A stretch of 64,000 nt of DNA, taken from the NCBI RefSeq assembly GCF_009687865.1, contig NZ_BLAE01000015.1, positions 1 through 64,000 on the forward strand, read 5' to 3'. Shown here one piece after another: positions 1 through 64,000 of the stretch (positions are counted from its first letter, which is position 1; every line of letters starts with the position of its first letter). Made by a program: the position numbers and the translations under genes. Source of the stretch: Acrocarpospora macrocephala (lineage in GTDB: Bacteria; Actinomycetota; Actinomycetes; Streptosporangiales; Streptosporangiaceae). A model generated the notes under the pieces. The model saw only the letters and a program-made list of their open reading frames with translations, ran no database searches and was not told the origin of the DNA.

Positions 1-233
1 GCCCATTCCCGCGCCCATTCCCGCACGTGCACCAGCGGAGCCGGAGAGGTCAACCGGTTGGCCACCAGCGTCTCGATCACCTGTCCGTGGGTGAGTCCGG
101 CCAGGTCACGCACCGGGCAGGCGGCATCGACCACATCACGGATCTTCAACCGGGAGCAGAAACCGGCCACCACCGGCAACGCCCCCAGCAGTTTCTCGAC
201 CGACGGGATACCGAACTGCGCGGGTTGTCTCAC
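1..233 (-). pseudogene. IS1634-family transposase, N-terminal part (runs off the window)
   Basis: Read leftward from a GTG at 233, the frame stays open to the window edge for 77 codons. The product contains FGIPSVEKLLGALPVV, a CPVRDLAGLTHGQV stretch and ANRLTSPAPLVHV, which is the N-terminal helical region (DUF4277) of IS1634-type DDE transposases. The catalytic domain would lie beyond position 1, so intactness cannot be judged. The last bases hold a 12-bp tandem duplication (gcgcccattccc-like) that encodes repeated REWA; this is either natural or a small expansion. Family call is by motif memory. Confidence 0.7.
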
Positions 234-374
234 ACGCCAGCAGGCTGCCGACTGCTGAGCCCACGACCAACCCGACACACCGAAGAATCCCAAAGATCCT
301 CATGTGCGGAAAACGGGGCTAGACTGTGGACCCCTGGACCCGCAATCGCCCGGTGGCTTATCGGCTTGAGCCGA

Positions 375-1736
375 TCAGTCGTGGACCTGGGCGCGTGGCC
401 TGCCTGATGAGACGTGGGGGTCGCGGCTCTCGGCGATGTCGCTCAGCACCTCGGAGGCAGCGAGCTCGTCGCGCGCGGCGAGCTGGTCGAAACCGCTGAC
501 CGCGGGGTAGATGTAACGGCCCAGTGTCGCGATGAGGATGGCTCCGATGACGAGGATGCCCATCAGTACCGGTATGACCGGGTCGTAGGAGCCCAGCTCG
601 TCGTACCCCAGCCCGAGGAGCAGCGGCCCGAAGGCGGAGCCGAGGAGGAACACGGCCTGGACCTGGCCGAGGATCCTGCCGAAGTTGCGGGTGCCGAGAT
701 ACCGGGTGATGAGGAGGGCGAGCAGATCGCCCTCGATGCCGAACGCGATGCCGATGAAGGCGACCGCAACGGCGGCGCTGCTGAACGGCGGGTGCAGGAA
801 GAACATGCCTGCGATGGGGGCGAGCATCACGATCGGACCGACGACGGAGCCGTGGACGCGGTCGATGATGAAGCCACCGACGACCCGGCCCACGAGCGAC
901 GCCAGGCCGAAGACGACCAGCAGTGAGCCCGCCTCGTCGTTGCTCAGCCCGCGGTCGGTCATCATCGGCACGAGGTGCACCTGAAGGCCGTAGACGACGA
1001 CCCCGACCAGGCCCAGCCCGAGTGCGATGCCCCAGAACTGCCGGGTGCGGACCGCCTCGCGGAACGTCAGGCCCGGGAGCTCGAGGCTGACGTCACGGCC
1101 CTCCACCGTGGTCTCCTGGACGAGCCGTCCGCGGACGTGTCGTTCGGCCCGGGCCCGCACGAACAGGACCACCATGGTGACCGACACCACCGCGGAGACC
1201 AGCGCCATCGATCCGTAGGCCAGTCGCCATCCGACGCTCTCGATGAGCGCTCCGGCCAGCAGCGGAGCCAGCGCCGCGCCCAGGCCGATGATGCCCGTCA
1301 CGATCCCGACAGCGAGGGCGCGATTGTTGTCGAACCAGCTCACCACCGCCCGGGCGGCGGGGACCGCCGTCCCGGCCCCGAAGAACCCCACGAAGAAGCA
1401 CGGGACGAGATAGACCCACTCGATCGGCGGCACCAGCCCGATCAGCGCCATCGACACCGCGAACAGCACGAACCCCGGCACGAGGATGTAGCGCGCGGCG
1501 AAGCGGTCGACGAGCTGCGCGACGATGACCAGACCGATCGCCATCCCGACCCCCGCGACCGAGAACGCCCCTGTCACCGTCGTGCGGCTGAAGCCGGTCT
1601 CCTCGGCGATCGGCAGCACGAACAGGCTGATGGTGGCCAGGTACATCTGGGGGCCGACGGCACCGGCCGTGCCACCACCGACGACCACCCACCAGGGGCT
1701 TCGTCGCTTGGCGATGGGACGGGTGACAGAACTCAT
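375..1736 (-). CDS. MFS transporter, monocarboxylate/oxalate-formate type
   Basis: A 453-residue membrane protein with about 12 hydrophobic segments, in two groups separated by a charged central loop near residues 195-225 (RARAERHVRGRL). The motif-A-like loop LVDRFAARY follows the second helix. Early residues GAVGPQMYLATISLFVLPI and the GFSRTTVTGAF loop resemble the monocarboxylate porter and oxalate/formate antiporter branch of the MFS, whose members usually have 400-450 residues. AGGAG sits 7 nt before the ATG. It is the last gene of a leftward set with two SDR oxidoreductases and a decayed hydrolase, which suggests import or export of the substrate those enzymes handle. The substrate cannot be read from the sequence. 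Confidence 0.8.
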   Translation of the reverse strand: MSSVTRPIAKRRSPWWVVVGGGTAGAVGPQMYLATISLFVLPIAEETGFSRTTVTGAFSVAGVGMAIGLVIVAQLVDRFAARYILVPGFVLFAVSMALIGLVPPIEWVYLVPCFFVGFFGAGTAVPAARAVVSWFDNNRALAVGIVTGIIGLGAALAPLLAGALIESVGWRLAYGSMALVSAVVSVTMVVLFVRARAERHVRGRLVQETTVEGRDVSLELPGLTFREAVRTRQFWGIALGLGLVGVVVYGLQVHLVPMMTDRGLSNDEAGSLLVVFGLASLVGRVVGGFIIDRVHGSVVGPIVMLAPIAGMFFLHPPFSSAAVAVAFIGIAFGIEGDLLALLITRYLGTRNFGRILGQVQAVFLLGSAFGPLLLGLGYDELGSYDPVIPVLMGILVIGAILIATLGRYIYPAVSGFDQLAARDELAASEVLSDIAESRDPHVSSGRPRAQVHD

Positions 1737-1776
1737 GTGACGGCTCCTGTGGCTCGCGGTTCTCGGGGCGGGAATG

Positions 1777-2721
1777 TCAGGCGGTCGGGAAGGAGGTCTT
1801 CGTCAGCGCCTCGGAGATTCGCCAGATGCGTGCGGCGTCGTCGCTGCTGCGCAGCGGTGGGTAGAGCCGCTGCTCGGCGGGCGGGCCGCCGAGGTTGCCG
1901 GGTCCGCTGGGGCCGTAGAAGGCGCCGGGCTTGGCGCCGGGGTCGGTCGCCGCCAGGAGGGCGGGCAGCTTGGCCGTCTCGACGGTGCCCAGCAGGATGC
2001 CGCGGGCCGAGAGCGTCCGGATCAGGCGGACCTGGGGCGTGTCCTGGCTGCGGCCGAGCTCGGGGCGGGCGGCCAGGAGGCTGGTGGGGGCGACTCCGGG
2101 GTGGGAGAGGTTGCTGGTGATGCCCCACCCATGGGCCTTGCTGCGCCGGTCCAGCTCCAGACCGAACAGCCCGAACGCGATCTTGGACTGGCTGTACGCA
2201 CGCATCCCGTGGTAGCTGCGTTCCCAGTTCAGGTCGTCCCAGTTGATGGTGCCGCGACGGGCGGCGACACTGACCTGCGAGGTCACCCGGGCGCGGCCGT
2301 CGCGCAGCAGCGGCAGGACATGGCCGACCAGAGCGAAGTGGCCAAGGTGGTTGGTGCCGAACTGCAGCTCGAACCCGTCGGCCGTGGTCTGCCGGTTCGG
2401 CGGCCTCATGACGCCGGCGTTGTTGATCAGGAGGTGGATCGGGCGGCCCTCCTCGCGCAGGGCGTCGCCCAGGGCCGCGACGGACTCCAGCGAGGACAGG
2501 TCGAGGCTGCGCAGCGAGACCTTCGCGCCGGGCGCGGCCCGCCGGATCGTGGTGATCGCGGCCTCGCCCTTGCGCGGGTTGCGGACGGGCATGATCACCT
2601 CCGCGCCGGCCGCGGCCAGGCGCGTGGCCATGCCCAGGCCCATGCCGTCGCTCGCTCCAGTGATCACGGCGCGCTTTCCGGACAGGTCGGGGATGGTGAT
2701 GTCGATCTGTGTGCGTGGCAT
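1777..2721 (-). CDS. SDR-family oxidoreductase (retinol dehydrogenase-like)
   Basis: A 314-residue short-chain dehydrogenase/reductase. The Rossmann motif [10 protein letters not shown] lies near residues 20-30, NNAGVM near 100, and the catalytic YSQSK (YxxxK) near 182, with an upstream serine in VSVAA. Length and the extended C-terminus ([12 protein letters not shown]) match the WW-oxidoreductase/retinol-dehydrogenase-like SDRs common in actinomycetes. NADP preference is plausible from the basic residues after the first strand (PVRNPRKG) but not proven. It lies 40 nt upstream of the MFS gene and about 50 nt downstream of the decayed hydrolase, so co-transcription is likely. The substrate is unknown. 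Confidence 0.85.
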
Positions 2722-2770
2722 TGGTTCTGCTCTTTCATGTTGTGGCCGTGGGTTTGTCGTCGAACTCTGG

Positions 2771-3384
2771 TCACGCCGCCAGCGTGGCCGCCCACCGCGT
2801 GAAGATCTCGGTGTACCGGGGCGGATCGAACTGGTGCATCACGTGCAAAGCGTCCGGCACCGACTCGTAGTCGACCTTCGACTCCATCAGCAGCCTGGCC
2901 CGAGCACCCTGCTCGTCAGAGAGCGCGCCGAGCAGGGTGCCGGTATCGGGGTCGATCGCACGCATGTGGTGTGTGAGGAGCACCGGTGCCTTGATCTCGG
3001 TCAGCAGGCGCTCGTGCGGGCAGTGCAGCGCGACGGTGCCCTCGTAGGTTGCCCGCGACGACGACGGGGCGCTTCACCACGAGGGGCGATGAAGCGGACC
3101 AGGTCGTTGCCGAAGTTGTCGAGGCTGTAGCGCTTCGGGGTCCAGCTGCTGCGCCCCTGTCCCCGCAGGTCGACGGCGTAGACGTGGAAGTCCTCGGCGA
3201 GGAGGGCCATCGTCTCCTCATACCCCCACCACGAGCCGGACTGCTCGGGGATCAGCAGCACGGGAGGCTTGTCCGGGTTGCCGGCCTCGGCGTAGTTCAT
3301 CGTGATCTCACCGAGGTCAACCTGCTGCTCGGGATAAGCGTGCGGAACGTAGACGTCGCGCTGGGCAGGGTCAGTGGTGCTCAC
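2771..3384 (-). pseudogene. alpha/beta hydrolase, decayed (frameshifts and internal deletion)
   Basis: The N-terminal part, from a GTG at 3384, reads as an alpha/beta hydrolase: PPVLLIPEQSGSWWGYE (oxyanion-loop region), VDLRGQGRSSW, then NFGNDLVRFIA. After about residue 100 the reading passes through two frame changes and resumes with VLLTHHMRAIDPDTG and a normal-looking C-terminus ending at 2771. The joined product is about 200 residues, against about 300 for the family, and the nucleophile-elbow GxSxG segment is missing. So the gene has frameshifts and has lost its catalytic centre. Its GTG overlaps the stop of the upstream SDR by 4 nt, showing it was once a translationally coupled operon member. 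Confidence 0.75.
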
Positions 3385-4136
3385 TGGATCGCTCCGCCCG
3401 CGACGAGCAGGGACTGGCCGCTGACCCAGCCAGCCAGTTCGCCGGCGAGGTACTGGGCGGCGTCGGCGACATCCTCAGGGGTGCCGCCGCGTCCCCCGAG
3501 GGGACGTATCTGGGCGTTCATTCGGTGAAACTCGTCCCCTTCAGTCACGTCGGTGAACACGCCGGCACCGGCGGTCGCGGTGGGCAGGATGGTGTTCACC
3601 GTGACGTTTCGCGGGCCCAGCTCCAGCGCGAGGATCCGCACCAGGTTCTCGGCGACCGTCTTCGACGACGAGTACAACCCCATGCCCGGGTACGGGCTGA
3701 CGGTGGTGCTCGATCCGATGTAGATCAGCCGCCCCCCGTCGGAGACCAGCTGTGCCGCCTTCTGCAGCGTGAAGAACGCACCCTTGGCGTTGACCGCGAA
3801 GACACGATCGAACTGCTCCTCGGTGGCCTCTACCACCGGCTGGGCGATGACCTCGCGCCCGGCGTTGGCAACCACGATGTCAAGACCGCCGAACGCCTCG
3901 ATCGCGGTCGCGTACAACCGGTCCAGGTCGGCCGGCGACGACGCATCGGCCCGCACCGCGATCCCTCGCCCCCCGGCCGCCTCTACCTCAGCCAGCGTGC
4001 GCCGCGCGTTGTCCTCGTCCGCAGAGTAGTTGATCACCACGCTCGCGCCCAACGACGCGTATCGCAGCGCGATCGCCTTCCCGATCCCGCGTGCCGAACC
4101 GGTCACGACAGCGACCTTCCCCGACAGATCAGTCAT
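3381..4136 (-). CDS. SDR-family oxidoreductase (FabG/glucose-dehydrogenase-like)
   Basis: A 251-residue classical SDR. It shows TGSARGIGKAIA (cofactor loop, residues 11-22), ADASSPADL, VANAG near 88, SSTTV with the active-site serine near 140, and YSSSK near 157. The C-terminus ends in VSGQSLLVAGGAIQ, typical of FabG-like enzymes. The start at 4136 is chosen because AAGGAGCGGAAG precedes the ATG; an in-frame start further upstream would add 35 unconserved residues and has no ribosome site. First gene of a leftward operon, divergent from the MmyB-like regulator about 200 bp away, which probably controls it. Substrate unknown. Confidence 0.85.
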   Translation of the reverse strand: MTDLSGKVAVVTGSARGIGKAIALRYASLGASVVINYSADEDNARRTLAEVEAAGGRGIAVRADASSPADLDRLYATAIEAFGGLDIVVANAGREVIAQPVVEATEEQFDRVFAVNAKGAFFTLQKAAQLVSDGGRLIYIGSSTTVSPYPGMGLYSSSKTVAENLVRILALELGPRNVTVNTILPTATAGAGVFTDVTEGDEFHRMNAQIRPLGGRGGTPEDVADAAQYLAGELAGWVSGQSLLVAGGAIQ

Positions 4137-4332
4137 CTTCCGCTCCTTGCCTACTCGGGGCCTGCTCGGGCCATGGCATCGATCCTCAGCGGACCGCCCG
4201 GGCGTATCCAGGACCTTCCGATCACAGGCTCGCCAGGCCACCGCTCCGCTCCGGATGGGGGGATCGACGGGCCGTGGCTACCTCCGCCCGCAGGCGCTAG
4301 AAACGAGGCAGTACTCGAGAAGGAGGATCGTC

Positions 4333-5172
4333 GTGATCGATCGCACCGGGCTGGCGAAGTTCCTCCGCAATCGCCGAGAGGCACTGCAACCCGAGGACGT
4401 CGGCCTGCCGCGCGGGCCGCGTCGCAGGACCAACGGGCTACGGCGCGAGGAGGTCGCGTCGCTGTGCCACATGTCGGCCGACTACTACTCCCGCCTGGAG
4501 CGGGAACGCGGCCCGCAGCCGTCGCACATGATGCTCGCCTCGATCGCCCAGGGGCTGCACATGTCGCTCGACGAACGCGACCACCTGTTCCGCCTCGCCG
4601 GGCACAACCCACCGGCCAGGGGAGCGTCCACCGAGCACATCAGCCCCGGCCTCCTGCGGGTGTTCGACCGCCTGAACGACACACCCGCCGAGATCATCAC
4701 CGAGCTCGGCGAGACCCTGCGGCAGAGCCCGATGGGCGTCGCACTCACCGGCGACACGACGCAATACACCGGGCCCGCCCGTAGCACGGGATACCGGTGG
4801 TTCACCGACCCCGCCACCCGGCAGATCTACGCGCCGGAAGAACATCCGTTCCTCACCCGGATGTGGGCCTCGGGACTGCGCGAGCTCGTCACCCTCCGCG
4901 GTCCCGGCTCCCGAGCCGCGCACCTGGCCGACCTGCTCCTGGACTGCAGCGAGGAGTTCCGACGCGTGTGGGACGACCACGAGATCGGGATACGCCCCCA
5001 CGACGTCAAGCACTTCAACCACCCCGAGGTCGGCGCGCTGGAGCTGACCTGCCAGCGGCTGGTCGACCCGGGCCAGGCCCACTCGCTGCTCGTCTACACC
5101 GCCATACCCGGCAGCGAGAGCTATGAGAAGCTGCAGGTGCTGTCCGTCGTCGGAGCACAGACGTTCCGCTGA
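4333..5172 (+). CDS. XRE/MmyB-like transcriptional regulator
   Basis: A 279-residue regulator. The N-terminal helix-turn-helix holds FLRNRREALQPEDVGLP, LRREEVASLCHMSADYYSRL and the ERGPQPS turn typical of the Streptomyces MmyB-like group. Residues from about 100 form the ligand-binding domain of that family (MLTR_LBD type), with YRWFTDPATRQIY and a C-terminal EVGALELTCQRL strand. The GTG at 4333 is preceded by AAGGAGG at 7-nt spacing. It is divergently placed to the SDR-SDR-MFS operon; in this family such placement usually means control of the neighbouring oxidoreductase genes. Ligand unknown. Confidence 0.85.
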   Translation: MIDRTGLAKFLRNRREALQPEDVGLPRGPRRRTNGLRREEVASLCHMSADYYSRLERERGPQPSHMMLASIAQGLHMSLDERDHLFRLAGHNPPARGASTEHISPGLLRVFDRLNDTPAEIITELGETLRQSPMGVALTGDTTQYTGPARSTGYRWFTDPATRQIYAPEEHPFLTRMWASGLRELVTLRGPGSRAAHLADLLLDCSEEFRRVWDDHEIGIRPHDVKHFNHPEVGALELTCQRLVDPGQAHSLLVYTAIPGSESYEKLQVLSVVGAQTFR

Positions 5173-5646
5173 GACCCTGGGGACACCCACACCCGGCGCA
5201 GTACGGCTGCCCGCCGACAGCGTCGACGACTTCCTGCTGATCGGTCTGGTCGAGCGTCGTGGCCCAATTCGCGAGAAACTCACCGAGATCGGCAACCTCG
5301 ACTGAGCCGCGCCCCGCGATCGCATGACCAAGGACCATGTCCCACCGGACCTGAGTCTTCGCACCCACCAACACCTCACCGCCTGCCGGATCACCGCGGC
5401 CGGATTCAGGGGCGGTTTGTCCGTGGATACCGGTGACCGGTCTTCGTCAGGCCAGGCACCCGCGCCCGGCCGAGAGGACTGGGTCGGCGCGTTCGCGCCG
5501 TTAGGCGGCCAGGACGTCGCGGTGGCGGGCATTGGCGTTGCGCCAGCACAGGTAGGTGTGCGGGGCCCGGGTCCCGGTTCGGGGACCGAGTACACCGCTG
5601 AGCGACTTCTGGCATGCGCCTGAGGTACGGCCACTCCGCTTGACCT
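5173..5646. other. intergenic region with eroded insertion-sequence material
   Basis: No intact gene is visible in these 474 bp. A leftward open stretch ending near 5175 (VLVGAKTQVRWD, ATTLDQTDQQEVVDAV) has coding-like composition but no family that I recognise. The transposase tail at 5501-5584 is listed separately. Confidence 0.4.
5501..5584 (-). pseudogene. transposase C-terminal tail, remnant (IS630-like)
   Basis: A short leftward frame ends with TYLCWRNANARHRDVLAA and a stop. This closely resembles the C-terminus of a common actinomycete transposase (YLRWRNAN...DVLAAQRRERAR), here cut by a premature stop. Nothing of the catalytic domain is left, so the family name is tentative. Confidence 0.35.
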
Positions 5647-5665
5647 GTACGAAACTGTATCGTAC
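5647..5665. promoter_or_regulatory. TetR-type operator upstream of the 5675 regulator
   Basis: GTACGAAACTGTATCGTAC is a 19-bp imperfect palindrome: arms GTACGA/TCGTAC are exact and the inner AC..GT pair also matches. It ends 9 bp before the ATG of the TetR gene, the usual position for autoregulation. There is no room for a normal ribosome site between the palindrome and the ATG, so the transcript may be leaderless. Confidence 0.6.
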
Positions 5666-5674
5666 CGTTACGGG

Positions 5675-6280
5675 ATGCAGCAGGACTCCCCACCCCGTTC
5701 CCGCATGTCGCCCGAGCGTCTCGCCGAGTTGTTCGAGGCCGTACGTGCGTTGCTGTTGGAAGCCGGCTACGAACGGTTCACCTTTGATGCGGTGGCGGCC
5801 CGTGCTCGAACGAGCAAGGCGACGCTGTACAGGCATTGGGGGGGCAGCAAGGCCGACCTGGTCATGGCCGCCCTCACATATCAAGGTCCGGCCCTGCCTG
5901 ACTACGCTGCGGCGACCTCGCTCGACGAGGTGTTCGCGCAGATGGCTCGCGACGGCGCGTCGGCCAGCGACCTGCGCCTGGGATTCATGCTGCTGCACGC
6001 GGCAGCGACCGACCCTGACCTAGGCACCGCGCTGCGCAGGGAGATCATCGCGCCGATCGTGGACGCGCTGGCCGCCGGTTTCGAGGCTGCCGCCGACCGC
6101 GGCGAGGTCGTGCGCGACTCGCCACTGTTCCGGCGGCTGGCCCACCTGATCCTCGCCGACCTCGCCTTCTCCCCCCTGATCAGCGGCCGGGAGGAGAACG
6201 CGGCGTCTCGACAAGAGCTGTTCCGGACGATCGTCCGGCCAGCTCTCACCTTCACCGATCCCAGCAGAGGGTTGTCATGA
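5675..6280 (+). CDS. TetR/AcrR-family transcriptional regulator
   Basis: A 201-residue regulator. The N-terminal helix-turn-helix is textbook: LLLEAGYERFTFDAVAARAR followed by TSKATLYRHWGGSKADLV, residues about 25-66. The C-terminal ligand domain has LRREIIAPIVDALAAGFEAA and resembles the TetR_C_11-like group. A palindromic operator lies just upstream. The stop codon overlaps the next gene's start (ATGA), so it is translationally coupled to the ketopantoate-reductase-like enzyme and probably regulates this pair. Confidence 0.85.
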   Translation: MQQDSPPRSRMSPERLAELFEAVRALLLEAGYERFTFDAVAARARTSKATLYRHWGGSKADLVMAALTYQGPALPDYAAATSLDEVFAQMARDGASASDLRLGFMLLHAAATDPDLGTALRREIIAPIVDALAAGFEAAADRGEVVRDSPLFRRLAHLILADLAFSPLISGREENAASRQELFRTIVRPALTFTDPSRGLS

Positions 6281-7149
6281 AACTTCTTGTGTACGGCGCC
6301 GGGGTTGTCGGCAGCCTGTTCGCCGCCCGCCTGCATGAGGCCGGGCACGACGTCTCGCTCCTCGCACGGGGCGAGCGCCTGGCCTCTCTGCGGCGGCATG
6401 GCGTGCAGCTCGCCGAGGCGGACGGCCCGGCTGTCAGGCGGGTACCGGTGCCGGTGGTCGAGCACCCGGCCGGCGGGTATGACCTGATCGCCGTCTTCGT
6501 CCGCACCCATCAAGTCGACGCGGTGCTGGAGTCACTCGCCGGTGTCGAAGGCGACGTGCTGTTCATGCTCAACTGGGCGGCCGGTGCGCAGCCGCTGGGC
6601 GCGGTGATAGGCCACGAGCGGGTGCTGCTCGGCTTCCCCACGGCCGCCGGCACGATGGACGGCGACGTGGTGCGCTACCGCGCGACCAACTTCATGACCC
6701 GCCGGGTCGCGATGCCGTTCGGCGAACCCGACGGCCGTACCACCCCGCGACTGGAATGGATCGTGGAGGCGTTCCGCGCCGCCGGGATCAACGCCAAGGC
6801 CGAGCCGCGGATGGATGCCTGGCTCAAGACGCACGCCGCGTTCGTGGTGCCACTCGGGCAGGCGGTGCTGGCGGCGGGCGGCCCGGTGGCGCTGGCCGAC
6901 GATCCGGACGCGGTCCGCGGCATGCTCCGCCTCATGCGGCAGAACCTGGCCGCCATGCCGACGCCGCCGGTTCCTCGCGGGTTCGCCGCGTTGCGGACTC
7001 TGCCGGAAGGGCTGCTCGTGGCCGTGCTGCGGCGCTTTCTGCGGAGCCCGACGGCCGCACACAGCGGACTCAGCAACGCCTCGCCCGCGGAGGCGGCCGA
7101 ACTCGAGCGGCTGGCCGAACAGATGCGTGCCTATGCGAGGGTCCGGTAG
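6277..7149 (+). CDS. ketopantoate reductase (ApbA/PanE)-family protein
   Basis: A 290-residue NAD(P)-binding protein. The N-terminus LLVYGAGVVGSLFAARL is the GxGxxG dinucleotide fold of ApbA/PanE, followed by LLARGERLASLRRHGVQL, the usual NADPH-discriminating loop. The C-terminal helical domain has KTHAAFVVPLGQAVL where ketopantoate reductases carry their substrate-contacting lysine. It is probably an oxidoreductase paralogue rather than the housekeeping pantothenate enzyme, because it is cotranscribed with its own TetR regulator and has no pan genes nearby. Confidence 0.8.
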   Translation: MKLLVYGAGVVGSLFAARLHEAGHDVSLLARGERLASLRRHGVQLAEADGPAVRRVPVPVVEHPAGGYDLIAVFVRTHQVDAVLESLAGVEGDVLFMLNWAAGAQPLGAVIGHERVLLGFPTAAGTMDGDVVRYRATNFMTRRVAMPFGEPDGRTTPRLEWIVEAFRAAGINAKAEPRMDAWLKTHAAFVVPLGQAVLAAGGPVALADDPDAVRGMLRLMRQNLAAMPTPPVPRGFAALRTLPEGLLVAVLRRFLRSPTAAHSGLSNASPAEAAELERLAEQMRAYARVR

Positions 7150-7384
7150 GCGACAGGCGGCTGTGCCTGCTCGGCCGAATCGCACGTAAGTGCTGCTGGC
7201 CCACTCCGGGCACTCCTCCGTTCGCCAGCCTCGCCCTACACCCGCGTCTCGCCCCACGCCCTCATCCACTGGCAGGCCCGCCGACCCCCACCGCCGACGC
7301 TGATCGCTCTGTCAAACGCCCTAGTTGAACTGAGGAAACGTCACAGATGTCGGTCGGTGGTAGTTGTCTTACAGGCAACCCGAC

Positions 7385-7725
7385 CACCGTTACTCGTCGA
7401 TGGTGGCGTCCGGGTCGCGCAGGGGTCGCAGGCCGCCGGGCAGGTCCGGGAGCTGGAAGGAGTACCGGCCGCGTTGTCCGGCAGGCGGCCCGCCACCTCC
7501 CGGTAGGTACCGTCCAGCAACGCGGCCCGCGCCGCCAGGTGCTCGCCCGTCCGAACTGCTCCAGCACGCAGAACCCGTACTCCATGCCTCTCGGACATTG
7601 CCCACCAGCCGCGACAAGCGGCTCGACCCCGGAAGTAGCGCCCTGCGCTCGCGCAGCCACCCACACAGTTCGACCGAAGTCTCGACGAAGTCCCGCCAGC
7701 CCCCGGCCTCCTGGATCTCACCCGC
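7385..7725 (-). pseudogene. Tn3-family transposase fragment, frameshifted
   Basis: The leftward reading RDFVETSVELCGWLRERR, LLPGSSRLSRLVGNVREA resembles the N-terminal DUF4158 region of Tn3 transposases. Downstream a shifted frame gives ALLDGTYREVAGRLPDNA, also Tn3-like. At least one frameshift separates the pieces and no DDE domain remains. It is one of three separate Tn3 fragments in the window. Confidence 0.4.
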
Positions 7726-8496
7726 GTGGGTGCGGGCGTCCCGTCCCGCTCGCCGTACTCCTTCAGTGACCTGCGCGCGGTCCGGCATCTGAAACAGTCG
7801 ACCCTGCGCAACTACTCCGAGGCCATCCGGTCGTTCTGCGCCGTCCTCACCGATCCCGCCTACGGCTGGGCCGCCGAGTGCGAGCGCCGGTTTGGCATGC
7901 ACCCCATCCAGGTCTGTCACGAGCGGAACACCGCCACCCACCTACAGGAGTCCGAAGCCGATCCGGCCAAGCGCGCCTTCACCCGCGATGAACTGCAAGC
8001 CTTCTTCGACCATGCCGACGAGCAAGTCGAGCGGATCAGCGGGGCCGGCCGCAAGGGATGGCTGCCCGCCTTCAGAGACGCCACCTTGTTCAAGACCGCC
8101 TACGCCTACGGACTGCGCCGACGGGAAACCCGGATGCTCGACTTGGCCGACTTCGGCCCCAACCCTCACGCCCGCGTGTTCGGCGACTTCGGCGTCTGTT
8201 ACGTCCGCTTCGGCAAGGCCATGAAAGGCTCCCCGCCCAAGCGGCGCAGCGTGCTGACGGTCGGCCCGCGGGACGACGTCGGCGGGATGGACTGGATCGT
8301 GGAGATCCTCACCCAGTGGACACAAGAGGTCCGCCCGGCTTTCACCCACGCGGACTCGCCGGCGCTCTGGCCCTCCGAACGCAGCCCGCGGATCGGGTTC
8401 TCCCAGATGAACACCCGCTTCGCCGCCTACCGCGACGCATTAGGCCTCGACCCGGGCCTGGACCTTCACTCCTTCCGCCGCTTTCTCTCTGCTTAG
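7726..8496 (+). pseudogene. tyrosine recombinase (first gene of a Tn554-like trio), truncated at both ends
   Basis: Contains STLRNYSEAIRSFC (SAM-like core-binding domain), then KRAFTRDELQAFFDHAD and TAYAYGLRRRETRMLDLADF, whose arginine is the first catalytic residue. The frame breaks off right after LDLHSFRR, which is the HxxR box, so the last His and the Tyr nucleophile are lost and the protein ends in a foreign FLSA. The first ~100 residues are also missing. It matches the larger actinomycete recombinase normally followed by a second recombinase and a DUF6262 protein; remnants of both lie downstream. Confidence 0.7.
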
Positions 8497-8670
8497 TCGT
8501 CGTGTTGCGATTCGGGATGGACGGGCTGGTAGGGGCGGGTTTGGGGCTTGTCCTGGACCGTGTTGTGTTTCTACGGTCTGTCCCCATGATCTTGAGCTTC
8601 TTCTCGTCTCGGGGCTGGGAGTCCTGGGGCGGACGCCGGGACCGCCAAGGTTCAGCGCAGCGACCGGGAG

Positions 8671-9021
8671 GTGCTCAACTTGCTGACCAAACGTGCCAAC
8701 ACCCTGCACCTCGGCACGGCGAACTACTGCTGGTTCACCGACCCGTCCCGGGCCCTGTGCTTGAAACTCGCCGGCACTCCGAACGCCGACAAGCCACTGG
8801 CCGGGATGTGTGACTCGGCCCGCTGTCCGCAAGCCACCCACCACCCCGGTCACCGGCAGGTCTGGGCCGAGCACGCCGACAAGACCAAGACCTTCCTCGG
8901 CGACCTCGGCCCGACCCGAAAAACTGAGAAGGTTCGGCTCCAAACCGAGTACGACCGGGCCGTTCGTGTCCTGGCCGAGATCGACGCGGCCGCCGTCACG
9001 GGAGAGCAGACATGCGGCTGA
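8671..9021 (+). pseudogene. second recombinase of the Tn554-like trio, C-terminal fragment
   Basis: Open coding continues from about 8637. It shows TKRANTLHLGTANYCWF, LCLKLAGTP and a Cys/His cluster MCDSARCPQATHHPGH, the conserved C-terminal zinc-like region of the second recombinase-associated protein in these trios, and ends with GEQTCG. The upstream catalytic part is gone and is replaced by 170 bp of unrelated sequence. The stop overlaps the start of a truncated third gene, preserving the original operon geometry. Confidence 0.6.
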
Positions 9022-9068
9022 CCGCCCAGCAGCGCCATCACAACGAGACCCGGATCAGGGCTCCTTAA
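9012..9068 (+). pseudogene. third gene of the Tn554-like trio (DUF6262-like), first 18 codons only
   Basis: The ATG at 9012 overlaps the upstream stop. MRLTAQQRHHNETRIR matches the start of the small DNA-binding third protein (TnpC/DUF6262 type) of actinomycete recombinase trios. After residue 17 the frame joins foreign sequence and stops. Confidence 0.5.
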
Positions 9069-9285
9069 CGCGATCGGCATCCCCGCGGCCGCCGCCCGGG
9101 GCGCCGCCATCCGGCAGCAACTCCTGGAGATCCCCGCTCCCGTTGTCGCCGATGCCCTCGGCTACCACGAAGCCACCGTCGCCCGCATCCTTCGAGAAAG
9201 CGGCGGAGTGTGGGACCGCTATGCCGCAGGAGACCACGAAAAGTCACCCTCAGGCCTTCGAGGATCGACAACTCGCGATAGTTGA
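9061..9285 (+). pseudogene. tyrosine-recombinase C-terminal tail, remnant
   Basis: From 9061 the frame reads LLNAIGIPAAAARGAAIRQQ, ADALGYHEATVARI, GGVWDRYAAGDH and stops at 9283-9285. This is the tail of an actinomycete tyrosine recombinase; HEAT..R in this branch follows the catalytic region and the usual Tyr is absent. It is fused directly behind the truncated third trio gene, so the junction at about 9060 marks a deletion or insertion. Confidence 0.55.
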
Positions 9286-9288
9286 ATA
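9264..9288. repeat. 25-bp direct repeat, copy 1
   Basis: atcgaCaactcgcgatagtt and the following gaata; 24 of 25 bases match copy 2 at 10132-10156. Weaker similarity extends over 65 bp on each side without gaps. In both copies the core carries the last codons and stop (TRDS-stop) of a recombinase tail. Confidence 0.7.
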
Positions 9289-9310
9289 GGCGAACCCACT
9301 AGTAAACGCC

Positions 9311-9436
9311 GTGGAGAACCCGGACGAACCCGATGTCATCCGGCCTGAGTTCGACGCGGAGGACGGGATGCATCCCAACAATGCCGGCGCCCGCGTCCTG
9401 GTCGCGACCGTGGACCTCGCCGACCTGGGGCTGTGA
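9311..9436 (+). pseudogene. SGNH/GDSL hydrolase, C-terminal stub
   Basis: The 41-codon stretch from GTG at 9311 reads PDEPDVIRPEFDAEDGMHPN then AGARVLVATVDLADLGL and a stop. This is the block V region (DxxH) of SGNH esterases: the catalytic Asp and His are in EDGMHPN. Everything upstream of it, including the nucleophile serine, has been replaced by the recombinase remnant and repeat. Confidence 0.55.
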
Positions 9437-9473
9437 ACCGAAACGTCGGTCGTGATGGATACCTTCACCTACC

Positions 9474-10019
9474 ATGAGCACCCCATACGCGTGGTCCACC
9501 CTCTTCCCGGAGCGGGACCGGGTACCCGAAGGTTCTGACCCGTCACCGACGGACACGTACGCCCTGCGCCCCCCGGCCGGCGAGGCGGACGTCCGCCGGC
9601 TCGAAGAGCGGCTGGGCATGGAGCTGCCGCCGAGCTACCGGCAGTTCCTCCTGTTCGCCAACGGCTGGGGCAACGCCGACGACGAGTACTGCCTGCGGTC
9701 CGCCGCGACCGCCGGCTGGCTCCGCGACATCGAGTCCTGGTTCGTCGAATACTGCTTACCCGAGGGCCACACGCCCCGGAGCGTGCCTGACGAGCTCTAC
9801 TTCGTCTATGGCGAGAAGCAGGACTGCATCAACCTCAGGGAAGAGTACTTGCCCGACCTCCTCATGGTCGGGCACTGGGACGACGGGTGGACCCTTCTCA
9901 ATCCCCGCGTCAAGAGCGCCGAAGGCGAATGGGAGGCCTGGTTCCACGCGCCCTGGCTGCCCGGCGCGAACCGCTACAGGTCGTTTTGGGACCTCATGGA
10001 GTACGAGGACCGGGGTTGA
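9474..10019 (+). CDS. SMI1/KNR4 (SUKH) family protein
   Basis: A 181-residue protein with the SUKH signature: EADVRRLEERLGMELPPSYR followed by QFLLFANGWG, and later LPDLLMVGHWDDGW and FWDLMEYED. SUKH domains act as immunity proteins against polymorphic toxins or as regulators in bacteria. No toxin gene adjoins it, so it is an orphan. It is flanked on both sides by recombinase tails carrying the 25-bp repeat, so it may be element cargo. The ATG at 9474 follows a weak ribosome site. Confidence 0.8.
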   Translation: MSTPYAWSTLFPERDRVPEGSDPSPTDTYALRPPAGEADVRRLEERLGMELPPSYRQFLLFANGWGNADDEYCLRSAATAGWLRDIESWFVEYCLPEGHTPRSVPDELYFVYGEKQDCINLREEYLPDLLMVGHWDDGWTLLNPRVKSAEGEWEAWFHAPWLPGANRYRSFWDLMEYEDRG

Positions 10020-10325
10020 GGAACGAGCGGAATCCGCAATCAGGCCCACTTCACGCTTCCGCGCGCACCTGCTGTTTGAGAGCGACCTACTGGCGCAGGG
10101 ATCACAGAAAGTCACTACGGCGGCCCTCGGCATCGAGAACTCGCGATAGTTGAATACGTGACTCCACCAGTATTAAGTCGCTACGCGCAGCGGCGACGAG
10201 GCCGTGGGGTGCCCACGTCTCCACCGTACCGACCGATGTCCGGTTTGCCCGGATTTTCTGGAGTTCAACTTGCGGAACTCGTGTTCCCATGAGTTCGGAA
10301 GACGCCCGTTGATGAGGGCCTGAAA
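10020..10325. other. intergenic region carrying a second recombinase tail
   Basis: From about 10088 a frame reads YWRRDHRKSLRRPSASRTRD then S and a stop at 10151-10153, parallel to the tail at 9061-9285 (DHEKS...TRDS-stop). It holds copy 2 of the 25-bp repeat. Otherwise no gene is recognisable. Confidence 0.45.
10132..10156. repeat. 25-bp direct repeat, copy 2
   Basis: atcgaGaactcgcgatagtt plus gaata, one mismatch to copy 1 at 9264-9288. It overlaps the stop codon of the second recombinase tail. The two copies are 868 bp apart and enclose the SGNH stub and the SMI1 gene. Confidence 0.7.
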
Positions 10326-10409
10326 TGGGAAAACGCTCTACTTTGCGGCTCACCGGAGTTTCGGGAGTGCTGGGCCGAATCGGCGGTCAACGCAGGGCTC
10401 GTCCCGGCG

Positions 10410-10724
10410 GTGGAACTGATCGGCAGCGGATGGCGCGCGAGCCTGACCAATATCAACGACGAGATCGAGCGGCAGGCCACCGCCATGGCCACCGCAGCCG
10501 CCGACGTACCGCTGCTTCTCTACCTGTTCCGCACCGCCCCCACCGGCGGAATGAGCGTCGGGACCGTGCTGAACAAGCTGGCCGAGACCGCCAAGCACGT
10601 GGGCGAGTTCGCCCGCGAGTTCGGCGAACAGAACTGGGTCGACATGGACGAGGACGAGACCGGACTGGCGCAAGGCGCACGTCCTGGTGGAATGCGGCGA
10701 TCCAGGAGGGATAAGCGTGGTTAG
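10410..10724 (+). CDS. hypothetical protein, possibly a 5'-truncated fragment
   Basis: I do not recognise this family. The reading frame has good codon bias and is open from 10293 to 10724, with plausible residues upstream of the GTG at 10410 (FRECWAESAVNAGLVPAVEL). The body is helical: NINDEIERQATAMATAAADV, LLLYLFRTAPTGGMS, LNKLAETAKHVGEFAREFG. The basic end (RRSRRDKRG) looks out of frame; the alternative frame there reads DWRKAHVLVECGDPGG. It may be a fragment of a longer gene. No neighbour suggests a role. Confidence 0.35.
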   Translation: MELIGSGWRASLTNINDEIERQATAMATAAADVPLLLYLFRTAPTGGMSVGTVLNKLAETAKHVGEFAREFGEQNWVDMDEDETGLAQGARPGGMRRSRRDKRG

Positions 10725-10733
10725 GCTCGCGGC

Positions 10734-11081
10734 ATGATTAACGGTGCGCATGTCATCCTCTACAGCCGCGATGCCGAAGCCGACCGGGCGTTCTTCCGGG
10801 ACGTGCTCGGCTACCCGAACGTCGACGCGGGCGGCGGCTGGCTCATCTTCAAGCTGCCACCCGCCGAGGTCGCCGTGCACCCGGGCGACACCCAGGCGCA
10901 CGAGTTGTACCTGATGTGCGACGACGTCGAGGCCACGGTCAGCGAGCTCACGGCCGAGGGGATCGAGTTCACCAAGCCAGTCACCGACGCCGGGTGGGGG
11001 CTGCTGACCGCGTTGCGGCTGCCCGGGGGCGGCGAGGTGGGCCTCTACCAGCCACGCCACCCGACCGCCTACGACCTTTAA
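10734..11081 (+). CDS. VOC-family protein (glyoxalase/bleomycin-resistance-like)
   Basis: A 115-residue single VOC module: AHVILYSRDAEADRAFFRDV at the start, LIFKLPPAEVAVHP in the middle, HELYLMCDDVEATVSEL opening the second beta-alpha-beta unit, and GEVGLYQPRHP at the end. The metal-ligand positions His (early), His (HELYLM) and Glu (GEVGLY) look present. The family includes lyases, dioxygenases and drug-binding proteins; none can be chosen. It stands alone between debris. Confidence 0.75.
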   Translation: MINGAHVILYSRDAEADRAFFRDVLGYPNVDAGGGWLIFKLPPAEVAVHPGDTQAHELYLMCDDVEATVSELTAEGIEFTKPVTDAGWGLLTALRLPGGGEVGLYQPRHPTAYDL

Positions 11082-11401
11082 CTCACAACCCCATTCCGCA
11101 AAGAAGATCCTTTGTGAGCAATCGTCAAGTTCTGTGGATCAGGTTCTTCTAAGCAGCGGCGGATGATTCCTGGTCGTCGGGCCGTTCGAGGAGTTTTGCC
11201 GTTGACGAAGGTTGCCGGCGCGGACCAGGGCGACCAGGTGGGGTGCGTTGACCGCGCGCCAGGCAGACGATGATCACGGGATTGACATAGCCGGGCACGA
11301 GGTCGAAAACCTGATTGCACTGCCTCCTGAGCGGGAGGTAACTCGATTCGGCCTTCTCCGGTTCCCAAGGCTGGCCGTGCTTGAGCGAGCAGGCTTCTTC
11401 G
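11082..11401. other. intergenic region without a recognisable gene
   Basis: A leftward open stretch across about 11150-11400 contains EPEKAESSYLPLRRQCNQVF and LVPGYVNPVIIVCLAR, which could be the eroded end of a DDE transposase, but no motif confirms this. I see no promoter, repeat or RNA element that I can support. Confidence 0.3.
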
Positions 11402-11986
11402 ATGTCCCACGCGGGTGTTCGGCTGGTGAGAAGATCGGGGGTGCTCCGAATAGCAAACGCCGTACTCGCAAGATTGCCGGAACCGCTGCACGCGCTTGCG
11501 CCGAAGCACCGTGAACTGCTGAAGTTCGTGGTGGTGGGTGGAACAGCGTTCTTAGTGGACAACGCGCTGTTCTATGGGCTGAAGCTGACCATTTTGGAAC
11601 CGAAGCCGGTGACCGCGAAGATCATCGCGGTGCTCGTGGCGACGATCGTGTCCTACGTGTTGAACCGCGAATGGTCGTTCCGGACCAGGGGCGGCCGCGA
11701 GCGCCGTCACGAGGCGGCGCTGTTCTTCCTGGTCAGTGGCGTCGGTCTAGTGCTCAGCTCCGCGCCGCTATGGATTTCTCGGTACGTATTTCATCTGGAG
11801 ACCCCGGATGTGAGCCTGGTGACCCAGGAGATCGCCGACTTCATGAGCGCGCAGATCATCGGCACGCTGATCGCCATGGTCTTCCGCTTCTGGGCGCTCC
11901 GGAAGTGGGTCTTCCCCGACGAGAAGGCCCAGTCCGGCAGCGTGCGACTGGCTCCCACTCCCGATTCCGCGGACGAGGCGGCTTGA
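11402..11986 (+). CDS. GtrA-family membrane protein
   Basis: About 194 residues with four membrane segments. LLKFVVVGGTAFLVDNALFY is the GtrA signature in helix 1; then VTAKIIAVLVATIVSYVLNR and WSF follow, a third segment FFLVSGVGLVLSSAPLW, and a last IIGTLIAMVFRFWALRKWVF. GtrA proteins help flip polyprenyl-linked sugars or act in cell-wall and teichoic-acid modification. The start is uncertain: TTG at 11381, ATG at 11402 or GTG at 11426; none has a strong ribosome site. No glycosyltransferase partner is nearby, so it is an orphan. Confidence 0.8.
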   Translation: MSHAGVRLVRRSGVLRIANAVLARLPEPLHALAPKHRELLKFVVVGGTAFLVDNALFYGLKLTILEPKPVTAKIIAVLVATIVSYVLNREWSFRTRGGRERRHEAALFFLVSGVGLVLSSAPLWISRYVFHLETPDVSLVTQEIADFMSAQIIGTLIAMVFRFWALRKWVFPDEKAQSGSVRLAPTPDSADEAA

Positions 11987-12254
11987 TGGCAGCGAATCCA
12001 GAAGCCGTTTCGGTGGCTGGACCGCTTCATGCCACTGCTGCGCCCCACGAGCCCGGCCCCGCAGATGACCGCCGAATAGATAGCGAACAAAAGTTCCGTA
12101 AGTCCGACATCACGGAGCGTTATCAAAACGCCGCTCGGCGGCGCCGGTTGGGCGCTGTCGGTCGGCGGTTGCGCGACGGCGGCCAGGTGCCGTTCCGTGG
12201 CCATCGGGACCCCGCTCCCCTCAGTTGTCAGATAACACGCATAAAGGGGTGTCG

Positions 12255-12441
12255 CCGCCGGAGCCGCTGACGCTGAACAGCAGGCCGCGGACTTCGTCGA
12301 GCGGGTGCGGGACCGGCCGGGCAAACACGCCACCGGACAACGACGCGAAGCTGTGGGGTACTACGGGGACCCCACCTCGACATCGAGGGTGTGCCCGACC
12401 CGGAGCACGTCCCCTGGATCGACCCGACCCACCCGGCCTGA
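12255..12441 (+). pseudogene. degenerate 3' gene remnant, family unknown
   Basis: One frame reads AADFVERVRDRPGKHATGQR then REAVGYYGD; a one-base shift continues as HLDIEGVPDPEHVPWIDPTH and stops at 12439-12441. The two parts read as one protein end with a frameshift between them. I do not recognise it. Confidence 0.3.
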
Positions 12442-12530
12442 CGAACGGCCTGGTGTCAGCGGCTTCACCGATCAGAAATCCTCCGCCACGTCGTCAGTTC
12501 TGGTAGCCCCTCGCACCTGTGGAAGGATTG

Positions 12531-13544
12531 ATGACCATGACCGACGCCAGACTGCTGGGCGCCGACGAGGCCACGTTCATCGCCGCGGTCCGCTCAGACG
12601 ACACGGCGAGGTTCGCGCTCCTCACGGAGCGCCACCGCCGTGAGCTGCAGGTGCACTGCTACCGGATGCTCGCGAACTACGAGGACGCCCAGGACATGAC
12701 GCAGGAGACGTTCCTGCGAGCGTGGAACAAGCGGGAGTCGTTCAAGGGCCATGCCGCGCTGCGGACCTGGCTGTACCGGATCGCGACGAACGCCTGCCTC
12801 GACTTCCTGGAGAAGCGCAACGACCGCACATCCGTACCATCCGAGCTGCCGGACCCCAGCTCCGAGGTGCTGTACCTGCAGCCGTACCCCGACCGGATGC
12901 TCCCCGAGGACCCGCAGGAATCGGTGGTGGCGCGGGAGACGATCGAGCTGGCGTTCATCGTCGCCGTCCAGCACCTGCCGCCGCGGCAGCGGGCGGTGTT
13001 CATCCTGCGCGACGTCCTAGGCTGGCCGGCGTCGAAGACCGCCGACGCACTCGAGCTGACCGTCGCATCGGTGACCAGCGCACTGCAGCGGGCGCGCGTG
13101 ACGATGCGCGAGCAGCTACCCGACCGCCGCCTCGACTGGCGGAGACCCGCCACCCACGAGCTGTCGAATGACGAGCGCGGCGTGGTGAAGTCGTATATCG
13201 ACGCCCATGAGCGCAACGACCTCGACGGGCTGATGTCCCTACTGCGCGACGACCTGCGCTTCGCGATGCTGCCCGAGCTGGGCACCTTGATCATGACGGC
13301 CAAAGACGCGGTGGACGGCTGGGTTTCCGGTGGGCTCTTCCAGCGCGGCTACGACGACTGGCGCTGTATCACCACGACGGTCAACCGCATGCCTGCCGCC
13401 GCGCTGTACCGCCGCACCCCCGACGACCCGGAGTACCGGCTATTTACCATCGCGGTCCTGCACATCGTCGACGGGAAGATCGCCGAGCTCACCGGATTCG
13501 ACGCCACCGACAAACCATGGCTGGGCCTGCCCCCGACACTGTGA
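12531..13544 (+). CDS. ECF RNA polymerase sigma factor with C-terminal SnoaL-like domain
   Basis: About 337 residues. Region 2: CYRMLANYEDAQDMTQETFL then RAWNKRESFKGHAALRTWLY. Region 4 near residues 150-200: LPPRQRAVFILRDVLGWPAS and TVASVTSALQRAR. Residues from about 215 (VKSYIDAHERNDLDGLMSLL) form a SnoaL-like fold, the layout of the SigG/ECF56-type factors that lack a classical anti-sigma. The ATG at 12531 or the one at 12537 is the start: GGAAGGA at 12521-12527 fits 12537 better. A strong hairpin follows the gene. Targets are unknown; the convergent DHFR-like gene is a common companion in actinomycetes. Confidence 0.85.
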   Translation: MTMTDARLLGADEATFIAAVRSDDTARFALLTERHRRELQVHCYRMLANYEDAQDMTQETFLRAWNKRESFKGHAALRTWLYRIATNACLDFLEKRNDRTSVPSELPDPSSEVLYLQPYPDRMLPEDPQESVVARETIELAFIVAVQHLPPRQRAVFILRDVLGWPASKTADALELTVASVTSALQRARVTMREQLPDRRLDWRRPATHELSNDERGVVKSYIDAHERNDLDGLMSLLRDDLRFAMLPELGTLIMTAKDAVDGWVSGGLFQRGYDDWRCITTTVNRMPAAALYRRTPDDPEYRLFTIAVLHIVDGKIAELTGFDATDKPWLGLPPTL

Positions 13545-13658
13545 TCAGACAAAAGCCCCATTGTCGACGAGTCCAGCGCACGGGCCGCCGTCACCGAAGT
13601 CACCGCGGAATGAGCACCCCGACCAGCTGAACACCAACGCGACAACTCGAACACCACC

Positions 13659-13683
13659 GCCCCGCCGGCGTTGCCGGCGGGGC
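13659..13683 (+). terminator. intrinsic-type terminator after the sigma-factor gene
   Basis: Perfect 11-bp stem gccccgccggc / gccggcggggc with a 3-nt loop, followed by atctttat. It lies 115 bp after the stop at 13544. The following 190 bp up to the DHFR-like gene contain no supported gene. Confidence 0.7.
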
Positions 13684-13872
13684 ATCTTTATGCCCCCGAA
13701 GAACATCGTCATGATCAACGACGCCGTCGTCCTCATCTCCAGCGAGTCGGTCAACAGCTCACTCGGAACGCAAGGAAGGGGCCGGGGAAGGTTCCCTCAT
13801 AGCCGAGGGTCACGGTGAGCACACCAGGAAGGATTTCGACCCGGCCTCACGAGCCGAGCATTTGGCCCGTGC

Positions 13873-14439
13873 TCATCGCTTCGTCTCGTATCGAGTCAGC
13901 ACCACGCCGCCGGGAAACGTCCGCGTCTCCACCAGGGTCAGGTTCACCCAGCTGTCCAGCGCCGTGAAGAACGGCGTGCCGCCGCCCACCAGGACCGGGT
14001 AGGTGGCCAGGGCGTACTCGTCGATCAGCCCGGCCCGCATGGCCGCCCCGGCGAGCGTTGCGCCGCAGATGCCCATCGGGGCGCCGTCCTCGGCCTTGAG
14101 CCGGGTGATCTCGGCGACCGCGTCGCCGGTGACCAGGCGGGTGTTCCAGTCGACCTTGTCGACCGTCGAGGAGAACACAACCTTCGGCGTGTCCCGCCAG
14201 TTCCGCGCGAACTCGATCTGCGCCGGGGTAGCGTTGGGCTGCTGGTCGCCGGTCGGCCAGTAGGAGCTCATCGTCTCCCACAGCTTGCGCCCGTACAGCG
14301 ACAGGCCGCTCGCCCGCTCCCTGTCGAGCCACCACTGGAACAGCTCGTCGCTCGGCGGCCCGCCCCAGCCGATGTCGTCGCCGGGCGCGGCGATGTAGCC
14401 GTCCAGGGTCACGTTCATGCCGAAGATCAGTTTCCGCAT
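13873..14439 (-). CDS. dihydrofolate reductase-family protein (RibD C-terminal type)
   Basis: A 188-residue protein with the RibD_C/DHFR-like fold: KLIFGMNVTLDGYIAAPGDD at the start, LYGRKLWETMSSYWP, KVVFSSTV, GICGATLAGAAMRAGLIDEY and FPGGVVLTRYE at the end. The GICGATLA and LIDEY motifs mark the nucleotide-binding and dimer regions. These NADPH-dependent reductase-like proteins are widespread in actinomycetes and mostly uncharacterised; they are not the essential folate enzyme. GAGAGG precedes the ATG at proper spacing. Convergent with the ECF sigma gene. Confidence 0.85.
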   Translation of the reverse strand: MRKLIFGMNVTLDGYIAAPGDDIGWGGPPSDELFQWWLDRERASGLSLYGRKLWETMSSYWPTGDQQPNATPAQIEFARNWRDTPKVVFSSTVDKVDWNTRLVTGDAVAEITRLKAEDGAPMGICGATLAGAAMRAGLIDEYALATYPVLVGGGTPFFTALDSWVNLTLVETRTFPGGVVLTRYETKR

Positions 14440-14709
14440 CGTGCCAGCCTCTCGTGAGTCGATCTCACACGTACAGACGGGCGCGGCGCGGAAACCTAAT
14501 CGGTGCGCGATCTGCGTCCGCAGATAGTCCCCCGGGTTCCGGACTCAGCACGGCGTACCCGGCGGGCTCGAGCACCACCCACCGGATCTCGATTTCACCC
14601 TCGCACGGGCAGCGGCGCACCCATGGCCAACTCTCCCCGACCGCTGCTGCCGTCGGACGGCCTTCCCCCGCCCCAACACCTCGGCCGGTACGCCGAGCCA
14701 TCGCCAGGC

Positions 14710-15386
14710 CCTCGGCTCAGAACAGGGTGTCGCGCACCCGCAGCGGCCGGTATCCGGTCGGGCCGAGCTGCGCGAGTTCGCCTTCGATGTCGACCTCGAT
14801 GGCGCCGATGGCGTTGAGTTCCCGCAGGATCTCCACCGCTTCCAGCAGTCCGGCCGCCGCGGTCCCGCCAGGAACCGGACGGCGGCCTGGAACCGGCGCC
14901 GCTCGGCCGGGAGCACCGACAGGTCCAGGGCATCGGCGCCCAGGCCGCGTAGGAACGCCAGCTTCGCGACCTCCGCCTTCATCGCGGCCGGGGACGCCTC
15001 GACCGGGCCGGTGGCCAGCCATCGCAGTCGTGTGGCCTTGACCTCGGGTCGGTGACCTGCAGCCCGTCCAGCGCGGCGCGCCGAACGTCGGTGAACTCGT
15101 GCGCCAGCCGGGCGAACGTCTCCCGCTGCGCTTCCTCGCGGGCGTGCGCGACCCGCTTGACCACGATCACCGGTCCAGGCCGGATCACCCGCGCGGAGAT
15201 CAGGTACTCGCACGCCAGCCGGAACAGCAGCGTCGGCGAGTCGTGCTCCATCGCTCGCGCGAGCAGGAACTCGTCGAGCTCCTTGAGCTCCAGCGTCGAC
15301 GGCGGGCGCCACCCCAGGTACTGCGCGACCAGAGGTGGGGCCAAATCTCGCTGAACAGTAACCACCCGGCTACACAGTGGGGCCAT
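14710..15386 (-). pseudogene. Tn3-family transposase N-terminal region, frameshifted
   Basis: Reading leftward: LDEFLLARAMEHDSPTLLFR, then CEYLISARVIRPGPVIVVKR and HEFTDVRRAALDGLQV in one frame; after a shift TRLRWLATGPVEASPAAMKA and LDLSVLPAERRRF; after another shift AGLLEAVEILRELNAIGAIE. In this order they are the DUF4158 domain and linker of a Tn3 transposase. At least two frameshifts and the absence of the DDE domain make it non-functional. The 270 bp between it and the DHFR-like gene show nothing I recognise. Confidence 0.65.
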
Positions 15387-15871
15387 GAATCGCTCTTAGA
15401 ACCAGGCGTTCGCCGGCCGCGCCCAGGCCCTGTATCCCTGGCAGGTGCGGGTAGCGCCTCAGCACCGAGGAGTTGGGTCAGGCGTTGACGTGACCCATAG
15501 CCATGCGGCAGGGCCGAAGCGCTCACCCGCTCGCCACCACAAGGACTGGGACAGTAGGTCATAATATGTTCACCTGTATAACCCTGCATCATCGCAGAGG
15601 ACGCGGTGAGTCAGCGTGCGGTGAGCGTGGAGGGGTGAGAATGTCCGGTGCGGGTGCCGGTCCGAAGACCCGACCCTAGTCAGGTACCGAGCAATGGAGA
15701 AGACGGCATGGACACGAACGGGAAACACCCGATGACGCGTGGCCATCCCGCCATACCCGTGGCGGGTAGGTCGAGTCCCAGCGCACCCGGCCGTGCGGTG
15801 ATCCGAAGCCCGGGTCGATGCGGCGACCATAGACTGCGTCATCGACGGCCGTGAACCGAGGAGATCGGAAG
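15387..15871. other. intergenic region upstream of the TetR gene
   Basis: No convincing gene. The AT-richer patch around 15558-15590 (gtcataatatgttcacctgt) may hold a promoter, and the tract directly before 15872 carries the TetR ribosome site (cgaggag). Confidence 0.35.
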
Positions 15872-16516
15872 ATGAGTGACGGCTTTGAAGGATTCTGGCA
15901 TCAGGCTGACCCGGTACAGCTGGGCGCGAAGACCGCTACCTCGGGCGCTCCGGACAAAGCGGCCGAGGAAAGAATCCTCGAAGCCGCGGAACGCCTGATA
16001 CAGCAGATCGGCGTCAGCAGAATGAGCATGGCCGACGTGGCGCGCAGTGCAAGGGTCGCCAGAGGGACGCTGTACCGATACTTCGAGTCGCGAGAGGTGC
16101 TCCTGGAGGCGCTGAGGCAGCGTACGACGGACCGGTTCTTCGCAGACGTCGCCAAGGCGATGGACGGCCGGTCACTTCTCTCCGAGCAGTTGGGAGAGTT
16201 CTCGGAAAGGATCATCCGATCGATCCATCCGGAAACCGAGGACCCGCGCAATAACCAGATCGCCATGGTCCATATGCTGGCCACGCAGAGCACGCAGGCC
16301 TTGCGCCGGACGGCCAAGTTCATCCGGCCCTATATCGAGGCGGCCCGCGAACGCGGAGAGGTCCGCAAGAACCTCGATGTGGGCGACGCGAGTGAATGGC
16401 TCGCGAGAATCCTGCTCTCGTTCACCATCTTCCAGGCTTCGATAGCGCACGCTGGCGACGATCCGCACTCGGTCGGCCTGTTCGTTCAGCGGTACGCCAT
16501 CAGCGGCCTGACCTGA
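15872..16516 (+). CDS. TetR-family regulator at the left edge of the catabolic island
   Basis: 214 residues from the ATG at 15872, which follows GAGGAG at 8-nt spacing. The helix-turn-helix is at residues about 30-75: AAERLIQQIGVSRMSMADVA and ARVARGTLYRYFESREVLLE. The C-terminal part (QALRRTAKFIRPYIEAARER) resembles regulators of lipid or steroid breakdown operons. The following 294 bp hold no gene; the next genes run leftward on the other strand. It is not close in sequence to the other two TetR proteins of the island. Confidence 0.85.
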   Translation: MSDGFEGFWHQADPVQLGAKTATSGAPDKAAEERILEAAERLIQQIGVSRMSMADVARSARVARGTLYRYFESREVLLEALRQRTTDRFFADVAKAMDGRSLLSEQLGEFSERIIRSIHPETEDPRNNQIAMVHMLATQSTQALRRTAKFIRPYIEAARERGEVRKNLDVGDASEWLARILLSFTIFQASIAHAGDDPHSVGLFVQRYAISGLT

Positions 16517-16810
16517 GATCGACGGCCGGGTTCCTTTCTTTCGCAGCGTCTTATGCCCAAGAACAGCGACGGCCGGGCACCCACACGTCCGAGGACGTGC
16601 GCGTCGTGGCGACGGCGTGCACGTCCCCGCGAAAAGCTGGCAGACGGCGTTGCTGTGACAGGTCGGCCGCGTTCACGTGGACGCCGTCGAGCCGGCCGTA
16701 GGCACGTGTTCCGCTGCTCGACCGAGACACCGGTCGCGGCATTTAGGACAGGGCGCGGGAGTTCGCGACGCCCCGGCCCGCAGGCTAGTCGGCCACGGGC
16801 GGCCGAGCTC

Positions 16811-17668
16811 TCATATCAGCCACACGGGCACCCCGGTCGCCTGCTGCGGAGGCATCCGGACAAGGCCGTCGGCGAGCGTGCACAGGGAGGAGACCGTGAG
16901 GTCGCCAGGGCCGAAGATCACGAAGCCGACGCCCTCGGTCGGAACCTGGGCCCACAGCCGCGTGCTTCCGGGGGTGGCGGCCGGACGGCGCACGAGAATG
17001 GAGCGGCCGTGTCCCCAGGTGGCGAAAAACCAGCCGTCCCCCTCCTCAGAGATGGTGCCGTGCAGCGCCTTCACCAGCAGGTCCTCGGCCCGCCCGAGGT
17101 CCGAGGCGGTGAGTCCGAACCACGCGACCTCGCGTGGTTCCACGCCGGCGGCCGGGAAGTCGGCCGGCCGCCCGACTTCCGCGTGACGGGCGATGGACTC
17201 CTCATCGCTTTCCACGATCTGCACCAGCGTGCCGATGCCAGAGTGCTTGGGATGTACGAAGGCCTCCCGCCAGACCGGGATGTCCGGCCGGCCGCCAAAG
17301 GCCTCGAAGCCGAGACGGGAGAGCTCCCGCCTGGTCGTGTCGAGCGAGGAGACCTTGAAGGTGACGTGGTGGGCGGACGGTCCATGGCGTTCCATGAACC
17401 GCCACATGAAGCCGTCAGGTGCGTGCGGCGAGATGAACTCCAGCCGCATGCCCGCGCCGAAGACGAGCTGGTAGGGGGCGAAGTCTCCCGCCGGTCCCCC
17501 GTAACCCCACCTGCCGCCCAGTTCCCGCACAAAGCGTTCGTAGGCGTCAGACCATTTCCTGACGCCGATCGCCAGATGATCCAGCACCGGCTGTTTGGCG
17601 GTGCGGGGGTGCGCGGTCGCCGCGGCGGCGGGGAGATCGTCGTCGGGCGCGTGATCCTTGATGAGCAT
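16811..17668 (-). CDS. two-domain VOC-family protein (extradiol-dioxygenase-like fold), copy A
   Basis: 285 residues with two VOC modules. The first opens with VLDHLAIGVRKWSDAYERFV and contains LEFISPHAPDG and GPSAHHVTFKV; the second opens with EVAWFGLTASDLGRAEDLLV. Possible metal ligands His (DHLAIG), His (AHHVTFKV) and a Glu in LEFIS belong to the first module. It is a paralogue of the protein at 30356-31204 (HFDHVAIAVRRWSDAYPALV at the same position). It is the last gene of a DoxX - hydrolase-like - VOC operon. A ring-cleaving or isomerising step in the island is possible but unproven. Confidence 0.75.
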   Translation of the reverse strand: MLIKDHAPDDDLPAAAATAHPRTAKQPVLDHLAIGVRKWSDAYERFVRELGGRWGYGGPAGDFAPYQLVFGAGMRLEFISPHAPDGFMWRFMERHGPSAHHVTFKVSSLDTTRRELSRLGFEAFGGRPDIPVWREAFVHPKHSGIGTLVQIVESDEESIARHAEVGRPADFPAAGVEPREVAWFGLTASDLGRAEDLLVKALHGTISEEGDGWFFATWGHGRSILVRRPAATPGSTRLWAQVPTEGVGFVIFGPGDLTVSSLCTLADGLVRMPPQQATGVPVWLI

Positions 17669-17709
17669 GCGTGTCCTTCACTGGCTGCGGATGAGGGCGG
17701 CCACATGGG

Positions 17710-18519
17710 CTAGTGCCGCGCGTGGGACGAGCGTGCTGCCGAGGTCCACGTCTCGGCGAACACCGCCAGGTCCATGACAGTCCTGGCTCGCAGGGCACCC
17801 CCATCCGGCCGTACCCGCAGGTCGACCGGGACGGCGGCACGGGCGGCACGGGCGGCGAACGCCAGCGAGTCGTCCAGCAGGGGGTCGTTTCCCGCGGCGA
17901 GGAGCTGGATCGGGGGCAGGCCGTGCAGGTTCGCGTAGAGCGGGCTCAGCAGCGGGTCGGTCGGTGGCGTGCCACCCGCGTACCGCGTGACCTGCCGTTG
18001 TAGTTCGGCGACGTCGAAGGTGGAATCGGCGCCGGCGTTGAGCAGCAGGCTCGGCGCTCCCAGGGTCAGGTCGAGCAGTGCCGACACCAGCACCGCGCAC
18101 CGGGGCGGCGCGACGCCCAGGTCGCGGAGCCGGATCAGCAGGGCGGCCGCGAGCCCGGCTCCCAACCGCTCGCCGACTACCACCACGGGAGCCATGGCCC
18201 GGCTGTGGTCGTAGGCGACGTGGACGTCGTCTAGAGCGGCGGGGAACTCCGGCCGGTAGCGGGGACAAAGCACGGCGGCTCCCGTCCGCAGGGCCAGCCG
18301 GCCGGCGAAATCGAGGCCCGGCTCCGGTGCGCCCGACATGTCCCGATTGCCGTGCAGATAGATGACGGTGAACTCGACGGGGCCGGGCCGGCGCACGATC
18401 GGGCCGACAGGGCTCTCCTCGACCAGCACGTCACTCGCCGCGGCGCTTCCTCGCTCGAAGGCCTGCGGCACCTCGGTTCGCGCTCCGGTCGGATCCTCGT
18501 ACGCAGGGGTGATCATCAT
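17710..18519 (-). CDS. alpha/beta-hydrolase fold-3 (HSL-like) protein lacking the nucleophile
   Basis: 269 residues with the layout of hormone-sensitive-lipase-like esterases: oxyanion HG at residues 56-57 (IYLHGNRD), LCPRYRPEFPAALDDV and an acid-residue segment AAGNDPLLDD with D212. The nucleophile elbow, normally GDSAGG, reads GERLGAG at 116-122: Arg118 occupies the serine position. The catalytic His region reads PDGGALRA with no histidine. Fold seems kept but hydrolysis by the usual mechanism is not possible, so it may be a binding or scaffold protein. The VOC gene lies 42 bp downstream and the DoxX gene 77 bp upstream. Confidence 0.75.
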   Translation of the reverse strand: MMITPAYEDPTGARTEVPQAFERGSAAASDVLVEESPVGPIVRRPGPVEFTVIYLHGNRDMSGAPEPGLDFAGRLALRTGAAVLCPRYRPEFPAALDDVHVAYDHSRAMAPVVVVGERLGAGLAAALLIRLRDLGVAPPRCAVLVSALLDLTLGAPSLLLNAGADSTFDVAELQRQVTRYAGGTPPTDPLLSPLYANLHGLPPIQLLAAGNDPLLDDSLAFAARAARAAVPVDLRVRPDGGALRARTVMDLAVFAETWTSAARSSHARH

Positions 18520-18596
18520 GTTTGTCCTCCGATCAACTGGGGCTGCCCACTACGGCCAAGGCGACCTGCCGAGGCAGCCACACCGGCAGTGCGAGC

Positions 18597-19127
18597 TCAA
18601 GGCGTTGGCGCGGTCTCAGGCGAGTCGGCCGTCTTCGGCTGCGGCCGCCAGAACGCCGCCAGCATTCCGGCCGTCGCGGCGAGAGCCACTCCGATGGCGA
18701 TACCGCCCCCCGCCCAGCCGGTGACGGCGATGGCGGCGGCGTCGTCGATCGACCAGCGTCCGGGGCCCAGGATTGCCAGGGCGAGCGAGGTCACCGCGAG
18801 CACCAGCACGTACTCGTAGCCATCCCTGAAGACGAAGAATCCGTTGGGGCGGTGGGCGAGGAGCCCCGCGATCAGCATCACGGCGATGACCGCGGCGCAG
18901 GCCAGTGATGTGAGCAGGCCGACCAGCAGCAGCACGCCGGCGCCGATCTCGGTGATCACGCTCGCCCAGGCCTGCAGCCTCCCGTGGCGCAGGCCCAGGC
19001 CGGTGAACCAGTCGGCGGTGCCCTCGACGCGGCCGCCACCGCGCCAGTGGTTGACCCCGTGCGCGATCATCGTGACGCCCACAACCACGCGCACCAGGAA
19101 TAACGCCAGAACATCGGCGTCGGTCAT
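18597..19127 (-). CDS. DoxX-family membrane protein
   Basis: 176 residues from the ATG at 19127 (GGGAGAGCGAG before it); a longer frame upstream is not conserved-looking. Four membrane segments: LFLVRVVVGVTMIAHGVNHW with the DoxX HG motif, ITEIGAGVLLLVGLLTSLAC, AVIAVMLIAGLL, and YVLVLAVTSLALAILGPG, plus an extra hydrophobic C-terminal segment. LSIDD-like GPGRWSIDDA is typical. DoxX proteins are often linked to quinone-dependent or thiosulfate oxidations. First gene of the leftward DoxX - hydrolase-like - VOC operon, divergent from the amidohydrolase genes. Confidence 0.8.
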   Translation of the reverse strand: MTDADVLALFLVRVVVGVTMIAHGVNHWRGGGRVEGTADWFTGLGLRHGRLQAWASVITEIGAGVLLLVGLLTSLACAAVIAVMLIAGLLAHRPNGFFVFRDGYEYVLVLAVTSLALAILGPGRWSIDDAAAIAVTGWAGGGIAIGVALAATAGMLAAFWRPQPKTADSPETAPTP

Positions 19128-19508
19128 CTCGCTCTCCCATCCGCGCGGCCGTCTCCCGGCCGCGCCCGACGTGCGGGAACGGGACGTCCCGGCTGGCCGC
19201 GGTACCCCCGCGGCAGGCTCGGCACCCGTTCGCCGGCTGCTCTCCTCGCCCAGTTCCGCCGGTCGGCACCGCGCGGGCGGCTGCCGCCGGACACTGGACA
19301 CTCATACACATAGTGTTCTACTGTCCTGGCAACGGCAAGGGCAATGAAGGCGAAAGGGCCGAAGGTCGGCCCCGACGAAGACGCCGGTATCGACCGCGGG
19401 CAAGCGCTCATGCCGATCCTGATGACCTTGACCGGGGACGCACCCGCCCGGCGGGCGTCGTGCGGATCCGACCGCCGAGTGACCCGCCCCAGCACGAGAG
19501 GGGATCCC
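19128..19508. promoter_or_regulatory. divergent control region, DoxX operon / amidohydrolase operon
   Basis: 381 bp without a supported gene. The AT-richest part, 19303-19325, contains catacacatagtgttctact; its GTTCTA resembles the box found in three other island promoters (see 36028, 30235, 40974), though TTGACG is not at the matching distance here. Reading leftward, TTGCCA and GTGTAT are 17 nt apart. Confidence 0.35.
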
Positions 19509-20342
19509 ATGACAACGGTGGACAGAGCCATCGACTGCCTGGTGAACGTCAGCATGGGAGACGCCGAGCCGCCCGACTGGCTCGTGCGGGTCAAGGAGGA
19601 CTACTTCAAGGCCGGCACGGCCATGTTGCAGAACACCGACTTCGACGAGATGGTCGACGAGATGGACCGGCTCGGCGTGCGCCGCGCGATCCTCGTCAGC
19701 ACCATCGGCTCCAAGCGGGCACTGGAGTTCGCGGAGCGGGCACCCGAGCGCTTCTCGCTCGCGATCGGCGGTCTGGACCTGCTGCGGCCGATGCCCACGC
19801 TCCGCACCCTGAGCTCGATCGTGGCGAGCGCGCCGGTCTCCTACGTCTCGGTCGGCCCCAGCTTCTGGGGCGATGGCAACTACCCCCCGAGCGACGCGGT
19901 TTACTACCCGCTCTACACCAAGGCGTGCGAGCTGGAGCTACCCGTCTGCATGAACGCGGGGCTGCCCGGACCGCCGCTTCCCGGTGAGGCGCAGAACCCG
20001 ATCCACCTCGACCGGGTCTGCATGCGCTTCCCCGAACTGAAGGTGTCCATGATCCACGGAGCGGACCCGTGGTGGGACATCGCCATCCGCCTGATGATCA
20101 AGTACAAGAACCTGCACCTGATGACGTCGGCCTGGGCACCGAAGTACCTGCCGCAGTCGCTGTTGCACTACATGCGGACCCGCGGCAAGACCAAGATCAT
20201 GTTCGCTTCTGACGCGCCGGTGCTGACCATGACGCGCACCGTCTCCGAGGCGGCGCAGCTGGATCTGGAGCCCGAGGTGCTCGACAACTACCTGTACCGA
20301 AACGCCGAGCGTTTCTTCTTCAACGGAGGAGAGCCGAAATGA
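19509..20342 (+). CDS. amidohydrolase-2 family protein, variant without the N-terminal HxH
   Basis: 277 residues from the ATG at 19509, preceded by GAGAGGGG. It has the ACMSD/amidohydrolase-2 barrel: LVRVKEDYFKAGTAM, LGVRRAILVSTIG, YPLYTKACELELPVCMNAG, KVSMIHGADPWWDIAIRL and IMFASDAPVL. The usual N-terminal metal motif HxH reads IDCLVNVSMG here, and the strand-5 His position reads CMNAG, so two or three metal ligands are missing; His in MIHGAD and Asp in FASDAP remain. The stop overlaps the next gene (ATGA). It probably works with that second amidohydrolase, perhaps as a subunit. Confidence 0.75.
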   Translation: MTTVDRAIDCLVNVSMGDAEPPDWLVRVKEDYFKAGTAMLQNTDFDEMVDEMDRLGVRRAILVSTIGSKRALEFAERAPERFSLAIGGLDLLRPMPTLRTLSSIVASAPVSYVSVGPSFWGDGNYPPSDAVYYPLYTKACELELPVCMNAGLPGPPLPGEAQNPIHLDRVCMRFPELKVSMIHGADPWWDIAIRLMIKYKNLHLMTSAWAPKYLPQSLLHYMRTRGKTKIMFASDAPVLTMTRTVSEAAQLDLEPEVLDNYLYRNAERFFFNGGEPK

Positions 20343-21553
20343 CGATCACCGCCCCCGAACAGCAGAGCAACGCGGCGACGTACGCCCTGCCCTTCGACTG
20401 CGACAACCACTACTACGAGAAGATCGACGCCTTCACCCGGCACCTGGACCGCGAATACCGGCACCGCGGCATCGAGGTGATCAAGCGGGGGACGCACACC
20501 GAGCTGCTGGCGGGAGGCCGCCTGTTCGAGTTCGTACCCAACCCGACCTTCGACCCCATCATCGTCCCGGGTTGCCTGGACCTGCTGTTCCGCGGTCAGA
20601 TCCCCGACGGGGTGGACCCGCGCAGCCTCACCAAGGTGCAACCGCTCAACCCCGCCTTCCAAGACCGCGACTTGCGCGTAGAAGTGCTGGAGGCGCAAGG
20701 CCTGTCGGGCGCGCTGCTCCTCCCGACGATCGGCTGTGGCGTGGAGGAGGCGCTCAAGGACGACATCGGCGCCCTGATGGCCAGCGTCCAAGCCTTCAAC
20801 CGCTGGCTGGAGGACGACTGGGGATATGCCTACAAGGGCCGGATCTTCGCCACCGCGATGTTGTCGCTGGCCGACCCGGACGAGGCCGTGAAGGAGGTCG
20901 ACCGGCTCATCGGGCAGGGGGTGCGGATCGTGTCGGTGCGCCCGGCCCCGGTGCCGGCGCCCTACGGCCGCTCCAGCTCCCTCGGGAACCCGATGTACGA
21001 CAAGGTGTGGGCCAAGCTGGCCGAGGCGGGCATCCCGGTCGCCTTCCACCTGAGCGACAGCGGCTACAACCGGTTCGCCGCCGCCTGGGGCGCACCCGAC
21101 CGGTTCGTGCCCTTCCGCAACCCCAACGTGCTGGCCTCGCTGGTGGTCTCCGACCGGGCCATCCACGACACCATCGCCAGCCTGATCATCGACGGCGTCT
21201 TCACCCGCCACCCGGCGCTGCGGGTGGCCAGCATCGAGAACGGCTCGGACTGGGTGCACCTGCTCATCAAGCGGCTGCGCAAGCAGGCCAACCAGACGCC
21301 CTGGGCCTTCACCGAGGACCCGGCCGACACGATCCGCCGGCACGTGTGGGTCGCCCCCTACTACGAAGAAGACGTCCGCAAACTGGCCGACACCATCGGC
21401 GCCGACCGCGTCCTGTTCGGCTCGGACTGGCCGCACGGTGAGGGCTTGGTCAACCCGATCGACTTCCGCGACGAACTCGACGGCTTCACCGAGTCGGAGA
21501 CCGACCAGGTCATGCGGACCAACGTGCTGGACCTCCTCGGCATCGACCACTGA
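20339..21553 (+). CDS. amidohydrolase-2 family protein, copy A
   Basis: 404 residues. The N-terminus PFDCDNHYYEKIDAFTRHL carries the DxDxH-type metal site; GIPVAFHLSDSGYNRFAAAW supplies a strand-5 His; ENGSDWVHLLIKRL and LFGSDWPHGEGLVNPIDF supply the strand-8 Asp region. The family includes decarboxylases and hydrolases such as ACMSD. It is strongly similar over its full length to the protein at 37563-38750, with shared YYESLDAFTR-type and SDWPHGEGL motifs. Coupled to the preceding variant amidohydrolase and followed by an acyl-CoA synthetase gene, so decarboxylation or ring opening before CoA activation is a reasonable guess. Confidence 0.8.
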   Translation: MTITAPEQQSNAATYALPFDCDNHYYEKIDAFTRHLDREYRHRGIEVIKRGTHTELLAGGRLFEFVPNPTFDPIIVPGCLDLLFRGQIPDGVDPRSLTKVQPLNPAFQDRDLRVEVLEAQGLSGALLLPTIGCGVEEALKDDIGALMASVQAFNRWLEDDWGYAYKGRIFATAMLSLADPDEAVKEVDRLIGQGVRIVSVRPAPVPAPYGRSSSLGNPMYDKVWAKLAEAGIPVAFHLSDSGYNRFAAAWGAPDRFVPFRNPNVLASLVVSDRAIHDTIASLIIDGVFTRHPALRVASIENGSDWVHLLIKRLRKQANQTPWAFTEDPADTIRRHVWVAPYYEEDVRKLADTIGADRVLFGSDWPHGEGLVNPIDFRDELDGFTESETDQVMRTNVLDLLGIDH

Positions 21554-21561
21554 CCCACCGT

Positions 21562-21593
21562 CGGCCGGGACGCGGACCGGAGCGTCCCGGCCG
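21562..21593 (+). terminator. strong hairpin after the amidohydrolase pair
   Basis: Perfect 12-bp stem cggccgggacgc / gcgtcccggccg with an 8-nt loop, 8 bp after the stop at 21553. No T-tract follows. The remaining bases to 21914 hold no gene that I can support; the ribosome site AAGGAGG for the next gene is at 21899-21905. Confidence 0.6.
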
Positions 21594-21914
21594 CGATGGG
21601 CTGCCGACCGAGTCGCAGGCCGCGATCGCCGGTGGCGGCAGCCGGATCCAGCGCAATATCATCGCTGCACGTCTGCTGGGGCTGCTTCCCGACCGAGCGC
21701 CCCGGATCTGGAAGACAGCCGCTCACAGAGCAGCGCGCCCGCGCGGCGGCGCTGACGATGTTCCCCCAGTCAGCCATCGGAGTAGCCGGCGTCGCGTCGG
21801 CACCGCACCCGGCCAGAAGGGCAGCCGAACCAGAAGGACGCGACACACACCGGCCGACAACATCGTCCCTTCGTCTCACATCAAGGCTGTGTGCGCTCAA
21901 GGAGGAGCTCAGTC

Positions 21915-23639
21915 GTGGCCAACTTCAGTGTTCGTGCCGGCGACGGCGTATTCGTCAGTTCCTACGACACCGATCCGCGCCTGCGGGCTCTGCTCGGTCC
22001 GGGCGCATCCTTCGAAACCGAGGAGATCGAGGTCGACGGCGTCACCGTGCGGTCGTTCGTGCGGGCGCTGGACACGATCGTGGACGCCTTCCAGTCAGCC
22101 CAGGCACACGCGGATAAGGTGCACCTCGTCTTCGAGGACGAGCGGCTGACGTTCGCGGATGTCCGCCGGCAGGCGCTCAGCGTCGCGCAGCGGTTGAAGT
22201 CCGACTTCGGGATCGCCCAGGGCGATCGCGTCGCGATCGCGATGCGCAACTTCCCGGAGTTCGTGGCCGCCTTCTGGGGAGCGGCGGTGCTGGGTGCGAT
22301 CGTGGTACCGCTCAACTCCTGGTGGACCGGGTCGGAGCTGCACTACGCGATCCGGGACTCCGGCGCCGAACTGGTGTTCGCCGACGAGGAGCGGATCGAA
22401 CGCCTCTCCTGCGCCGAGGACGCCGCCACGGGCCTGGCCGTCGTCGGGGTGCGAACGCAGGCCGGTGACGTGGCCTTCGAGAACCTGGCGAACGGCCGCC
22501 GGCTCGGCGAAGCCGAGTTCGCGGTGCTCGGCCCCGACGACCCGGTGACGATCCTTTACACGTCGGGGACGACCGGGCGCCCCAAGGGTGCGCTGGGCAC
22601 CAGCCGCGGCACCATCGTGAGCATCATGAACATGGGGTTCATGGCCGCCCGCGCCGCCCTCATCGGCGGGCACACCCCGGCCTCGGTCCAGCCGGCGTCG
22701 CTCGCCGTAGCGCCCTTGTTCCACGTGGGCGGCATCGCCTCGATCGTCGGCGGCGCGATGTCCGGGCTGAAAATCGTGCTCATGCGCAGGTGGAACGTCG
22801 AAGAAGGGCTGGCCCTGGCCGAGCGGGAGCAGGTGACCAGCCTCGGCGGAACCCCGACCATCGCACGCCAGATCCTGGAGCATCCGGACCTTGAGAAGTT
22901 CAAGCTCCAGGTCAACGCGTTCGCGATGGGCGGCGCCAGCGTGCCGCCCGACCTGCCGCAGCAGGCGCTGGAGGCCTTCGGCGCGTCCGTCCAGCTCCTC
23001 AACGGCTACGGCGCGACCGAGACGACGTCCGGCGTGGTGGGCAACGTGGGCTCTGAGTATGCCGAGCACCTGGACAGCGTCGGCAGGCCCAACCCGACCA
23101 CCGACCTGCGCGTGGTGGACCCGCACGGGTGTCCCCTCAGCACCGGGGAGATCGGCGAGCTGTGTTTCCGGTCACCGCAGATCGTCAAGGGGTACTGGAA
23201 CAATCCGGCCGCGACGCGGGCCGCCTTCGTCGACGGCTGGTACCACTCGGGCGACCTCGGCTACGTGGACGGCGACGGGTTCGTGTACGTCGTCGACCGG
23301 CTCAAGGACGTCGTCATCCGCGGCGGTGAGAACGTCTACTCCGCCGAGGTGGAGGCCGTGCTCTTCGAGCACCCGGAGGTCGCCGACGTCGCGGTCGTCG
23401 GCGTTCCCGAGCGCGCGATGGGAGAGCGGGTCTGCGCCGTCGTGGTGCCGCGCCCCGGCTTCCAGCCGCGACTCGACGAGCTGCGGTCGTTCACCGGCGC
23501 GCGCCTGGCCGCCTTCAAGTGCCCGGAGGCCCTGTACCTGACCGGGGACGTCCCGCGGACAGCCACGGGCAAGATCGCCAAGAAGGTTCTCCGGGAAGAG
23601 GTGGCGAACAACACCGCGAAGATCCAGCAGCTCTGGTGA
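21915..23639 (+). CDS. class I acyl-CoA synthetase (AMP-forming), copy A
   Basis: 574 residues from the GTG at 21915 with AAGGAGG at 9-nt spacing. AMP-binding motif ILYTSGTTGRPKGALG, adenine motif LNGYGATETT, YHSGDLGYVDGDGFVYVVDR with the ribose-binding Asp, and the C-terminal catalytic lysine in RTATGKIAKKVL. It should adenylate a carboxylic acid and transfer it to CoA. It is a full-length paralogue of the protein at 38870-40597 (both begin with DPRL.AL.GPGA/G and have LNSWWTG). The substrate is probably the acid made by the amidohydrolase step; chain length cannot be read. Confidence 0.85.
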   Translation: MANFSVRAGDGVFVSSYDTDPRLRALLGPGASFETEEIEVDGVTVRSFVRALDTIVDAFQSAQAHADKVHLVFEDERLTFADVRRQALSVAQRLKSDFGIAQGDRVAIAMRNFPEFVAAFWGAAVLGAIVVPLNSWWTGSELHYAIRDSGAELVFADEERIERLSCAEDAATGLAVVGVRTQAGDVAFENLANGRRLGEAEFAVLGPDDPVTILYTSGTTGRPKGALGTSRGTIVSIMNMGFMAARAALIGGHTPASVQPASLAVAPLFHVGGIASIVGGAMSGLKIVLMRRWNVEEGLALAEREQVTSLGGTPTIARQILEHPDLEKFKLQVNAFAMGGASVPPDLPQQALEAFGASVQLLNGYGATETTSGVVGNVGSEYAEHLDSVGRPNPTTDLRVVDPHGCPLSTGEIGELCFRSPQIVKGYWNNPAATRAAFVDGWYHSGDLGYVDGDGFVYVVDRLKDVVIRGGENVYSAEVEAVLFEHPEVADVAVVGVPERAMGERVCAVVVPRPGFQPRLDELRSFTGARLAAFKCPEALYLTGDVPRTATGKIAKKVLREEVANNTAKIQQLW

Positions 23640-23662
23640 AGCACCCGGGAGGGTAGCTGATG

Positions 23663-23696
23663 CGGCCGGTCCGCCGACGTCACGGCGGACCGGCCG
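23663..23696. terminator. bidirectional terminator between convergent operons
   Basis: Perfect 14-bp stem cggccggtccgccg / cggcggaccggccg with loop acgtca, midway between the ends of the acyl-CoA synthetase and the Dpp ATPase genes. Confidence 0.75.
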
Positions 23697-23709
23697 AGCC
23701 CATGACCGA

Positions 23710-25630
<1,921 letters not shown>

Positions 25631-25634
<4 letters not shown>

Positions 25635-26551
25635 TCCGACCTCACTTCTCGGCCGATCGACTCGCGCAGCCCGTCACCGACGACGTTGCAGGCGAGCACG
25701 GTCAGCGCAATGGCCACGCCAGGGAAAACGATCATGGTGGGGCTCTGGCCGAGGCTGGAGAAACCTTGCGACAGCATGGAGCCCCAACTTGCCTGCGGAG
25801 GCTGCACCCCGAGGCCGAGGAAGCTCAGCGACGCCTCGGCGAGGATGGCGAAGCCCGTGGCCAGCGACACCTGCACGATCAGCGGCGGCAGCGCGTTGGG
25901 GATGATGTGCCGCACGATGATCGACGGCGCCGCGACACCGATGCTCCTCGCCGCCTCGATGTAGGGCTCTTCGCGCAGTGCGAGGACGACGCCGCGCACC
26001 AGCCGGATGAACCGCGGGGCGAACACCACGCCTAAGGCGAGCATGGCGTTGGTCAGGTTGGGGCCGAGGGCGGCGACGATGGCCAACATCATGACCAGCG
26101 GCGGGAAGCTCATGAGGGCGTCGGTGAACCGCATGACGATCATGTCGGTGACGCCGGAGAAGTATCCGGCGAGCAGCCCGAGCGGCAGGCCGATCGCCAG
26201 GCCGACGACCAGGGCCTGCACGGCGCCGAGCAGGGACACCCGTCCGCCGTCGAGCACGCGGCTGAACAGATCACGGCCCAGCTCGTCGGTTCCGAACCAG
26301 TACTCGGCGCTCGGGCCCTGCAGGACCGCCGCCAGATGCTGTTCGAGCGGGTCATAGGGTGAGATCAGCGGGGCGGCGACGACCGACAGGACGAGCAGGG
26401 CCAGGAAGCCGAGGGCGACCATCGGGGCCCGCTGGCGGCGGAACCGGCGCACCATGCGGCGGATGGCGCCGGCGTGCAGGCGGCGTTCCGGGCCTCCGCT
26501 TCGCGGTTCGGGCCCGGTGGCGGTGCCGGTGGCGGCGTTCTTGGTGGTCAT
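25631..26551 (-). CDS. ABC transporter permease (DppC type)
   Basis: 306 residues with a charged N-terminal extension and six hydrophobic segments. It has the DppC motif SPYDPLEQHLAAVLQGPS, GTDELGRDLFSRVLDG, and the EAA loop EAARSIGVAAPSIIVRHIIP that contacts the ATPases. SFLGLGVQPPQASWG near the C-terminus is typical for this permease. Operon member with 4-nt overlaps on both sides. Confidence 0.9.
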
Positions 26552-27492
26552 GCCGGGCGCACCTTCGGGTTGAGCAGCGGATACAGGGTGTCGACGATGA
26601 GGTTCGTGACGATCACCACCACCGTGGCGACGATCACCACCCCTTGGATGACGGGGATGTCGCGTACGTACACCGCGCTGATCGCGAACTGGCCGAGGCC
26701 GGGGATCCCGAACATCCGCTCGATGATCACCGTCCCGCCGAACAGGTAGGCCACCTGCAGACCCGTGACCGTGATGGCCGGTACCGAGGCGTTCTTGGCG
26801 GCGTGCTTGAAGATCACCGCTCGCCGCCGCAACCCTTTGGCGGTGGCGGTTCGCGCGTAGTCCTGCTCAAGCTCCTGGATCATGGCGCTGCGGATCTGCC
26901 GGGTGATCTCCGCCCACCCGGCGACGCCGAGACACAGCGCCGGCAGGAGGAGGTGCAGGAACCAGTCGCCCGGGCTCTCGGTGAACGGCACGTATCCCAC
27001 GGCCGGCAGCCAGCCCAGCCCGAAGGCGAACAGCAGGATCAGCAGCATCCCCAGGAAGTAGTTGGGGATGGCCACGCCGGCGGAGGACACCAGCGTGATG
27101 GCGCGGTCCCAGATCGACCCTCGTCGAGTCGCGCTGATGACCCCGGAGGGGATCGCCAGCGCGGCGGCGAAGAGGACGGCGAGCACGGCCAGGCCGAACG
27201 TGACCGGCACCCGCTCCAGGATGGAGTCGACGACGGGACGCTGGTCGTACAGGGACTCGCCGAGGTCGCCCTGCAGCGCGCCGCCGAGCCACCGGCCGTA
27301 CTGGACGTAGATCGGGTCGTTGAGGCCGAGCCGCTCACGGGTCTGGTCGACCTGCTCGGGGGTGGCGTTCTCCCCGGCGAGGGTCACGGCCGGGTCGCCG
27401 GGGACCAGCAGCGTGACGCCGAAGGTGAGCAGCGACACGATGAACAGCACAGGCAGCGCGGCGAGGAGCCGCCGACCCACTAGGCGCGGCAT
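26548..27492 (-). CDS. ABC transporter permease (DppB type)
   Basis: 314 residues, six membrane segments. LVPGDPAVTLAGENATPEQV and LGLNDPIYVQYGRWLGG form the DppB N-terminal loop; YARTATAKGLRRRAVIFKHA is the EAA loop; FGGTVIIERMFGIPGLGQF is the conserved C-terminal element. GGAGG lies 7 nt before the ATG at 27492. It is the first permease after the binding-protein gene, separated from it by 45 bp. Confidence 0.9.
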   Translation of the reverse strand: MPRLVGRRLLAALPVLFIVSLLTFGVTLLVPGDPAVTLAGENATPEQVDQTRERLGLNDPIYVQYGRWLGGALQGDLGESLYDQRPVVDSILERVPVTFGLAVLAVLFAAALAIPSGVISATRRGSIWDRAITLVSSAGVAIPNYFLGMLLILLFAFGLGWLPAVGYVPFTESPGDWFLHLLLPALCLGVAGWAEITRQIRSAMIQELEQDYARTATAKGLRRRAVIFKHAAKNASVPAITVTGLQVAYLFGGTVIIERMFGIPGLGQFAISAVYVRDIPVIQGVVIVATVVVIVTNLIVDTLYPLLNPKVRPA

Positions 27493-27537
27493 TTCTTTAC
27501 CTCCGGACTCGTGTCACTGCTCACCCTCATCGCGGTG

Positions 27538-29130
27538 TCAGCCCTTGGTGGTGAGGCCGAGATCGCGCAGATTGATGTAGCCCGAGATCCACGGCTCCAT
27601 CCCGACGACCTTGCCGGTGTAGGCCAGCGGCGCGGTGTAGTAGTAGATCGGCACGTCGAGTGCCTGCTCCATCAGTTGCCTGGTGACGGCCTGGACGGCC
27701 TTGGCCTCGGCGTCCTGGCTCTCCTGCGGCTTGTTCGCCTCGGCCAGCAGCTTCTCCACCTCGGGGGTGGTGTGGCGGCCGGGGTTCCCGTAGCCCTGGG
27801 ACGTGAACAACTGGGAGAACGTCTGGCGGGCTTCGGGGCGGCCGGTCCACTGGAGGATGCCGACCGGGATCGTCGTCTTGCCGCCGAAGAAGGTGGGGGC
27901 GAACTGCGTACCCTCGACCGTGTTGATGTTCACGGTGACGCCGATCGCGCCGAGCTGGCTCTTGACCGCCTCGGCGATCTTGACCGACCCGGGCGTCGCC
28001 GGGACGATGACGTCGAAGGCCAGGTTGCCGTTGAAACCGGCCTCGGCGAGCAGCGCCTTGGCCTTGCCGGGGTCATAGCCGTAGAGGTTCGCGGCCTCCT
28101 CGCTGTAGGCCCAGTAACCCGGCGGGAAGGGCTCGGTGGTCGGCCCGCCGAAGCCGAATCCGAGGGCGTTGAAGATGGCCTGGCGGTCGATCGCGAAGTT
28201 CATCGCCTGGCGGACCTTGACGTTGTCGAACGGCGGCAGGGATCGGTTGAGGTGCAGGTGGTAGTAGCCGAGGCCACCAGTCGCCTTGATGGTGAAGCCC
28301 AGGCTCTCGGCGTTCTTCGCCTCGTTCGGCAGGATGCTCGCGATGTCCAGCTGGCCGGACCGCAGGGCGTTGAACGTGGCCGTGCTGTCGCTGTTCAGCA
28401 TGAGCTCGATCCGCGCGGCTTTGGCGGCCTTGGCGGAGTCCCAGTAGCCATCGAACCGCTCGAAGACCATCCGCCGGCCGGTCTCGTGCGTCGTCAGCTT
28501 GTACGGACCCGTGCCGACCATCGTGGTGTTCAGGTCCGCGCTCTTCAGGGCCGCCGGGCTGACCATCATGCCGGCGATGTTCGACAGGATCAGGGGCAGT
28601 GACGCACCCGGTTCCTTCAGGTTGAGCTGGACGGTGCGCTCGTCGATGGCGTTGACGCCTTCGATGGCGGCGAGGTCGCCCTTGACGGTCGACTCCGGCA
28701 GCGTCAGGGCACGGTCGAGGTTCGCCTTCACCGCCTCGGCGTTGAACGGCGATCCGTCGTGGAAGGTGACCCCGTCCTGCAGGTGGAAGGTCAGCGTCTT
28801 GCCGTCGGCGGAGAACTCCCACGACTTGGCCAGCCCGGGCACCGGTCGGCCGCCGGCGTCGCGCGCGACGAGCGTCTCGTAGACCGGTCCCAGGTGGACG
28901 ATCTCGCAGGCGCAGGTGGTGCGGTGCGGGTCGATCGCGGCCGGCGGCAGCGTCGCGTAGCGAATCGTCGCGTTCGGATCCAGCTCGGTCGACGCGGCGG
29001 AACTGCTGCCTGCCTTCGGTTCGCTCGCGCCGCCCCCGCACGCCGCGAGGCTCACGCCGAGCAGAGCGACCAGCAGCAGGGGCAGCATTCGAGTCGGCTG
29101 ACCCGTTCGGAGCCGTGGATATGTCTTCAA
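27538..29130 (-). CDS. ABC transporter substrate-binding lipoprotein (SBP_bac_5/DppA type)
   Basis: 530 residues from a TTG at 29130 preceded by CTGGAG. A lipoprotein signal ends in LLGVSLAACGGG, so the mature protein is anchored on the outer face of the membrane at that Cys. The body is a family 5 binding protein: LAKSWEFSADGKTLTFHLQD, GVTFHDGSPFNAEAVKANLD, GTGPYKLT, VRQAMNFAIDRQAIFNALGF. Such proteins bind peptides but also nickel, opines, sugars or glutathione. Because it sits inside a CoA-catabolic island, its ligand may be the island's growth substrate rather than a peptide. Confidence 0.85.
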   Translation of the reverse strand: MKTYPRLRTGQPTRMLPLLLVALLGVSLAACGGGASEPKAGSSSAASTELDPNATIRYATLPPAAIDPHRTTCACEIVHLGPVYETLVARDAGGRPVPGLAKSWEFSADGKTLTFHLQDGVTFHDGSPFNAEAVKANLDRALTLPESTVKGDLAAIEGVNAIDERTVQLNLKEPGASLPLILSNIAGMMVSPAALKSADLNTTMVGTGPYKLTTHETGRRMVFERFDGYWDSAKAAKAARIELMLNSDSTATFNALRSGQLDIASILPNEAKNAESLGFTIKATGGLGYYHLHLNRSLPPFDNVKVRQAMNFAIDRQAIFNALGFGFGGPTTEPFPPGYWAYSEEAANLYGYDPGKAKALLAEAGFNGNLAFDVIVPATPGSVKIAEAVKSQLGAIGVTVNINTVEGTQFAPTFFGGKTTIPVGILQWTGRPEARQTFSQLFTSQGYGNPGRHTTPEVEKLLAEANKPQESQDAEAKAVQAVTRQLMEQALDVPIYYYTAPLAYTGKVVGMEPWISGYINLRDLGLTTKG

Positions 29131-29305
29131 CGGGATCTCCAGAGGTGAGGGGTGGCACACGCGGTGCGTGGCGGAGGCGGATCACCACCCGTCAGGTGGG
29201 CGGTGGTGAGAAGCCGTCAGGTGGTGCCGGGGGAACCGCCGGCCGTGGTGCTGACGGTGCTGATGGACGTGTCGGGTCGGCGGTGCGGGATGGCAGGGGC
29301 GCTGC

Positions 29306-30118
29306 TCAGGGAATCGGGCACCCGGGCTGCCGGATGACGCCGGAGATCTCGGCCGACTTCAGCCGCGAAATCTCGATCTCCTCCTCGCTCAGGCGGAACC
29401 GCTCCTCCCACCCGGGCGGGGTCTCCGCGCCGAGACCGCGGATGCAGAAGCGGATGAACCGCTCCTGCGCGAGAGGCGCGCCGCCGACCGCGCTCCCGAG
29501 GTAGCGGTCGTTCTGGAAAGCCAGGTAGCACCGCGTGATGGTGCCCGCCAGCTCCTCCGGATCGCCCGGCTCGATGCATTTCGCGTCGACCAGCGGCCGG
29601 ATCAACGCCGCAAAGGCGGCGATCAGCGGCCGGCGCGCCCGCCCGACCGCCTCCCCGGCGTTGACGCTGACGCTCAGGATGAGCCGGGTCATGGCGGCGT
29701 TGTAGGACGCGTCGGTGTGCTGGCGCGCGTCCGTGGCGAAGAACAGGGCGGCACCGAGGCGGTCCAGCGGGTCGCTGAAGCGCTTGGCATGCTCGCGGAC
29801 GAGCCGGGCCAGAACGAGGTTCGTCTCCTCCACCAAGGCGACGAGGAGGTCGTCCCGTCCGGTGAAGTGCCGGTACAGGATTCGTAGCGATACGCCGGCC
29901 TCGGTCGCGACATTCTGCACGCTGAAGTCGGCGCCGCCCGAACGCATGATCAGTCGGCTGGCCGCCGCGATCAGCGCCCGGCCGCGTTCCACCGCCTTGT
30001 CCGTCGCGTCGCCCAGGGAGTGACCCACCACGCGCGACCGCCAGTCCCCCGCCTCGGGGGATCGGCCGTCGCCGTACCAGGTCGCTGCCTCGGCCAGCAG
30101 CGGGTCGCGTTCAGTCAT
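29306..30118 (-). CDS. TetR-family regulator, paralogue 1
   Basis: 270 residues. The helix-turn-helix lies unusually far in, at about 55-95: AASRLIMRSGGADFSVQNVA and EAGVSLRILYRHFTGRDDLL. An N-terminal arm (GDWRSRVVGHSLGDATDKAV) and a C-terminal tail (GWEERFRLSEEEIEISRLK) are shared almost position by position with the regulator at 43581-44444. A promoter-like element with the shared box lies at 30235-30263. It likely controls part of the island, with an acyl-CoA or the substrate as inducer; that is inference. Confidence 0.85.
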   Translation of the reverse strand: MTERDPLLAEAATWYGDGRSPEAGDWRSRVVGHSLGDATDKAVERGRALIAAASRLIMRSGGADFSVQNVATEAGVSLRILYRHFTGRDDLLVALVEETNLVLARLVREHAKRFSDPLDRLGAALFFATDARQHTDASYNAAMTRLILSVSVNAGEAVGRARRPLIAAFAALIRPLVDAKCIEPGDPEELAGTITRCYLAFQNDRYLGSAVGGAPLAQERFIRFCIRGLGAETPPGWEERFRLSEEEIEISRLKSAEISGVIRQPGCPIP

Positions 30119-30234
30119 GGCTGGAAGGCCCGGTATCTGGGCGTAAGGAAGAGGTCATTGGATCCACCTCTCGTCGTGCCGGCATCGATGCCGGGTTCCT
30201 GCGTCACACTGCGGTGAAACAGGATTCTCGATAG

Positions 30235-30263
30235 AGAGTATGTTGGAACTATATTCACGTCAA
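30235..30263 (-). promoter_or_regulatory. promoter with shared island box, upstream of TetR paralogue 1
   Basis: Reading leftward: TTGACG (30263-30258), 17 nt, then TACTCT (30240-30235). The spacer contains GTTCCAACA starting 8 nt after TTGACG. The same arrangement occurs at 36028-36056 and, more loosely, at 40974-41002. Confidence 0.45.
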
Positions 30264-30355
30264 TGACGTGTGCGGGTTTGGACACATCCGGTTTACAACG
30301 GTAATACGGCAGAGGACGACGGCTTCTCCGCCGTCGTCCAGATCTGCCGTGTCGC

Positions 30356-31204
30356 TCAGCGGGCGACCGGCTCCACCCCGGCACTGTGGCGCGCACCCGG
30401 GACCTCCCGGCGGCCATGACGCGCGTCGAGGAGCGGGAGGCCCAGGACGTCGGAACCCGGCACGGGCGCCGCGCCGGCGATCTCCTGGAGCCTGGGCAGC
30501 GGCTCCTGCGGCTCCGAGAAGAGGACGTGGTCCACGCCCGGACTGCCGTCTCCGCGCCCGAGCGCCGCACCCGCGCCGCCGTCGAGCAGGAGCAGCCGAC
30601 GGCCCGGCGCCCATTCGAGGAGCACGTGCCGGCCACGGCCCGAGTCGCCGCTCATCAGGACGGTTCCGCCGAGGACCCCGGTGAACAGGGCCATGGCCCG
30701 ATCGAGTTCCGGCACGACGAGCGCGACCCACGCGACCCGCAGCGCGGGCCTGGAGGGGGCGGGAACCTCGGCGGGCCGCGGCGTCGTCACGCTGAACCGC
30801 TCGTGCTCCTCGATCGCCTGCAGCAGCGTCCCCATCCCGCTGGCCCGGGGGTGTACGAAGATCTCCGTGCGGCCGGGGACGTCGAGGTGGGCAGGCAGCA
30901 GGTCGTATCCGAGCTCGGCACATGCCGAGCTGAACTCGGCCATGCTGCGCACCTTGAAGGTGAGGTGGTGCGCCGCCGGGCCGCGCTCGGTGAGGAACCG
31001 GCTCACGAAGTTCTCACCGGCGGACCCCGGTTGCAGGACCTCCACCGTCATCTCCTCGGCGAACCGGAACTGGCCTGGCGAGAACGTCTCCGTGACCCCG
31101 CCGAGGCACCAGGCGCCGCCGAGTTCCTCGACGAGCGCCGGGTACGCGTCCGACCACCGGCGGACGGCGATCGCGACATGGTCGAAGTGGGTGTGGTCAG
31201 CCAT
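30356..31204 (-). CDS. two-domain VOC-family protein, copy B
   Basis: 282 residues from the ATG at 31204, which follows GGAAGGAAATC. First module HFDHVAIAVRRWSDAYPALV with AAHHLTFKVRSMAEF, second module RVAWVALVVPELDRAMALF with HVLLEWAPGRRLLLLDGG. It parallels the protein at 16811-17668. The C-terminus after about residue 250 (DARHGRREVPGARHSAG) looks out of character and may reflect a late frameshift. Last gene of the leftward crotonase - CoA-transferase - CoA-transferase - dehydrogenase - VOC operon. Confidence 0.7.
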   Translation of the reverse strand: MADHTHFDHVAIAVRRWSDAYPALVEELGGAWCLGGVTETFSPGQFRFAEEMTVEVLQPGSAGENFVSRFLTERGPAAHHLTFKVRSMAEFSSACAELGYDLLPAHLDVPGRTEIFVHPRASGMGTLLQAIEEHERFSVTTPRPAEVPAPSRPALRVAWVALVVPELDRAMALFTGVLGGTVLMSGDSGRGRHVLLEWAPGRRLLLLDGGAGAALGRGDGSPGVDHVLFSEPQEPLPRLQEIAGAAPVPGSDVLGLPLLDARHGRREVPGARHSAGVEPVAR

Positions 31205-31262
31205 GATTTCCTTCCGTGCTCCCCACACCCTGCGAAGGTGCGGCCAGCCCTCGTGCCGTCCC

Positions 31263-32525
31263 TCAGACGCGGTGATTCCAGGTGTGGGCCGCCCGCACGA
31301 CCTCGGCGAACGGTTTCGCCTGATCGAAGCTCGGTTCACGGGGCAGTCCGAGCACCCGCTCGCCGATCCCGTTGCGCTGCATCTCGTTGGTGCCGGATGC
31401 GATCGCCACCATGCGGCCGTTGAGGTAGTTCATCGCCACGTCCGAGGTGTCCTCGTCGCCGGGCCAGAGGACCGCCGCCGCGCCGCCGATCTCCGCGGCG
31501 ATCCGGGCCCGGACCGGCGCGAACGTCCCCGAGGCGAGCTTGGCGTACCCGGCCACGGCGGGGTTCGGGGTGTCCGAGCCGGCCAGGCGCGCCCTGATGC
31601 GTTCTCCCAGGCACGACAGCGCGACGTCGATGGTGTGCGCCCGGGCGATGAGCTGGCGCACCAGGGGGTCGCCGGTGCGGTCCACGGCGCGCGCGAGCGC
31701 GACCAGGTCAGGTGCCAGCTCAGGCCGGCCGGACGCCGTCAGCCCCGCCATCGGGGTGCCGCCGCCACGCTCGTAAACGAGCATCGTCTGGGCGACCGTC
31801 CACCCCTGGCCGAGTTCGCCGAGCATGTCGTCGTCGGTCACGATGACGTCGTCCAGGAACTCCTGGCAGAAGCCCGCGTTCCCGTCGATCTGGGTGATCT
31901 TCTGGATCGTGACGCCGGCCGCGTCCGTCGGGATGACGAACCAGGTCAGCCCTTGGTGCTTGGGGACGTTCCAGTCCGTTCGCGCCAGGCACATCGCCCA
32001 GTCGGAGTAGTAGGCCCCGGTCGTCCAGATCTTCGAGCCGTTGATGACCCACCGGTCGCCGTCGCGTTTCGCCGTCGTCCGGATTCCGGCCAGATCAGAA
32101 CCAGCCTCGGGCTCGGAGTAGAACTGGCACCAGACCTCCTCACCGGACAGCATCTTCGGGATGTGCCGCCGCAGAAACGCCGGCGAGGCGTGCGCGAGCA
32201 TCGACTGGGCGATCGCCGTCATGGTCATCGCGCCCGCGCCGCCGAGGTCCGGCAGCACGAACTCGGCGGCCTCCGCGCGGAACGCCCGCTCGTACGCCGG
32301 CGTCAGCCCCTGCCCGCCGTACTCCTTCGGGAAGGTGATGCCGGCGTAGCCGCCCTCGAACAGCACGCGCTGCAGAGCGCGGTTGCGGGCGATGTCCTCC
32401 GCGCTCCTGGTCTCGCTGCGGACGATGGGCGACCGGCCGCCGGTGGCGCGGCGCGCCAGGTTCCCGGTGAGCCAGGCGCGTGCGTTGCTCCGATACTCCC
32501 GCAGGTCAGGATCTTCTGAATCCAT
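31263..32525 (-). CDS. acyl-CoA dehydrogenase, copy A (FadE large-subunit type)
   Basis: 420 residues from the ATG at 32525, preceded by GGGAGG; a GTG at 32552 that overlaps the upstream stop is an alternative. AGITFPKEYGGQGLTPAYER, WCQFYSEPEAGSDLAGIRT and GSKIWTTGAYYSDWAMCLAR are FAD- and substrate-site motifs; the C-terminal MQRNGIGERVLGLPREPSFD is shared exactly with the protein at 42243-43502. It should introduce a double bond into an acyl-CoA. Steroid-type FadE enzymes of this kind form heterotetramers with a smaller partner; the only such small partner here is at 41105-42229. Confidence 0.85.
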   Translation of the reverse strand: MDSEDPDLREYRSNARAWLTGNLARRATGGRSPIVRSETRSAEDIARNRALQRVLFEGGYAGITFPKEYGGQGLTPAYERAFRAEAAEFVLPDLGGAGAMTMTAIAQSMLAHASPAFLRRHIPKMLSGEEVWCQFYSEPEAGSDLAGIRTTAKRDGDRWVINGSKIWTTGAYYSDWAMCLARTDWNVPKHQGLTWFVIPTDAAGVTIQKITQIDGNAGFCQEFLDDVIVTDDDMLGELGQGWTVAQTMLVYERGGGTPMAGLTASGRPELAPDLVALARAVDRTGDPLVRQLIARAHTIDVALSCLGERIRARLAGSDTPNPAVAGYAKLASGTFAPVRARIAAEIGGAAAVLWPGDEDTSDVAMNYLNGRMVAIASGTNEMQRNGIGERVLGLPREPSFDQAKPFAEVVRAAHTWNHRV

Positions 32526-32548
32526 CGGGCCGACCTCCCGTCCGGCGC

Positions 32549-33859
32549 TCACAGCGGCCGTCCCTCGGCGTCGAGGTAGTCCTCGCTGAGGTGGCCTTCT
32601 CGGCGCAGCCGCTCGTATTCCTCATCCGTCACCTGAAGCACTTCCTTGTAGAGGTAGTCGTTGTCCTCACCGAGGCCGGGCGAGGCGCGCTCCCACCGGA
32701 AGGGCGGTCCCGACCAGCGCACCGCGTGGGCGGGGTACTCGTGCTCCCCGGTGTGCGGCGACGACATCGGCCGGAAGAACCGCCGGTGGCGCAGCGACGC
32801 GTCGGCGAACAGATCCGCCTCGTCGGTCACGGGAGCCGCCGCCACCCCCTCGGCCTGGCAGCGCTGGAACACCTCGTACCGGTCGAGCTCCCCCGTCCAC
32901 GACGCGATCCGCTCGTCGAGCTCGTCGTGTGCCGCCATCCGGCCGCTGGCGGTGCCGAACCGCGGGTCCTCGGCCCACGCAGGCGCACCCATGGCACGTC
33001 GCAGGCCGTCCCACTGGTCGTCAGAACCGACGCTGATCGCCGCCCACCGGTCCTGCCCCGCGCATGGGTAGACACCCTGCGGCGCGTGCTGGGCATCGCG
33101 GTTGCCCAGCGGCCCGATGTCCTGTCCCCGGGCGGCGGCCAGCACGACCTCGCCGATGTGGTGCATGAGGTTCTCCAGCTGAGGCAGCTCGACCAGCCCC
33201 CCTGCGCCGGTTCGCCGCTTGCGCCGCAGCGCGAGCATCACGGCGTAGGCACCCGTGGTCCCCGCCGCGGCGTCCATGTGCAGGGACATCGGGCTCGCCT
33301 CCGGCGGCGTGCCCGGCTGGCCGCGGATCGAGCGGAGCCCGACGAGACCCTCGAAGCTGCTGCCGAACCCGATGAAGTCGCGATAGGGGCCGTCCAGGCC
33401 GCCGGAGGACATCCGGAGCATGACAAGCCCGGGATTGCGCTCGGCGAGGCGGTCGTAGCCGAGGCCGAGCCGGTCCAGGGTGTTCGGCGCGTTGTTCTCC
33501 ACCAAGACGTCGCTGAGCTCGATCAGACGCAGGAACACCTCCTTGCCGTGCTCCTGGCGCAGGTCGAGCGTCATCGAGCGCTTGTTCCGCCCGTGCCAGT
33601 TGAAGATGGCGCTCCGGTTCCACGGCCGCTCCCCGGGGTCGAGGTCCGGGTAGCCCGACATGTTGAGGTTCGTCGCCGCGGCCACCGCCTGGGCGGATGG
33701 CCGCGGCATCACACCCCTCGTGCTGGTCGGGAAGATCCGCGGGTTCTCGACGCGGATCACCTCGGCGCCGAAGTCGGCGAGCAGCATCGTCACGTACGGC
33801 CCGCTCCACGCCACGGTCATGTCGAGCACGCGCACCCCGTCGAGAGGCAGCTTTCTCAT
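32549..33859 (-). CDS. type III CoA-transferase (CaiB/BaiF), island subunit 1
   Basis: 436 residues. GVRVLDMTVAWSGPYVTMLL and ADFGAEVIRVENP open the CaiB/BaiF fold; DVLVENNAPNTLDRLGLGYD and RNPGLVMLRMSSGGLDGPYR follow. After GGLDGPYR the family normally has the catalytic Asp (in a G-Y/F-D stretch); this protein reads FIGFGSSFEGLVGL, so that Asp is absent. The neighbouring gene encodes a second CoA-transferase, as in two-subunit enzymes such as BbsEF. CoA transfer to a dicarboxylic or hydroxy acid is the expected role. Confidence 0.8.
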   Translation of the reverse strand: MRKLPLDGVRVLDMTVAWSGPYVTMLLADFGAEVIRVENPRIFPTSTRGVMPRPSAQAVAAATNLNMSGYPDLDPGERPWNRSAIFNWHGRNKRSMTLDLRQEHGKEVFLRLIELSDVLVENNAPNTLDRLGLGYDRLAERNPGLVMLRMSSGGLDGPYRDFIGFGSSFEGLVGLRSIRGQPGTPPEASPMSLHMDAAAGTTGAYAVMLALRRKRRTGAGGLVELPQLENLMHHIGEVVLAAARGQDIGPLGNRDAQHAPQGVYPCAGQDRWAAISVGSDDQWDGLRRAMGAPAWAEDPRFGTASGRMAAHDELDERIASWTGELDRYEVFQRCQAEGVAAAPVTDEADLFADASLRHRRFFRPMSSPHTGEHEYPAHAVRWSGPPFRWERASPGLGEDNDYLYKEVLQVTDEEYERLRREGHLSEDYLDAEGRPL

Positions 33860-33868
33860 CGAATCCCC

Positions 33869-35083
33869 TCAGATAACGCCGGCGGCGCGGTACGCGGCCA
33901 GTTCCGTCCGGCCCAGCCCCAGCTCGCCGTACACCTCGTCGTTGTGCTCACCGAGCCGGGGCGCGGGACGCCGGAGCTGCCAGCCGCCGGCCAGCCGGAT
34001 CGGCGGGCCGAGCTGGGCGATGCGCCCTGCCTCCGGGTGCTCCGCCTGGAAGACGGCGCCGCGTGAGCTGAAGTGCGGGTCGTCGAGGAGCTCCGCGGGC
34101 GCCTGGATGGCGGTGACCGGCCACCCCAGAGCCTGCGCCTGGAGCATGGCCTCGCGCTTGGTGCGGCCTCGGAACCAGCGCGCGACGATGTCGTCGACCA
34201 CGGCCGCGGTGCCGGGCTCGGCCAGCCGGGCGGGATCGGAGAAGATCTCCGCGAGGACCGGGTCGTCGACCACCTTGAGCATGCGGGGCACCCACTGGTG
34301 CACCGTCGAGACGGTCACCGTCCCGTCGGCGCACGCGAAGGCGCCGTTCGGGAGCGGTCCCAGCCCGGTCACCTGCGGGCCGGCCGAGGCAGGGGGCGGG
34401 GACGAGGTCCGGCCGTTGTAAGCGTGCGCCGTCAGGAACACCATCGTGCTGTCCGCCGAGGCGGCTTCGGCCGCCATGATCGATATATCCACGTGCTCGC
34501 CCTCGCCGTTCTCCTCGGCGGCGAGCAGGGCGCCCATCGTGGCCGCGGCCGCGAGGCAGCCGGCGTGGTACTGGCTCAGGTTGCCGCCGGGTGCGACCGG
34601 GCGGCGGTCGGCCCCCCGGGTCGCGTTCATGCCGCCCAGCGCGGCGTACACCAGCTCGCTGCCGCGATAGCCCGCGTAAGGACCGTCCTGGCCGAAGGGG
34701 GTCACGCTGGTGAGGACCAGCGAGGGGTTGATCTCCCGGAGCGCCTCGAAGCCCAGCCCCCACCCGGCGAGCGCGCCGGGCGCGAACGACTCCAGGCAGA
34801 TGTCGGCGGAGGAGACGAGACGCCGGATCAGGTCCTGGCCGCCCGGCGTGCCGGCGGCGACCGTGACGGCGCGCTTGTTGGCGTTGAGGTGGAGGAACAG
34901 CGCACTCCACTCGCCATCGGGAGCCGAGTCTAGGAACGGGGCGCGGCCGCGTGACTCGTCTCCCTCGACGGGCTCTGCCTTGATGACCTCGGCGCCGTAG
35001 TCCGCGAGCAGCTTCCCCGCGTACGGGCCGGCGATCCCGGTGGCGAGTTCGAGGATCCGCACCCCCGCCAGGGGCCTTTCCAT
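33869..35083 (-). CDS. type III CoA-transferase (CaiB/BaiF), island subunit 2
   Basis: 404 residues from the ATG at 35083 (GGAG 7 nt upstream); a GTG at 35098 overlapping the previous stop is an alternative. GVRILELATGIAGPYAGKLL, ADYGAEVIKAEPVEGDESRG, ICLESFAPGALAGWG and VTPFGQDGPYAGYRG. At the catalytic Asp position it reads RGSELVYAALGG, so Glu replaces Asp. It lies 9 bp upstream of subunit 1, so the two are made together and may form one heteromeric enzyme. Confidence 0.8.
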   Translation of the reverse strand: MERPLAGVRILELATGIAGPYAGKLLADYGAEVIKAEPVEGDESRGRAPFLDSAPDGEWSALFLHLNANKRAVTVAAGTPGGQDLIRRLVSSADICLESFAPGALAGWGLGFEALREINPSLVLTSVTPFGQDGPYAGYRGSELVYAALGGMNATRGADRRPVAPGGNLSQYHAGCLAAAATMGALLAAEENGEGEHVDISIMAAEAASADSTMVFLTAHAYNGRTSSPPPASAGPQVTGLGPLPNGAFACADGTVTVSTVHQWVPRMLKVVDDPVLAEIFSDPARLAEPGTAAVVDDIVARWFRGRTKREAMLQAQALGWPVTAIQAPAELLDDPHFSSRGAVFQAEHPEAGRIAQLGPPIRLAGGWQLRRPAPRLGEHNDEVYGELGLGRTELAAYRAAGVI

Positions 35084-35094
35084 CGTTTCTCCAG

Positions 35095-35949
35095 TCACGG
35101 GAAGAGCGCGTCCCGCTCCTTGACGGCGGCACGCACGCCGTCCTGGCGCAGGCGCCCGTTGAACTCCGCCGCCTCGGGTGCGTTGTGGCCGAGCACGTCG
35201 TGGATGGCCGCGATGGCCTGCATCGTGCCGCGCCCCATGAGCTCGACGCCCAGGTTGACGATCCGCTTGTTGTGCACCAGAAGGTCGTGCCCGATGTGCG
35301 ACATGCGCGTCGCCAGCGCGAGCACGTGGTCGTCGAGCTGCTCGGCGGGCACCGATTCGAGCACGAGGCCGATCTCAGCGGCCTTCGCCCCCGAGATGGT
35401 GTCGCCGGTGAGGAGGAGCCGCTTGGACCACTGCGGTCCGGCGTGGTACACCCACATGTGGGTGGGCGGCCCGCCCTGCGAGCGGACCGGCGGGAAGCCA
35501 AGCTTGGCGTCATCCGCGGCGATGACCATGTCGCAGTGCAATGCCAGGTCGGTCCCGCCTGCCACGCAGTACCCGTGCACCTGGGCGATGACCGGGACCC
35601 GGCAGTTCCACAGCTTGCCCCACTTCTCGCCGAAGGTCAGGCACAGCGCGACGTCTTCCTCCACGGTCATCGGCGGGGCGTATTCGCGGCCCTGACCGGC
35701 CTTGTTGGGGTTGATGTCGTAGCCCGCGCAGAAGGACGGGCCGGCACCGCGGATGATGATCGCCCGGATGTCCTTGTCGAGCTGGGCCACCCGGACGGCG
35801 TCGACGAGCTCGTCCTGTAGCTGCGGCGAGAGCGCGTTGCGGCGCTCCGGGCGGTTGAGCGTGAGCCGCCGCACCTTCCCGATGCGCTCGATCACGAGCG
35901 TCTCGTACGGCTGCGCGACCTCTTGGTCCTGCTGCGCGATCTCGGTCAT
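35095..35949 (-). CDS. enoyl-CoA hydratase/isomerase (crotonase) family protein
   Basis: 284 residues from the ATG at 35949. RRLTLNRPERRNALSPQLQD and IRGAGPSFCAGYDI form the first part of the CoA-binding crotonase fold; VHGYCVAGGTDLALHCDMVI holds the oxyanion-hole glycine. The usual catalytic Glu positions are not obvious, the second region reading KLGFPPVRSQGGPPTHMWVY, so it may be an isomerase, hydrolase or ring-cleaving crotonase rather than a plain hydratase. First gene of the leftward five-gene operon, with promoter at 36028-36056. Confidence 0.8.
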   Translation of the reverse strand: MTEIAQQDQEVAQPYETLVIERIGKVRRLTLNRPERRNALSPQLQDELVDAVRVAQLDKDIRAIIIRGAGPSFCAGYDINPNKAGQGREYAPPMTVEEDVALCLTFGEKWGKLWNCRVPVIAQVHGYCVAGGTDLALHCDMVIAADDAKLGFPPVRSQGGPPTHMWVYHAGPQWSKRLLLTGDTISGAKAAEIGLVLESVPAEQLDDHVLALATRMSHIGHDLLVHNKRIVNLGVELMGRGTMQAIAAIHDVLGHNAPEAAEFNGRLRQDGVRAAVKERDALFP

Positions 35950-36027
35950 AGCCCTCGTCCTGAGCAAATCGCGGTGCGCGAGCGGCCTGGGACGCCGCGC
36001 GAGACCGCTAATCGTATAATCTCGATG

Positions 36028-36056
36028 ACCATATGTTAGAACGTCAATCTCGTCAA
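36028..36056 (-). promoter_or_regulatory. promoter of the crotonase/CoA-transferase operon, with shared box
   Basis: Reading leftward: TTGACG (36056-36051), exactly 17 nt, then TATGGT (36033-36028), a good sigma-70-like promoter. The spacer contains a second TTGACG and GTTCTAACA starting 8 nt after the first -35 hexamer, matching the element at 30235-30263 (GTTCCAACA at the same distance). Confidence 0.55.
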
Positions 36057-36145
36057 TAAACAACTGAATTCTTGCTATGTGGATCGGCGTTTCCTATTGT
36101 TGCAGACCGGACACCCGGACAAGGTGCGACATATGGGGGCATAGC

Positions 36146-37465
36146 ATGACCGACGCTGAGGCCGAGCACGCCGATCACCGCGCGGCAGCACCGATCGCCC
36201 CCAGTACTGAGACTCAGGTCGGCGTCACGCGGTGGGCGTGGTTTCTCACCTCACCCCGTGGCCGCGGCATCCGCGCGCTTGGCTACCGGCCGTTCCGCCG
36301 GGTGTGGGCGACGTTGTTCGTCGGGCAGCTCGGCTTCTGGATCGCGATGGTCTCCATGCAGACGTTCATGGCACGGCTGACCCACAGCGACCCTCGCTGG
36401 CTGGGACTGCTGTTCTTCATCAGCTTCATCCCGATGCTGGTGCTGACCTCGTTCGCCGGGGTGCTGGCGGACCGCGTGGATCGCAAGGTGATCCTGATGG
36501 CCGGGTTCGGCGCGACCACCGTCACCATGGGCACGCTCAGCGCGCTGCAGTTCGCGCGACTGATCACGCCAACGCTGCTGCTGCCGTTCGCCTTCATGGT
36601 CGGTACGGTGTTCGCGTTCAATGCGCCGGCTCAGCAGGCCATCATCGCCGCGACGGTGCCGGCGAAAGACCTGACGAGCGCCGTCTCGCTGATGTCCGTG
36701 GCCTCCAACCTCTCCCGCGTGGTCGGGCCGACGCTGGCGGCGCCGGTCATCGTGCTGGCCGGCGAAACAGTCGCGTTCACGCTGTACGCCCTGGCCGGCC
36801 TCGGCCAGCTGGCGATCCTAGCTCGGGTACGGGTATCCCCGTACGAACCGGAGCCGGCGGCCCCCTTTCTCCAGCAGCTCAGCGACGGAATCATGCACGC
36901 CCGGCGGCGGCCGCCCATGGGGGCGGCGCTGACCGTGGTCTGCCTGTCTTCCCTGTTCGCCGGTGCGTACACCGCGCTACTCCCGGTCGTCGCCGACCGC
37001 GCCTTCGGAAAGGGACCGGACGGGTTCACCGCCATGGTCGCCATCGCCGGGCTCGGCTCGATGGCCGGGGCGCTGTTCACCGGGTTCCGGGAGTCGGCCC
37101 CGACGCTGCGTACGGGGGCGCTGCTGACCGGAGGCTTCGGCGCGACGCTGGCCCTGTTCAGCCTGACCTCCAACTGGCCGCTGGCGCTGTTGCTGCTCGC
37201 CCTCAGCGGGGGCACCTACTTCGCCGCCATGACGACGCTGAACACCCTGATCCAGTTGCTCGCGGCCGAGAACAAGCGCGGGCGCGTCATGGCCCTGTTC
37301 ATGATCGGATGGGGCGGGCTCGTGCCCTTGGGCGGCCTGTGGCAGGGCCAGGTGGCCACCGCGCTCGGCACGATGCAAACCCTGGGGCTGGCCGGCGCCG
37401 TCACCACGGTGGTCTCGGTGGGGATCGCCGTATTCTCCCGGCGCCGGACTCCCCTCGCCGACTGA
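36146..37465 (+). CDS. MFS transporter (EntS-like, MFS_3)
   Basis: 439 residues from the ATG at 36146; an earlier in-frame ATG at 36077 lies in the AT-rich promoter region and is unlikely. About 12 membrane segments. FRRVWATLFVGQLGFWIAMV starts helix 1; motif A reads FAGVLADRVDRKVILMAG; VFAFNAPAQQAIIAATVPAK and LSRVVGPTLAAPVIV are typical of the MFS_3 exporters (enterobactin exporter-like). It is divergent from the crotonase operon and may export an intermediate or protect against the substrate. Confidence 0.85.
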   Translation: MTDAEAEHADHRAAAPIAPSTETQVGVTRWAWFLTSPRGRGIRALGYRPFRRVWATLFVGQLGFWIAMVSMQTFMARLTHSDPRWLGLLFFISFIPMLVLTSFAGVLADRVDRKVILMAGFGATTVTMGTLSALQFARLITPTLLLPFAFMVGTVFAFNAPAQQAIIAATVPAKDLTSAVSLMSVASNLSRVVGPTLAAPVIVLAGETVAFTLYALAGLGQLAILARVRVSPYEPEPAAPFLQQLSDGIMHARRRPPMGAALTVVCLSSLFAGAYTALLPVVADRAFGKGPDGFTAMVAIAGLGSMAGALFTGFRESAPTLRTGALLTGGFGATLALFSLTSNWPLALLLLALSGGTYFAAMTTLNTLIQLLAAENKRGRVMALFMIGWGGLVPLGGLWQGQVATALGTMQTLGLAGAVTTVVSVGIAVFSRRRTPLAD

Positions 37466-37493
37466 GCACTCGCCCGGTGCCCGCGTGACACGA

Positions 37494-37526
37494 GGCGGCA
37501 CGAAGCCGCATGGCCCTCGTGCCGCC
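37494..37526. terminator. bidirectional terminator between MFS and amidohydrolase genes
   Basis: 10-bp perfect stem ggcggcacga / tcgtgccgcc with a 13-nt loop, in the gap of two convergent genes. Confidence 0.6.
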
Positions 37527-37562
37527 CCGAGCGTGAACGGGTTCACCGGAGACCGGAACGGC

Positions 37563-38750
37563 TCACTGCGCCGGCTCGGCCCCGAGGTACTCGATGACGT
37601 TGTCACGCATGATCTTGCGGACGTCACCGGCCGAGAAGCCGGTCAACTCCTTGGTGAACGAGACCGGGTCCGACAACCCCTCGCCGTGCGGCCAGTCGGA
37701 GCCAAAAAGGATCTTGTTGGCCCCGATCGTCTGCGCCAGCATGGGCAGGTCCTCCTCGTAGTAGGGCGACACCCACACGTTGCGGCGAAGGACGTCCAGC
37801 GGGTCCTCCGGGAAGAAGGACGGCGCCTGGTTCGCCTTCTTGCGCAGCCGTTTGGCGAGGATGGCCACCCAGTCGGACCCGTTCTCGATGCTCGCGACCC
37901 GCAGTGTCGGGAACCGGTGGAAGACACCGTGCACGATCATCGACGCCATCGTGTCGTAGATGGCCCGGTCGTCGACTAGGACCTGGTCCAGCGCGTCGTG
38001 CTTGCGGCCGAAGGGGTCCATCTCGGACTCCCCGCCCCAGGCCGCCGAGTAGTGCATGTACCCGCTGTCGCCGAGGTGGAAGGCGACCGGGATGCCGGCC
38101 TCCGCCAGCCTGGCCCAGACCGGGTCGTGGGCGGGGTGGCCGAACGAGCGCGGGCCGGCGGCCGAGGGCACCGGGGCGGGTCGCAGGTGGATCAGCTTCG
38201 CGCCGCGCTCGATCAGCGAGTCCAGTTCCGCCAGGGCGGCGTCGGGGTCGGCCAGCGACAGCAGCGGTGCTGCGAAGATCCGGCCCTGGTAGGCGAACCC
38301 CCAGTCCTCCTCCAGCCACCGGTTGAACGAGGCGAGGCAGTGCGTCGCGGCTTCGGTGTCGCTGATCAGGGCCTGCTCCACCCCGACACCCAGAGTCGGG
38401 AACATGAGCACCGCGCCGAGCCCCTGCTCGTCCATGACCCGGATGCGGGCGTCACGGTCCTGGTACTCGGCGTGGATCGGCTCGACCTTTGACAGCGACG
38501 CCGGGTCCACCCCCTCGGGCACCTGCCCGCGGAACATCAGCTCGGTGCTCCCCGGCACGATGACCGGGTTGAAGGTCGGGTTCGCGATGAAGCGGAGGAT
38601 CTTGCCTCCCACCAGGATGTACGCCCGCTTGCCCTCCCGCAGGACCTGCACCCCGCGGCGCGCCATCGCCTTGGCCTGGTACCGCGTGAACGCGTCCAGG
38701 CTTTCGTAGTAGTGGTTGTCGGCGTCGAACGGCTTGTAGTCCAGTTTCAT
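37563..38750 (-). CDS. amidohydrolase-2 family protein, copy B
   Basis: 395 residues. PFDADNHYYESLDAFTRYQA has the DxDxH-type metal site, GIPVAFHLGDSGYMHYSAAW the strand-5 His, and LFGSDWPHGEGLSDPVSFTK the strand-8 Asp. Paralogue of the protein at 20339-21553, but this copy lacks the small variant partner next door. GGAAGG lies 6 nt before the ATG at 38750. It follows the acyl-CoA synthetase copy B on the same strand; in the other half-cluster the order is amidohydrolase then synthetase. Confidence 0.8.
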   Translation of the reverse strand: MKLDYKPFDADNHYYESLDAFTRYQAKAMARRGVQVLREGKRAYILVGGKILRFIANPTFNPVIVPGSTELMFRGQVPEGVDPASLSKVEPIHAEYQDRDARIRVMDEQGLGAVLMFPTLGVGVEQALISDTEAATHCLASFNRWLEEDWGFAYQGRIFAAPLLSLADPDAALAELDSLIERGAKLIHLRPAPVPSAAGPRSFGHPAHDPVWARLAEAGIPVAFHLGDSGYMHYSAAWGGESEMDPFGRKHDALDQVLVDDRAIYDTMASMIVHGVFHRFPTLRVASIENGSDWVAILAKRLRKKANQAPSFFPEDPLDVLRRNVWVSPYYEEDLPMLAQTIGANKILFGSDWPHGEGLSDPVSFTKELTGFSAGDVRKIMRDNVIEYLGAEPAQ

Positions 38751-38822
38751 GCTTACCTTCCGGATGTGTCCACACCGCCGCGCGTGTCCCCGCCGGCGGT
38801 GCCTGGATAACGGGATGTGCGT

Positions 38823-38860
38823 GCCCCGGTCCCCGCGGCTGCCGCTCCGAGGACCGGGGC
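38823..38860 (-). terminator. hairpin between acyl-CoA synthetase B and amidohydrolase B
   Basis: 10-bp perfect stem gccccggtcc / ggaccggggc with an 18-nt loop, directly after the synthetase stop on the minus strand. It may attenuate expression of the downstream amidohydrolase. Confidence 0.5.
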
Positions 38861-38869
38861 CGCCGGTGG

Positions 38870-40597
38870 CTAGATCCGCTGGATGCGCTCCGGCTCGTCG
38901 GCCACGAGCTTGCGCAGCTCGTTCTTAGCGATCTTGCCGGTGGCGGTCTTCGGCACCTCGTCCGTCACGATCAGGGCCTCGGGCGCCTTGAAGTAGGCCA
39001 GGTACTGCGTGAGGTAATTCCGCAGGGCCGCGAACTCGATCTCGGCGCCGTCGCGCGGCACCACGACGGCGCAGACCCGCTCCCCCATGACCGGATCGGG
39101 CACGCCGAGGACGGCCGCGTCGGCGATGTCCGGGTGCTTGAAGAGGATGGCCTCGACCTCGGCGCAGTACACGTTCTCGCCGCCGCGGATGACCACGTCC
39201 TTGAGGCGGTCGACCACGTACACGAAGCCGTCCTCGTCGACGTAGCCCAGGTCACCGGTGTGGAACCAGCCGTCGACGATCGCTTCCCGCGTCGCCTCGG
39301 GGTTGTTCCAGTATTCCTTGACGATCTGCGGCGAGCGGAAGCAGAGCTCCCCGATCTGGCCGGGTCCGACGGGCAGGCCGTCCGGGTCCTCGACGCGCAG
39401 GTCGGCCGTCAGGTTGGGCCGGCCGATGCTCCGAGGGTGCTGGGCGTACTCGTCACCGACGTTGGCCACCACCGCGGAAGAGGTCTCCGTCGAGCCGTAC
39501 CCGTTGAGCAGCTGCACGGAGCCGAAGGCCTCCAGGGCGCGGCCGGGAAGGTCCGGGGGCACCGCGGCGCCGCCCATGGTGAATCCGTTCAGCCGGAGCT
39601 TGTAGTCGGACAACCTCGGGTAGTCCAGGATCTGACGAGCCGTGGTCGGCACACCGCCGAAGCTGGTCACGCCTTCCTTCTCGGCCAGCGTCAGGGCCTC
39701 CACGAGATCCCACTTGCGCACGAGCACCGTCTTCGAACCGTGCAGCTGCCCGCCGAGCGCGATGGCGACACCACCGATGTGGAACAGCGGTGCTGAGCCG
39801 ATGCTCGCCGGCTGCCTGGGCTCCCCGGTGGTGCGGCCGGTGATGATCATGTCGCGGGCGGCCATGAAGGACATGTTCAAGAAGCTCGCGATGTGGCCCC
39901 GGTTGGTACCGAGCGCCCCCTTGGGGTGACCCGTCGTCCCGGACGTGTAGAGGATCGTCACCGGGTCGTCCGGCCCCAGGTCGGCGAACTCGCTCTCAGC
40001 GAGCGGTTCGCCCGCCATCAGGTCGGCCGCGTGCACGAGCCCGTCCCCGGCGGACCGGTCGGTCCGGACGGCCACAACCGCGACGCCCGAGGTCTCGACG
40101 CCGGTCGAGGCCAGGCGCTCGATGCGCTCCTGGTCGGCGAAGACGACCTTCGCCCCGGCGTCCTTCAGCGCGTAGGCCAGCTCGAACCCGGTCCACCATG
40201 AGTTCAGCGGGACAATGACGGCTCCGAGCGCGGCGGTGGCCCAGAAGCCGATGAAGAACTCGGGGTAGTTGCGCATCGCGATGGCGACGCGGTCGCCGGG
40301 CCGCACGCCGTAGCGCGTCTTCAGTTCTCGCGCCGTGCTAAGCGCCCGGCGTCGCACGTCCGCGAACGTCCACCGCTCGTCGTAGTACACCAGGTGGACG
40401 AGGTCGGCGTGCGCCTTGCCCAGCTGGAAGATCTCCATGATCGTCCGGGGCGCGCGAACGAAGGACCGCACAGGGACGCCATCGAGGATGATCTCCTCCA
40501 CCTCGAACGGCCCACCGGGACCGATCAAGGACTGGAGTCGAGGATCAGAGAAGTAGGGGTCGACTGCCATCGCGTCCTCGGCACCCGTTTGGGTCAT
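38870..40597 (-). CDS. class I acyl-CoA synthetase (AMP-forming), copy B
   Basis: 575 residues from the ATG at 40597 (GGAG 5-8 nt upstream). ILYTSGTTGHPKGALG, LLNGYGSTETSS, WFHTGDLGYVDEDGFVYVVD and the catalytic lysine in KTATGKIAKNEL. It is a close paralogue of the synthetase at 21915-23639 and shares its unusual N-terminus (DPRLQSLIGPGGPFEVEEI). It starts a leftward unit divergent from the two dehydrogenase genes across a 500-bp control region. Confidence 0.85.
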   Translation of the reverse strand: MTQTGAEDAMAVDPYFSDPRLQSLIGPGGPFEVEEIILDGVPVRSFVRAPRTIMEIFQLGKAHADLVHLVYYDERWTFADVRRRALSTARELKTRYGVRPGDRVAIAMRNYPEFFIGFWATAALGAVIVPLNSWWTGFELAYALKDAGAKVVFADQERIERLASTGVETSGVAVVAVRTDRSAGDGLVHAADLMAGEPLAESEFADLGPDDPVTILYTSGTTGHPKGALGTNRGHIASFLNMSFMAARDMIITGRTTGEPRQPASIGSAPLFHIGGVAIALGGQLHGSKTVLVRKWDLVEALTLAEKEGVTSFGGVPTTARQILDYPRLSDYKLRLNGFTMGGAAVPPDLPGRALEAFGSVQLLNGYGSTETSSAVVANVGDEYAQHPRSIGRPNLTADLRVEDPDGLPVGPGQIGELCFRSPQIVKEYWNNPEATREAIVDGWFHTGDLGYVDEDGFVYVVDRLKDVVIRGGENVYCAEVEAILFKHPDIADAAVLGVPDPVMGERVCAVVVPRDGAEIEFAALRNYLTQYLAYFKAPEALIVTDEVPKTATGKIAKNELRKLVADEPERIQRI

Positions 40598-41104
40598 CAC
40601 TCCGACCTTTTCCCTTCGTGCACCTGCCTGGCGCAGTGTCACTTGTCGCTGAGGCGGCTAGCCGGCCGACACCGCACTCACGTAGAGGTGGACCGGGGTC
40701 CGGCGGCCAACTTGGGATGATTCGGAGGCTACCTGCTACTGCAAAGGATGTATACGGTTATAGAGAACATAGTTTCTGCAATGCCACCATCACATCGCCA
40801 GATTGCGCAAAGACGATCCTCTCAGCGCGGCGCGCAGGTGCCCTGCGATCGGGAACTCCACCAACACGCCCAGGCGCGTCGAAGGGCCCGGATCGCCATG
40901 CGGCACAGGGTGATCTCCCGAGCCATCGCCACATGGCATGACAGCCGTCCGCCCTGTGGACTTACGTTTCTTATTGATGAGAACGTGGTTATCAAGTAGC
41001 GTGCACGCAGCAGGACGTCAGTGCCGTTGGAGCCCGACGTCGCACCTACACCGCAGCCTCCAGCGTCTTTGCGACCCCCGCCATCACCGGAATGAGGGAA
41101 AGTT
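40598..41104. promoter_or_regulatory. divergent control region, acyl-CoA synthetase B / dehydrogenase pair
   Basis: 507 bp without a supported gene. The AT-rich patch at 40749-40779 contains agagaacatagtttct, an imperfect palindrome (AGAA..TA..TTCT) upstream of the synthetase, and the patch at 40963-41002 carries the rightward promoter listed next. Confidence 0.45.
40974..41002 (+). promoter_or_regulatory. promoter/operator of the acyl-CoA dehydrogenase pair
   Basis: TTGATG, 17 nt, TAGCGT. GTTATCAAG begins 8 nt after the -35 hexamer, in register with GTTCTAACA and GTTCCAACA of the other two island promoters. The segment 40974-40995 is also an imperfect palindrome, TTGAT...ATCAA around ACGT, which could be a TetR operator. 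Confidence 0.4.
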
Positions 41105-42229
41105 ATGGATCGTGACGTGACCCAGGACCAGCGGTACCTGCTCGATGCCTCTGCCCGCTTCATCGAGCAGACGTACCCGCTGGAGCGGGTGCGGGAGAAG
41201 CCCTTCCGCGACGCGGACTGGGCAGCCGACTACCGCCGGCGGGCGGCCGAGCTCGGCTGGTTCTCGATGCTGGTCCCTGACGAGTTCGGTGGTGGCAGCG
41301 TGTCCGGCAACGGTGCCGTCGACGCGACGCTCGTCGCCTACCTGCGCGGCGGCATGCTGCAGCCGGGTGCCTTCGTCGCGACGAACGTGGTCGCCCACGC
41401 GCTCAGCGTCGCGGGGAACGAGGAGCAGCGGGAGAAGGTCCTGGCCGCCCTCATGTCCGGCGAGCAGTCGGCGGCCTGGGCGGTGGGCGCGCCTGCCGTA
41501 CACGGCCCGGTCGGCGGCACGGTGCAGGCGAAGGCCACCGGCTCCGGATACGAGCTGACCGGGTCCACTAGCTTCATGGTGGACGCCGACACGGCGTCCT
41601 GGCTGCTCGTGACGGCGGAGGTCGAGGACGGCGTGTCGCAGTTCCTCCTGCCCGCGGGCCTGCCGGGCGTGTCCGTGACGTCGCTGGAGTCCCTCGACAT
41701 CACGCGCGCGTTCACCGAGGTGCGCTTCGACCGCGTCCAGGTCAGCGCCTCTGATGTGGTCGGCGAGCCGGGGCGGGCAGCGGAGCCGGCCGCCCGGCAG
41801 CTGGCGATCGGGTGCGTGCTCACCGCCGCGGAGTCCGTGGGTGCCATGGATCACGACTTCTCGATGGCCGTCCAGTACGCCAAGGACCGCATCGCGTTCG
41901 GCCGGCCCATCGGGTCCTTCCAGGCGATCAAGCACCTCCTGGCGGACACCAGCCTCCTGCTGGAGATGAGCAAGGCGGTCACACTCAGCGCCGCCGAGAA
42001 CCTCGGCACGGACGACGGCTACGCCCTGGAGTCGGCCAGCATCGCGAAGGCCTTCGTCGGCGAGCACGGCGTCGATCTGGCGCAGAACTGCTTCCAGGTG
42101 TTCGGCGGGATCGGCTTCACCTGGGAGCACAACCAGCACCTGTACCTGCGTCGTCTCACGACGGACGCGGCGCTGTACGGCGATCCGGCCTGGCACCGCG
42201 AGCGGCTGTGCCGACTGTCGGGTCTGTGA
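41105..42229 (+). CDS. acyl-CoA dehydrogenase, small-subunit type
   Basis: 374 residues. AELGWFSMLVPDEFGGGSVS, DVVGEPGRAAEPAARQLAIG, MAVQYAKDRIAFGRPIGSFQ and the C-terminal QVFGGIGFTWEHNQHLYLRR place it in the acyl-CoA dehydrogenase family. It is shorter and more divergent than the protein encoded 13 bp downstream. Adjacent unequal pairs like this are known from steroid breakdown (ChsE/FadE28-FadE29 type), where the two subunits form an alpha2beta2 enzyme with one active-site set. GAGGGA precedes the ATG. Confidence 0.85.
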   Translation: MDRDVTQDQRYLLDASARFIEQTYPLERVREKPFRDADWAADYRRRAAELGWFSMLVPDEFGGGSVSGNGAVDATLVAYLRGGMLQPGAFVATNVVAHALSVAGNEEQREKVLAALMSGEQSAAWAVGAPAVHGPVGGTVQAKATGSGYELTGSTSFMVDADTASWLLVTAEVEDGVSQFLLPAGLPGVSVTSLESLDITRAFTEVRFDRVQVSASDVVGEPGRAAEPAARQLAIGCVLTAAESVGAMDHDFSMAVQYAKDRIAFGRPIGSFQAIKHLLADTSLLLEMSKAVTLSAAENLGTDDGYALESASIAKAFVGEHGVDLAQNCFQVFGGIGFTWEHNQHLYLRRLTTDAALYGDPAWHRERLCRLSGL

Positions 42230-42242
42230 CGAGGAATCGGAG

Positions 42243-43502
42243 ATGACAAAGCATATGGTCGACCTCGATGAGTTCCGGGGTGAGGCCCGGACGTGGATTC
42301 GCGCCAACCTCGAACGCCGGCCGCAGTCCGACGCCCGAGCGGCCGGGTCCGACGACAGGACCCCCGAGGAGATCGCCGAGAGCCGGGTTCTCCAGCGCAA
42401 GTTCTTCGAGGCGGGATTCGCCGGAATCTCCTACCCCGCGGAGTACGGAGGACGCGGCCTCACTCCGGCGCACGAGCAGGTGTTCCGCGAGGAGGCCGCG
42501 GGCTATATCACCCCGGATTTCGGCGGCGCCGGCCACGTGATGTTCACCGCGATCGGCCGCTCCCTGCTCGCGCACTGCACCCCTGAGTTCCTGCGGCGCC
42601 ACATCCCGAAGATGCTGGCCGGCGAGGAGCTATGGTGCCAGTTCTACTCCGAGCCCGACGCGGGATCCGACCTGGCGGGCATCCGGACCCGGGCCGGCCG
42701 CGAGAACGACCGCTGGGTGCTGAACGGCGCCAAGATCTGGAGCACCGGGGCCCACCACGCGGACTACGCCATGTGCCTGGCCCGCACCAACTGGGATGTC
42801 CCCAAGCACGTCGGTCTGACGTGGTTCGCCGTACCGACGAACGCTCCGGGAGTGCTCGTGCGGCCCATCAAACAGATCACCGGGAGCACGGGGTTCTGCG
42901 AGGAGTTCCTCGACAACGTCGTGCTGACCGACGACGACGTCATCGGCGAGGTCGACCAGGGGTGGACGGTCGCCCAGACCATGCTGGTCTACGAGCGAGG
43001 GGCCGGCTCGTCCGGATCCGCACCGATCGAACCCCGGATCCTCGCCTCCGACCTGGTCGCGGCCGCCCGCCAGGCCGGACGTGCCGACGATCCCGTCGCC
43101 CGGCAGGCCATCGCCCGCGCGCACGTCAACGACTACGCGCAATACCACCTCGGCAAGCGGATCTCCGCCCTCCTGCGGACGTCCAGCAAGCCGCAGCCGG
43201 CGATCGCCGCCTACGGCAAGCTGGCGTCGGGCACCCTCGGGCCGATCCGGGCCCGTCTCGCCGTGGAGATCGCCGGACCGCTCGGGCTGCTCTGGCGGGA
43301 GGACGACGAACTGGGCGCGGCGACATCGGCCGGCTACCTCAACGGCCGGGTGAGCTCCATCGCCGCGGGCACCAACGAGATGCAGCGCAACGGCATCGGT
43401 GAACGAGTCCTCGGCCTGCCCCGGGAGCCCAGTTTCGACTCGACCAAGCCCTTCTCCCAGGTAGTCCGGGACGCACGGAACTGGAGCCACCGGGTCGGCT
43501 GA
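42243..43502 (+). CDS. acyl-CoA dehydrogenase, copy B (FadE large-subunit type)
   Basis: 419 residues. AGISYPAEYGGRGLTPAHEQ, WCQFYSEPDAGSDLAGIRTR, GAKIWSTGAHHADYAMCLAR and MQRNGIGERVLGLPREPSFD. Clear paralogue of the dehydrogenase at 31263-32525. With the preceding small-subunit gene it probably makes a heterotetrameric dehydrogenase. Whether copy A shares the same small partner is an open point. Confidence 0.85.
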   Translation: MTKHMVDLDEFRGEARTWIRANLERRPQSDARAAGSDDRTPEEIAESRVLQRKFFEAGFAGISYPAEYGGRGLTPAHEQVFREEAAGYITPDFGGAGHVMFTAIGRSLLAHCTPEFLRRHIPKMLAGEELWCQFYSEPDAGSDLAGIRTRAGRENDRWVLNGAKIWSTGAHHADYAMCLARTNWDVPKHVGLTWFAVPTNAPGVLVRPIKQITGSTGFCEEFLDNVVLTDDDVIGEVDQGWTVAQTMLVYERGAGSSGSAPIEPRILASDLVAAARQAGRADDPVARQAIARAHVNDYAQYHLGKRISALLRTSSKPQPAIAAYGKLASGTLGPIRARLAVEIAGPLGLLWREDDELGAATSAGYLNGRVSSIAAGTNEMQRNGIGERVLGLPREPSFDSTKPFSQVVRDARNWSHRVG

Positions 43503-43507
43503 CGGCG

Positions 43508-43544
43508 GAGGACGGACGCGACGAGTGGTGTCGCGCCCGTCCTC
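43508..43544. terminator. bidirectional terminator between dehydrogenase and TetR genes
   Basis: 15-bp stem with one mismatch, gaggacggacgcgac / gtcgcgcccgtcctc, 7-nt loop, in the 78-bp gap of convergent genes. Confidence 0.7.
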
Positions 43545-43580
43545 ACTGTCCGGAAGCTGCCTGCGGCGTTCTTGACGAAC

Positions 43581-44444
43581 TCAGTCGGCCCGGCGTTTCC
43601 GAGGACGGCTCGTGTAGCGTTCGACCTTCTCCTTGTAGGGCACGATATCCTCCTCGCTCAGCCGGAACCGCTCGTTCCAGCCTTCCTCGACCTCGACGCC
43701 GAGCCCCGCCAGGCAGAAGCGGATCAAGCTCTCGCTGGAGGGCAACGGACCACCCATGAAGTTCCCGAGGTAGATGTTCGTCTGGTAGTTCACGTACGTC
43801 AGGAGGAGGTTGACCGCTGCGTTCTCGGGGTCATCGGCCCTGGCGAGGCCGGCTCGCATCACCTTGTCGATCAGCTCGGCGAAGAACTGGGTCACCGGAC
43901 GCCGCGCCCGACCGAGCTGTTCGGGTGAGACGACGGCGGCCTGCATGGTGTAGGACGCCATCGCGCGGTTGAAGCCCTCGTCGGTGTGCAGCCGCTTGTC
44001 GGTCGCGAAGTAGAGCGCCGCGCCCAGCCGGTCGAGCGGCTCGGTGTACTGCTCGACGCGCTGCCTCATCAACTGCGTGAAGGTCCGTTCCGCTTCTTCT
44101 ACGAGCGCCACCAGCAGGTCGTCCTTGCTAGCGAAGTGCTGGTACAGCACGCGCAGCGACAGACCCGCCTCGGCGGCCACCTTCTGCATCGTGAGGTCCT
44201 TGGCGTCGCCCCCGCGGATGAGCCGGCTCGCCGCGCTGATGAACGCCTGGCCGCGCTGCACGGCCTTGTCGGCGGCGAGGCCGAGAGATCGGTTGACAAC
44301 CCGGGAACGCCAGTCCCTGGCGGCGTCCTCGGACGCGGCGGGCACAAGGGCGGCATCCGCCGAACCCTCAGGGGGCGACGACGACGGGGGCGATCGGCGG
44401 AAGGCGGTTCGATCGTCCCCACCCTGCGTGCGCGACTGTGTCAC
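43581..44444 (-). CDS. TetR-family regulator, paralogue 2
   Basis: 287 residues from the GTG at 44444, preceded by AAAGGAAA; a longer frame up to 44621 runs through transposon debris and is rejected. The N-terminal arm RDWRSRVVNRSLGLAADKAV, helix-turn-helix AASRLIRGGDAKDLTMQKVA with EAGLSLRVLYQHFASKDDLL, and tail GWNERFRLSEEDIVPYKEKV match the regulator at 29306-30118. Just upstream (44472-44484) lies gttgtagaaccag, whose reverse strand contains GTTCTACAA, similar to the shared island box. Marks the right end of the island. Confidence 0.85.
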   Translation of the reverse strand: MTQSRTQGGDDRTAFRRSPPSSSPPEGSADAALVPAASEDAARDWRSRVVNRSLGLAADKAVQRGQAFISAASRLIRGGDAKDLTMQKVAAEAGLSLRVLYQHFASKDDLLVALVEEAERTFTQLMRQRVEQYTEPLDRLGAALYFATDKRLHTDEGFNRAMASYTMQAAVVSPEQLGRARRPVTQFFAELIDKVMRAGLARADDPENAAVNLLLTYVNYQTNIYLGNFMGGPLPSSESLIRFCLAGLGVEVEEGWNERFRLSEEDIVPYKEKVERYTSRPRKRRAD

Positions 44445-44576
44445 CGTGCGAGTTTCCTTTAGCTCGAGGTTGTAGAACCAGGATATCCGCTGGCGTGAGT
44501 CGCGTTGGTCGCAACCGGGAATCGGCTCGCATCCGCATGATGCTCCACGGCAGCCGGGGAGGCGGGCGCCGGCCGG

Positions 44577-44660
44577 GTGTTCGCGGCAGACGCCGGCCCC
44601 GGTCTGCGCCGCGAGATCCATGGCGGTCTCCAGGTCGTGGAGAAGTGGAACAGCGCGAAC
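44577..44660 (+). pseudogene. Tn3-family transposase C-terminal remnant
   Basis: One frame reads GPGLRREIHGGLQVVEKWNS then AN; this is the conserved C-terminal stretch of Tn3 transposases (REI..GLQVVENWNSAN). It breaks off immediately afterwards. Confidence 0.55.
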
Positions 44661-44728
44661 ACTCCCACTCCCTGTTACTGCACTTCTGTCCCACTCCTCA
44701 CAGGGATACCAGGAGAGGAGAGCAGTCT

Positions 44729-44927
44729 TTGGACGACGTACGCATGGCTCTGTTGGAGGGGCGTATCGACCTGCCCCCCATCGGCGAGGTTCGGGCAGGG
44801 GATCGTCCCTCCATGCCCTACCTGGTCGTCGACGCCAATGGCACCGAGGTTGACCCGATCAGTAAGTACCTGCGGGATCTCGTGCTCGGCGACGCGAGCC
44901 CACTGACGTGCCGGTCCTATGCGCAGT
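44729..44927 (+). pseudogene. tyrosine-recombinase N-terminal remnant
   Basis: From TTG at 44729: ALLEGRIDLPPIGEVRAGDR, MPYLVVDANGTEVDPISKYL and LRDLVLGDASPLTCRSYA, the start of a Tn554-type actinomycete recombinase including the beginning of its core-binding domain. It joins a group II intron fragment at about 44928. Confidence 0.55.
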
Positions 44928-44929
44928 CC

Positions 44930-45073
44930 AGGGTGGACCACACGGGTCTTGGACTCCGACAGCCGCAACCCCAGCGGGGCGAGCACATCGGCGACCTCTT
45001 CCCACAGTGCGTCCGCGTGAGCTTTGGCACCACACACCATGATCGCGAGGAGAGTAGGCCGGGGGAATCGCAC
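44930..45073 (-). pseudogene. group II intron reverse transcriptase, palm-region remnant
   Basis: The leftward frame reads IMVCGAKAHADALWEEVADV then LAPLGLRLSESKTRVVHPG, matching the segment after the YADD box of actinomycete group II intron reverse transcriptases (A.AL..EV...L.P.GL.LS..KTR..H). The YADD box itself is degenerate and the rest is missing. Confidence 0.5.
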
Positions 45074-45149
45074 TAATAAATAACCTCTGAGTTCCCTGGG
45101 GTCGCTCCAGCCTGTCGAGCCCCTGGAGCAGGGGGTTCTTGTCCGAGTC

Positions 45150-46322
45150 ATGCTGGTTTTGTCCTCTGAAGAGATCTCGGGATTCCTGAGGTCCTATCGT
45201 CTGGGTTGCCGGTCTTGCTGGATCGGTGAAGACGAGGGGGCCCGGTTGAGCCTGGCGGTCGTGCGGGATCTGCGTGAGGTGCGTGCCCCGGCAGGGCCGC
45301 AGGTGCTGGCGGCGTTCGAGACCGATGTGCTGGCCGGGTTCGTGCTGGCCCGGGCGGCGGCGGGCATGGCGGATACGACGATCCGCTCGGACGCGCTGCA
45401 CCTAGAGCAGGTGAGGGCGTGGTTCGGTCGGCCGTTGTGGGAGATGGAGCCCGCTGACGCCGACCGATACTTCGGGAAGGTATTGCGGGCGACGGCCAAG
45501 GGCACCCGGCTGGCCCGTTCGCAGGCACTCCGCACGTACTTTCTGTTCTTGGAGATCCGCCACAAGATCGAGATCCATCAACTGACCGGCCGAGTCGTGC
45601 AATGCCCGATCGATGAGATGAACCGGCCTCGGGGTGCCGGCCGGGCGGCGTTACGGATCCCGCCCTCGGCGGCGCAGGTGGAGTTGCTGTTCGCCGGATG
45701 GCGCCAAGAGCTGGCGACCTGCCGGAAGTACGGGCCGGCGGCCCGTAATTACGCGGCGGCCCGGCTGATGGCCGAGGTCGGGCTGCGGGTCAACGAGGCC
45801 AGCCATCTCGACCTGAACGACGTGAAGTGGGAGCTGGGCCGGTTCGGGAAACTGCATGTCCGCAAGGGCAAAGGAGCCCGCGGGTCCGGGCCCCGTGAAC
45901 GCATGGTGCCATTGATCAACAATGCGGGGGCGACGCTGCGCTGGTTCGTCCAGGACGTGTGGTCCTGCTTCGACGACGATCACGCCCGGCATGGCGCCCC
46001 GCTGTTTTGTTCCGAGCGTCGCGACGCTGACGGGAGCGCGGCCCGGGTCGGCAATGAGACATTGCGGGCCGCGCTGGCCGCGGCGGCGGTGAGGCATCTG
46101 CCGGACTGGCCGGACCGGGTGACGCCGCACGTCTTGCGGCATTTCTGCGCCTCGCAGCTCTATCTGGGCGGGATGGATCTGGTCGCGATCCAAGAGACCC
46201 TCGGCCATGCCTGGGTCGCCACGACCATGAATTACATCCACGTCCATGCCACGCATGTCGAGGACGCCTGGATCGCGGGGCAGCAGCGGGCGGCGACTCG
46301 TTTGAAAGGGCTCAGCCCGTGA
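45150..46322 (+). CDS. site-specific tyrosine recombinase (trio gene 1)
   Basis: 390 residues with the complete catalytic set: R213 in VGLRVNEASHLDL, H327 and R330 in HVLRHFCAS, H353 in TLGHAWVATT and nucleophile Y362 in TMNYIHVH. The N-terminal SAM-like region reads AAAGMADTTIRSDALHLEQV. It should cut and rejoin DNA at specific sites. The stop overlaps the GTG of the next gene (GTGA), and that gene abuts a third, recombinase-like gene, so the three form one unit. No strong ribosome site precedes the ATG at 45150; a start slightly downstream is possible. Confidence 0.85.
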   Translation: MLVLSSEEISGFLRSYRLGCRSCWIGEDEGARLSLAVVRDLREVRAPAGPQVLAAFETDVLAGFVLARAAAGMADTTIRSDALHLEQVRAWFGRPLWEMEPADADRYFGKVLRATAKGTRLARSQALRTYFLFLEIRHKIEIHQLTGRVVQCPIDEMNRPRGAGRAALRIPPSAAQVELLFAGWRQELATCRKYGPAARNYAAARLMAEVGLRVNEASHLDLNDVKWELGRFGKLHVRKGKGARGSGPRERMVPLINNAGATLRWFVQDVWSCFDDDHARHGAPLFCSERRDADGSAARVGNETLRAALAAAAVRHLPDWPDRVTPHVLRHFCASQLYLGGMDLVAIQETLGHAWVATTMNYIHVHATHVEDAWIAGQQRAATRLKGLSP

Positions 46323-46669
46323 AGTGGAACCTGCGGCTGGCCGCCGCTCAACGCGGCATCTGGAAGGCCAGCGAGTTGCAGCGAATGCTCGCCGAGGCGG
46401 GCCTGGTGATCAGTGCCGGGAAGATGTCCGGCCTGTGGTCGGGCAGCCCGGCCAGCATCAAACTCCAGGACCTGGACGTCATCTGCGCCGTGGTGGGCTG
46501 CGGGGTGCAGGAGCTACTGATCGCTGAACCGGTCCAGATCGCCCAGGCCGAAGACCGGCCCGGCCTGGGCGACGTCGGAGAACAGACGGGCTCCTCCCCA
46601 TCTGCCGGCAGGCCTAGGCCACCGGTTACGCCGCAACGCCGTGACCGACGCTCCCTTCCGCCCGCCTGA
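46319..46669 (+). CDS. small XRE-type DNA-binding protein (trio gene 2)
   Basis: 116 residues. The first 70 form a Cro/C1-like helix-turn-helix (HTH_26 type): NLRLAAAQRGIWKASELQRM, LAEAGLVISAGKMSGLWSGS and IKLQDLDVICAVVGCGVQEL. The C-terminal 45 residues are Pro/Arg-rich and probably disordered. Coupled by GTGA to the recombinase and ending at the ATG of the third gene. It may be the regulator or directionality factor of the unit. Confidence 0.8.
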   Translation: MKWNLRLAAAQRGIWKASELQRMLAEAGLVISAGKMSGLWSGSPASIKLQDLDVICAVVGCGVQELLIAEPVQIAQAEDRPGLGDVGEQTGSSPSAGRPRPPVTPQRRDRRSLPPA

Positions 46670-48261
46670 TGGCTGGACGGATCCGCGCCGACACTCCGAT
46701 CGGCAGCTGCCCGGGCTGCTTTTCCTGGGGATTCTCCTATGGATCGCAGTCCTACTGCCGGGCCTGCTACGACTTCGTCCGCCGTTACCGCTCCCGCGAA
46801 TGCGAAGGCTGCGATCGGATCATCGCGATCAAGAAGGGGTACTGCCGTCTGTGCTGGCTGCAGGCCGGCCTCACCGCGACCGGCGGACGCAGACTCGCCC
46901 TAGAGGACTTCAAGCCTGCCGGCTGCTGGCAGCTGTCCTTGGCCGGAATGAACCGCCTCGGCAACACCGGCCCGGCCCCCCAGATCTCGGCGGCCGAACC
47001 CGCTCTGATCCTCGACCCGGCTATCGGGACGCAGCTGGAGCTGCGTGCTCCCGGTGAGTCCCGGCATTTCGACGCACGGCATTGGGTCGCCGCCACCATC
47101 GTCAACGACGCCCTGTCGCAGACCAGGCGCATCGCAGCCGAACTCGCCGAGACCCGCGGCTGGAACAGCCGGATCGTCATCGAGACCGGCCGGGCGCTGG
47201 CCGTCGTGCTCGCCGACCACCAGGCCGGAGACCTGATCGCCTGGAGCGGGTTGTCGGCGACCTTGCACTCCCGGGACCTGAGCGTCACCCGCACCGCCCA
47301 GATCCTGGACCTTGCCGGGCTCCTGGACGACGACCGGATCTCTTCCTTCGCCGCCCTGAGGCGGGAACGGCTGCAACTCCTGCCCTCGCCGATGGCCGCC
47401 GATGTCGAGCACTGGCTGCTCACCCGCAGCAAGGGCGGACCTCGCAGCCGCCCCCGCAACGAACACACCGTCCGCATGAACCTCAACCGGGTCCACCCGC
47501 TGCTGCTGGACTGGGCCGGACAGGACTACCTGCACTTGCGTGAGGTCACCGCCACCGACGTGGTCGCGGCCACCGAGTTCCTGCCCTCGACCCGGCGCCG
47601 CCAGACCCTCACGGCCCTGCGATCGCTGTTCGGCCACTGCAAGAAGACCGGCAGGATCTTCCGCGATCCGACCCGAGGCGTCCACGACGGCCAGCGCCCC
47701 CTGATTCTCATCCAGCCGCTGCGACCCGAGGAGATCGACCAAGCCACGGCCGCCGCCCTCACCCCTGCGGCCCGTCTCGCTCTGGCCTTGGCCGCCGTCC
47801 ACGCAGCCCGGCCCAAGACCATCCGGGAACTGCATCTTGATGACGTCGACCTCGGCAACCGGCGGCTGACCCTAACCGGTCGAGCCCGTCCGCTCGACGA
47901 CCTGACCCGCACCCTGCTCCTGGCCTGGCTGCAGCACCGCAGTCTTCGCTGGCCCGGCACCGCCAACCCGCACCTGATCATCAACCAGCAGACCGCCATG
48001 GCCACCCGGGCCGTCAGCGAGAACTGGCTGACCGAGAGCTGCCGCGGTCTCACCGCCACCCTGGAAGCGCTCCGGGTCGACCGGCAACTCGAGGAAGCCC
48101 TCACCCACAACGGCGACCCCCTCCACCTGGCCGCCGTGTTCGGGATCGACGACACCACCGCCATCCGCTACGCAACCATCGCCCGACAGCTCCTGGAAAC
48201 CACCGCCGAACAGCACGATCCCGCCGGTTCCCGCGAACCCAAGGGTCAGAACGGCCCATAG
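46669..48261 (+). CDS. zinc-ribbon tyrosine-recombinase-like protein without catalytic His (trio gene 3)
   Basis: 530 residues. The N-terminus has four CxxC knuckles, C14-C17, C30-C33, C45-C48 and C59-C62, giving two zinc ribbons. Residues about 230-520 resemble a tyrosine recombinase: NEHTVRMNLNRVHPLLLDWA (core-binding), LAAVHAARPKTIRELHLDDV (arginine box) and FGIDDTTAIRYATIARQLLE, where the Tyr is kept but the LGH histidine reads FGID; the HxxR box is also not recognisable. It probably binds DNA and assists the active recombinase, or is a diverged recombinase. I know of no characterised member. Confidence 0.7.
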   Translation: MAGRIRADTPIGSCPGCFSWGFSYGSQSYCRACYDFVRRYRSRECEGCDRIIAIKKGYCRLCWLQAGLTATGGRRLALEDFKPAGCWQLSLAGMNRLGNTGPAPQISAAEPALILDPAIGTQLELRAPGESRHFDARHWVAATIVNDALSQTRRIAAELAETRGWNSRIVIETGRALAVVLADHQAGDLIAWSGLSATLHSRDLSVTRTAQILDLAGLLDDDRISSFAALRRERLQLLPSPMAADVEHWLLTRSKGGPRSRPRNEHTVRMNLNRVHPLLLDWAGQDYLHLREVTATDVVAATEFLPSTRRRQTLTALRSLFGHCKKTGRIFRDPTRGVHDGQRPLILIQPLRPEEIDQATAAALTPAARLALALAAVHAARPKTIRELHLDDVDLGNRRLTLTGRARPLDDLTRTLLLAWLQHRSLRWPGTANPHLIINQQTAMATRAVSENWLTESCRGLTATLEALRVDRQLEEALTHNGDPLHLAAVFGIDDTTAIRYATIARQLLETTAEQHDPAGSREPKGQNGP

Positions 48262-48272
48262 AGCATGAAGAC

Positions 48273-48291
48273 CCTCGGGTTCATCCCGAGG
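48273..48291 (+). terminator. hairpin after the recombinase trio
   Basis: 7-bp perfect stem cctcggg / cccgagg with a 5-nt loop, 12 bp after the third gene's stop. It adjoins the group II intron 3' end and could also belong to it. Confidence 0.45.
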
Positions 48292-48337
48292 AACCTTCAG
48301 TTCGCCCGAACTCTGGGGAAACCCCCGGCCTCTCGCA

Positions 48338-48371
48338 GAACCGGACGTAAACCTCTCGGCTTATCCGGCTC
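48338..48371 (-). ncRNA. group II intron domain V
   Basis: 34 nt that fold as domain V: gagccggat... pairs with ...gtccggttc, and aagcc/ggttt closes a GAGA tetraloop. The catalytic AGC triad is in gAGCcgg. Length and shape match the family exactly. Confidence 0.65.
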
Positions 48372-48840
48372 CCATCGCCCAGCCGTCAGGACGCGCGTCG
48401 AGTCGCCAGTGCGCGAACAGGCGGGGAGATCGCCGAGCGATCTCGGCCAGCCATACCATCGCGCGCCGTTCCCGGCGTTTGAGCCGCTTGTATTTCCGGC
48501 ACGCCCAGCCCACCAGGAGGGTGTTGAGGTGCCGGAGGAAGGAGAGCAACCGGGACCGGTAGAAGCGCCCGTAATAGTTGATCCACCCCTGCACGATGCT
48601 GTTGAACATACGGGCAAGGTCGTCCAGAGACTTGTCACTGCGCCGGGACAGATGCCAGGAGCGGACCACCGCTCCCATCGCCTTCATCGCCTGCGTGCTG
48701 ACCGCGGGCAAGAACGACACGAAGTGCTTGCCGTACTTGTTCTTGGCCAGCCGGGGCCGGAACTCATACCCCAGGAACGTGAACCGGATGTGCTCATACG
48801 AGCCCATCCGATCGGCGTCCTTGCAGTAGACGATGCGGCC
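48361..48840 (-). pseudogene. group II intron maturase, C-terminal part
   Basis: Reading leftward: CGRIVYCKDADRMGSYEHIR, FTFLGYEFRPRLAKN, then the GIIM maturase region SIVQGWINYYGRFYRSRLLS and WACRKYKRLKRRERRAM. Only the last ~155 residues of a ~400-600-residue protein remain; the polymerase core with YADD is gone. Confidence 0.75.
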
Positions 48841-48883
48841 GCATAGCGTTCGTCGCAGAGGTCATGCAGGGAGATGTGACAGG

Positions 48884-48906
48884 CGCTGACGCGCTGGTCG
48901 TCAGCG
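48884..48906 (-). terminator. hairpin at the end of the tricarboxylate operon
   Basis: 8-bp perfect stem cgctgacg / cgtcagcg with a 7-nt loop, overlapping the stop codon of the citrate-synthase-like gene. Confidence 0.45.
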
Positions 48907-50091
48907 TGGGCAGTAGACGGAGTGGTAGATGCCGCGGACGGGGTTTTGGGCGTATTCCTCACCGGCGTGTGCGATCCATCCGGTAGATCGGGCGATTGCG
49001 AAGATCGCCTCGGCCGCGCCCGGCACCATCTGGCCGACGTTCGCCAGTACGGTCAGGACGAATCCGATGTTCGGGGGCGGCAGGCTCGAAAGCGGTGCGC
49101 GGTGCAACGCTGAGTTCACGGGGTCCAGAGCGTCGGGGTCGACGCCGGTGAGCAGGTTCAGGAGAATCCGGGCCCGTGGGTCGCCGTCCGGGTAGGACGC
49201 GTGACCGAAACCGGGGACAGGCTCCCCCGTGCGCGGGCGATAGGGGTCGGCCGCGGACCGGGCGCCGTCCAGCAGCGCCGACAGCCCCAGGACCGTCGCG
49301 CTCTTGACGGGGCCGCCGTTGATGTCGAGACCGAGGCGGACGATGCCGGAGATACCGACGCCGGCCCGGGCCGCCATACGGACGACCCGCGTCGACTCCG
49401 GAAGATCATGGTCGGCGAGCAGGATGAGGGCGGCGTCCAGGACTCCGACCACCGCCGGAGTCGGCTCGCGGGAGCTGAGGCGCGACCACAGCATGGACGC
49501 GAACCGGCTCTCGTCACCCGGCCCCTTGCCGGACGCATGAGGCAGCGCGCGTACGGCGGTGGTCAGGAACTCGGCCGCATAGCGGCGGCTGTCGGCGGAC
49601 CAGCCTTCACCCCGAGGCGGCTTCAGCATCGAGCCCGCACAGGCGGCGGTCATCCGGAGACGATCGAGCGGAGTCGCGTCCGCCGGCAGCACGCGGGCCG
49701 CCGCGCGGCACTTTTCCACCAGATCGGCGTCCGCCTCCCAGGGCCCTGCGCTCTCGTTCTCCTCGTCGTCCCACAAGGTGAGCGCAACCTGTTCGAATGA
49801 GGAGTCGCGGACCAAGGTCGAGACCTCATGGCTGCGGTAGTAGAGGCAGCCGTTCTTGATCAGTGTGATCGCGGACTCCACCGGCCGGGGGATGTACGAG
49901 CGCCGCCAGGCCGTGAGGCTGGCGAGGTGCTCCACGTCGTCGGCGCGCACCTCGCTGCCCCGGCCACTGGTGGACCTGCGGCTGCGCAGGCGGCCACGGC
50001 TCACGTACGAATAGACCGTTTCTCGCTTGATGCCGAGCCGCTGGCACGTCTCCTCCATGGTCAGCCACTCACCGTCGATCGTCTTCGCCAC
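48901..50091 (-). CDS. HTH/citrate-synthase-like protein with missing catalytic residues
   Basis: 396 residues from the GTG at 50091 (GGAGGGA upstream). Residues 8-50 are an excisionase/MerR-type helix-turn-helix: WLTMEETCQRLGIKRETVYS and YVSRGRLRSRRS. The rest aligns with actinomycete citrate synthase/citryl-CoA lyase-like proteins: LLADHDLPESTRVVRMAARA, VPGFGHASYPDGDPRA and ARSTGWIAHAGEEY. Of the three citrate synthase catalytic residues only His297 (FGHAS) remains; the first His (GPLHG) reads GPVKS with Lys263, and the Asp (PNVDF) reads PNIGF with Gly343. It is the last gene of the operon. A regulatory or altered lyase role is likelier than citrate synthesis. Confidence 0.75.
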   Translation of the reverse strand: MAKTIDGEWLTMEETCQRLGIKRETVYSYVSRGRLRSRRSTSGRGSEVRADDVEHLASLTAWRRSYIPRPVESAITLIKNGCLYYRSHEVSTLVRDSSFEQVALTLWDDEENESAGPWEADADLVEKCRAAARVLPADATPLDRLRMTAACAGSMLKPPRGEGWSADSRRYAAEFLTTAVRALPHASGKGPGDESRFASMLWSRLSSREPTPAVVGVLDAALILLADHDLPESTRVVRMAARAGVGISGIVRLGLDINGGPVKSATVLGLSALLDGARSAADPYRPRTGEPVPGFGHASYPDGDPRARILLNLLTGVDPDALDPVNSALHRAPLSSLPPPNIGFVLTVLANVGQMVPGAAEAIFAIARSTGWIAHAGEEYAQNPVRGIYHSVYCPR

Positions 50092-50157
50092 TGCGACTCC
50101 CTCCTCCATATCGAGTCAGCGGGGCTGGCCGCGTTCCAATCGAACGGGAGGTCCGGG

Positions 50158-50676
50158 TCAGCTCGCCGCGGCGCGGGGGGCGATGAGGCCGCGGCGCTCA
50201 AGCAACTCGATGACGCCCCCGCCGAGCATGATCTCAAGGGGGGTGTCCGCCGCCGGAGTCACCGGAAGGACGTTGCCGTCACGATGGTTGGTCACGGTCC
50301 AGTCATCGATGTCCACGGTGATCGAGTCGCCTTCCTGGACCAGGCTGGAGATGCCAGGACACTCGAACGCGGGGAGGCCGAAGTTCATGGCGGTACGGTG
50401 AAAGAGCGTGTTGATCGATTCGGCGACGACCACGCCGATCCCGCACGTGCGGAGGGAGAGCGCGGCCGGGCGGGACGAGCCGATTCCGAAGTTGTGTCCC
50501 GCGACGAGCGCGTCGCCCTGCTTGACCTCGTCCACCCAGCCGGGGCGATTGGCGGAGAAGACCACTTTCGCGCGGTCCGCTGGGGACCGCCAGAGGTAGG
50601 GTCCCGGCAGCATCAGATCAGTGTCCATGTTGTCGCCGAACACCCAGGTGCGGGCGGTGAACTGAGCCCTGGCCAT
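50158..50676 (-). CDS. aconitase/isopropylmalate-isomerase-type small subunit
   Basis: 172 residues, the swivel domain: ARTWVFGDNMDTDLMLPGPY, VAGHNFGIGSSRPAALSLRT (substrate-binding GxGSSR loop, here GIGSSR) and NTLFHRTAMNFGLPAFECPG. It pairs with the large subunit encoded 3 bp upstream. Enzymes of this two-subunit type isomerise isopropylmalate, homoaconitate, methylcitrate or citramalate/citraconate. No leucine genes are nearby, so a catabolic substrate is likely. Confidence 0.85.
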   Translation of the reverse strand: MARAQFTARTWVFGDNMDTDLMLPGPYLWRSPADRAKVVFSANRPGWVDEVKQGDALVAGHNFGIGSSRPAALSLRTCGIGVVVAESINTLFHRTAMNFGLPAFECPGISSLVQEGDSITVDIDDWTVTNHRDGNVLPVTPAADTPLEIMLGGGVIELLERRGLIAPRAAAS

Positions 50677-50679
50677 GTT

Positions 50680-51957
50680 TCAGTCCCTCTCGAAGTAGCC
50701 GGAGGCGCGCGCGATACGCCCCTCGATGGCCGACGCGGCGACGGTCGCCGGAGACGCCATGTAGATCTGCGCGCTCGACGCGCCCATCCGCCCCTTGAAG
50801 TTGCGGGTGCTGGCGGTGATGCAGACCTCGTCCGGGGCCAGGACGCCGAGGTTGCCACCGAAGCACGCGCCGCAGGTCGCCGGGGTCACAATCGCTCCGG
50901 CATCCATCAGAACCTCGACGATCCCCGAACGCACGGCCGCGAGGTAGACCGCCTGGCTCCCTGGAGTGACGATCAGGCGGGTGCCCGGCGCGACCTTGCG
51001 GCCACGCAGCACCTGCGCGGCGGCCTCGAGGTCGTCGAGCATGCCGTTGGCGCAGGACCCGATGAACGCCTGGTCGATCCTGCGGCCCTCGACCTCGGCG
51101 ATCGCCACCGTCTGGTTGAGCACCCCGTCCGGCAGGGCGACGAGCGGTTCCACGGCGCCGAGGTCGATCTCACGGCGCGCCACGTAGCGGGCATCGGGGT
51201 CCGGCATCGTCGGACGGGGCACGGCCCCGGGATTCCGCTCGGCGAGGTAGCCGAGCATCAGGTCGTCCGGTTCGAAGACGCTGAAATTGGCCGAGAGCTC
51301 CGTGCCCATCGTCGCGATCGTCCTGCGGGCGTTCATGTTCAGTGACGCGATACCGGGCCCGCCGTATTCGATGTTCTGGCCGGTGTGCGCGCCCCAGCGG
51401 CCCGCGATCATCAAGAAGACGTCCTTGGCGGAGACTCCGGGGCGGAGGCTGCCGTGCAGGTCATAGCGTACGGTTTCACCGGCGACGAACCAGGTCTGTC
51501 CCGTCACCGCGGTGTAGACCATGTCAGGTCGCCCGACCGCGATCGCGGCGCAGTTGAACGCGCCGAGAGCGCAGGCGTGGGAGTCACTGTTGACCAGCAC
51601 GGTTCCCGGGATGGCGTAGCCGTTCTCGGCGACGATGACATGGGAGATGCCCTGGTCCGCGCCGACGTCGTGTAGTCGTGTGATTCCGAAGCGGGCGGCG
51701 AACTGCCTGGCGAGACGGTGGGCTTGCGCCGTCATCTCGGTGTTCGCGGGTACCAGATGATCGAGGACGATGGCGATCCGCTCGGGATGCCGGACACTGA
51801 TCACGTCGTCCCAGCGCTCTTCGGAAAGCCTGGCCGGCTGGAACGTGGAGTCGAGCATCACGATGGTCTCCACGTCCACCGTCACCGTGTCGCCGGCTCT
51901 GACTTCCTGCACCCCCGCGGAACTCGCGAGGATCTTCTCGGTCATCGTCATGCCCAT
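50680..51957 (-). CDS. aconitase/isopropylmalate-isomerase-type large subunit
   Basis: 425 residues from the ATG at 51957; AGGAAG ends 9 nt before it, while a GTG at 51966 abuts that site and cannot be used. VLDHLVPANTEMTAQAHRLA, VNSDSHACALGAFNCAAIAV, and the three iron-sulfur cysteines in FIGSCANG and TPATCGACFGG are present. So it should carry a 4Fe-4S cluster and dehydrate/hydrate a hydroxy-di- or tricarboxylate. A perfect operator-like palindrome lies 38 bp upstream, inside the operon, after the marR gene. Confidence 0.85.
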   Translation of the reverse strand: MGMTMTEKILASSAGVQEVRAGDTVTVDVETIVMLDSTFQPARLSEERWDDVISVRHPERIAIVLDHLVPANTEMTAQAHRLARQFAARFGITRLHDVGADQGISHVIVAENGYAIPGTVLVNSDSHACALGAFNCAAIAVGRPDMVYTAVTGQTWFVAGETVRYDLHGSLRPGVSAKDVFLMIAGRWGAHTGQNIEYGGPGIASLNMNARRTIATMGTELSANFSVFEPDDLMLGYLAERNPGAVPRPTMPDPDARYVARREIDLGAVEPLVALPDGVLNQTVAIAEVEGRRIDQAFIGSCANGMLDDLEAAAQVLRGRKVAPGTRLIVTPGSQAVYLAAVRSGIVEVLMDAGAIVTPATCGACFGGNLGVLAPDEVCITASTRNFKGRMGASSAQIYMASPATVAASAIEGRIARASGYFERD

Positions 51958-51994
51958 TGGCGTCACTTCCTGTCAGTAAATCGAAGTCGATCTC

Positions 51995-52023
51995 AATTTA
52001 CTTGTCATGACGACAAGTAAATT
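51995..52023. promoter_or_regulatory. probable MarR operator before the aconitase-type genes
   Basis: Arms aatttacttgtc / gacaagtaaatt are perfectly inverted over 12 bp with a 5-bp spacer (atgac). It lies in an AT-rich 117-bp gap between marR and the large-subunit gene. The AT-rich, symmetric form fits a MarR-family site. It gives the aconitase - citrate-synthase-like part its own control point. Confidence 0.7.
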
Positions 52024-52074
52024 TAGCATGCTTATGCCACCGTTGACCAGCATGTTCTCGCCGGTGAGCGGGGC

Positions 52075-52548
52075 TTAGATCTCGCCGTACGCCTTGACGC
52101 GGTCGACGAATTCGCGAAGAGTCTCGTGGAGGAGTCTGCGCCGGTCGCCCGGCATGTCGGCGGCGGCTCGCTCGATTACCGTGCCCTGAAGCACGCGCAT
52201 CGTCGCGAACAGCGACTGGCCCTTGGGAGTGACGCGGACCAGGATCTGACGGGCGTCGCCGCCGCTTCTCCCGCGAACGACCAGACCCTCGGCGACGAGC
52301 CGGTCGACCAGCCTGCTGACGGAGGACGGCGAAAGGCCCATACCCTGGCCGAGCTGGGTCTGAGTCCGGGGGCCGTGCCGAAGTCGGCGCAGCATCCGAG
52401 CCTGAACCAAGGTGATGTTGGCGCGCTGCTCCAATTCGTACTGGAACGGCTCGATCAGAGTTACCGCGTCCAGATAGACCCGGAGCAGGTCCCTGCTGGT
52501 GAGCTCGCCCTCGGCCGGCTCCGACATGACCGAATCATACGTCGTCAC
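52075..52548 (-). CDS. MarR-family transcriptional regulator
   Basis: 157 residues with a winged helix: ITLVQARMLRRLRHGPRTQT, QLGQGMGLSPSSVSRLVDRL, and the wing VVRGRSGGDARQILVRVTPK. Encoded between the CoA-ester lyase gene (21 bp upstream) and the aconitase-type genes; the palindrome at 51995-52023 is the probable target. The inducer is likely a pathway acid or CoA ester, as for many MarR proteins of acid catabolism. Confidence 0.85.
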   Translation of the reverse strand: MTTYDSVMSEPAEGELTSRDLLRVYLDAVTLIEPFQYELEQRANITLVQARMLRRLRHGPRTQTQLGQGMGLSPSSVSRLVDRLVAEGLVVRGRSGGDARQILVRVTPKGQSLFATMRVLQGTVIERAAADMPGDRRRLLHETLREFVDRVKAYGEI

Positions 52549-52569
52549 GCCTCGACCCCCATCGCAGGC

Positions 52570-53370
52570 TCAGGCCGGTGTGGCACGGCCGAGCCTGAGC
52601 AGGTTGCGGGCTCGCTCCGCGACGGGCGCGTCGACGAAGTCACCGGCGGGCGTCCGGGTGGCCGCCTGACCGGCCGCGTCGAAGGCCCGTACGATCTCGC
52701 GGGCGTGCGCGAGTTGCGACTCGGACGGGGTGAAGACCTCGTTGATGACGTCGACCTGACCGGGGTGGACGGCCACCTTGCCGAAGAACCCCAGTTCGCG
52801 GGCCGCGACGGCCTCCCGGCGCAGCGCGTCCAGATCCCGGATGGCCGCGAAGGCGCTGTCGACGGGGGGCACGGCCCCGGCCGCGCTCGACGCCATGACG
52901 ACCTGGCTTCGCGCCAGGAGCATGGACTCCCAGCCCGTTCCCGACCTCAGATCCCTGCTCAGGTCCTGGATACCCATCGAGAGCCCCGCGACGCCGGGCG
53001 CCGCCGCGATCTCCCGAGCGGCCAGCACGCCACGTGCGCTCTCCAGGATCGGGTGGAGCCGAGCGTCCGGCGCGCGGGCGGCGACCCAGGCCAGATCCTC
53101 GGCCGACTCGACCTTGGGGACCTTGATGTCCGCGCAGAGACCACCAATGGCTTCGAGGTCCCGCTCGGCCTGCTCGGTCCGCACCGCGTTGATGCGGACG
53201 TACGCGGGGCGGCGCCCGAGCACCTCGGCGACGAGCTTGCGCGCCTCGGCCTTGCGCTCCGGCGGGACCGCGTCCTCCAGGTCGAGGATGACCGCGTCCG
53301 CGCCGCAGTCGAAGACCTTCCCGAGCAGCTTCGCCGAATGTCCCGGCGCGTAGAGATAACTTCGATGCAC
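52570..53370 (-). CDS. HpcH/HpaI (CitE-like) CoA-ester lyase
   Basis: 266 residues from the GTG at 53370, chosen because GGGAG lies 8 nt upstream; a TTG 6 nt earlier is too close to it. RSYLYAPGHSAKLLGKVFDC, AVILDLEDAVPPERKAEARK (metal Asp/Glu region), YVRINAV (substrate Arg) and LHPILESARGVLAAREIAAA with a metal Glu; AVHPGQVDVIN near the end. It is the CitE-like fold that cleaves citramalyl-CoA, malyl-CoA or related esters to acetyl-CoA or pyruvate parts. With the adjacent hydratases and CoA-transferase it completes a dicarboxylate degradation triad. Confidence 0.85.
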   Translation of the reverse strand: MHRSYLYAPGHSAKLLGKVFDCGADAVILDLEDAVPPERKAEARKLVAEVLGRRPAYVRINAVRTEQAERDLEAIGGLCADIKVPKVESAEDLAWVAARAPDARLHPILESARGVLAAREIAAAPGVAGLSMGIQDLSRDLRSGTGWESMLLARSQVVMASSAAGAVPPVDSAFAAIRDLDALRREAVAARELGFFGKVAVHPGQVDVINEVFTPSESQLAHAREIVRAFDAAGQAATRTPAGDFVDAPVAERARNLLRLGRATPA

Positions 53371-53386
53371 GGCCAACGCTCCCGTC

Positions 53387-53818
53387 TCAGAGCACGTCGA
53401 CGGAGGCCGTGCCGGCCATGACGACGGTGCCCTCCCCCGTCACGCAGCTGACCGCGAGCTGGACCCGGCTGCCGGGCGCGCTCTTCGCCAGCCCCGTGAC
53501 CTCGACGCGTCCGGTGATCGTGGCACCCGGCCTGACCGGGGCGAGGTAGGCGACGGAAAGAGCGCCGCTGGTCAGCCAGGAGCGGGGAAAATGGCGAAGC
53601 AACAGATCGTCGACAAGGGCCAGGGCGAAGGGGCCGGAGGCGATCGGCCCGCCGTACTCGCTCTTTCCGGCGAAGTCGCCGCTGTAGTGGATCGGGTTCC
53701 GGAAACCCAGCGTGTCGGTGTACTCGACCATCAGGTCCTGGGTGATCTCGCGGGACGTTCCCTCGATCACGGTCTCGGCCTCGCTCTCGTTCGTCGTTGT
53801 GTCTGCGGTGACGGCCAT
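53387..53818 (-). CDS. MaoC-like dehydratase, subunit 1
   Basis: 143 residues from the ATG at 53818 (GAAGGA upstream). TDTLGFRNPIHYSGDFAGKS has the MaoC/hydratase-2 motif with the catalytic His after the proline (NPIH, Asp/Asn position Asn); ALSVAYLAPVRPGATITGRV is the hot-dog core. It should hydrate an enoyl-CoA. It lies 11 bp downstream of a second MaoC-type gene; the two probably form a heteromer. Confidence 0.8.
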   Translation of the reverse strand: MAVTADTTTNESEAETVIEGTSREITQDLMVEYTDTLGFRNPIHYSGDFAGKSEYGGPIASGPFALALVDDLLLRHFPRSWLTSGALSVAYLAPVRPGATITGRVEVTGLAKSAPGSRVQLAVSCVTGEGTVVMAGTASVDVL

Positions 53819-53829
53819 AGTGAAATCCT

Positions 53830-54285
53830 TCAGCTCGGCCAGATACGGGTCCGGCGTCCCCAGATGACCGGGCTCCCGACGTTCCTGGTGGTCTGCGAGT
53901 CCATGACCACGTACAGGCGCCCGCGCTTCTCGTACTTGGCGTGCACGGTGGTCCGGGTGGTCAGGGTGTCGCCGACGTAGCACGGTCCCTGCATCCGGAG
54001 CTCCTGCTTGGCGTACACCCCGCCGGGAGGCAGCAGCACGCCAGGGACCGCCGCGACGAACTGGTAGGCGGCGGCATACGCCGGCGGCATCACCGCCTGC
54101 TCGTGCCCGCTCGCCCGGGCGGCCTCGGAGTCGACGGCGACCGGTGCGGTGTAGGCGAGAATGCGAATGACGTCGCGGTAGCGCTCTGGGGTGAGCTCGA
54201 ACTCGGCCACGAACTCCTGGCCGATCGTGAAGTCGTCGTAGTGGTGGACCTTGCTTTCGGCCGGAATGGCCGTCGGGGTGTTCAC
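53830..54285 (-). CDS. MaoC-like dehydratase, subunit 2 (N-terminal-domain type)
   Basis: 151 residues. VHHYDDFTIGQEFVAEFELT, YRDVIRILAYTAPVAVDSEA, VMPPAYAAAYQFVAAVPGVL and LRMQGPCYVGDTLTTRTTVH resemble the N-terminal hot-dog unit of split hydratases (MaoC_dehydrat_N type). The catalytic His is not evident here, consistent with a structural partner for subunit 1. GGAAGG precedes the GTG at 54285. Confidence 0.75.
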   Translation of the reverse strand: MNTPTAIPAESKVHHYDDFTIGQEFVAEFELTPERYRDVIRILAYTAPVAVDSEAARASGHEQAVMPPAYAAAYQFVAAVPGVLLPPGGVYAKQELRMQGPCYVGDTLTTRTTVHAKYEKRGRLYVVMDSQTTRNVGSPVIWGRRTRIWPS

Positions 54286-54331
54286 AGGTGGGGATCCTTC
54301 CTGCTCGTCTCTTGTCGTTTGTTCGCGGAGC

Positions 54332-55603
54332 TCAGTCCGCCGCGTGGACGGTGCCGTCGGCGATCAGCTGATCGATCTCCTTCGCGCCCAGACCGAGAGA
54401 GCCGAGGATCGCCCTCGAGTGCTGGCCCAGGTCAGGAGCGCCGACGCGGACCCGAGCCGGGGTCCGGTCCATGGTGAACGGTGGGGCGAGTTGCCGGATC
54501 GGGCCGGCAACCGGGTGGTCGGCATGCGTGGTGAGCTTCGAGTGGATGGCCTGCGGATCCTCCAGGGCCTCGGCGATGGTGTTCACCGGACCGCAGGGGC
54601 AACCCGCACGGTTCAGCGCGTCGATCCACTCCGCCGCGCTCTTCGTGATCAGCACGTCCTCAAGAGCGGAGATCAGCTCGCGGCGGTGCGCGACCCTGCC
54701 CCCGTTGTCGCGGAAACGCTCGTCCGCGATCAGCTCGGGCTTGCCGATCGTCGTGCACAGGCGGGCGAAGGAGCGGTCGTTGCCGCACGCGAGCAACATC
54801 GGGCCGTCGCCAGCTCTGACCAGCTGGTACGGGGCCAGCACACGGTGCGCGGAGCCGTTCGGGTTGGCCACTTGCCCAGTCGCCCACAGGTATGCGGTCT
54901 CGGTGACGGTGAAGGCGAGCCCGGCACGCAGGAGCGACGTCGCCACCCGTTGGCCCAGGCCGGTACGGGTCCGCTCATGCAGGGCGGAGAGGATGGCGAT
55001 ACAGGCCAGCATCCCGGCACCGAGATCGGTCAGCGGGACTCCGATCTTGGCCAGTTCGCCGTCCTCGGAGCCGGTCATGCTCATCAGTCCTGTGGCGCCC
55101 TGGGCCACGAGGTCGAAGCCGGGGCGGTCGCTCGACGGGCCGTCCTCGCCGAACCCGGTGATCGAGCAGTAGATGATTCCCGGGTTCCGTGCCTTCAGCG
55201 CGTTGTAGCCCAGGCCGAGCCTGTCCATCACCCCAGGCCGGAAGTTCTCCAGGACCACGTCCGCCCCCGCGACAAGGTCGAGGAACAGGGTACGGCCGTC
55301 GCCGGTGCGGATGTCCAGTGCCAGACTGCGCTTGTTCCGGTTCACCGCGTGGAACTGCGGAGAGGATCCCGCGATGGAGACGGTGCCGGCGCTGCGCACG
55401 TCATCGCCGCCGCGGGGGCGCTCGACCTTGATCACATCTGCCCCAAGGTCGCCCAGCAGGGCTCCGGCGTACGGACCGGACAGGATCTGGGTGCAGTCGA
55501 GGACGCGGACCCCGCTGAGGGCCCCGTCCGGGAAAGCCGCTGTGTTCAAGGTGAAGTCGTCTCCTTCGGACGCATCGGTGCCGGTGAACTCGGCTGCCAT
55601 CAC
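54332..55603 (-). CDS. type III CoA-transferase (CaiB/BaiF) of the tricarboxylate operon
   Basis: 423 residues. GVRVLDCTQILSGPYAGALL, GDLGADVIKVERPRGGDDVR, VVLENFRPGVMDRLGLGYN, and GFGEDGPSSDRPGFDLVAQG, which keeps the catalytic Asp (PGFD), unlike the two CoA-transferases of the island. It should move CoA from succinyl-CoA or similar to the imported acid. The start overlaps the TPP-enzyme stop (GTGA). Confidence 0.85.
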   Translation of the reverse strand: MMAAEFTGTDASEGDDFTLNTAAFPDGALSGVRVLDCTQILSGPYAGALLGDLGADVIKVERPRGGDDVRSAGTVSIAGSSPQFHAVNRNKRSLALDIRTGDGRTLFLDLVAGADVVLENFRPGVMDRLGLGYNALKARNPGIIYCSITGFGEDGPSSDRPGFDLVAQGATGLMSMTGSEDGELAKIGVPLTDLGAGMLACIAILSALHERTRTGLGQRVATSLLRAGLAFTVTETAYLWATGQVANPNGSAHRVLAPYQLVRAGDGPMLLACGNDRSFARLCTTIGKPELIADERFRDNGGRVAHRRELISALEDVLITKSAAEWIDALNRAGCPCGPVNTIAEALEDPQAIHSKLTTHADHPVAGPIRQLAPPFTMDRTPARVRVGAPDLGQHSRAILGSLGLGAKEIDQLIADGTVHAAD

Positions 55604-57243
55604 GAGGCCCGCAGGTCGCGAAGCTCCGACAGCCGGGCGGCCGGCGTGATCAGGTCGGGGTCGAGGACGGCGTCGATGATCGTGACCCCGCCCTCGTGGT
55701 GGCCGAGCCGCAACGCGTCAGCGAGCGCGCCGCCGTCGTCCACGCGGATGCCTCTGGCCCCGAAGGCGCGGGCGTACTGCGACAGATCGACGTCGCCGAT
55801 CGCGGTCGCTGCGGGCTTGACGCCCCGCAGCGCCTGATGCATGGCGATGGTCCCGTGGAGGCCGTTTCGCATCACGAGCACGGTGAGCGACAGGTTCTCA
55901 CGGACCGCTGTTTCGATCTCCTGGCCGGTCATCAGAAAACCACCGTCGCCCACGACGCTGATCACGTGCCGGCCGGTCGTCGCCAGCGCACCGGCGACGC
56001 CGGCCGGCACCGCGTACCCCATCGCGCCGTTCGTCGGCGCGAGCTGGCTGCGCGGGTGATCGAAGGTCCAGAAGCGATGCAGAGATGCGGCGAAATTGCC
56101 CGCGTCGCTGGCCACAATGGTGTCGCGTGGCAACACCGCCGTCATGGTCGCGACGACCTCCACCGGATCCAGACCCACCGACGCCCGGCTCGGCGCGGGG
56201 CGGGTGGACGCCACGAACGCCGACCGCTCCACGTCCCAGTCGCGCGGCGTCGCCGGTCCGCCGAGGCGCCGGAGCGCCCGCACCGTCTGCCCGACGTCCG
56301 CGACCACGGCGAGATCGAGCGCGGCATGGGCGGCCAGCGTGGCCGGCTCGGTGTCGACCTGGCAGACGTAGCTGGTCGGCGCTGGGAGCGTGAACCGCTG
56401 GCTGGTCACCTCGGTCAGCCGGGTTCCTAGCACGAGGACGACATCGGCGCTCCGCAGGGCCGCCAAGGTGCTGGGGACCGGCGCCAGACCGAGGTGGCCC
56501 AGGTAGTTGGGGTGGTTGTTGGGAAAGGCATCTTGACGCCGGAACCCGGTGTAAACCCCTACCCCGAACTCCGCGGCGAACCCGACGAGGTCGTCGCGGC
56601 AGGCCACGGCGCCTTCGCCCACGATGGCCACCGGCGCGTGCGCCTGCCGGAGCCTGGCGGCCAGTGCGGACATGGATTCCGGATCCGGGGCACCCGGGGA
56701 TGTGGCCGGCACGGGCAGCGAGCTGATCGTCGCGAATTCGGCGTCCAACACGTCCTGCGGGACGGTGATCGCCACCGGCCCCGGGCAGCCGGACGTCGCG
56801 ACGCGAAGCGCGTACGAGGTCAGCTCGTCGAGCCGGTCCCCCCGGGTGGCCCGCAGGGCCATCTTGGTGATCGGAGCGTACATCGTGGCGAGATCGACCT
56901 CTTGGAACGCGCCGCGATAGCTCAGGTCGGTCTCGACGTCGCCAAGGACCACCAGCATCGCGGTGGAACCCTCGTGCGCGGTGTGCACGCCGATCGACAG
57001 GTTGCAGGCACCGGGCCCGCGGGTCGCCATCGCGACCGCGGGTGCCCCGGTGAGTCTTGCGTCCGCCTCCGCCATGAACGACGCCCCCGACTCGTGCCGG
57101 GTGGAGATCAGCTGGATCTCGTCATGATTGTCCGCTGCCTCCAGGAGCGGCAGAAAACTCTCGCCGGGCACTGTGTAACAACGCCGCACCCCGTGTGCGG
57201 CCATGGCTTCCACCATGGCGGCACCGGCATTCTTCTTCGTCAA
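55600..57243 (-). CDS. thiamine-diphosphate-dependent enzyme (acetolactate synthase-like)
   Basis: 547 residues from a TTG at 57243 with GGAG at 6-nt spacing. The N-terminal domain has VRRCYTVPGESFLPLLEAA and the cofactor Glu in ISTRHESGASFMAEADARL; the C-terminal domain has SVVGDGGFLMTGQEIETAVR with the Mg-binding Asp and Asn (RNGLHGTI). It belongs to the broad acetolactate synthase/benzoylformate decarboxylase/oxalyl-CoA decarboxylase group. In this operon a 2-oxoacid or acyl-CoA decarboxylation is plausible, for example of a pyruvate-derived product. No regulatory subunit gene is near. Confidence 0.8.
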   Translation of the reverse strand: MTKKNAGAAMVEAMAAHGVRRCYTVPGESFLPLLEAADNHDEIQLISTRHESGASFMAEADARLTGAPAVAMATRGPGACNLSIGVHTAHEGSTAMLVVLGDVETDLSYRGAFQEVDLATMYAPITKMALRATRGDRLDELTSYALRVATSGCPGPVAITVPQDVLDAEFATISSLPVPATSPGAPDPESMSALAARLRQAHAPVAIVGEGAVACRDDLVGFAAEFGVGVYTGFRRQDAFPNNHPNYLGHLGLAPVPSTLAALRSADVVLVLGTRLTEVTSQRFTLPAPTSYVCQVDTEPATLAAHAALDLAVVADVGQTVRALRRLGGPATPRDWDVERSAFVASTRPAPSRASVGLDPVEVVATMTAVLPRDTIVASDAGNFAASLHRFWTFDHPRSQLAPTNGAMGYAVPAGVAGALATTGRHVISVVGDGGFLMTGQEIETAVRENLSLTVLVMRNGLHGTIAMHQALRGVKPAATAIGDVDLSQYARAFGARGIRVDDGGALADALRLGHHEGGVTIIDAVLDPDLITPAARLSELRDLRAS

Positions 57244-57280
57244 TTCATCTCCAGAAAGTCCGTTGCCGACTGCGCGACGG

Positions 57281-58831
57281 CTAGTTGGCCGACATCACGA
57301 TGGGTTGTTCCGCCGGTCCCGCCGGTCCGTCGTCAGAGGTGCGGTGGCGTCGCCTGCGCAGTGCGGGCATGATCAACTGGAGGACCAGGATGGCGAGCAC
57401 GACGATCACCACGATGAGACTGAAGGGCCGTTCGACAAAGATCAGCAGGGATCCGCTGGAGATGAGCAGGGACTGGCGGATCGCCGACTCCGCCAGCGGG
57501 CCGAGCACCATGGCGATCACCGTAAGAGCCGGCGAGTAGCCGTTGACACGCATGAAGAAGCCGATGACGCCGAACACGTACATGATCAAGACGTCGGCCA
57601 CGCTGGTATGCGAAAGGTAGGCGCCGACGGTGGCGATGACGACGACGATCGGCCCGATGTACTTGAAGTGCACCCGGACCACCCGGGCAAGCAGCGGAAT
57701 ACCGGCGATACAGATGATCAGCAGGACCACGTTGCCCAGGTACATGCTCGCGATCACCCCCCAGGCGAACTCGGGGTTCTCTCGCATCAGCAGCGGGCCA
57801 GGCTGTAGCCCAACCACCAGGAACGCGCTGAGCAGGACCGCGGTCGCGGCCGAACCTGGAATCCCGAGGCTCAGCAGCGGCATCATCGCGCCTGACGTCG
57901 CGGCGTTATGCGCTGCCTCCGGCGCGGCGAGCCCCTCGACCGCACCCTTTCCGAAGCGCTCCGGACGCTTCGATACGGACTTCTCGATCGAGTAGGCGCT
58001 CAACGACGCGACGGTCGCGCCGGCCCCGGGCATGGCGCCGAGCGCGAAGCCGATGAGCGTCCCGCGCAGGGTGGCGAACCGCGAGGATTCGACCTCCTCC
58101 CTGCTTGGGCGGAAGGTCAGCTTCGGAAGCGCGGCTGCCGCCTCAGGCCCTTTGCGGTGCTGGCCGGTGTAGATCGAGTAGAGCACCTCGCCGATGGCGA
58201 AAAGGCCGACCGTCACCGGGACCATGTCGATTCCGCCGAGCAGGAGCGGGTTACCGAAGGTGAAGCGCGACTGCCCGGTGACGAGGTCGATCCCGACGGT
58301 GGCGATGGCGAAGCCGAAGAGCGCCGAGAGCAGGCCTTTGATCTTGTCGTCCCCCACGATTCCGGTCATCAGCGCGAGTGCCAGGATCACCAGCATGAAG
58401 AACTCGGGCGGTCCGAGTGAGCCGGCCAGACGCGACCCGATCGGCGCGAGGAGGCACAGCAGTACGAGGCCGAGCGTGCCGCCGAGGAACGAGGTCACGG
58501 CGTGGATGACCAGTGCCTGCCCTGCGCGGCCGCGTGCGGCCATCGGGTAGCCGTCGAAGGAGGATGCCACCGCGTTGTCGTGGCCGGGCATGTTGATGAG
58601 AATGGCGCTGACGCTGCCGCCGTACATCGCCCCGTAGTAGACGGCCGCCAGCATGGCGATGGCCGGGAGCGGGTCAAGTGTGAACGCCAGCGGAAAGAGC
58701 AGGACCATTCCGGCGATCGAGCCGAGGCCCGGGATCAGCCCGATCATCATGCCCACCATCACACCGATGGCGAGGTAGCCGAGATTGGCCCAGGTCAGCA
58801 CGTCGGAGAAGCCGTGCAGAAGGTTAGACAT
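57281..58831 (-). CDS. tctA: tripartite tricarboxylate transporter, large membrane subunit
   Basis: 516 residues, about 11-12 membrane segments. LGYLAIGVMVGMMIGLIPGL opens with the TctA motif G..G.IPG.G, MLAAVYYGAMYGGSVSAILI and NMPGHDNAVASSFDGYPMAA are the conserved substrate-loop region, and GIPGSAATAVLLSAFLVVGL is the repeat half. It forms the channel of a Tct importer with TctB and TctC for citrate-like or dicarboxylic acids. AGGATCC precedes the ATG. Confidence 0.9.
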   Translation of the reverse strand: MSNLLHGFSDVLTWANLGYLAIGVMVGMMIGLIPGLGSIAGMVLLFPLAFTLDPLPAIAMLAAVYYGAMYGGSVSAILINMPGHDNAVASSFDGYPMAARGRAGQALVIHAVTSFLGGTLGLVLLCLLAPIGSRLAGSLGPPEFFMLVILALALMTGIVGDDKIKGLLSALFGFAIATVGIDLVTGQSRFTFGNPLLLGGIDMVPVTVGLFAIGEVLYSIYTGQHRKGPEAAAALPKLTFRPSREEVESSRFATLRGTLIGFALGAMPGAGATVASLSAYSIEKSVSKRPERFGKGAVEGLAAPEAAHNAATSGAMMPLLSLGIPGSAATAVLLSAFLVVGLQPGPLLMRENPEFAWGVIASMYLGNVVLLIICIAGIPLLARVVRVHFKYIGPIVVVIATVGAYLSHTSVADVLIMYVFGVIGFFMRVNGYSPALTVIAMVLGPLAESAIRQSLLISSGSLLIFVERPFSLIVVIVVLAILVLQLIMPALRRRRHRTSDDGPAGPAEQPIVMSAN

Positions 58832-58895
58832 GTGGATCCTAAGGAACCGCGCGGGCGGTGGAATCGAAGTTCGGCTCGGTGCGGCGGCCGCGAGC

Positions 58896-59396
58896 CTAGA
58901 AGGAGATCAAGGCGCCGTTCGTCAGGGCGTTGAGCCCGAACACGATCACGATCGGGATCGGCAGGACGATCAGTATCGACCTGATCCGTCGTTCGCTGAC
59001 CAGGAACATCACCGCGGCGACGCAGAACAGGATCGTGGCGATGAGAACGCCGGCGGTGAAGAACAGGACGATATAGCCGAGGGCGAGCGCGGCCAGTACG
59101 GCGCAGTCCCTGGCGTGGACGCGCGCCGTGCCGGAAGCTTCCTGCCCGGCGGACTGGTCCGAGCGGGCTCGGAGCAGTTCCTTGACCAGGCCGGCCAGCG
59201 CGAAAGCCGAGAAGAGCACACCGAGAATGAGCGGGAAGAAACCCGCGCCAGGCTGGTCGTCAGCCCAGAAAACAAGCGTCGTACTGAGCAGCGTGTAGGT
59301 CACCGCGACGGCAAGGACCACCCCGGGGAAGATCGCCCGCAGACGGCGGCGTGACGGCCCTATCCGCCGCACCGGGTCCGTTTCCGGCGCCGCCAT
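58896..59396 (-). CDS. tctB: tripartite tricarboxylate transporter, small membrane subunit
   Basis: 166 residues with four membrane segments: AIFPGVVLAVAVTYTLLSTT, GAGFFPLILGVLFSAFALAG, CAVLAALALGYIVLFFTAGV and ILIVLPIPIVIVFGLNALTN. The F-P.ILG motif is typical of TctB. Its start lies next to the tctC stop, and tctA follows after 64 bp. Confidence 0.85.
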   Translation of the reverse strand: MAAPETDPVRRIGPSRRRLRAIFPGVVLAVAVTYTLLSTTLVFWADDQPGAGFFPLILGVLFSAFALAGLVKELLRARSDQSAGQEASGTARVHARDCAVLAALALGYIVLFFTAGVLIATILFCVAAVMFLVSERRIRSILIVLPIPIVIVFGLNALTNGALISF

Positions 59397-59397
59397 C

Positions 59398-60414
59398 TCA
59401 GAGCACCCCCGCCTTTGTGAGAACGGTCTGGTAGGTCGTCTTCAACTCGGTGATTCGGGTGCCGAAGTCAGCGGCGTAGGCCTGTTCCGATGTCACAAAT
59501 CTGGCCGACAGGTATTCCTTCCATTCCGGCGTCTGCGCGATGAATTTCATCATGTCGACCCAATAGGTCTGCACCTTCGGGTCAGTCTTCGGCGGCAGCA
59601 CGATTCCGCGGGGAGCGTAGGCGTCGACGGCACCATAGCCGGCTTCGGTGACGGTGGGGACGTCCGGGATTTGAGGTAGGCGACGTGGTCCGCCGAAGAC
59701 AAGCGCCCGGATATCACCGGATCGCAATTGCCCGCTGATTTCACCGGGGTTTGTCACTATCGCTTCGAGGCTGTCCGACAGCAAGCCGGTGGTCAGCGTT
59801 CCTGACGTTTCGAAGGGGACGAAGTTGGTCTTGCATCCGGCCGCGCCGCACAACTCCTGGGTAAAAATGAATGCTGCGGAGACCTTACTCGTGCCACCCA
59901 CGGAAAGGGCTGACTTACGGGCCGCGGAGAGGAAGTCGTCAAGCGTCTTGTAGGGGGAGTCACGTTTGACCGCAAGGACGTAGTCGTCCCGTCCCATCAG
60001 TGCGACCGGCGTGAAGTCGGTGATGCTCCACACGGTGTCGGCCTGCAGTGGAACCGTGATCGTGCTGCTTACGGTCGGGCTGAGCACGTACGGATTTCCC
60101 GCGCTCTGGTAGAGCTTCGTGTAGCCGGTCGCACCGCTTCCGCCCTCGACGTTGTCGACCTCCATGGGCTGCGGATATTTGCCGTACTTGTTGATGATAT
60201 TGACCATCGTCCGGACCATGAGGTCGGCGCCGCTGCTGGAGCCGTATGGGACGAGCCACTGAAGTTTCTTGGAGGGGTAATTGTCCGGATTGGCAGCTGT
60301 GCTGTCGGGTACGCCGCAGGAGGTCACCGCCACGATTCCGAGAAGAACAACCGGAAGCGCCTTCGAAGATCGGGACACGACGCTATTTTTGATGCGATTG
60401 ATTGATGACTTCAT
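59398..60414 (-). CDS. tctC: tripartite tricarboxylate transporter substrate-binding lipoprotein
   Basis: 338 residues. A lipoprotein signal ends in VTSCGVPDS. The mature protein has KLQWLVPYGSSSGADLMVRT and the Bug/TctC core: VWSITDFTPVALMGRDDYVL, GGTSKVSAAFIFTQELCGA, VPTVTEAGYGAVDAYAPRGI. Its Cys pair (CGAAGCK) is less usual. It binds the acid outside the membrane and presents it to TctAB. First gene of the roughly 11.5-kb leftward operon. Confidence 0.85.
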   Translation of the reverse strand: MKSSINRIKNSVVSRSSKALPVVLLGIVAVTSCGVPDSTAANPDNYPSKKLQWLVPYGSSSGADLMVRTMVNIINKYGKYPQPMEVDNVEGGSGATGYTKLYQSAGNPYVLSPTVSSTITVPLQADTVWSITDFTPVALMGRDDYVLAVKRDSPYKTLDDFLSAARKSALSVGGTSKVSAAFIFTQELCGAAGCKTNFVPFETSGTLTTGLLSDSLEAIVTNPGEISGQLRSGDIRALVFGGPRRLPQIPDVPTVTEAGYGAVDAYAPRGIVLPPKTDPKVQTYWVDMMKFIAQTPEWKEYLSARFVTSEQAYAADFGTRITELKTTYQTVLTKAGVL

Positions 60415-60569
60415 ATAACTGATCTTTCCTTCCAGTGCTCAGCCAATTTGCGGCCGCATTCCGGTGAGCGGCATAAAATCCGCCTGGACGGCCTCGTTTG
60501 AATTCGGGCCTTAGTGCCACTCACCGGGCCTGGAAACATATGGTGTTACCAACAAGTGAACGGGTCAAG

Positions 60570-60588
60570 ATTGATCGGCGCAATCAAT
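60570..60588. promoter_or_regulatory. inverted repeat upstream of tctC
   Basis: attgat cggcgca atcaat: 6-bp perfect arms, 7-bp spacer, next to the candidate -35 of the operon. It differs from the MarR palindrome at 51995-52023, so a second regulator may act here. Confidence 0.35.
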
Positions 60589-60927
60589 GTTTCGCCACTC
60601 TAACACCACGCCTAGACGAATGGTGATCAACGATGTGGGGCTTCGCGGTGGCCCGGGGTCATCCCTGCCTCCCCGCGAGACGGCGGGTCCGCCGTGACAA
60701 CGCCTCAGCTACGTGCGGCCAGGGCCGTCGCGGAGCCGGTCGGCCAACCTGGAATTTCCGGTTACTCGGTCCGGCCTAGCGATCACGGACCGCCCACACG
60801 ATGCCGGCGCACGCGTTCGAACGGGACTGGTGCGCCGTCGTTTCGTTCGGACTTGGGACGAGCGCGATGCTCTCGTCGGCGAGCAGTGGCGTTCAGCGCG
60901 TTCCAGGTCGAGGTCCCGCGGCGAGAA

Positions 60928-60958
60928 GTCCCTCGCGATCTTCCAAGACGCGAGGGAC
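60928..60958 (-). terminator. hairpin downstream of the CocE/NonD hydrolase gene
   Basis: 10-bp perfect stem gtccctcgcg / cgcgagggac, 11-nt loop, about 77 bp after the hydrolase stop on the minus strand. Confidence 0.5.
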
Positions 60959-61034
60959 CTCCGCCCAGACATACGCGGGTACAAACCCCCGGATGGTGTT
61001 ATTCAAAAGTTCGCCCCTGATGGCGTACGGCGCG

Positions 61035-62918
61035 TCACGGCAATGAAGGCAGTCCGCCACCTGTCTGGAGCGACCGAGATGGCAGCATCGGTAGGTTGAG
61101 CCGAGAGTCGAACACCACATTATGCTGCACGTCGTACACGCCATTTTCCAGCGTGCTCAGCTGTGGCTCGTTCGGGAAGGCGCAGGTGGAGACACCCGGA
61201 TCCCGACAAGTGTTCAGGTCCGACTGAGTTGTCAGAACCAGTCGCAGCCGGTGTCCGGGCTTCAGCGCAAACATCCGGGCATTGAACTGGATGTCGTACC
61301 GGGTGACTTTTCCAGGTACGACGGGCACCGCTTGCGTGTAGGTCTGGAATGGCCTGATGCTATCGCCATTCGCGTCGAACCACGATCTGGTGTGGTCGAC
61401 CGTGCGCATCGAGCCGATCATCGCACCCATGGTGAGCCGCGCCGTGGTTCCGTCTGGAGCGACGTCGAATAGTTCCGCGATAAGTTCCAGATTCGCGTTG
61501 CTCGAACTGGCGTAGATGGTCGCGACAGGCGATCCGACGAGGGTGACGCCATGAGTCAGCGGGTCGCTCGTGTATTGAAGGACGGCACCGGTCTGTGGTG
61601 CAGCCCAAGCGATACGGTCACTTCCCGCCGCAGGCCTTGGCTTGGACTTGGTCAGCCTGCCATCTGAGTTAAGATACAAAGGTTTGTAGTCGGTAACCGT
61701 CGGATAGCGAGATGGCGCATCGACCCACCGATCTGTGCCCATCTCGTAGAGGTGGACAGGTGTCGCAGTCTCACTGAGACCGTCGCCAATGCCCTTCAGC
61801 CAGAAATCGAACCACGCGAGGACCGCCGGGTCGTTCGCGAATGCGCAATGGCGCTCGGGACCCATAATCAACTGGTACCGCGGTGTCGCCTGCCGGCCAG
61901 GACGCATCGGGGCCCAGACATCCCTGCCCGCCGCAGCGTTCTGGAGCATCGAATATGTCTCGACTGAGCTCGAACTGTAGTACTCGTCGTACCAGGACGA
62001 CCTGATCAATACGGGAATTCCGCTCCTCACGACGTCTTCGATGACATAGGCAGGCTCGCGCTCCTGCCACCATTGCCGGTTGAATGAGCGATCTCCGCCG
62101 GTGTCGAGTTCCGCACCGACTTGCAGTCCCAACTCGGCGGCCGAGGCACTGCCGGCAAGTGCCCCCCAACCTGCGATCAGCGTCCGCACGGTGCCGTTTG
62201 GCATCCCCCCGAAGAACTCCGCCTGGCGATACAGGAACCCGCCGGCGCCGGTCGGCACCATGGCCTTCACCGGCGAGCCGGGGCCGAGCCTCGCAGCGGT
62301 GAAGTACTGGTTCAAGCCCATGTATGAGCAACCGGCGAGCCCGACCGAGCCATTGGACTCGGCGAGGCGGGAGGCCCAGTAAACGAAGTCAACGCCGTCT
62401 TGCTTCTCTCGATCACAGAGGAAGCAGTTCACACCGCCGGCCCCCCACGAGCCGCGGGCCTGCCCGACGACGTATATGTAACCGCGGGATACCAGAAAGC
62501 GTTGGTACGCGACTGGATCCGGCGCCCGGCGGGCTGCGGGGTTATACGGGGTTACCTCGACCAGCACCGGAAACTTTCCCTGCGCCCGCTGCCCGGTGCT
62601 CGAGTTCGTCGGGTACCAGATATCCGCATAGAGAACGACCCCGTCGCTCATCTCTACTGGAACGTCGGTTTGGTACCCAACCCCGTACTGCTCTGGACGC
62701 GGCTGGGGATCACCTGCCACCCGAGAGTCGGCCGCGCGAGTGGCCGCCCCGTTCTCGGGAGCAAGAGCGCTCCCCATGGCGTTGGCCGGGACCGCCATGA
62801 TGGCGGACATCGTCAGCAGAAGGGCTACGAGGCATAACCTCGTGCGGCGCCCACGCCGAGCCGCCCGTCTCGGCCGTTTCGCGTTGTTTCCTATGACCTC
62901 GAACTCGATCATTGGCAC
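61035..62918 (-). CDS. secreted CocE/NonD-family hydrolase (X-Pro dipeptidyl-peptidase S15 type)
   Basis: 627 residues from the GTG at 62918 (AGGAA at 6-nt spacing). A signal peptide spans about residues 26-47 (LVALLLTMSAIMAVPANA). SDGVVLYADIWYPTNSS opens the hydrolase domain; nucleophile Ser198 in LAGCSYMGLNQ, Asp in IRSSWYDEYY, and His in MGPERHCAFA complete the triad. The C-terminal jelly-roll (X-PepX_C) includes PGKVTRYDIQFNARMFALKP and GHRLRLVLTTQSD. Exported esterase/acyl peptidase; the substrate is unknown, but it could release an acid that the Tct system imports. Transcribed alone. Confidence 0.85.
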   Translation of the reverse strand: MPMIEFEVIGNNAKRPRRAARRGRRTRLCLVALLLTMSAIMAVPANAMGSALAPENGAATRAADSRVAGDPQPRPEQYGVGYQTDVPVEMSDGVVLYADIWYPTNSSTGQRAQGKFPVLVEVTPYNPAARRAPDPVAYQRFLVSRGYIYVVGQARGSWGAGGVNCFLCDREKQDGVDFVYWASRLAESNGSVGLAGCSYMGLNQYFTAARLGPGSPVKAMVPTGAGGFLYRQAEFFGGMPNGTVRTLIAGWGALAGSASAAELGLQVGAELDTGGDRSFNRQWWQEREPAYVIEDVVRSGIPVLIRSSWYDEYYSSSSVETYSMLQNAAAGRDVWAPMRPGRQATPRYQLIMGPERHCAFANDPAVLAWFDFWLKGIGDGLSETATPVHLYEMGTDRWVDAPSRYPTVTDYKPLYLNSDGRLTKSKPRPAAGSDRIAWAAPQTGAVLQYTSDPLTHGVTLVGSPVATIYASSSNANLELIAELFDVAPDGTTARLTMGAMIGSMRTVDHTRSWFDANGDSIRPFQTYTQAVPVVPGKVTRYDIQFNARMFALKPGHRLRLVLTTQSDLNTCRDPGVSTCAFPNEPQLSTLENGVYDVQHNVVFDSRLNLPMLPSRSLQTGGGLPSLP

Positions 62919-62939
62919 ATCCCGTTCCTGTGCAAAGAT

Positions 62940-62955
62940 TGTAATCTATGTAATC
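62940..62955. repeat. direct repeat upstream of the CocE/NonD gene
   Basis: TGTAATC occurs twice, at 62940-62946 and 62949-62955, in the AT-rich promoter area of the leftward hydrolase gene. Nine-bp spacing of the repeats puts both on nearly the same helix face. Possible activator or response-regulator site. Confidence 0.35.
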
Positions 62956-63385
62956 ATCTAACAGATAGGAGAAGACAGGTCAAGATACCTGCTGAGCGAA
63001 CAGGGCTGTCGACCGCGTCGGGATCACAGGGTTCGCTCAGAGCGGCTAACGCGAGCTGGTCAGGCGATTCTCCGGAACCGCGCCCAGCGCCTGGACAGGC
63101 TGCCGAGCGGCACCGCCACCGGGCCGGTCACCATCGCCCGCTGCCCAACTCCACCCGGCGGAGGCCGCATCCTATAGCTGATTAGTACTCTGTCCGATCA
63201 GGAGGTGAAGATCGCCACAGCAGCGGCCACTCCCGGTACGCGAACTGGAGCTCTGTCCGGCCGCCAAGAGATCTCTGAGTCGACAGTTCGAGGATCGCCA
63301 ACCTCGTGAAGCGTGCCCCTACACGGCCATCTCCCCGGGCTCGCTCGAGCGGATCGGCGGGAGGCGGCAACCCGCCGCGCGGCGC
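62956..63385. other. intergenic region without a supported gene
   Basis: 430 bp. Several short open frames exist but none has a recognisable motif or ribosome site. The right end passes into the IS30 remnant. Confidence 0.35.
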
Positions 63386-63583
63386 GACCCGCACTCGCCC
63401 TGGCAACGCGGATCGAACGAGAACACCAACGGCCAGTACTTCCCCAAGGGCACCGACCTATCCGTCCACAGTCCCGAGCACCTCGCCGCCGTTGCCGCAC
63501 GCCTCAACGGCCGACCACGCAAAACGCTCGGCTGGGAGAATCCCGCCGAGCGTCTCGCTAAGCTTCTGGCGACAACCAGTTGA
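63386..63583 (+). pseudogene. IS30-family transposase, C-terminal remnant
   Basis: [20 protein letters not shown] then [40 protein letters not shown] and a stop at 63581-63583. This is the end of an IS30 transposase, with the catalytic Glu in NEN. Relative to the family, three residues (LLR) are missing between NTNG and QYFP. Upstream domains are absent. Confidence 0.7.
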
Positions 63584-63619
63584 TCACTTGTGTTGCAACG
63601 ACCCCTTGAAACCGCCGAG

Positions 63620-63653
63620 GAGCGTTCGGGCCGAGATCGCGGCCCGAACGCTC
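63620..63653 (-). terminator. terminator of the right-edge DHFR-like gene
   Basis: 13-bp perfect stem gagcgttcgggcc / ggcccgaacgctc with an 8-nt loop, about 80 bp after the stop of the leftward gene at 63731. Confidence 0.65.
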
Positions 63654-63730
63654 TCCCTTCCTGACGCTCAGAGCGTCGAGGGTCTCACCGCGCTGCTGAC
63701 TTCGGCGGGGAAGCGCTGAGGTCGAGACGG

Positions 63731-64000
63731 TTACCGCTCCCGGACTTCGTAGGTCAGGTGGGTCACCCGCTGCGTCGGCTCCGCGCGGACCGGCTCCAGG
63801 GCCACGCGGCCCGCGTCCACGCCCTCGAACAGGCGGATTCCGGAGCCGAACAGCACGGGTGAGAGCGCGATCGAGAACTCGTCGATCAGGCCGGCGTTCA
63901 CGTACTCCAGGATCGTCGCGCCGCCGCCCGCGATGCGGACGTCTCGGTCGCCGGCGGCCTCGCGGGCCTGGTCGAGCGCGGTCTCGATGCCGTCGTTGAC
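63731..64000 (-). CDS. dihydrofolate reductase-family protein, 3' part (runs off the window)
   Basis: The last 89 residues of a RibD C-terminal-type reductase: RDVRIAGGGATILEYVNAGL, IDEFSIALSPVLFGSGIRLF and HLTYEVRER before the stop. The GGGATI and LIDEF motifs correspond to GICGATLA and LIDEY in the related protein at 13873-14439. The start lies beyond 64000. Confidence 0.75.
   Translation of the reverse strand, partial: VNDGIETALDQAREAAGDRDVRIAGGGATILEYVNAGLIDEFSIALSPVLFGSGIRLFEGVDAGRVALEPVRAEPTQRVTHLTYEVRER

Follow-up and report, generated by a model that had tools for sequence, protein, structure and literature searches.

Organization of the gene cluster

Positions 48901–60414 of the window, i.e., the whole 64,000-nt stretch of Acrocarpospora macrocephala DNA analyzed here, hold twelve consecutive ORFs on the minus strand. 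All of them match Pfam families at scores beyond the curated cut-offs, and a codon-score gene caller recovers 12 out of 12. The distances between neighbors, from tctC to the HTH/citrate-synthase gene, are 1, 64, 37, −4, 46, 11, 10, 21, 108, 3, and 48 nt, which confirms the twelve leftward genes with short gaps or overlaps of the preliminary description. Ten of these genes had been covered in that description, while the MarR-family regulator (52075–52548) and the HTH/citrate-synthase fusion (48901–50109) had been missed.

The upstream end encodes a complete tripartite tricarboxylate transporter, with tctC, tctB, and tctA adjacent and each product above its Pfam cut-off. The TctC-type solute-binding protein (59398–60414; PF03401, 8e-27) has a hydrophobic leader followed by Cys, a lipoprotein-like arrangement, and next to it come the small permease subunit TctB (58896–59396; PF07331, 5e-12) and the large permease subunit TctA (57281–58831; PF01970, 2e-144). 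Then come genes for a thiamine-pyrophosphate (TPP) enzyme, a CoA-transferase, a split hydratase, a CitE/RipC-type lyase, the MarR regulator, a LeuC/LeuD pair, and the fusion protein. According to Pfam, neither an acyl-CoA dehydrogenase nor MmgE/PrpD is among the twelve. Among the NCBIfam matches listed, no equivalog model reached its cut-off for the operon proteins, so the substrate cannot be read off from the models. Each enzyme family is known, whereas the combination is unusual and the cluster is rare.

CoA-transferase, hydratase, and lyase

The class III (CaiB/BaiF) CoA-transferase (54332–55603, minus strand; PF02515, 3e-130) shares a 4-nt ORF overlap with the TPP gene. Its top two NCBIfam models are both dicarboxylate CoA-transferases, the best being succinate-glutarate CoA-transferase at 326.5 bits against a cut-off of 750, and succinate-hydroxymethylglutarate CoA-transferase chains rank third and fourth among solved structures.

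The CitE/RipC-type CoA-ester lyase (52570–53376, minus strand; PF03328, 4e-33) has NF038242 RipC as its best curated model, at 161.9 bits (cut-off 375), and TIGR01588 citE comes second, 27.6 bits below. RipC is the lyase of itaconate degradation, an (S)-citramalyl-CoA lyase (RipC/Ccl). For comparison, the lyase of a CaiB-MaoC-CitE operon from Salipiger, the substrate of which is itself presumed, scores 141.6 bits on the RipC model. Against solved chains, the lyase reaches 132 bits with 3qll, 120 with 8khl, and 96 with 6aq4, which we take to be the mycobacterial bifunctional enzyme. It aligns over its full length with 3qll and 8khl and retains the ES.RG, G..D, and C-terminal Asp segments, which are presumably functional.

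Among plasmid records, the closest relatives of the lyase come from five Rhodococcus records, at 49–55% identity. At two of these loci (L094 and L095), the lyase relative lies directly behind a CoA-transferase, and no MaoC gene is annotated in the retrieved stretches. The Rhodococcus plasmid loci (R. opacus B4 pROB01 and Rhodococcus sp. DN22 p1) have the lyase gene next to a CoA-transferase gene, but this CoA-transferase is only ~31% identical to that of the window. The retrieved stretches carry no gene annotated as MaoC, LeuCD, or Tct, and their transporters are of the SLC13 or MFS type. CaiB-CitE without MaoC fits the activation of a hydroxy acid. The low identity of the CoA-transferases beside the closest lyases speaks against the pathway proposed below.

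The split hydratase consists of an N-type hot-dog subunit, MaoCN (FAS1_DH_region; 53830–54285; PF13452, 2e-12), and a MaoC subunit (53387–53818; PF01575, 3e-14), both on the minus strand. The overlap of the two ORFs is only apparent, as codon scoring places the second start at ~53818, 11 nt past the end of the first gene. In spite of their Pfam hot-dog domains, the two subunits lack the classical (R)-specific MaoC motif of Asp and His. In the alignment, the MaoC subunit (GFRNPIHYS) retains the His and has Phe in place of the Asp of AF1124 and 1q6w. No MaoC-type Asp/His pair was seen in MaoCN (YTAPVAVD), for which the alignment to 5cpg is weak (E 0.02). Without the usual Asp, the activity of the pair is unsure.

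A reading of the pair as the usual itaconyl- or mesaconyl-CoA hydratase finds no support in a comparison with the Salipiger one-chain hydratase, to which the pair has no significant similarity. In this comparison, made with the Salipiger enzyme alone as a stand-in for Ich, MaoCN gave a best E of 0.25–0.32, no match was reported for the MaoC subunit, and the motifs differ (NGHRIHYD in Salipiger, GFRNPIHYS in the window). The Salipiger enzyme is likewise devoid of the usual Asp.

A LeuCD pair of the GSSRP clade

The aconitase-type enzyme noted earlier does belong to the aconitase superfamily, but it is actually a two-subunit pair, with a LeuC-type large subunit (50680–51966; PF00330, 5e-84) and a LeuD-type small subunit (50158–50676; TIGR02087, 4e-38, above cut-off), both on the minus strand. 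The superfamily hallmarks are present as three [4Fe-4S] Cys ligands in LeuC (Cys 305, 365, and 368, conserved in 96, 97, and 97 of 97 alignment rows) and the GSSR motif in LeuD. The marks of the leucine-pathway isopropylmalate isomerase, a GSSRE-type LeuD and a leuB neighbor, are absent: the LeuD motif is GSSRPAA where solved enzymes show GSSRE(H/S/Q)A, and a profile search found no leuB-like protein in the window. Another LeuC match lies elsewhere in the same genome, on contig C25.

The window LeuC sits in a GSSRP clade with a local support of 0.999. A methylisocitrate-lyase-type gene is nearby in 14 of the 19 GSSRP loci against 5 of 56 GSSRE loci, whereas leuB is nearby in 1 of 19 against 33 of 56; since flank lengths vary among loci, all neighbor counts are minimum values. 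Eight proteins went into the methylisocitrate-lyase profile, and as seven of them come from the 14 positive GSSRP loci, the count is not blind. MmgE/PrpD is also present in 9 of the 19 GSSRP loci. The 17 loci without a scored motif, including L017, which is in the clade and shows no motif on the translated frame, have the methylisocitrate-lyase-type gene in five cases and leuB in none. Excluded before counting were L001–L010, L091, L092, and L108, of which L001 and L108 correspond to the window, L002 and L005–L009 repeat larger loci, and L003 and L004 represent the other LeuC match of the genome. L010, a GSSRE locus that carries both PrpD and a methylisocitrate-lyase-type gene, was excluded though not a repeat, and its inclusion would give 6 of 57 for GSSRE.

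Pfam confirms a methylisocitrate-lyase-type gene beside LeuC at five loci of relatives and at L016, where TctC genes also adjoin LeuCD, and annotation places one at L099. The window LeuC groups with L011, L012, and L015 with a local support of 0.822. These three nearest relatives show no methylisocitrate-lyase-type gene, on short contigs that end on at least one side, and this counts against the proposed pathway. The GSSRP clade is recognizable and, by its neighbors, probably catabolic.

A similar arrangement is known from nicotinate fermentation, where the LeuCD-type dimethylmaleate hydratase DmdAB works with 2,3-dimethylmalate lyase, so that a LeuCD-type hydratase feeds a malate-type C–C lyase. 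GSSRP pairs are likewise often found near a methylisocitrate-lyase-type gene. In contrast, the window has no such gene by profile, and its cleavage would be CoA-dependent, through CaiB and CitE.

Thiamine-pyrophosphate enzyme

The TPP enzyme (55600–57243, minus strand; PF02776/PF00205/PF02775) is acetolactate-synthase-like, and its closest NCBIfam model is PRK08199 (511.7 bits, cut-off 539). It keeps the RHE and GDG...N segments. Because the CaiB and TPP ORFs overlap, a formyl-CoA transferase/oxalyl-CoA decarboxylase pair of the oxalate type was considered, and it was rejected because, among solved chains, the enzyme scores up to 203 bits with acetolactate synthases and 129 bits with the best chain named oxalyl-CoA decarboxylase. 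BbmA is its best solved relative, and none of the papers listed for BbmA that were looked through was helpful.

Relatives at 50–54% identity occur in 10 other genomes among 276. Nine of their neighborhoods were retrieved and four partly examined with Pfam, showing Tct, aldolases, and dihydroxy-acid dehydratase (L172), 2-oxoacid dehydrogenase parts (L174), TRAP and mandelate-racemase types (L175), and an epimerase with creatininase (L176); these four did not settle the role of the enzyme.

Regulators and putative operator

Two proteins of the cluster have regulatory domains, namely the MarR-family protein (minus strand; PF12802, 2e-15) and the last gene product, a fusion of an excisionase-type HTH with citrate synthase (minus strand; PF12728 and PF00285). 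The fusion has the domain order of a wider HTH/citrate-synthase family, to which it is 34–43% identical over the aligned part. At the positions that we take to be the catalytic His, His, and Asp, comparison with solved enzymes and 15 relatives shows Lys for the first His and Gly for the Asp, with the middle His retained. A paralogue in the same genome has the same two replacements, and the first His is present in 12 of the 16 aligned HTH/citrate-synthase sequences. Having lost two of the three catalytic residues, the fusion and its paralogue may be sensors derived, judging from these residues, from a disabled citrate synthase.

The MarR–leuC gap contains an inverted repeat (51992–52026) with 15-nt arms, 93% complementary, and a 5-nt spacer. 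Its core occurs at a single place in the 12.1-Mb genome when up to 3 mismatches are allowed, and the repeat is a probable operator. A sigma-70 scan found 1 site against 1.0 expected, and terminator-like sites numbered 8 against 4.8 expected.

Occurrence in other genomes

At E 1e-15, MaoCN was found only in its own genome among 249 of the order, and the same was true at 1e-12 among 396 of the phylum. It had no match at 1e-10 in 200 genomes around a Burkholderiales record, a search without positive control, nor at 1e-5 in plasmid records. CaiB at 1e-110 (296 genomes) and CitE at 1e-55 (100 genomes) were also confined to their own genome. As the genomes were sampled, the E-values strict, and the scoring in the large searches partial (e.g., 9 of 21 first-look candidates in one), relatives can be missed. 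The same gene order in other actinomycetes, raised in the preliminary description, was not recovered as a full operon in the MaoCN searches of the order and phylum at these E-values. The complete 12-gene set was not found elsewhere in these samples, so that comparison gives no proof of a single pathway for all twelve genes, a point against the proposal below. Searches of the open-licence literature returned no described pathway with exactly this gene set, in agreement with the earlier statement to that effect.

Proposed pathway and alternatives

Gene order, families, residues kept or lost, clade, and inverted repeat are given by the sequence, and from these we infer the substrate, the order of steps, every reaction, and the regulation. 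In outline, the cluster very probably serves to take up a small branched organic acid, link it to CoA, and break it down to central metabolites. More specifically, we propose, with a probability of about 60%, that the operon is self-regulated and serves the catabolism of a branched C5–C6 di- or tricarboxylic acid. TctC would capture the acid and TctAB bring it in. An acid arriving in cis-unsaturated form, of the citraconate, alkylmaleate, or aconitate type, would be hydrated by LeuCD, giving a 2-hydroxy acid of the malate type. This acid, or else its unsaturated isomer, would be turned into the CoA ester by the CoA-transferase, and the split MaoC pair would interconvert unsaturated and hydroxy esters. 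The CitE-type lyase would then cleave the hydroxy ester, of the citramalyl-CoA type, with acetyl- or propionyl-CoA as the acyl-CoA product and with a pyruvate-type 2-oxo acid, which the TPP enzyme would use or condense. Control of the operon in response to an intermediate would lie with MarR, and perhaps also with the degenerate HTH/citrate synthase, and leuCD would be preceded by a separate operator. CoA transfer and CitE would together replace the methylisocitrate-lyase-type enzyme that probably works beside many related LeuCD pairs.

The branched-acid logic put forward in the preliminary description is supported insofar as uptake, transfer of CoA, and cleavage by a CitE-type enzyme fit together as a single catabolic module, with RipC as best lyase model and dicarboxylate models for the transferase. 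Its identity as the itaconate pathway is unsupported, because the lyase is far under the RipC cut-off and the split hydratase has no significant similarity to the one-chain Salipiger enzyme. Itaconate degradation by CoA-transferase, hydratase, and lyase, the three steps set out in a passage of PMC12290011, is accordingly quite improbable here, although RipC leads the lyase models and the transferase is of class III. The same passage presents itaconyl-CoA hydratase and lyase as the pathway-specific enzymes. In the window, the lyase scores less than half the RipC cut-off, and the split pair shows no significant similarity to the Salipiger hydratase, for whose operon the substrate is itself presumed. 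The missing Asp is no argument here, as the Salipiger hydratase lacks it too. The pathway also has no step for LeuCD. The itaconate/methylsuccinate cluster of pseudomonads and Cupriavidus (Ict-Ich-Ccl, Mcd, MmgE/PrpD) shares the class III CoA-transferase, hydratase, and CitE-type lyase with the window, which differs in its split hydratase of another kind, its additional LeuCD, TPP enzyme, MarR, and HTH/citrate synthase, and its lack of acyl-CoA dehydrogenase and MmgE/PrpD. Near the itaconate cluster of Cupriavidus necator, PMC12290011 mentions a tripartite tricarboxylate binding protein of unknown function. A glutarate- or HMG-type substrate, handled by a succinate/glutarate or HMG CoA-transferase and a lyase for an HMG-CoA-type ester, would suit the best transferase model and the third and fourth structural hits, and the mycobacterial bifunctional enzyme of PMC6689899 reportedly cleaves such an ester in leucine catabolism. 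This is the least probable alternative, given the transferase score far under 750 bits, the lower rank of 6aq4 behind 3qll and 8khl, and a LeuCD pair left unexplained.

A narrower form of the favored explanation has a tricarboxylate (citrate, aconitate, or alkylcitrate) as substrate, LeuCD as an aconitase, CoA transfer and CitE splitting an ester of the citryl-CoA type into oxaloacetate (or a homologue) and an acyl-CoA, and the citrate-synthase domain as a tricarboxylate sensor. MmgE/PrpD together with a methylisocitrate-lyase-type gene follows the logic of the 2-methylcitrate cycle, and the frequency of both at GSSRP loci, the Tct transporter, the citrate-synthase fold, and the second place of citE all favor this form. 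It is nevertheless unlikely, since RipC exceeds citE, the citrate-synthase domain has lost two of its catalytic residues, and profile searches of the window and of up to 15 kb outside it found neither MmgE/PrpD nor a protein of the methylisocitrate-lyase type. The genes could also form two adjacent modules for different substrates, tctCBA-TPP-CaiB-MaoC-MaoC-CitE-marR and a leuCD-HTH/citrate-synthase unit with its own operator. This boundary coincides exactly with the inverted repeat and with the widest gap (108 nt), and LeuCD relatives elsewhere have other partners. However, the genes are compact, on the same strand, and chemically complementary, and the operator may simply serve an internal promoter, so this division is unlikely. 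Within the single branched-acid operon that we prefer, we suggest tentatively that the fusion and its paralogue act as transcription factors, each closing a CoA-transferase operon and reporting a citramalyl- or citryl-type intermediate, and that the operon is a CoA-dependent substitute for the methylisocitrate-lyase-type cleavage probably used by related LeuCD hydratases.

If this proposal is true, it would add a rare bacterial route for branched di- and tricarboxylic acids and mark a probably catabolic LeuCD clade, recognized by its GSSRP small subunit and labelled 3-isopropylmalate dehydratase in some records. The HTH/citrate-synthase fusion would, in addition, provide a small, testable case of a central-metabolism enzyme turned gene regulator.

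Operon layout and flanking genes

Twelve leftward genes (60414 to 48901) form one operon, which bears out the preliminary description; the ORFs lie -4 to 108 nt apart, have Pfam or NCBIfam matches, and were all recovered by a codon-score gene caller for which the window served as training sequence. The order is tctC, tctB, tctA, TPP enzyme, class III CoA-transferase, two hot-dog subunits, CitE-type lyase, marR, leuC, leuD, and an HTH/citrate-synthase fusion. The enzymes and Tct genes described earlier are thus present, but the MarR and HTH/citrate-synthase proteins had been overlooked.

The 108-nt gap ahead of leuC holds an inverted repeat, a probable operator. Its core has a single location in the 12.1-Mb genome (≤3 mismatches), and no copy was found ahead of tctC. 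The length of the repeat was reached in 2 of 500 shuffles of that stretch. Repeats as long as this are not rare in themselves, being present in 9 of 672 overlapping windows across the 64 kb (with the site counted twice), and the weight rests on position and uniqueness.

A CocE/NonD-type hydrolase gene (61035-62918), upstream on the same strand, is separated from the operon by 620 nt and is left out of the count; the codon-score gene caller did not recover it. The G+C content, ~0.69 in the window, dips to 0.61 across 60001-62000. To the left, the plus-strand group at 45150-48846 adjoins the operon and encodes a tyrosine integrase, a small HTH protein, and two proteins of 530 and 193 aa, the longer with a distant integrase match (phrog_1, E 5e-12) and the shorter with none; it is possibly a mobile element or a remnant of one. 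No tRNA was found in the window or as far as contig position 79000, and a profile search from the window end to the same position found no more relatives of the operon enzymes. The CoA-transferase family III profile also matches two adjacent ORFs at 32552-35374.

Import, CoA transfer, and cleavage

All three components of TctABC are encoded. The best models for the CoA-transferase are succinate-glutarate CoA-transferase (326.5 bits against a cut-off of 750) and succinyl-CoA:mesaconate CoA-transferase (277.1 against 700), and thus its substrate is probably some dicarboxylate. Among curated models, the CitE-type lyase fits RipC, the lyase of the itaconate pathway, best (161.9 bits against a cut-off of 375), and its alignments with 3qll and 8khl, two chains of solved structure, span its length. 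In plasmid records, the relatives closest to it lie on Rhodococcus plasmids, the five best at 54.9, 51.6, 51.6, 49.2, and 51.2% identity. In two annotated Rhodococcus loci (L094 and L095) the lyase gene stands directly behind a CoA-transferase gene, with no MaoC gene annotated in either stretch, which suggests that, with a CoA-activated hydroxy acid as substrate, a lyase of this sort can dispense with a hydratase. These CoA-transferases share ~31% identity (30.7-31.8%) with that of the window.

The MaoC-type pair is the least certain step of the pathway. Pfam assigns FAS1_DH_region to one subunit and MaoC to the other. The MaoC subunit keeps the His and has Phe at the position of Asp in the solved chains AF1124 and 1q6w (GFRNPIH aligned with GDLNPVH and ADFFPLH, respectively), while a weak alignment (E 0.02) of the N-type partner shows neither Asp nor His. 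The absence of Asp alone does not prove inactivity, because the classical Asp is also missing (NGHRIHYD) from the single-chain hydratase encoded in a Salipiger CaiB-MaoC-CitE operon (L097); that protein has no significant similarity to either window subunit. At the thresholds set, matches to the N-type subunit were found only in its own genome among 249 genomes of the order (E 1e-15) and 396 of the phylum (E 1e-12), and none was found in 200 genomes around a Burkholderiales record (E 1e-10).

The TPP enzyme is acetolactate-synthase-like, with a PRK08199 score of 511.7, slightly below the cut-off of 539. Ten other genomes among 276, in another class of the same phylum, carry relatives at 50-54%, placed in differing catabolic operons (four regions, each read in part). 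Its simplest role would be consumption of the 2-oxo acid freed by the lyase.

LeuCD and its clade

LeuC has the three cluster cysteines. The LeuD motif is GSSRPAA, one residue short of the GSSRE(H/S/Q)A seen in three solved enzymes. Among 92 LeuC loci, 19 have GSSRP, 56 have GSSRE, and 17 have no scored motif. A methylisocitrate-lyase-type gene accompanies 14/19, 5/56, and 5/17 of these, respectively, by a profile with eight seed proteins, of which seven come from GSSRP loci in this count; leuB is found in 1/19, 33/56, and 0/17, and MmgE/PrpD in 9/19, 0/56, and 1/17. Pfam confirms the methylisocitrate-lyase type adjoining LeuC in five relatives' loci, and within the L016 locus. The window LeuC belongs to a 21-member clade (the 19 GSSRP, L017, and itself; FastTree local support 0.999). 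These neighbour counts make the GSSRP clade as a whole look catabolic, and its members probably form or consume a malate-type hydroxy acid, which in the window could be cleaved after CoA transfer. Counting against this reading, the three LeuC loci nearest the window's (L011, L012, and L015) show no methylisocitrate-lyase-type gene, though their contigs break off shortly on at least one side; in L011 the pair is flanked by genes that resemble, by eye from the DNA, a branched-chain amino-acid type ABC transporter.

GSSRP LeuCD with a methylisocitrate-lyase-type gene, often with MmgE/PrpD, recurs as a module in actinobacterial, proteobacterial, and clostridial records (L125, L126, L127, L128, L135, L013, L016, L099, L100, L101, L018, L019, L021, and L022). 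It appears related to the 2-methylcitrate cycle or to dimethylmalate cleavage. The window's own genome has a second GSSRP LeuC (L002/L125, G000:C13), 53% identical; its aligned stretch holds one in-frame TGA, yet an ORF of 414 aa is called there, and the TGA may lie upstream of the start codon.

The HTH/citrate-synthase protein

Two of the three catalytic positions of citrate synthase (His, His, and Asp) are altered here: in alignment with solved enzymes, Lys replaces the first His and Gly replaces the Asp, with the middle His retained. In sixteen aligned HTH/citrate synthases, the window protein included, the first His is present in 12 and the second in 14; at the third position, 12 have Asp, 2 have Glu, and 2 have Gly. 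Loss of the first His and Asp with retention of the middle His is seen only in the window protein and a same-genome paralogue (contig C42). Judging from the alignment, decay of the active site extends beyond this pair, as both His are absent from L121 and L123. At 1e-60 only the window protein and the paralogue were found among 296 genomes of the phylum, which is partly a threshold effect, since the paralogue matches at 1.5e-84 and the runner-up among 100 relatives at 7e-59. The window protein's matches in the plasmid collection were only in Embleya and Nonomuraea, which, together with the G+C content, points to an actinobacterial host.

The degenerate paralogue gene is the last of an operon (L124, G000:C42:35000-54000, at 8684-18588) that encodes MFS, MmgE/PrpD, a FAD-binding protein, two fused CoA-transferase domains, a ChsH2-like OB protein (OB/zf-ChsH2), a thiolase-like protein, and an enoyl-CoA hydratase. 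A sensor role for the HTH/citrate-synthase protein is plausible. No citrate-synthase-derived regulator was recognisable from titles or abstract openings of open-licence papers. Three loci (L130, L134, and L137) have a second citrate-synthase-like gene (377-397 aa) running divergently from the HTH/citrate-synthase gene.

Comparison with known pathways and the likely substrate

As far as excerpts of the papers go, the itaconate pathway is set out with the hydratase and lyase named as its specific enzymes (PMC12290011), a class III mesaconate CoA-transferase and a MaoC-family mesaconyl-CoA hydratase are described (PMC5592240), and a mycobacterial enzyme acts for both itaconate and leucine (PMC6689899). 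No gene cluster combining the families of the operon was found in open-licence papers (MmgE/PrpD covered only in the spelling without a slash). For citraconate or maleate hydratase the match was a review, PMC8307300; for dimethylmaleate hydratase, dimethylmalate lyase, or citraconate, no such cluster appeared by title among the matches listed. By the features tested, the operon does not qualify as an itaconate cluster. The general catabolic logic first read into it is probably right, and a C5 branched dicarboxylate is favoured over a tricarboxylate as its substrate.
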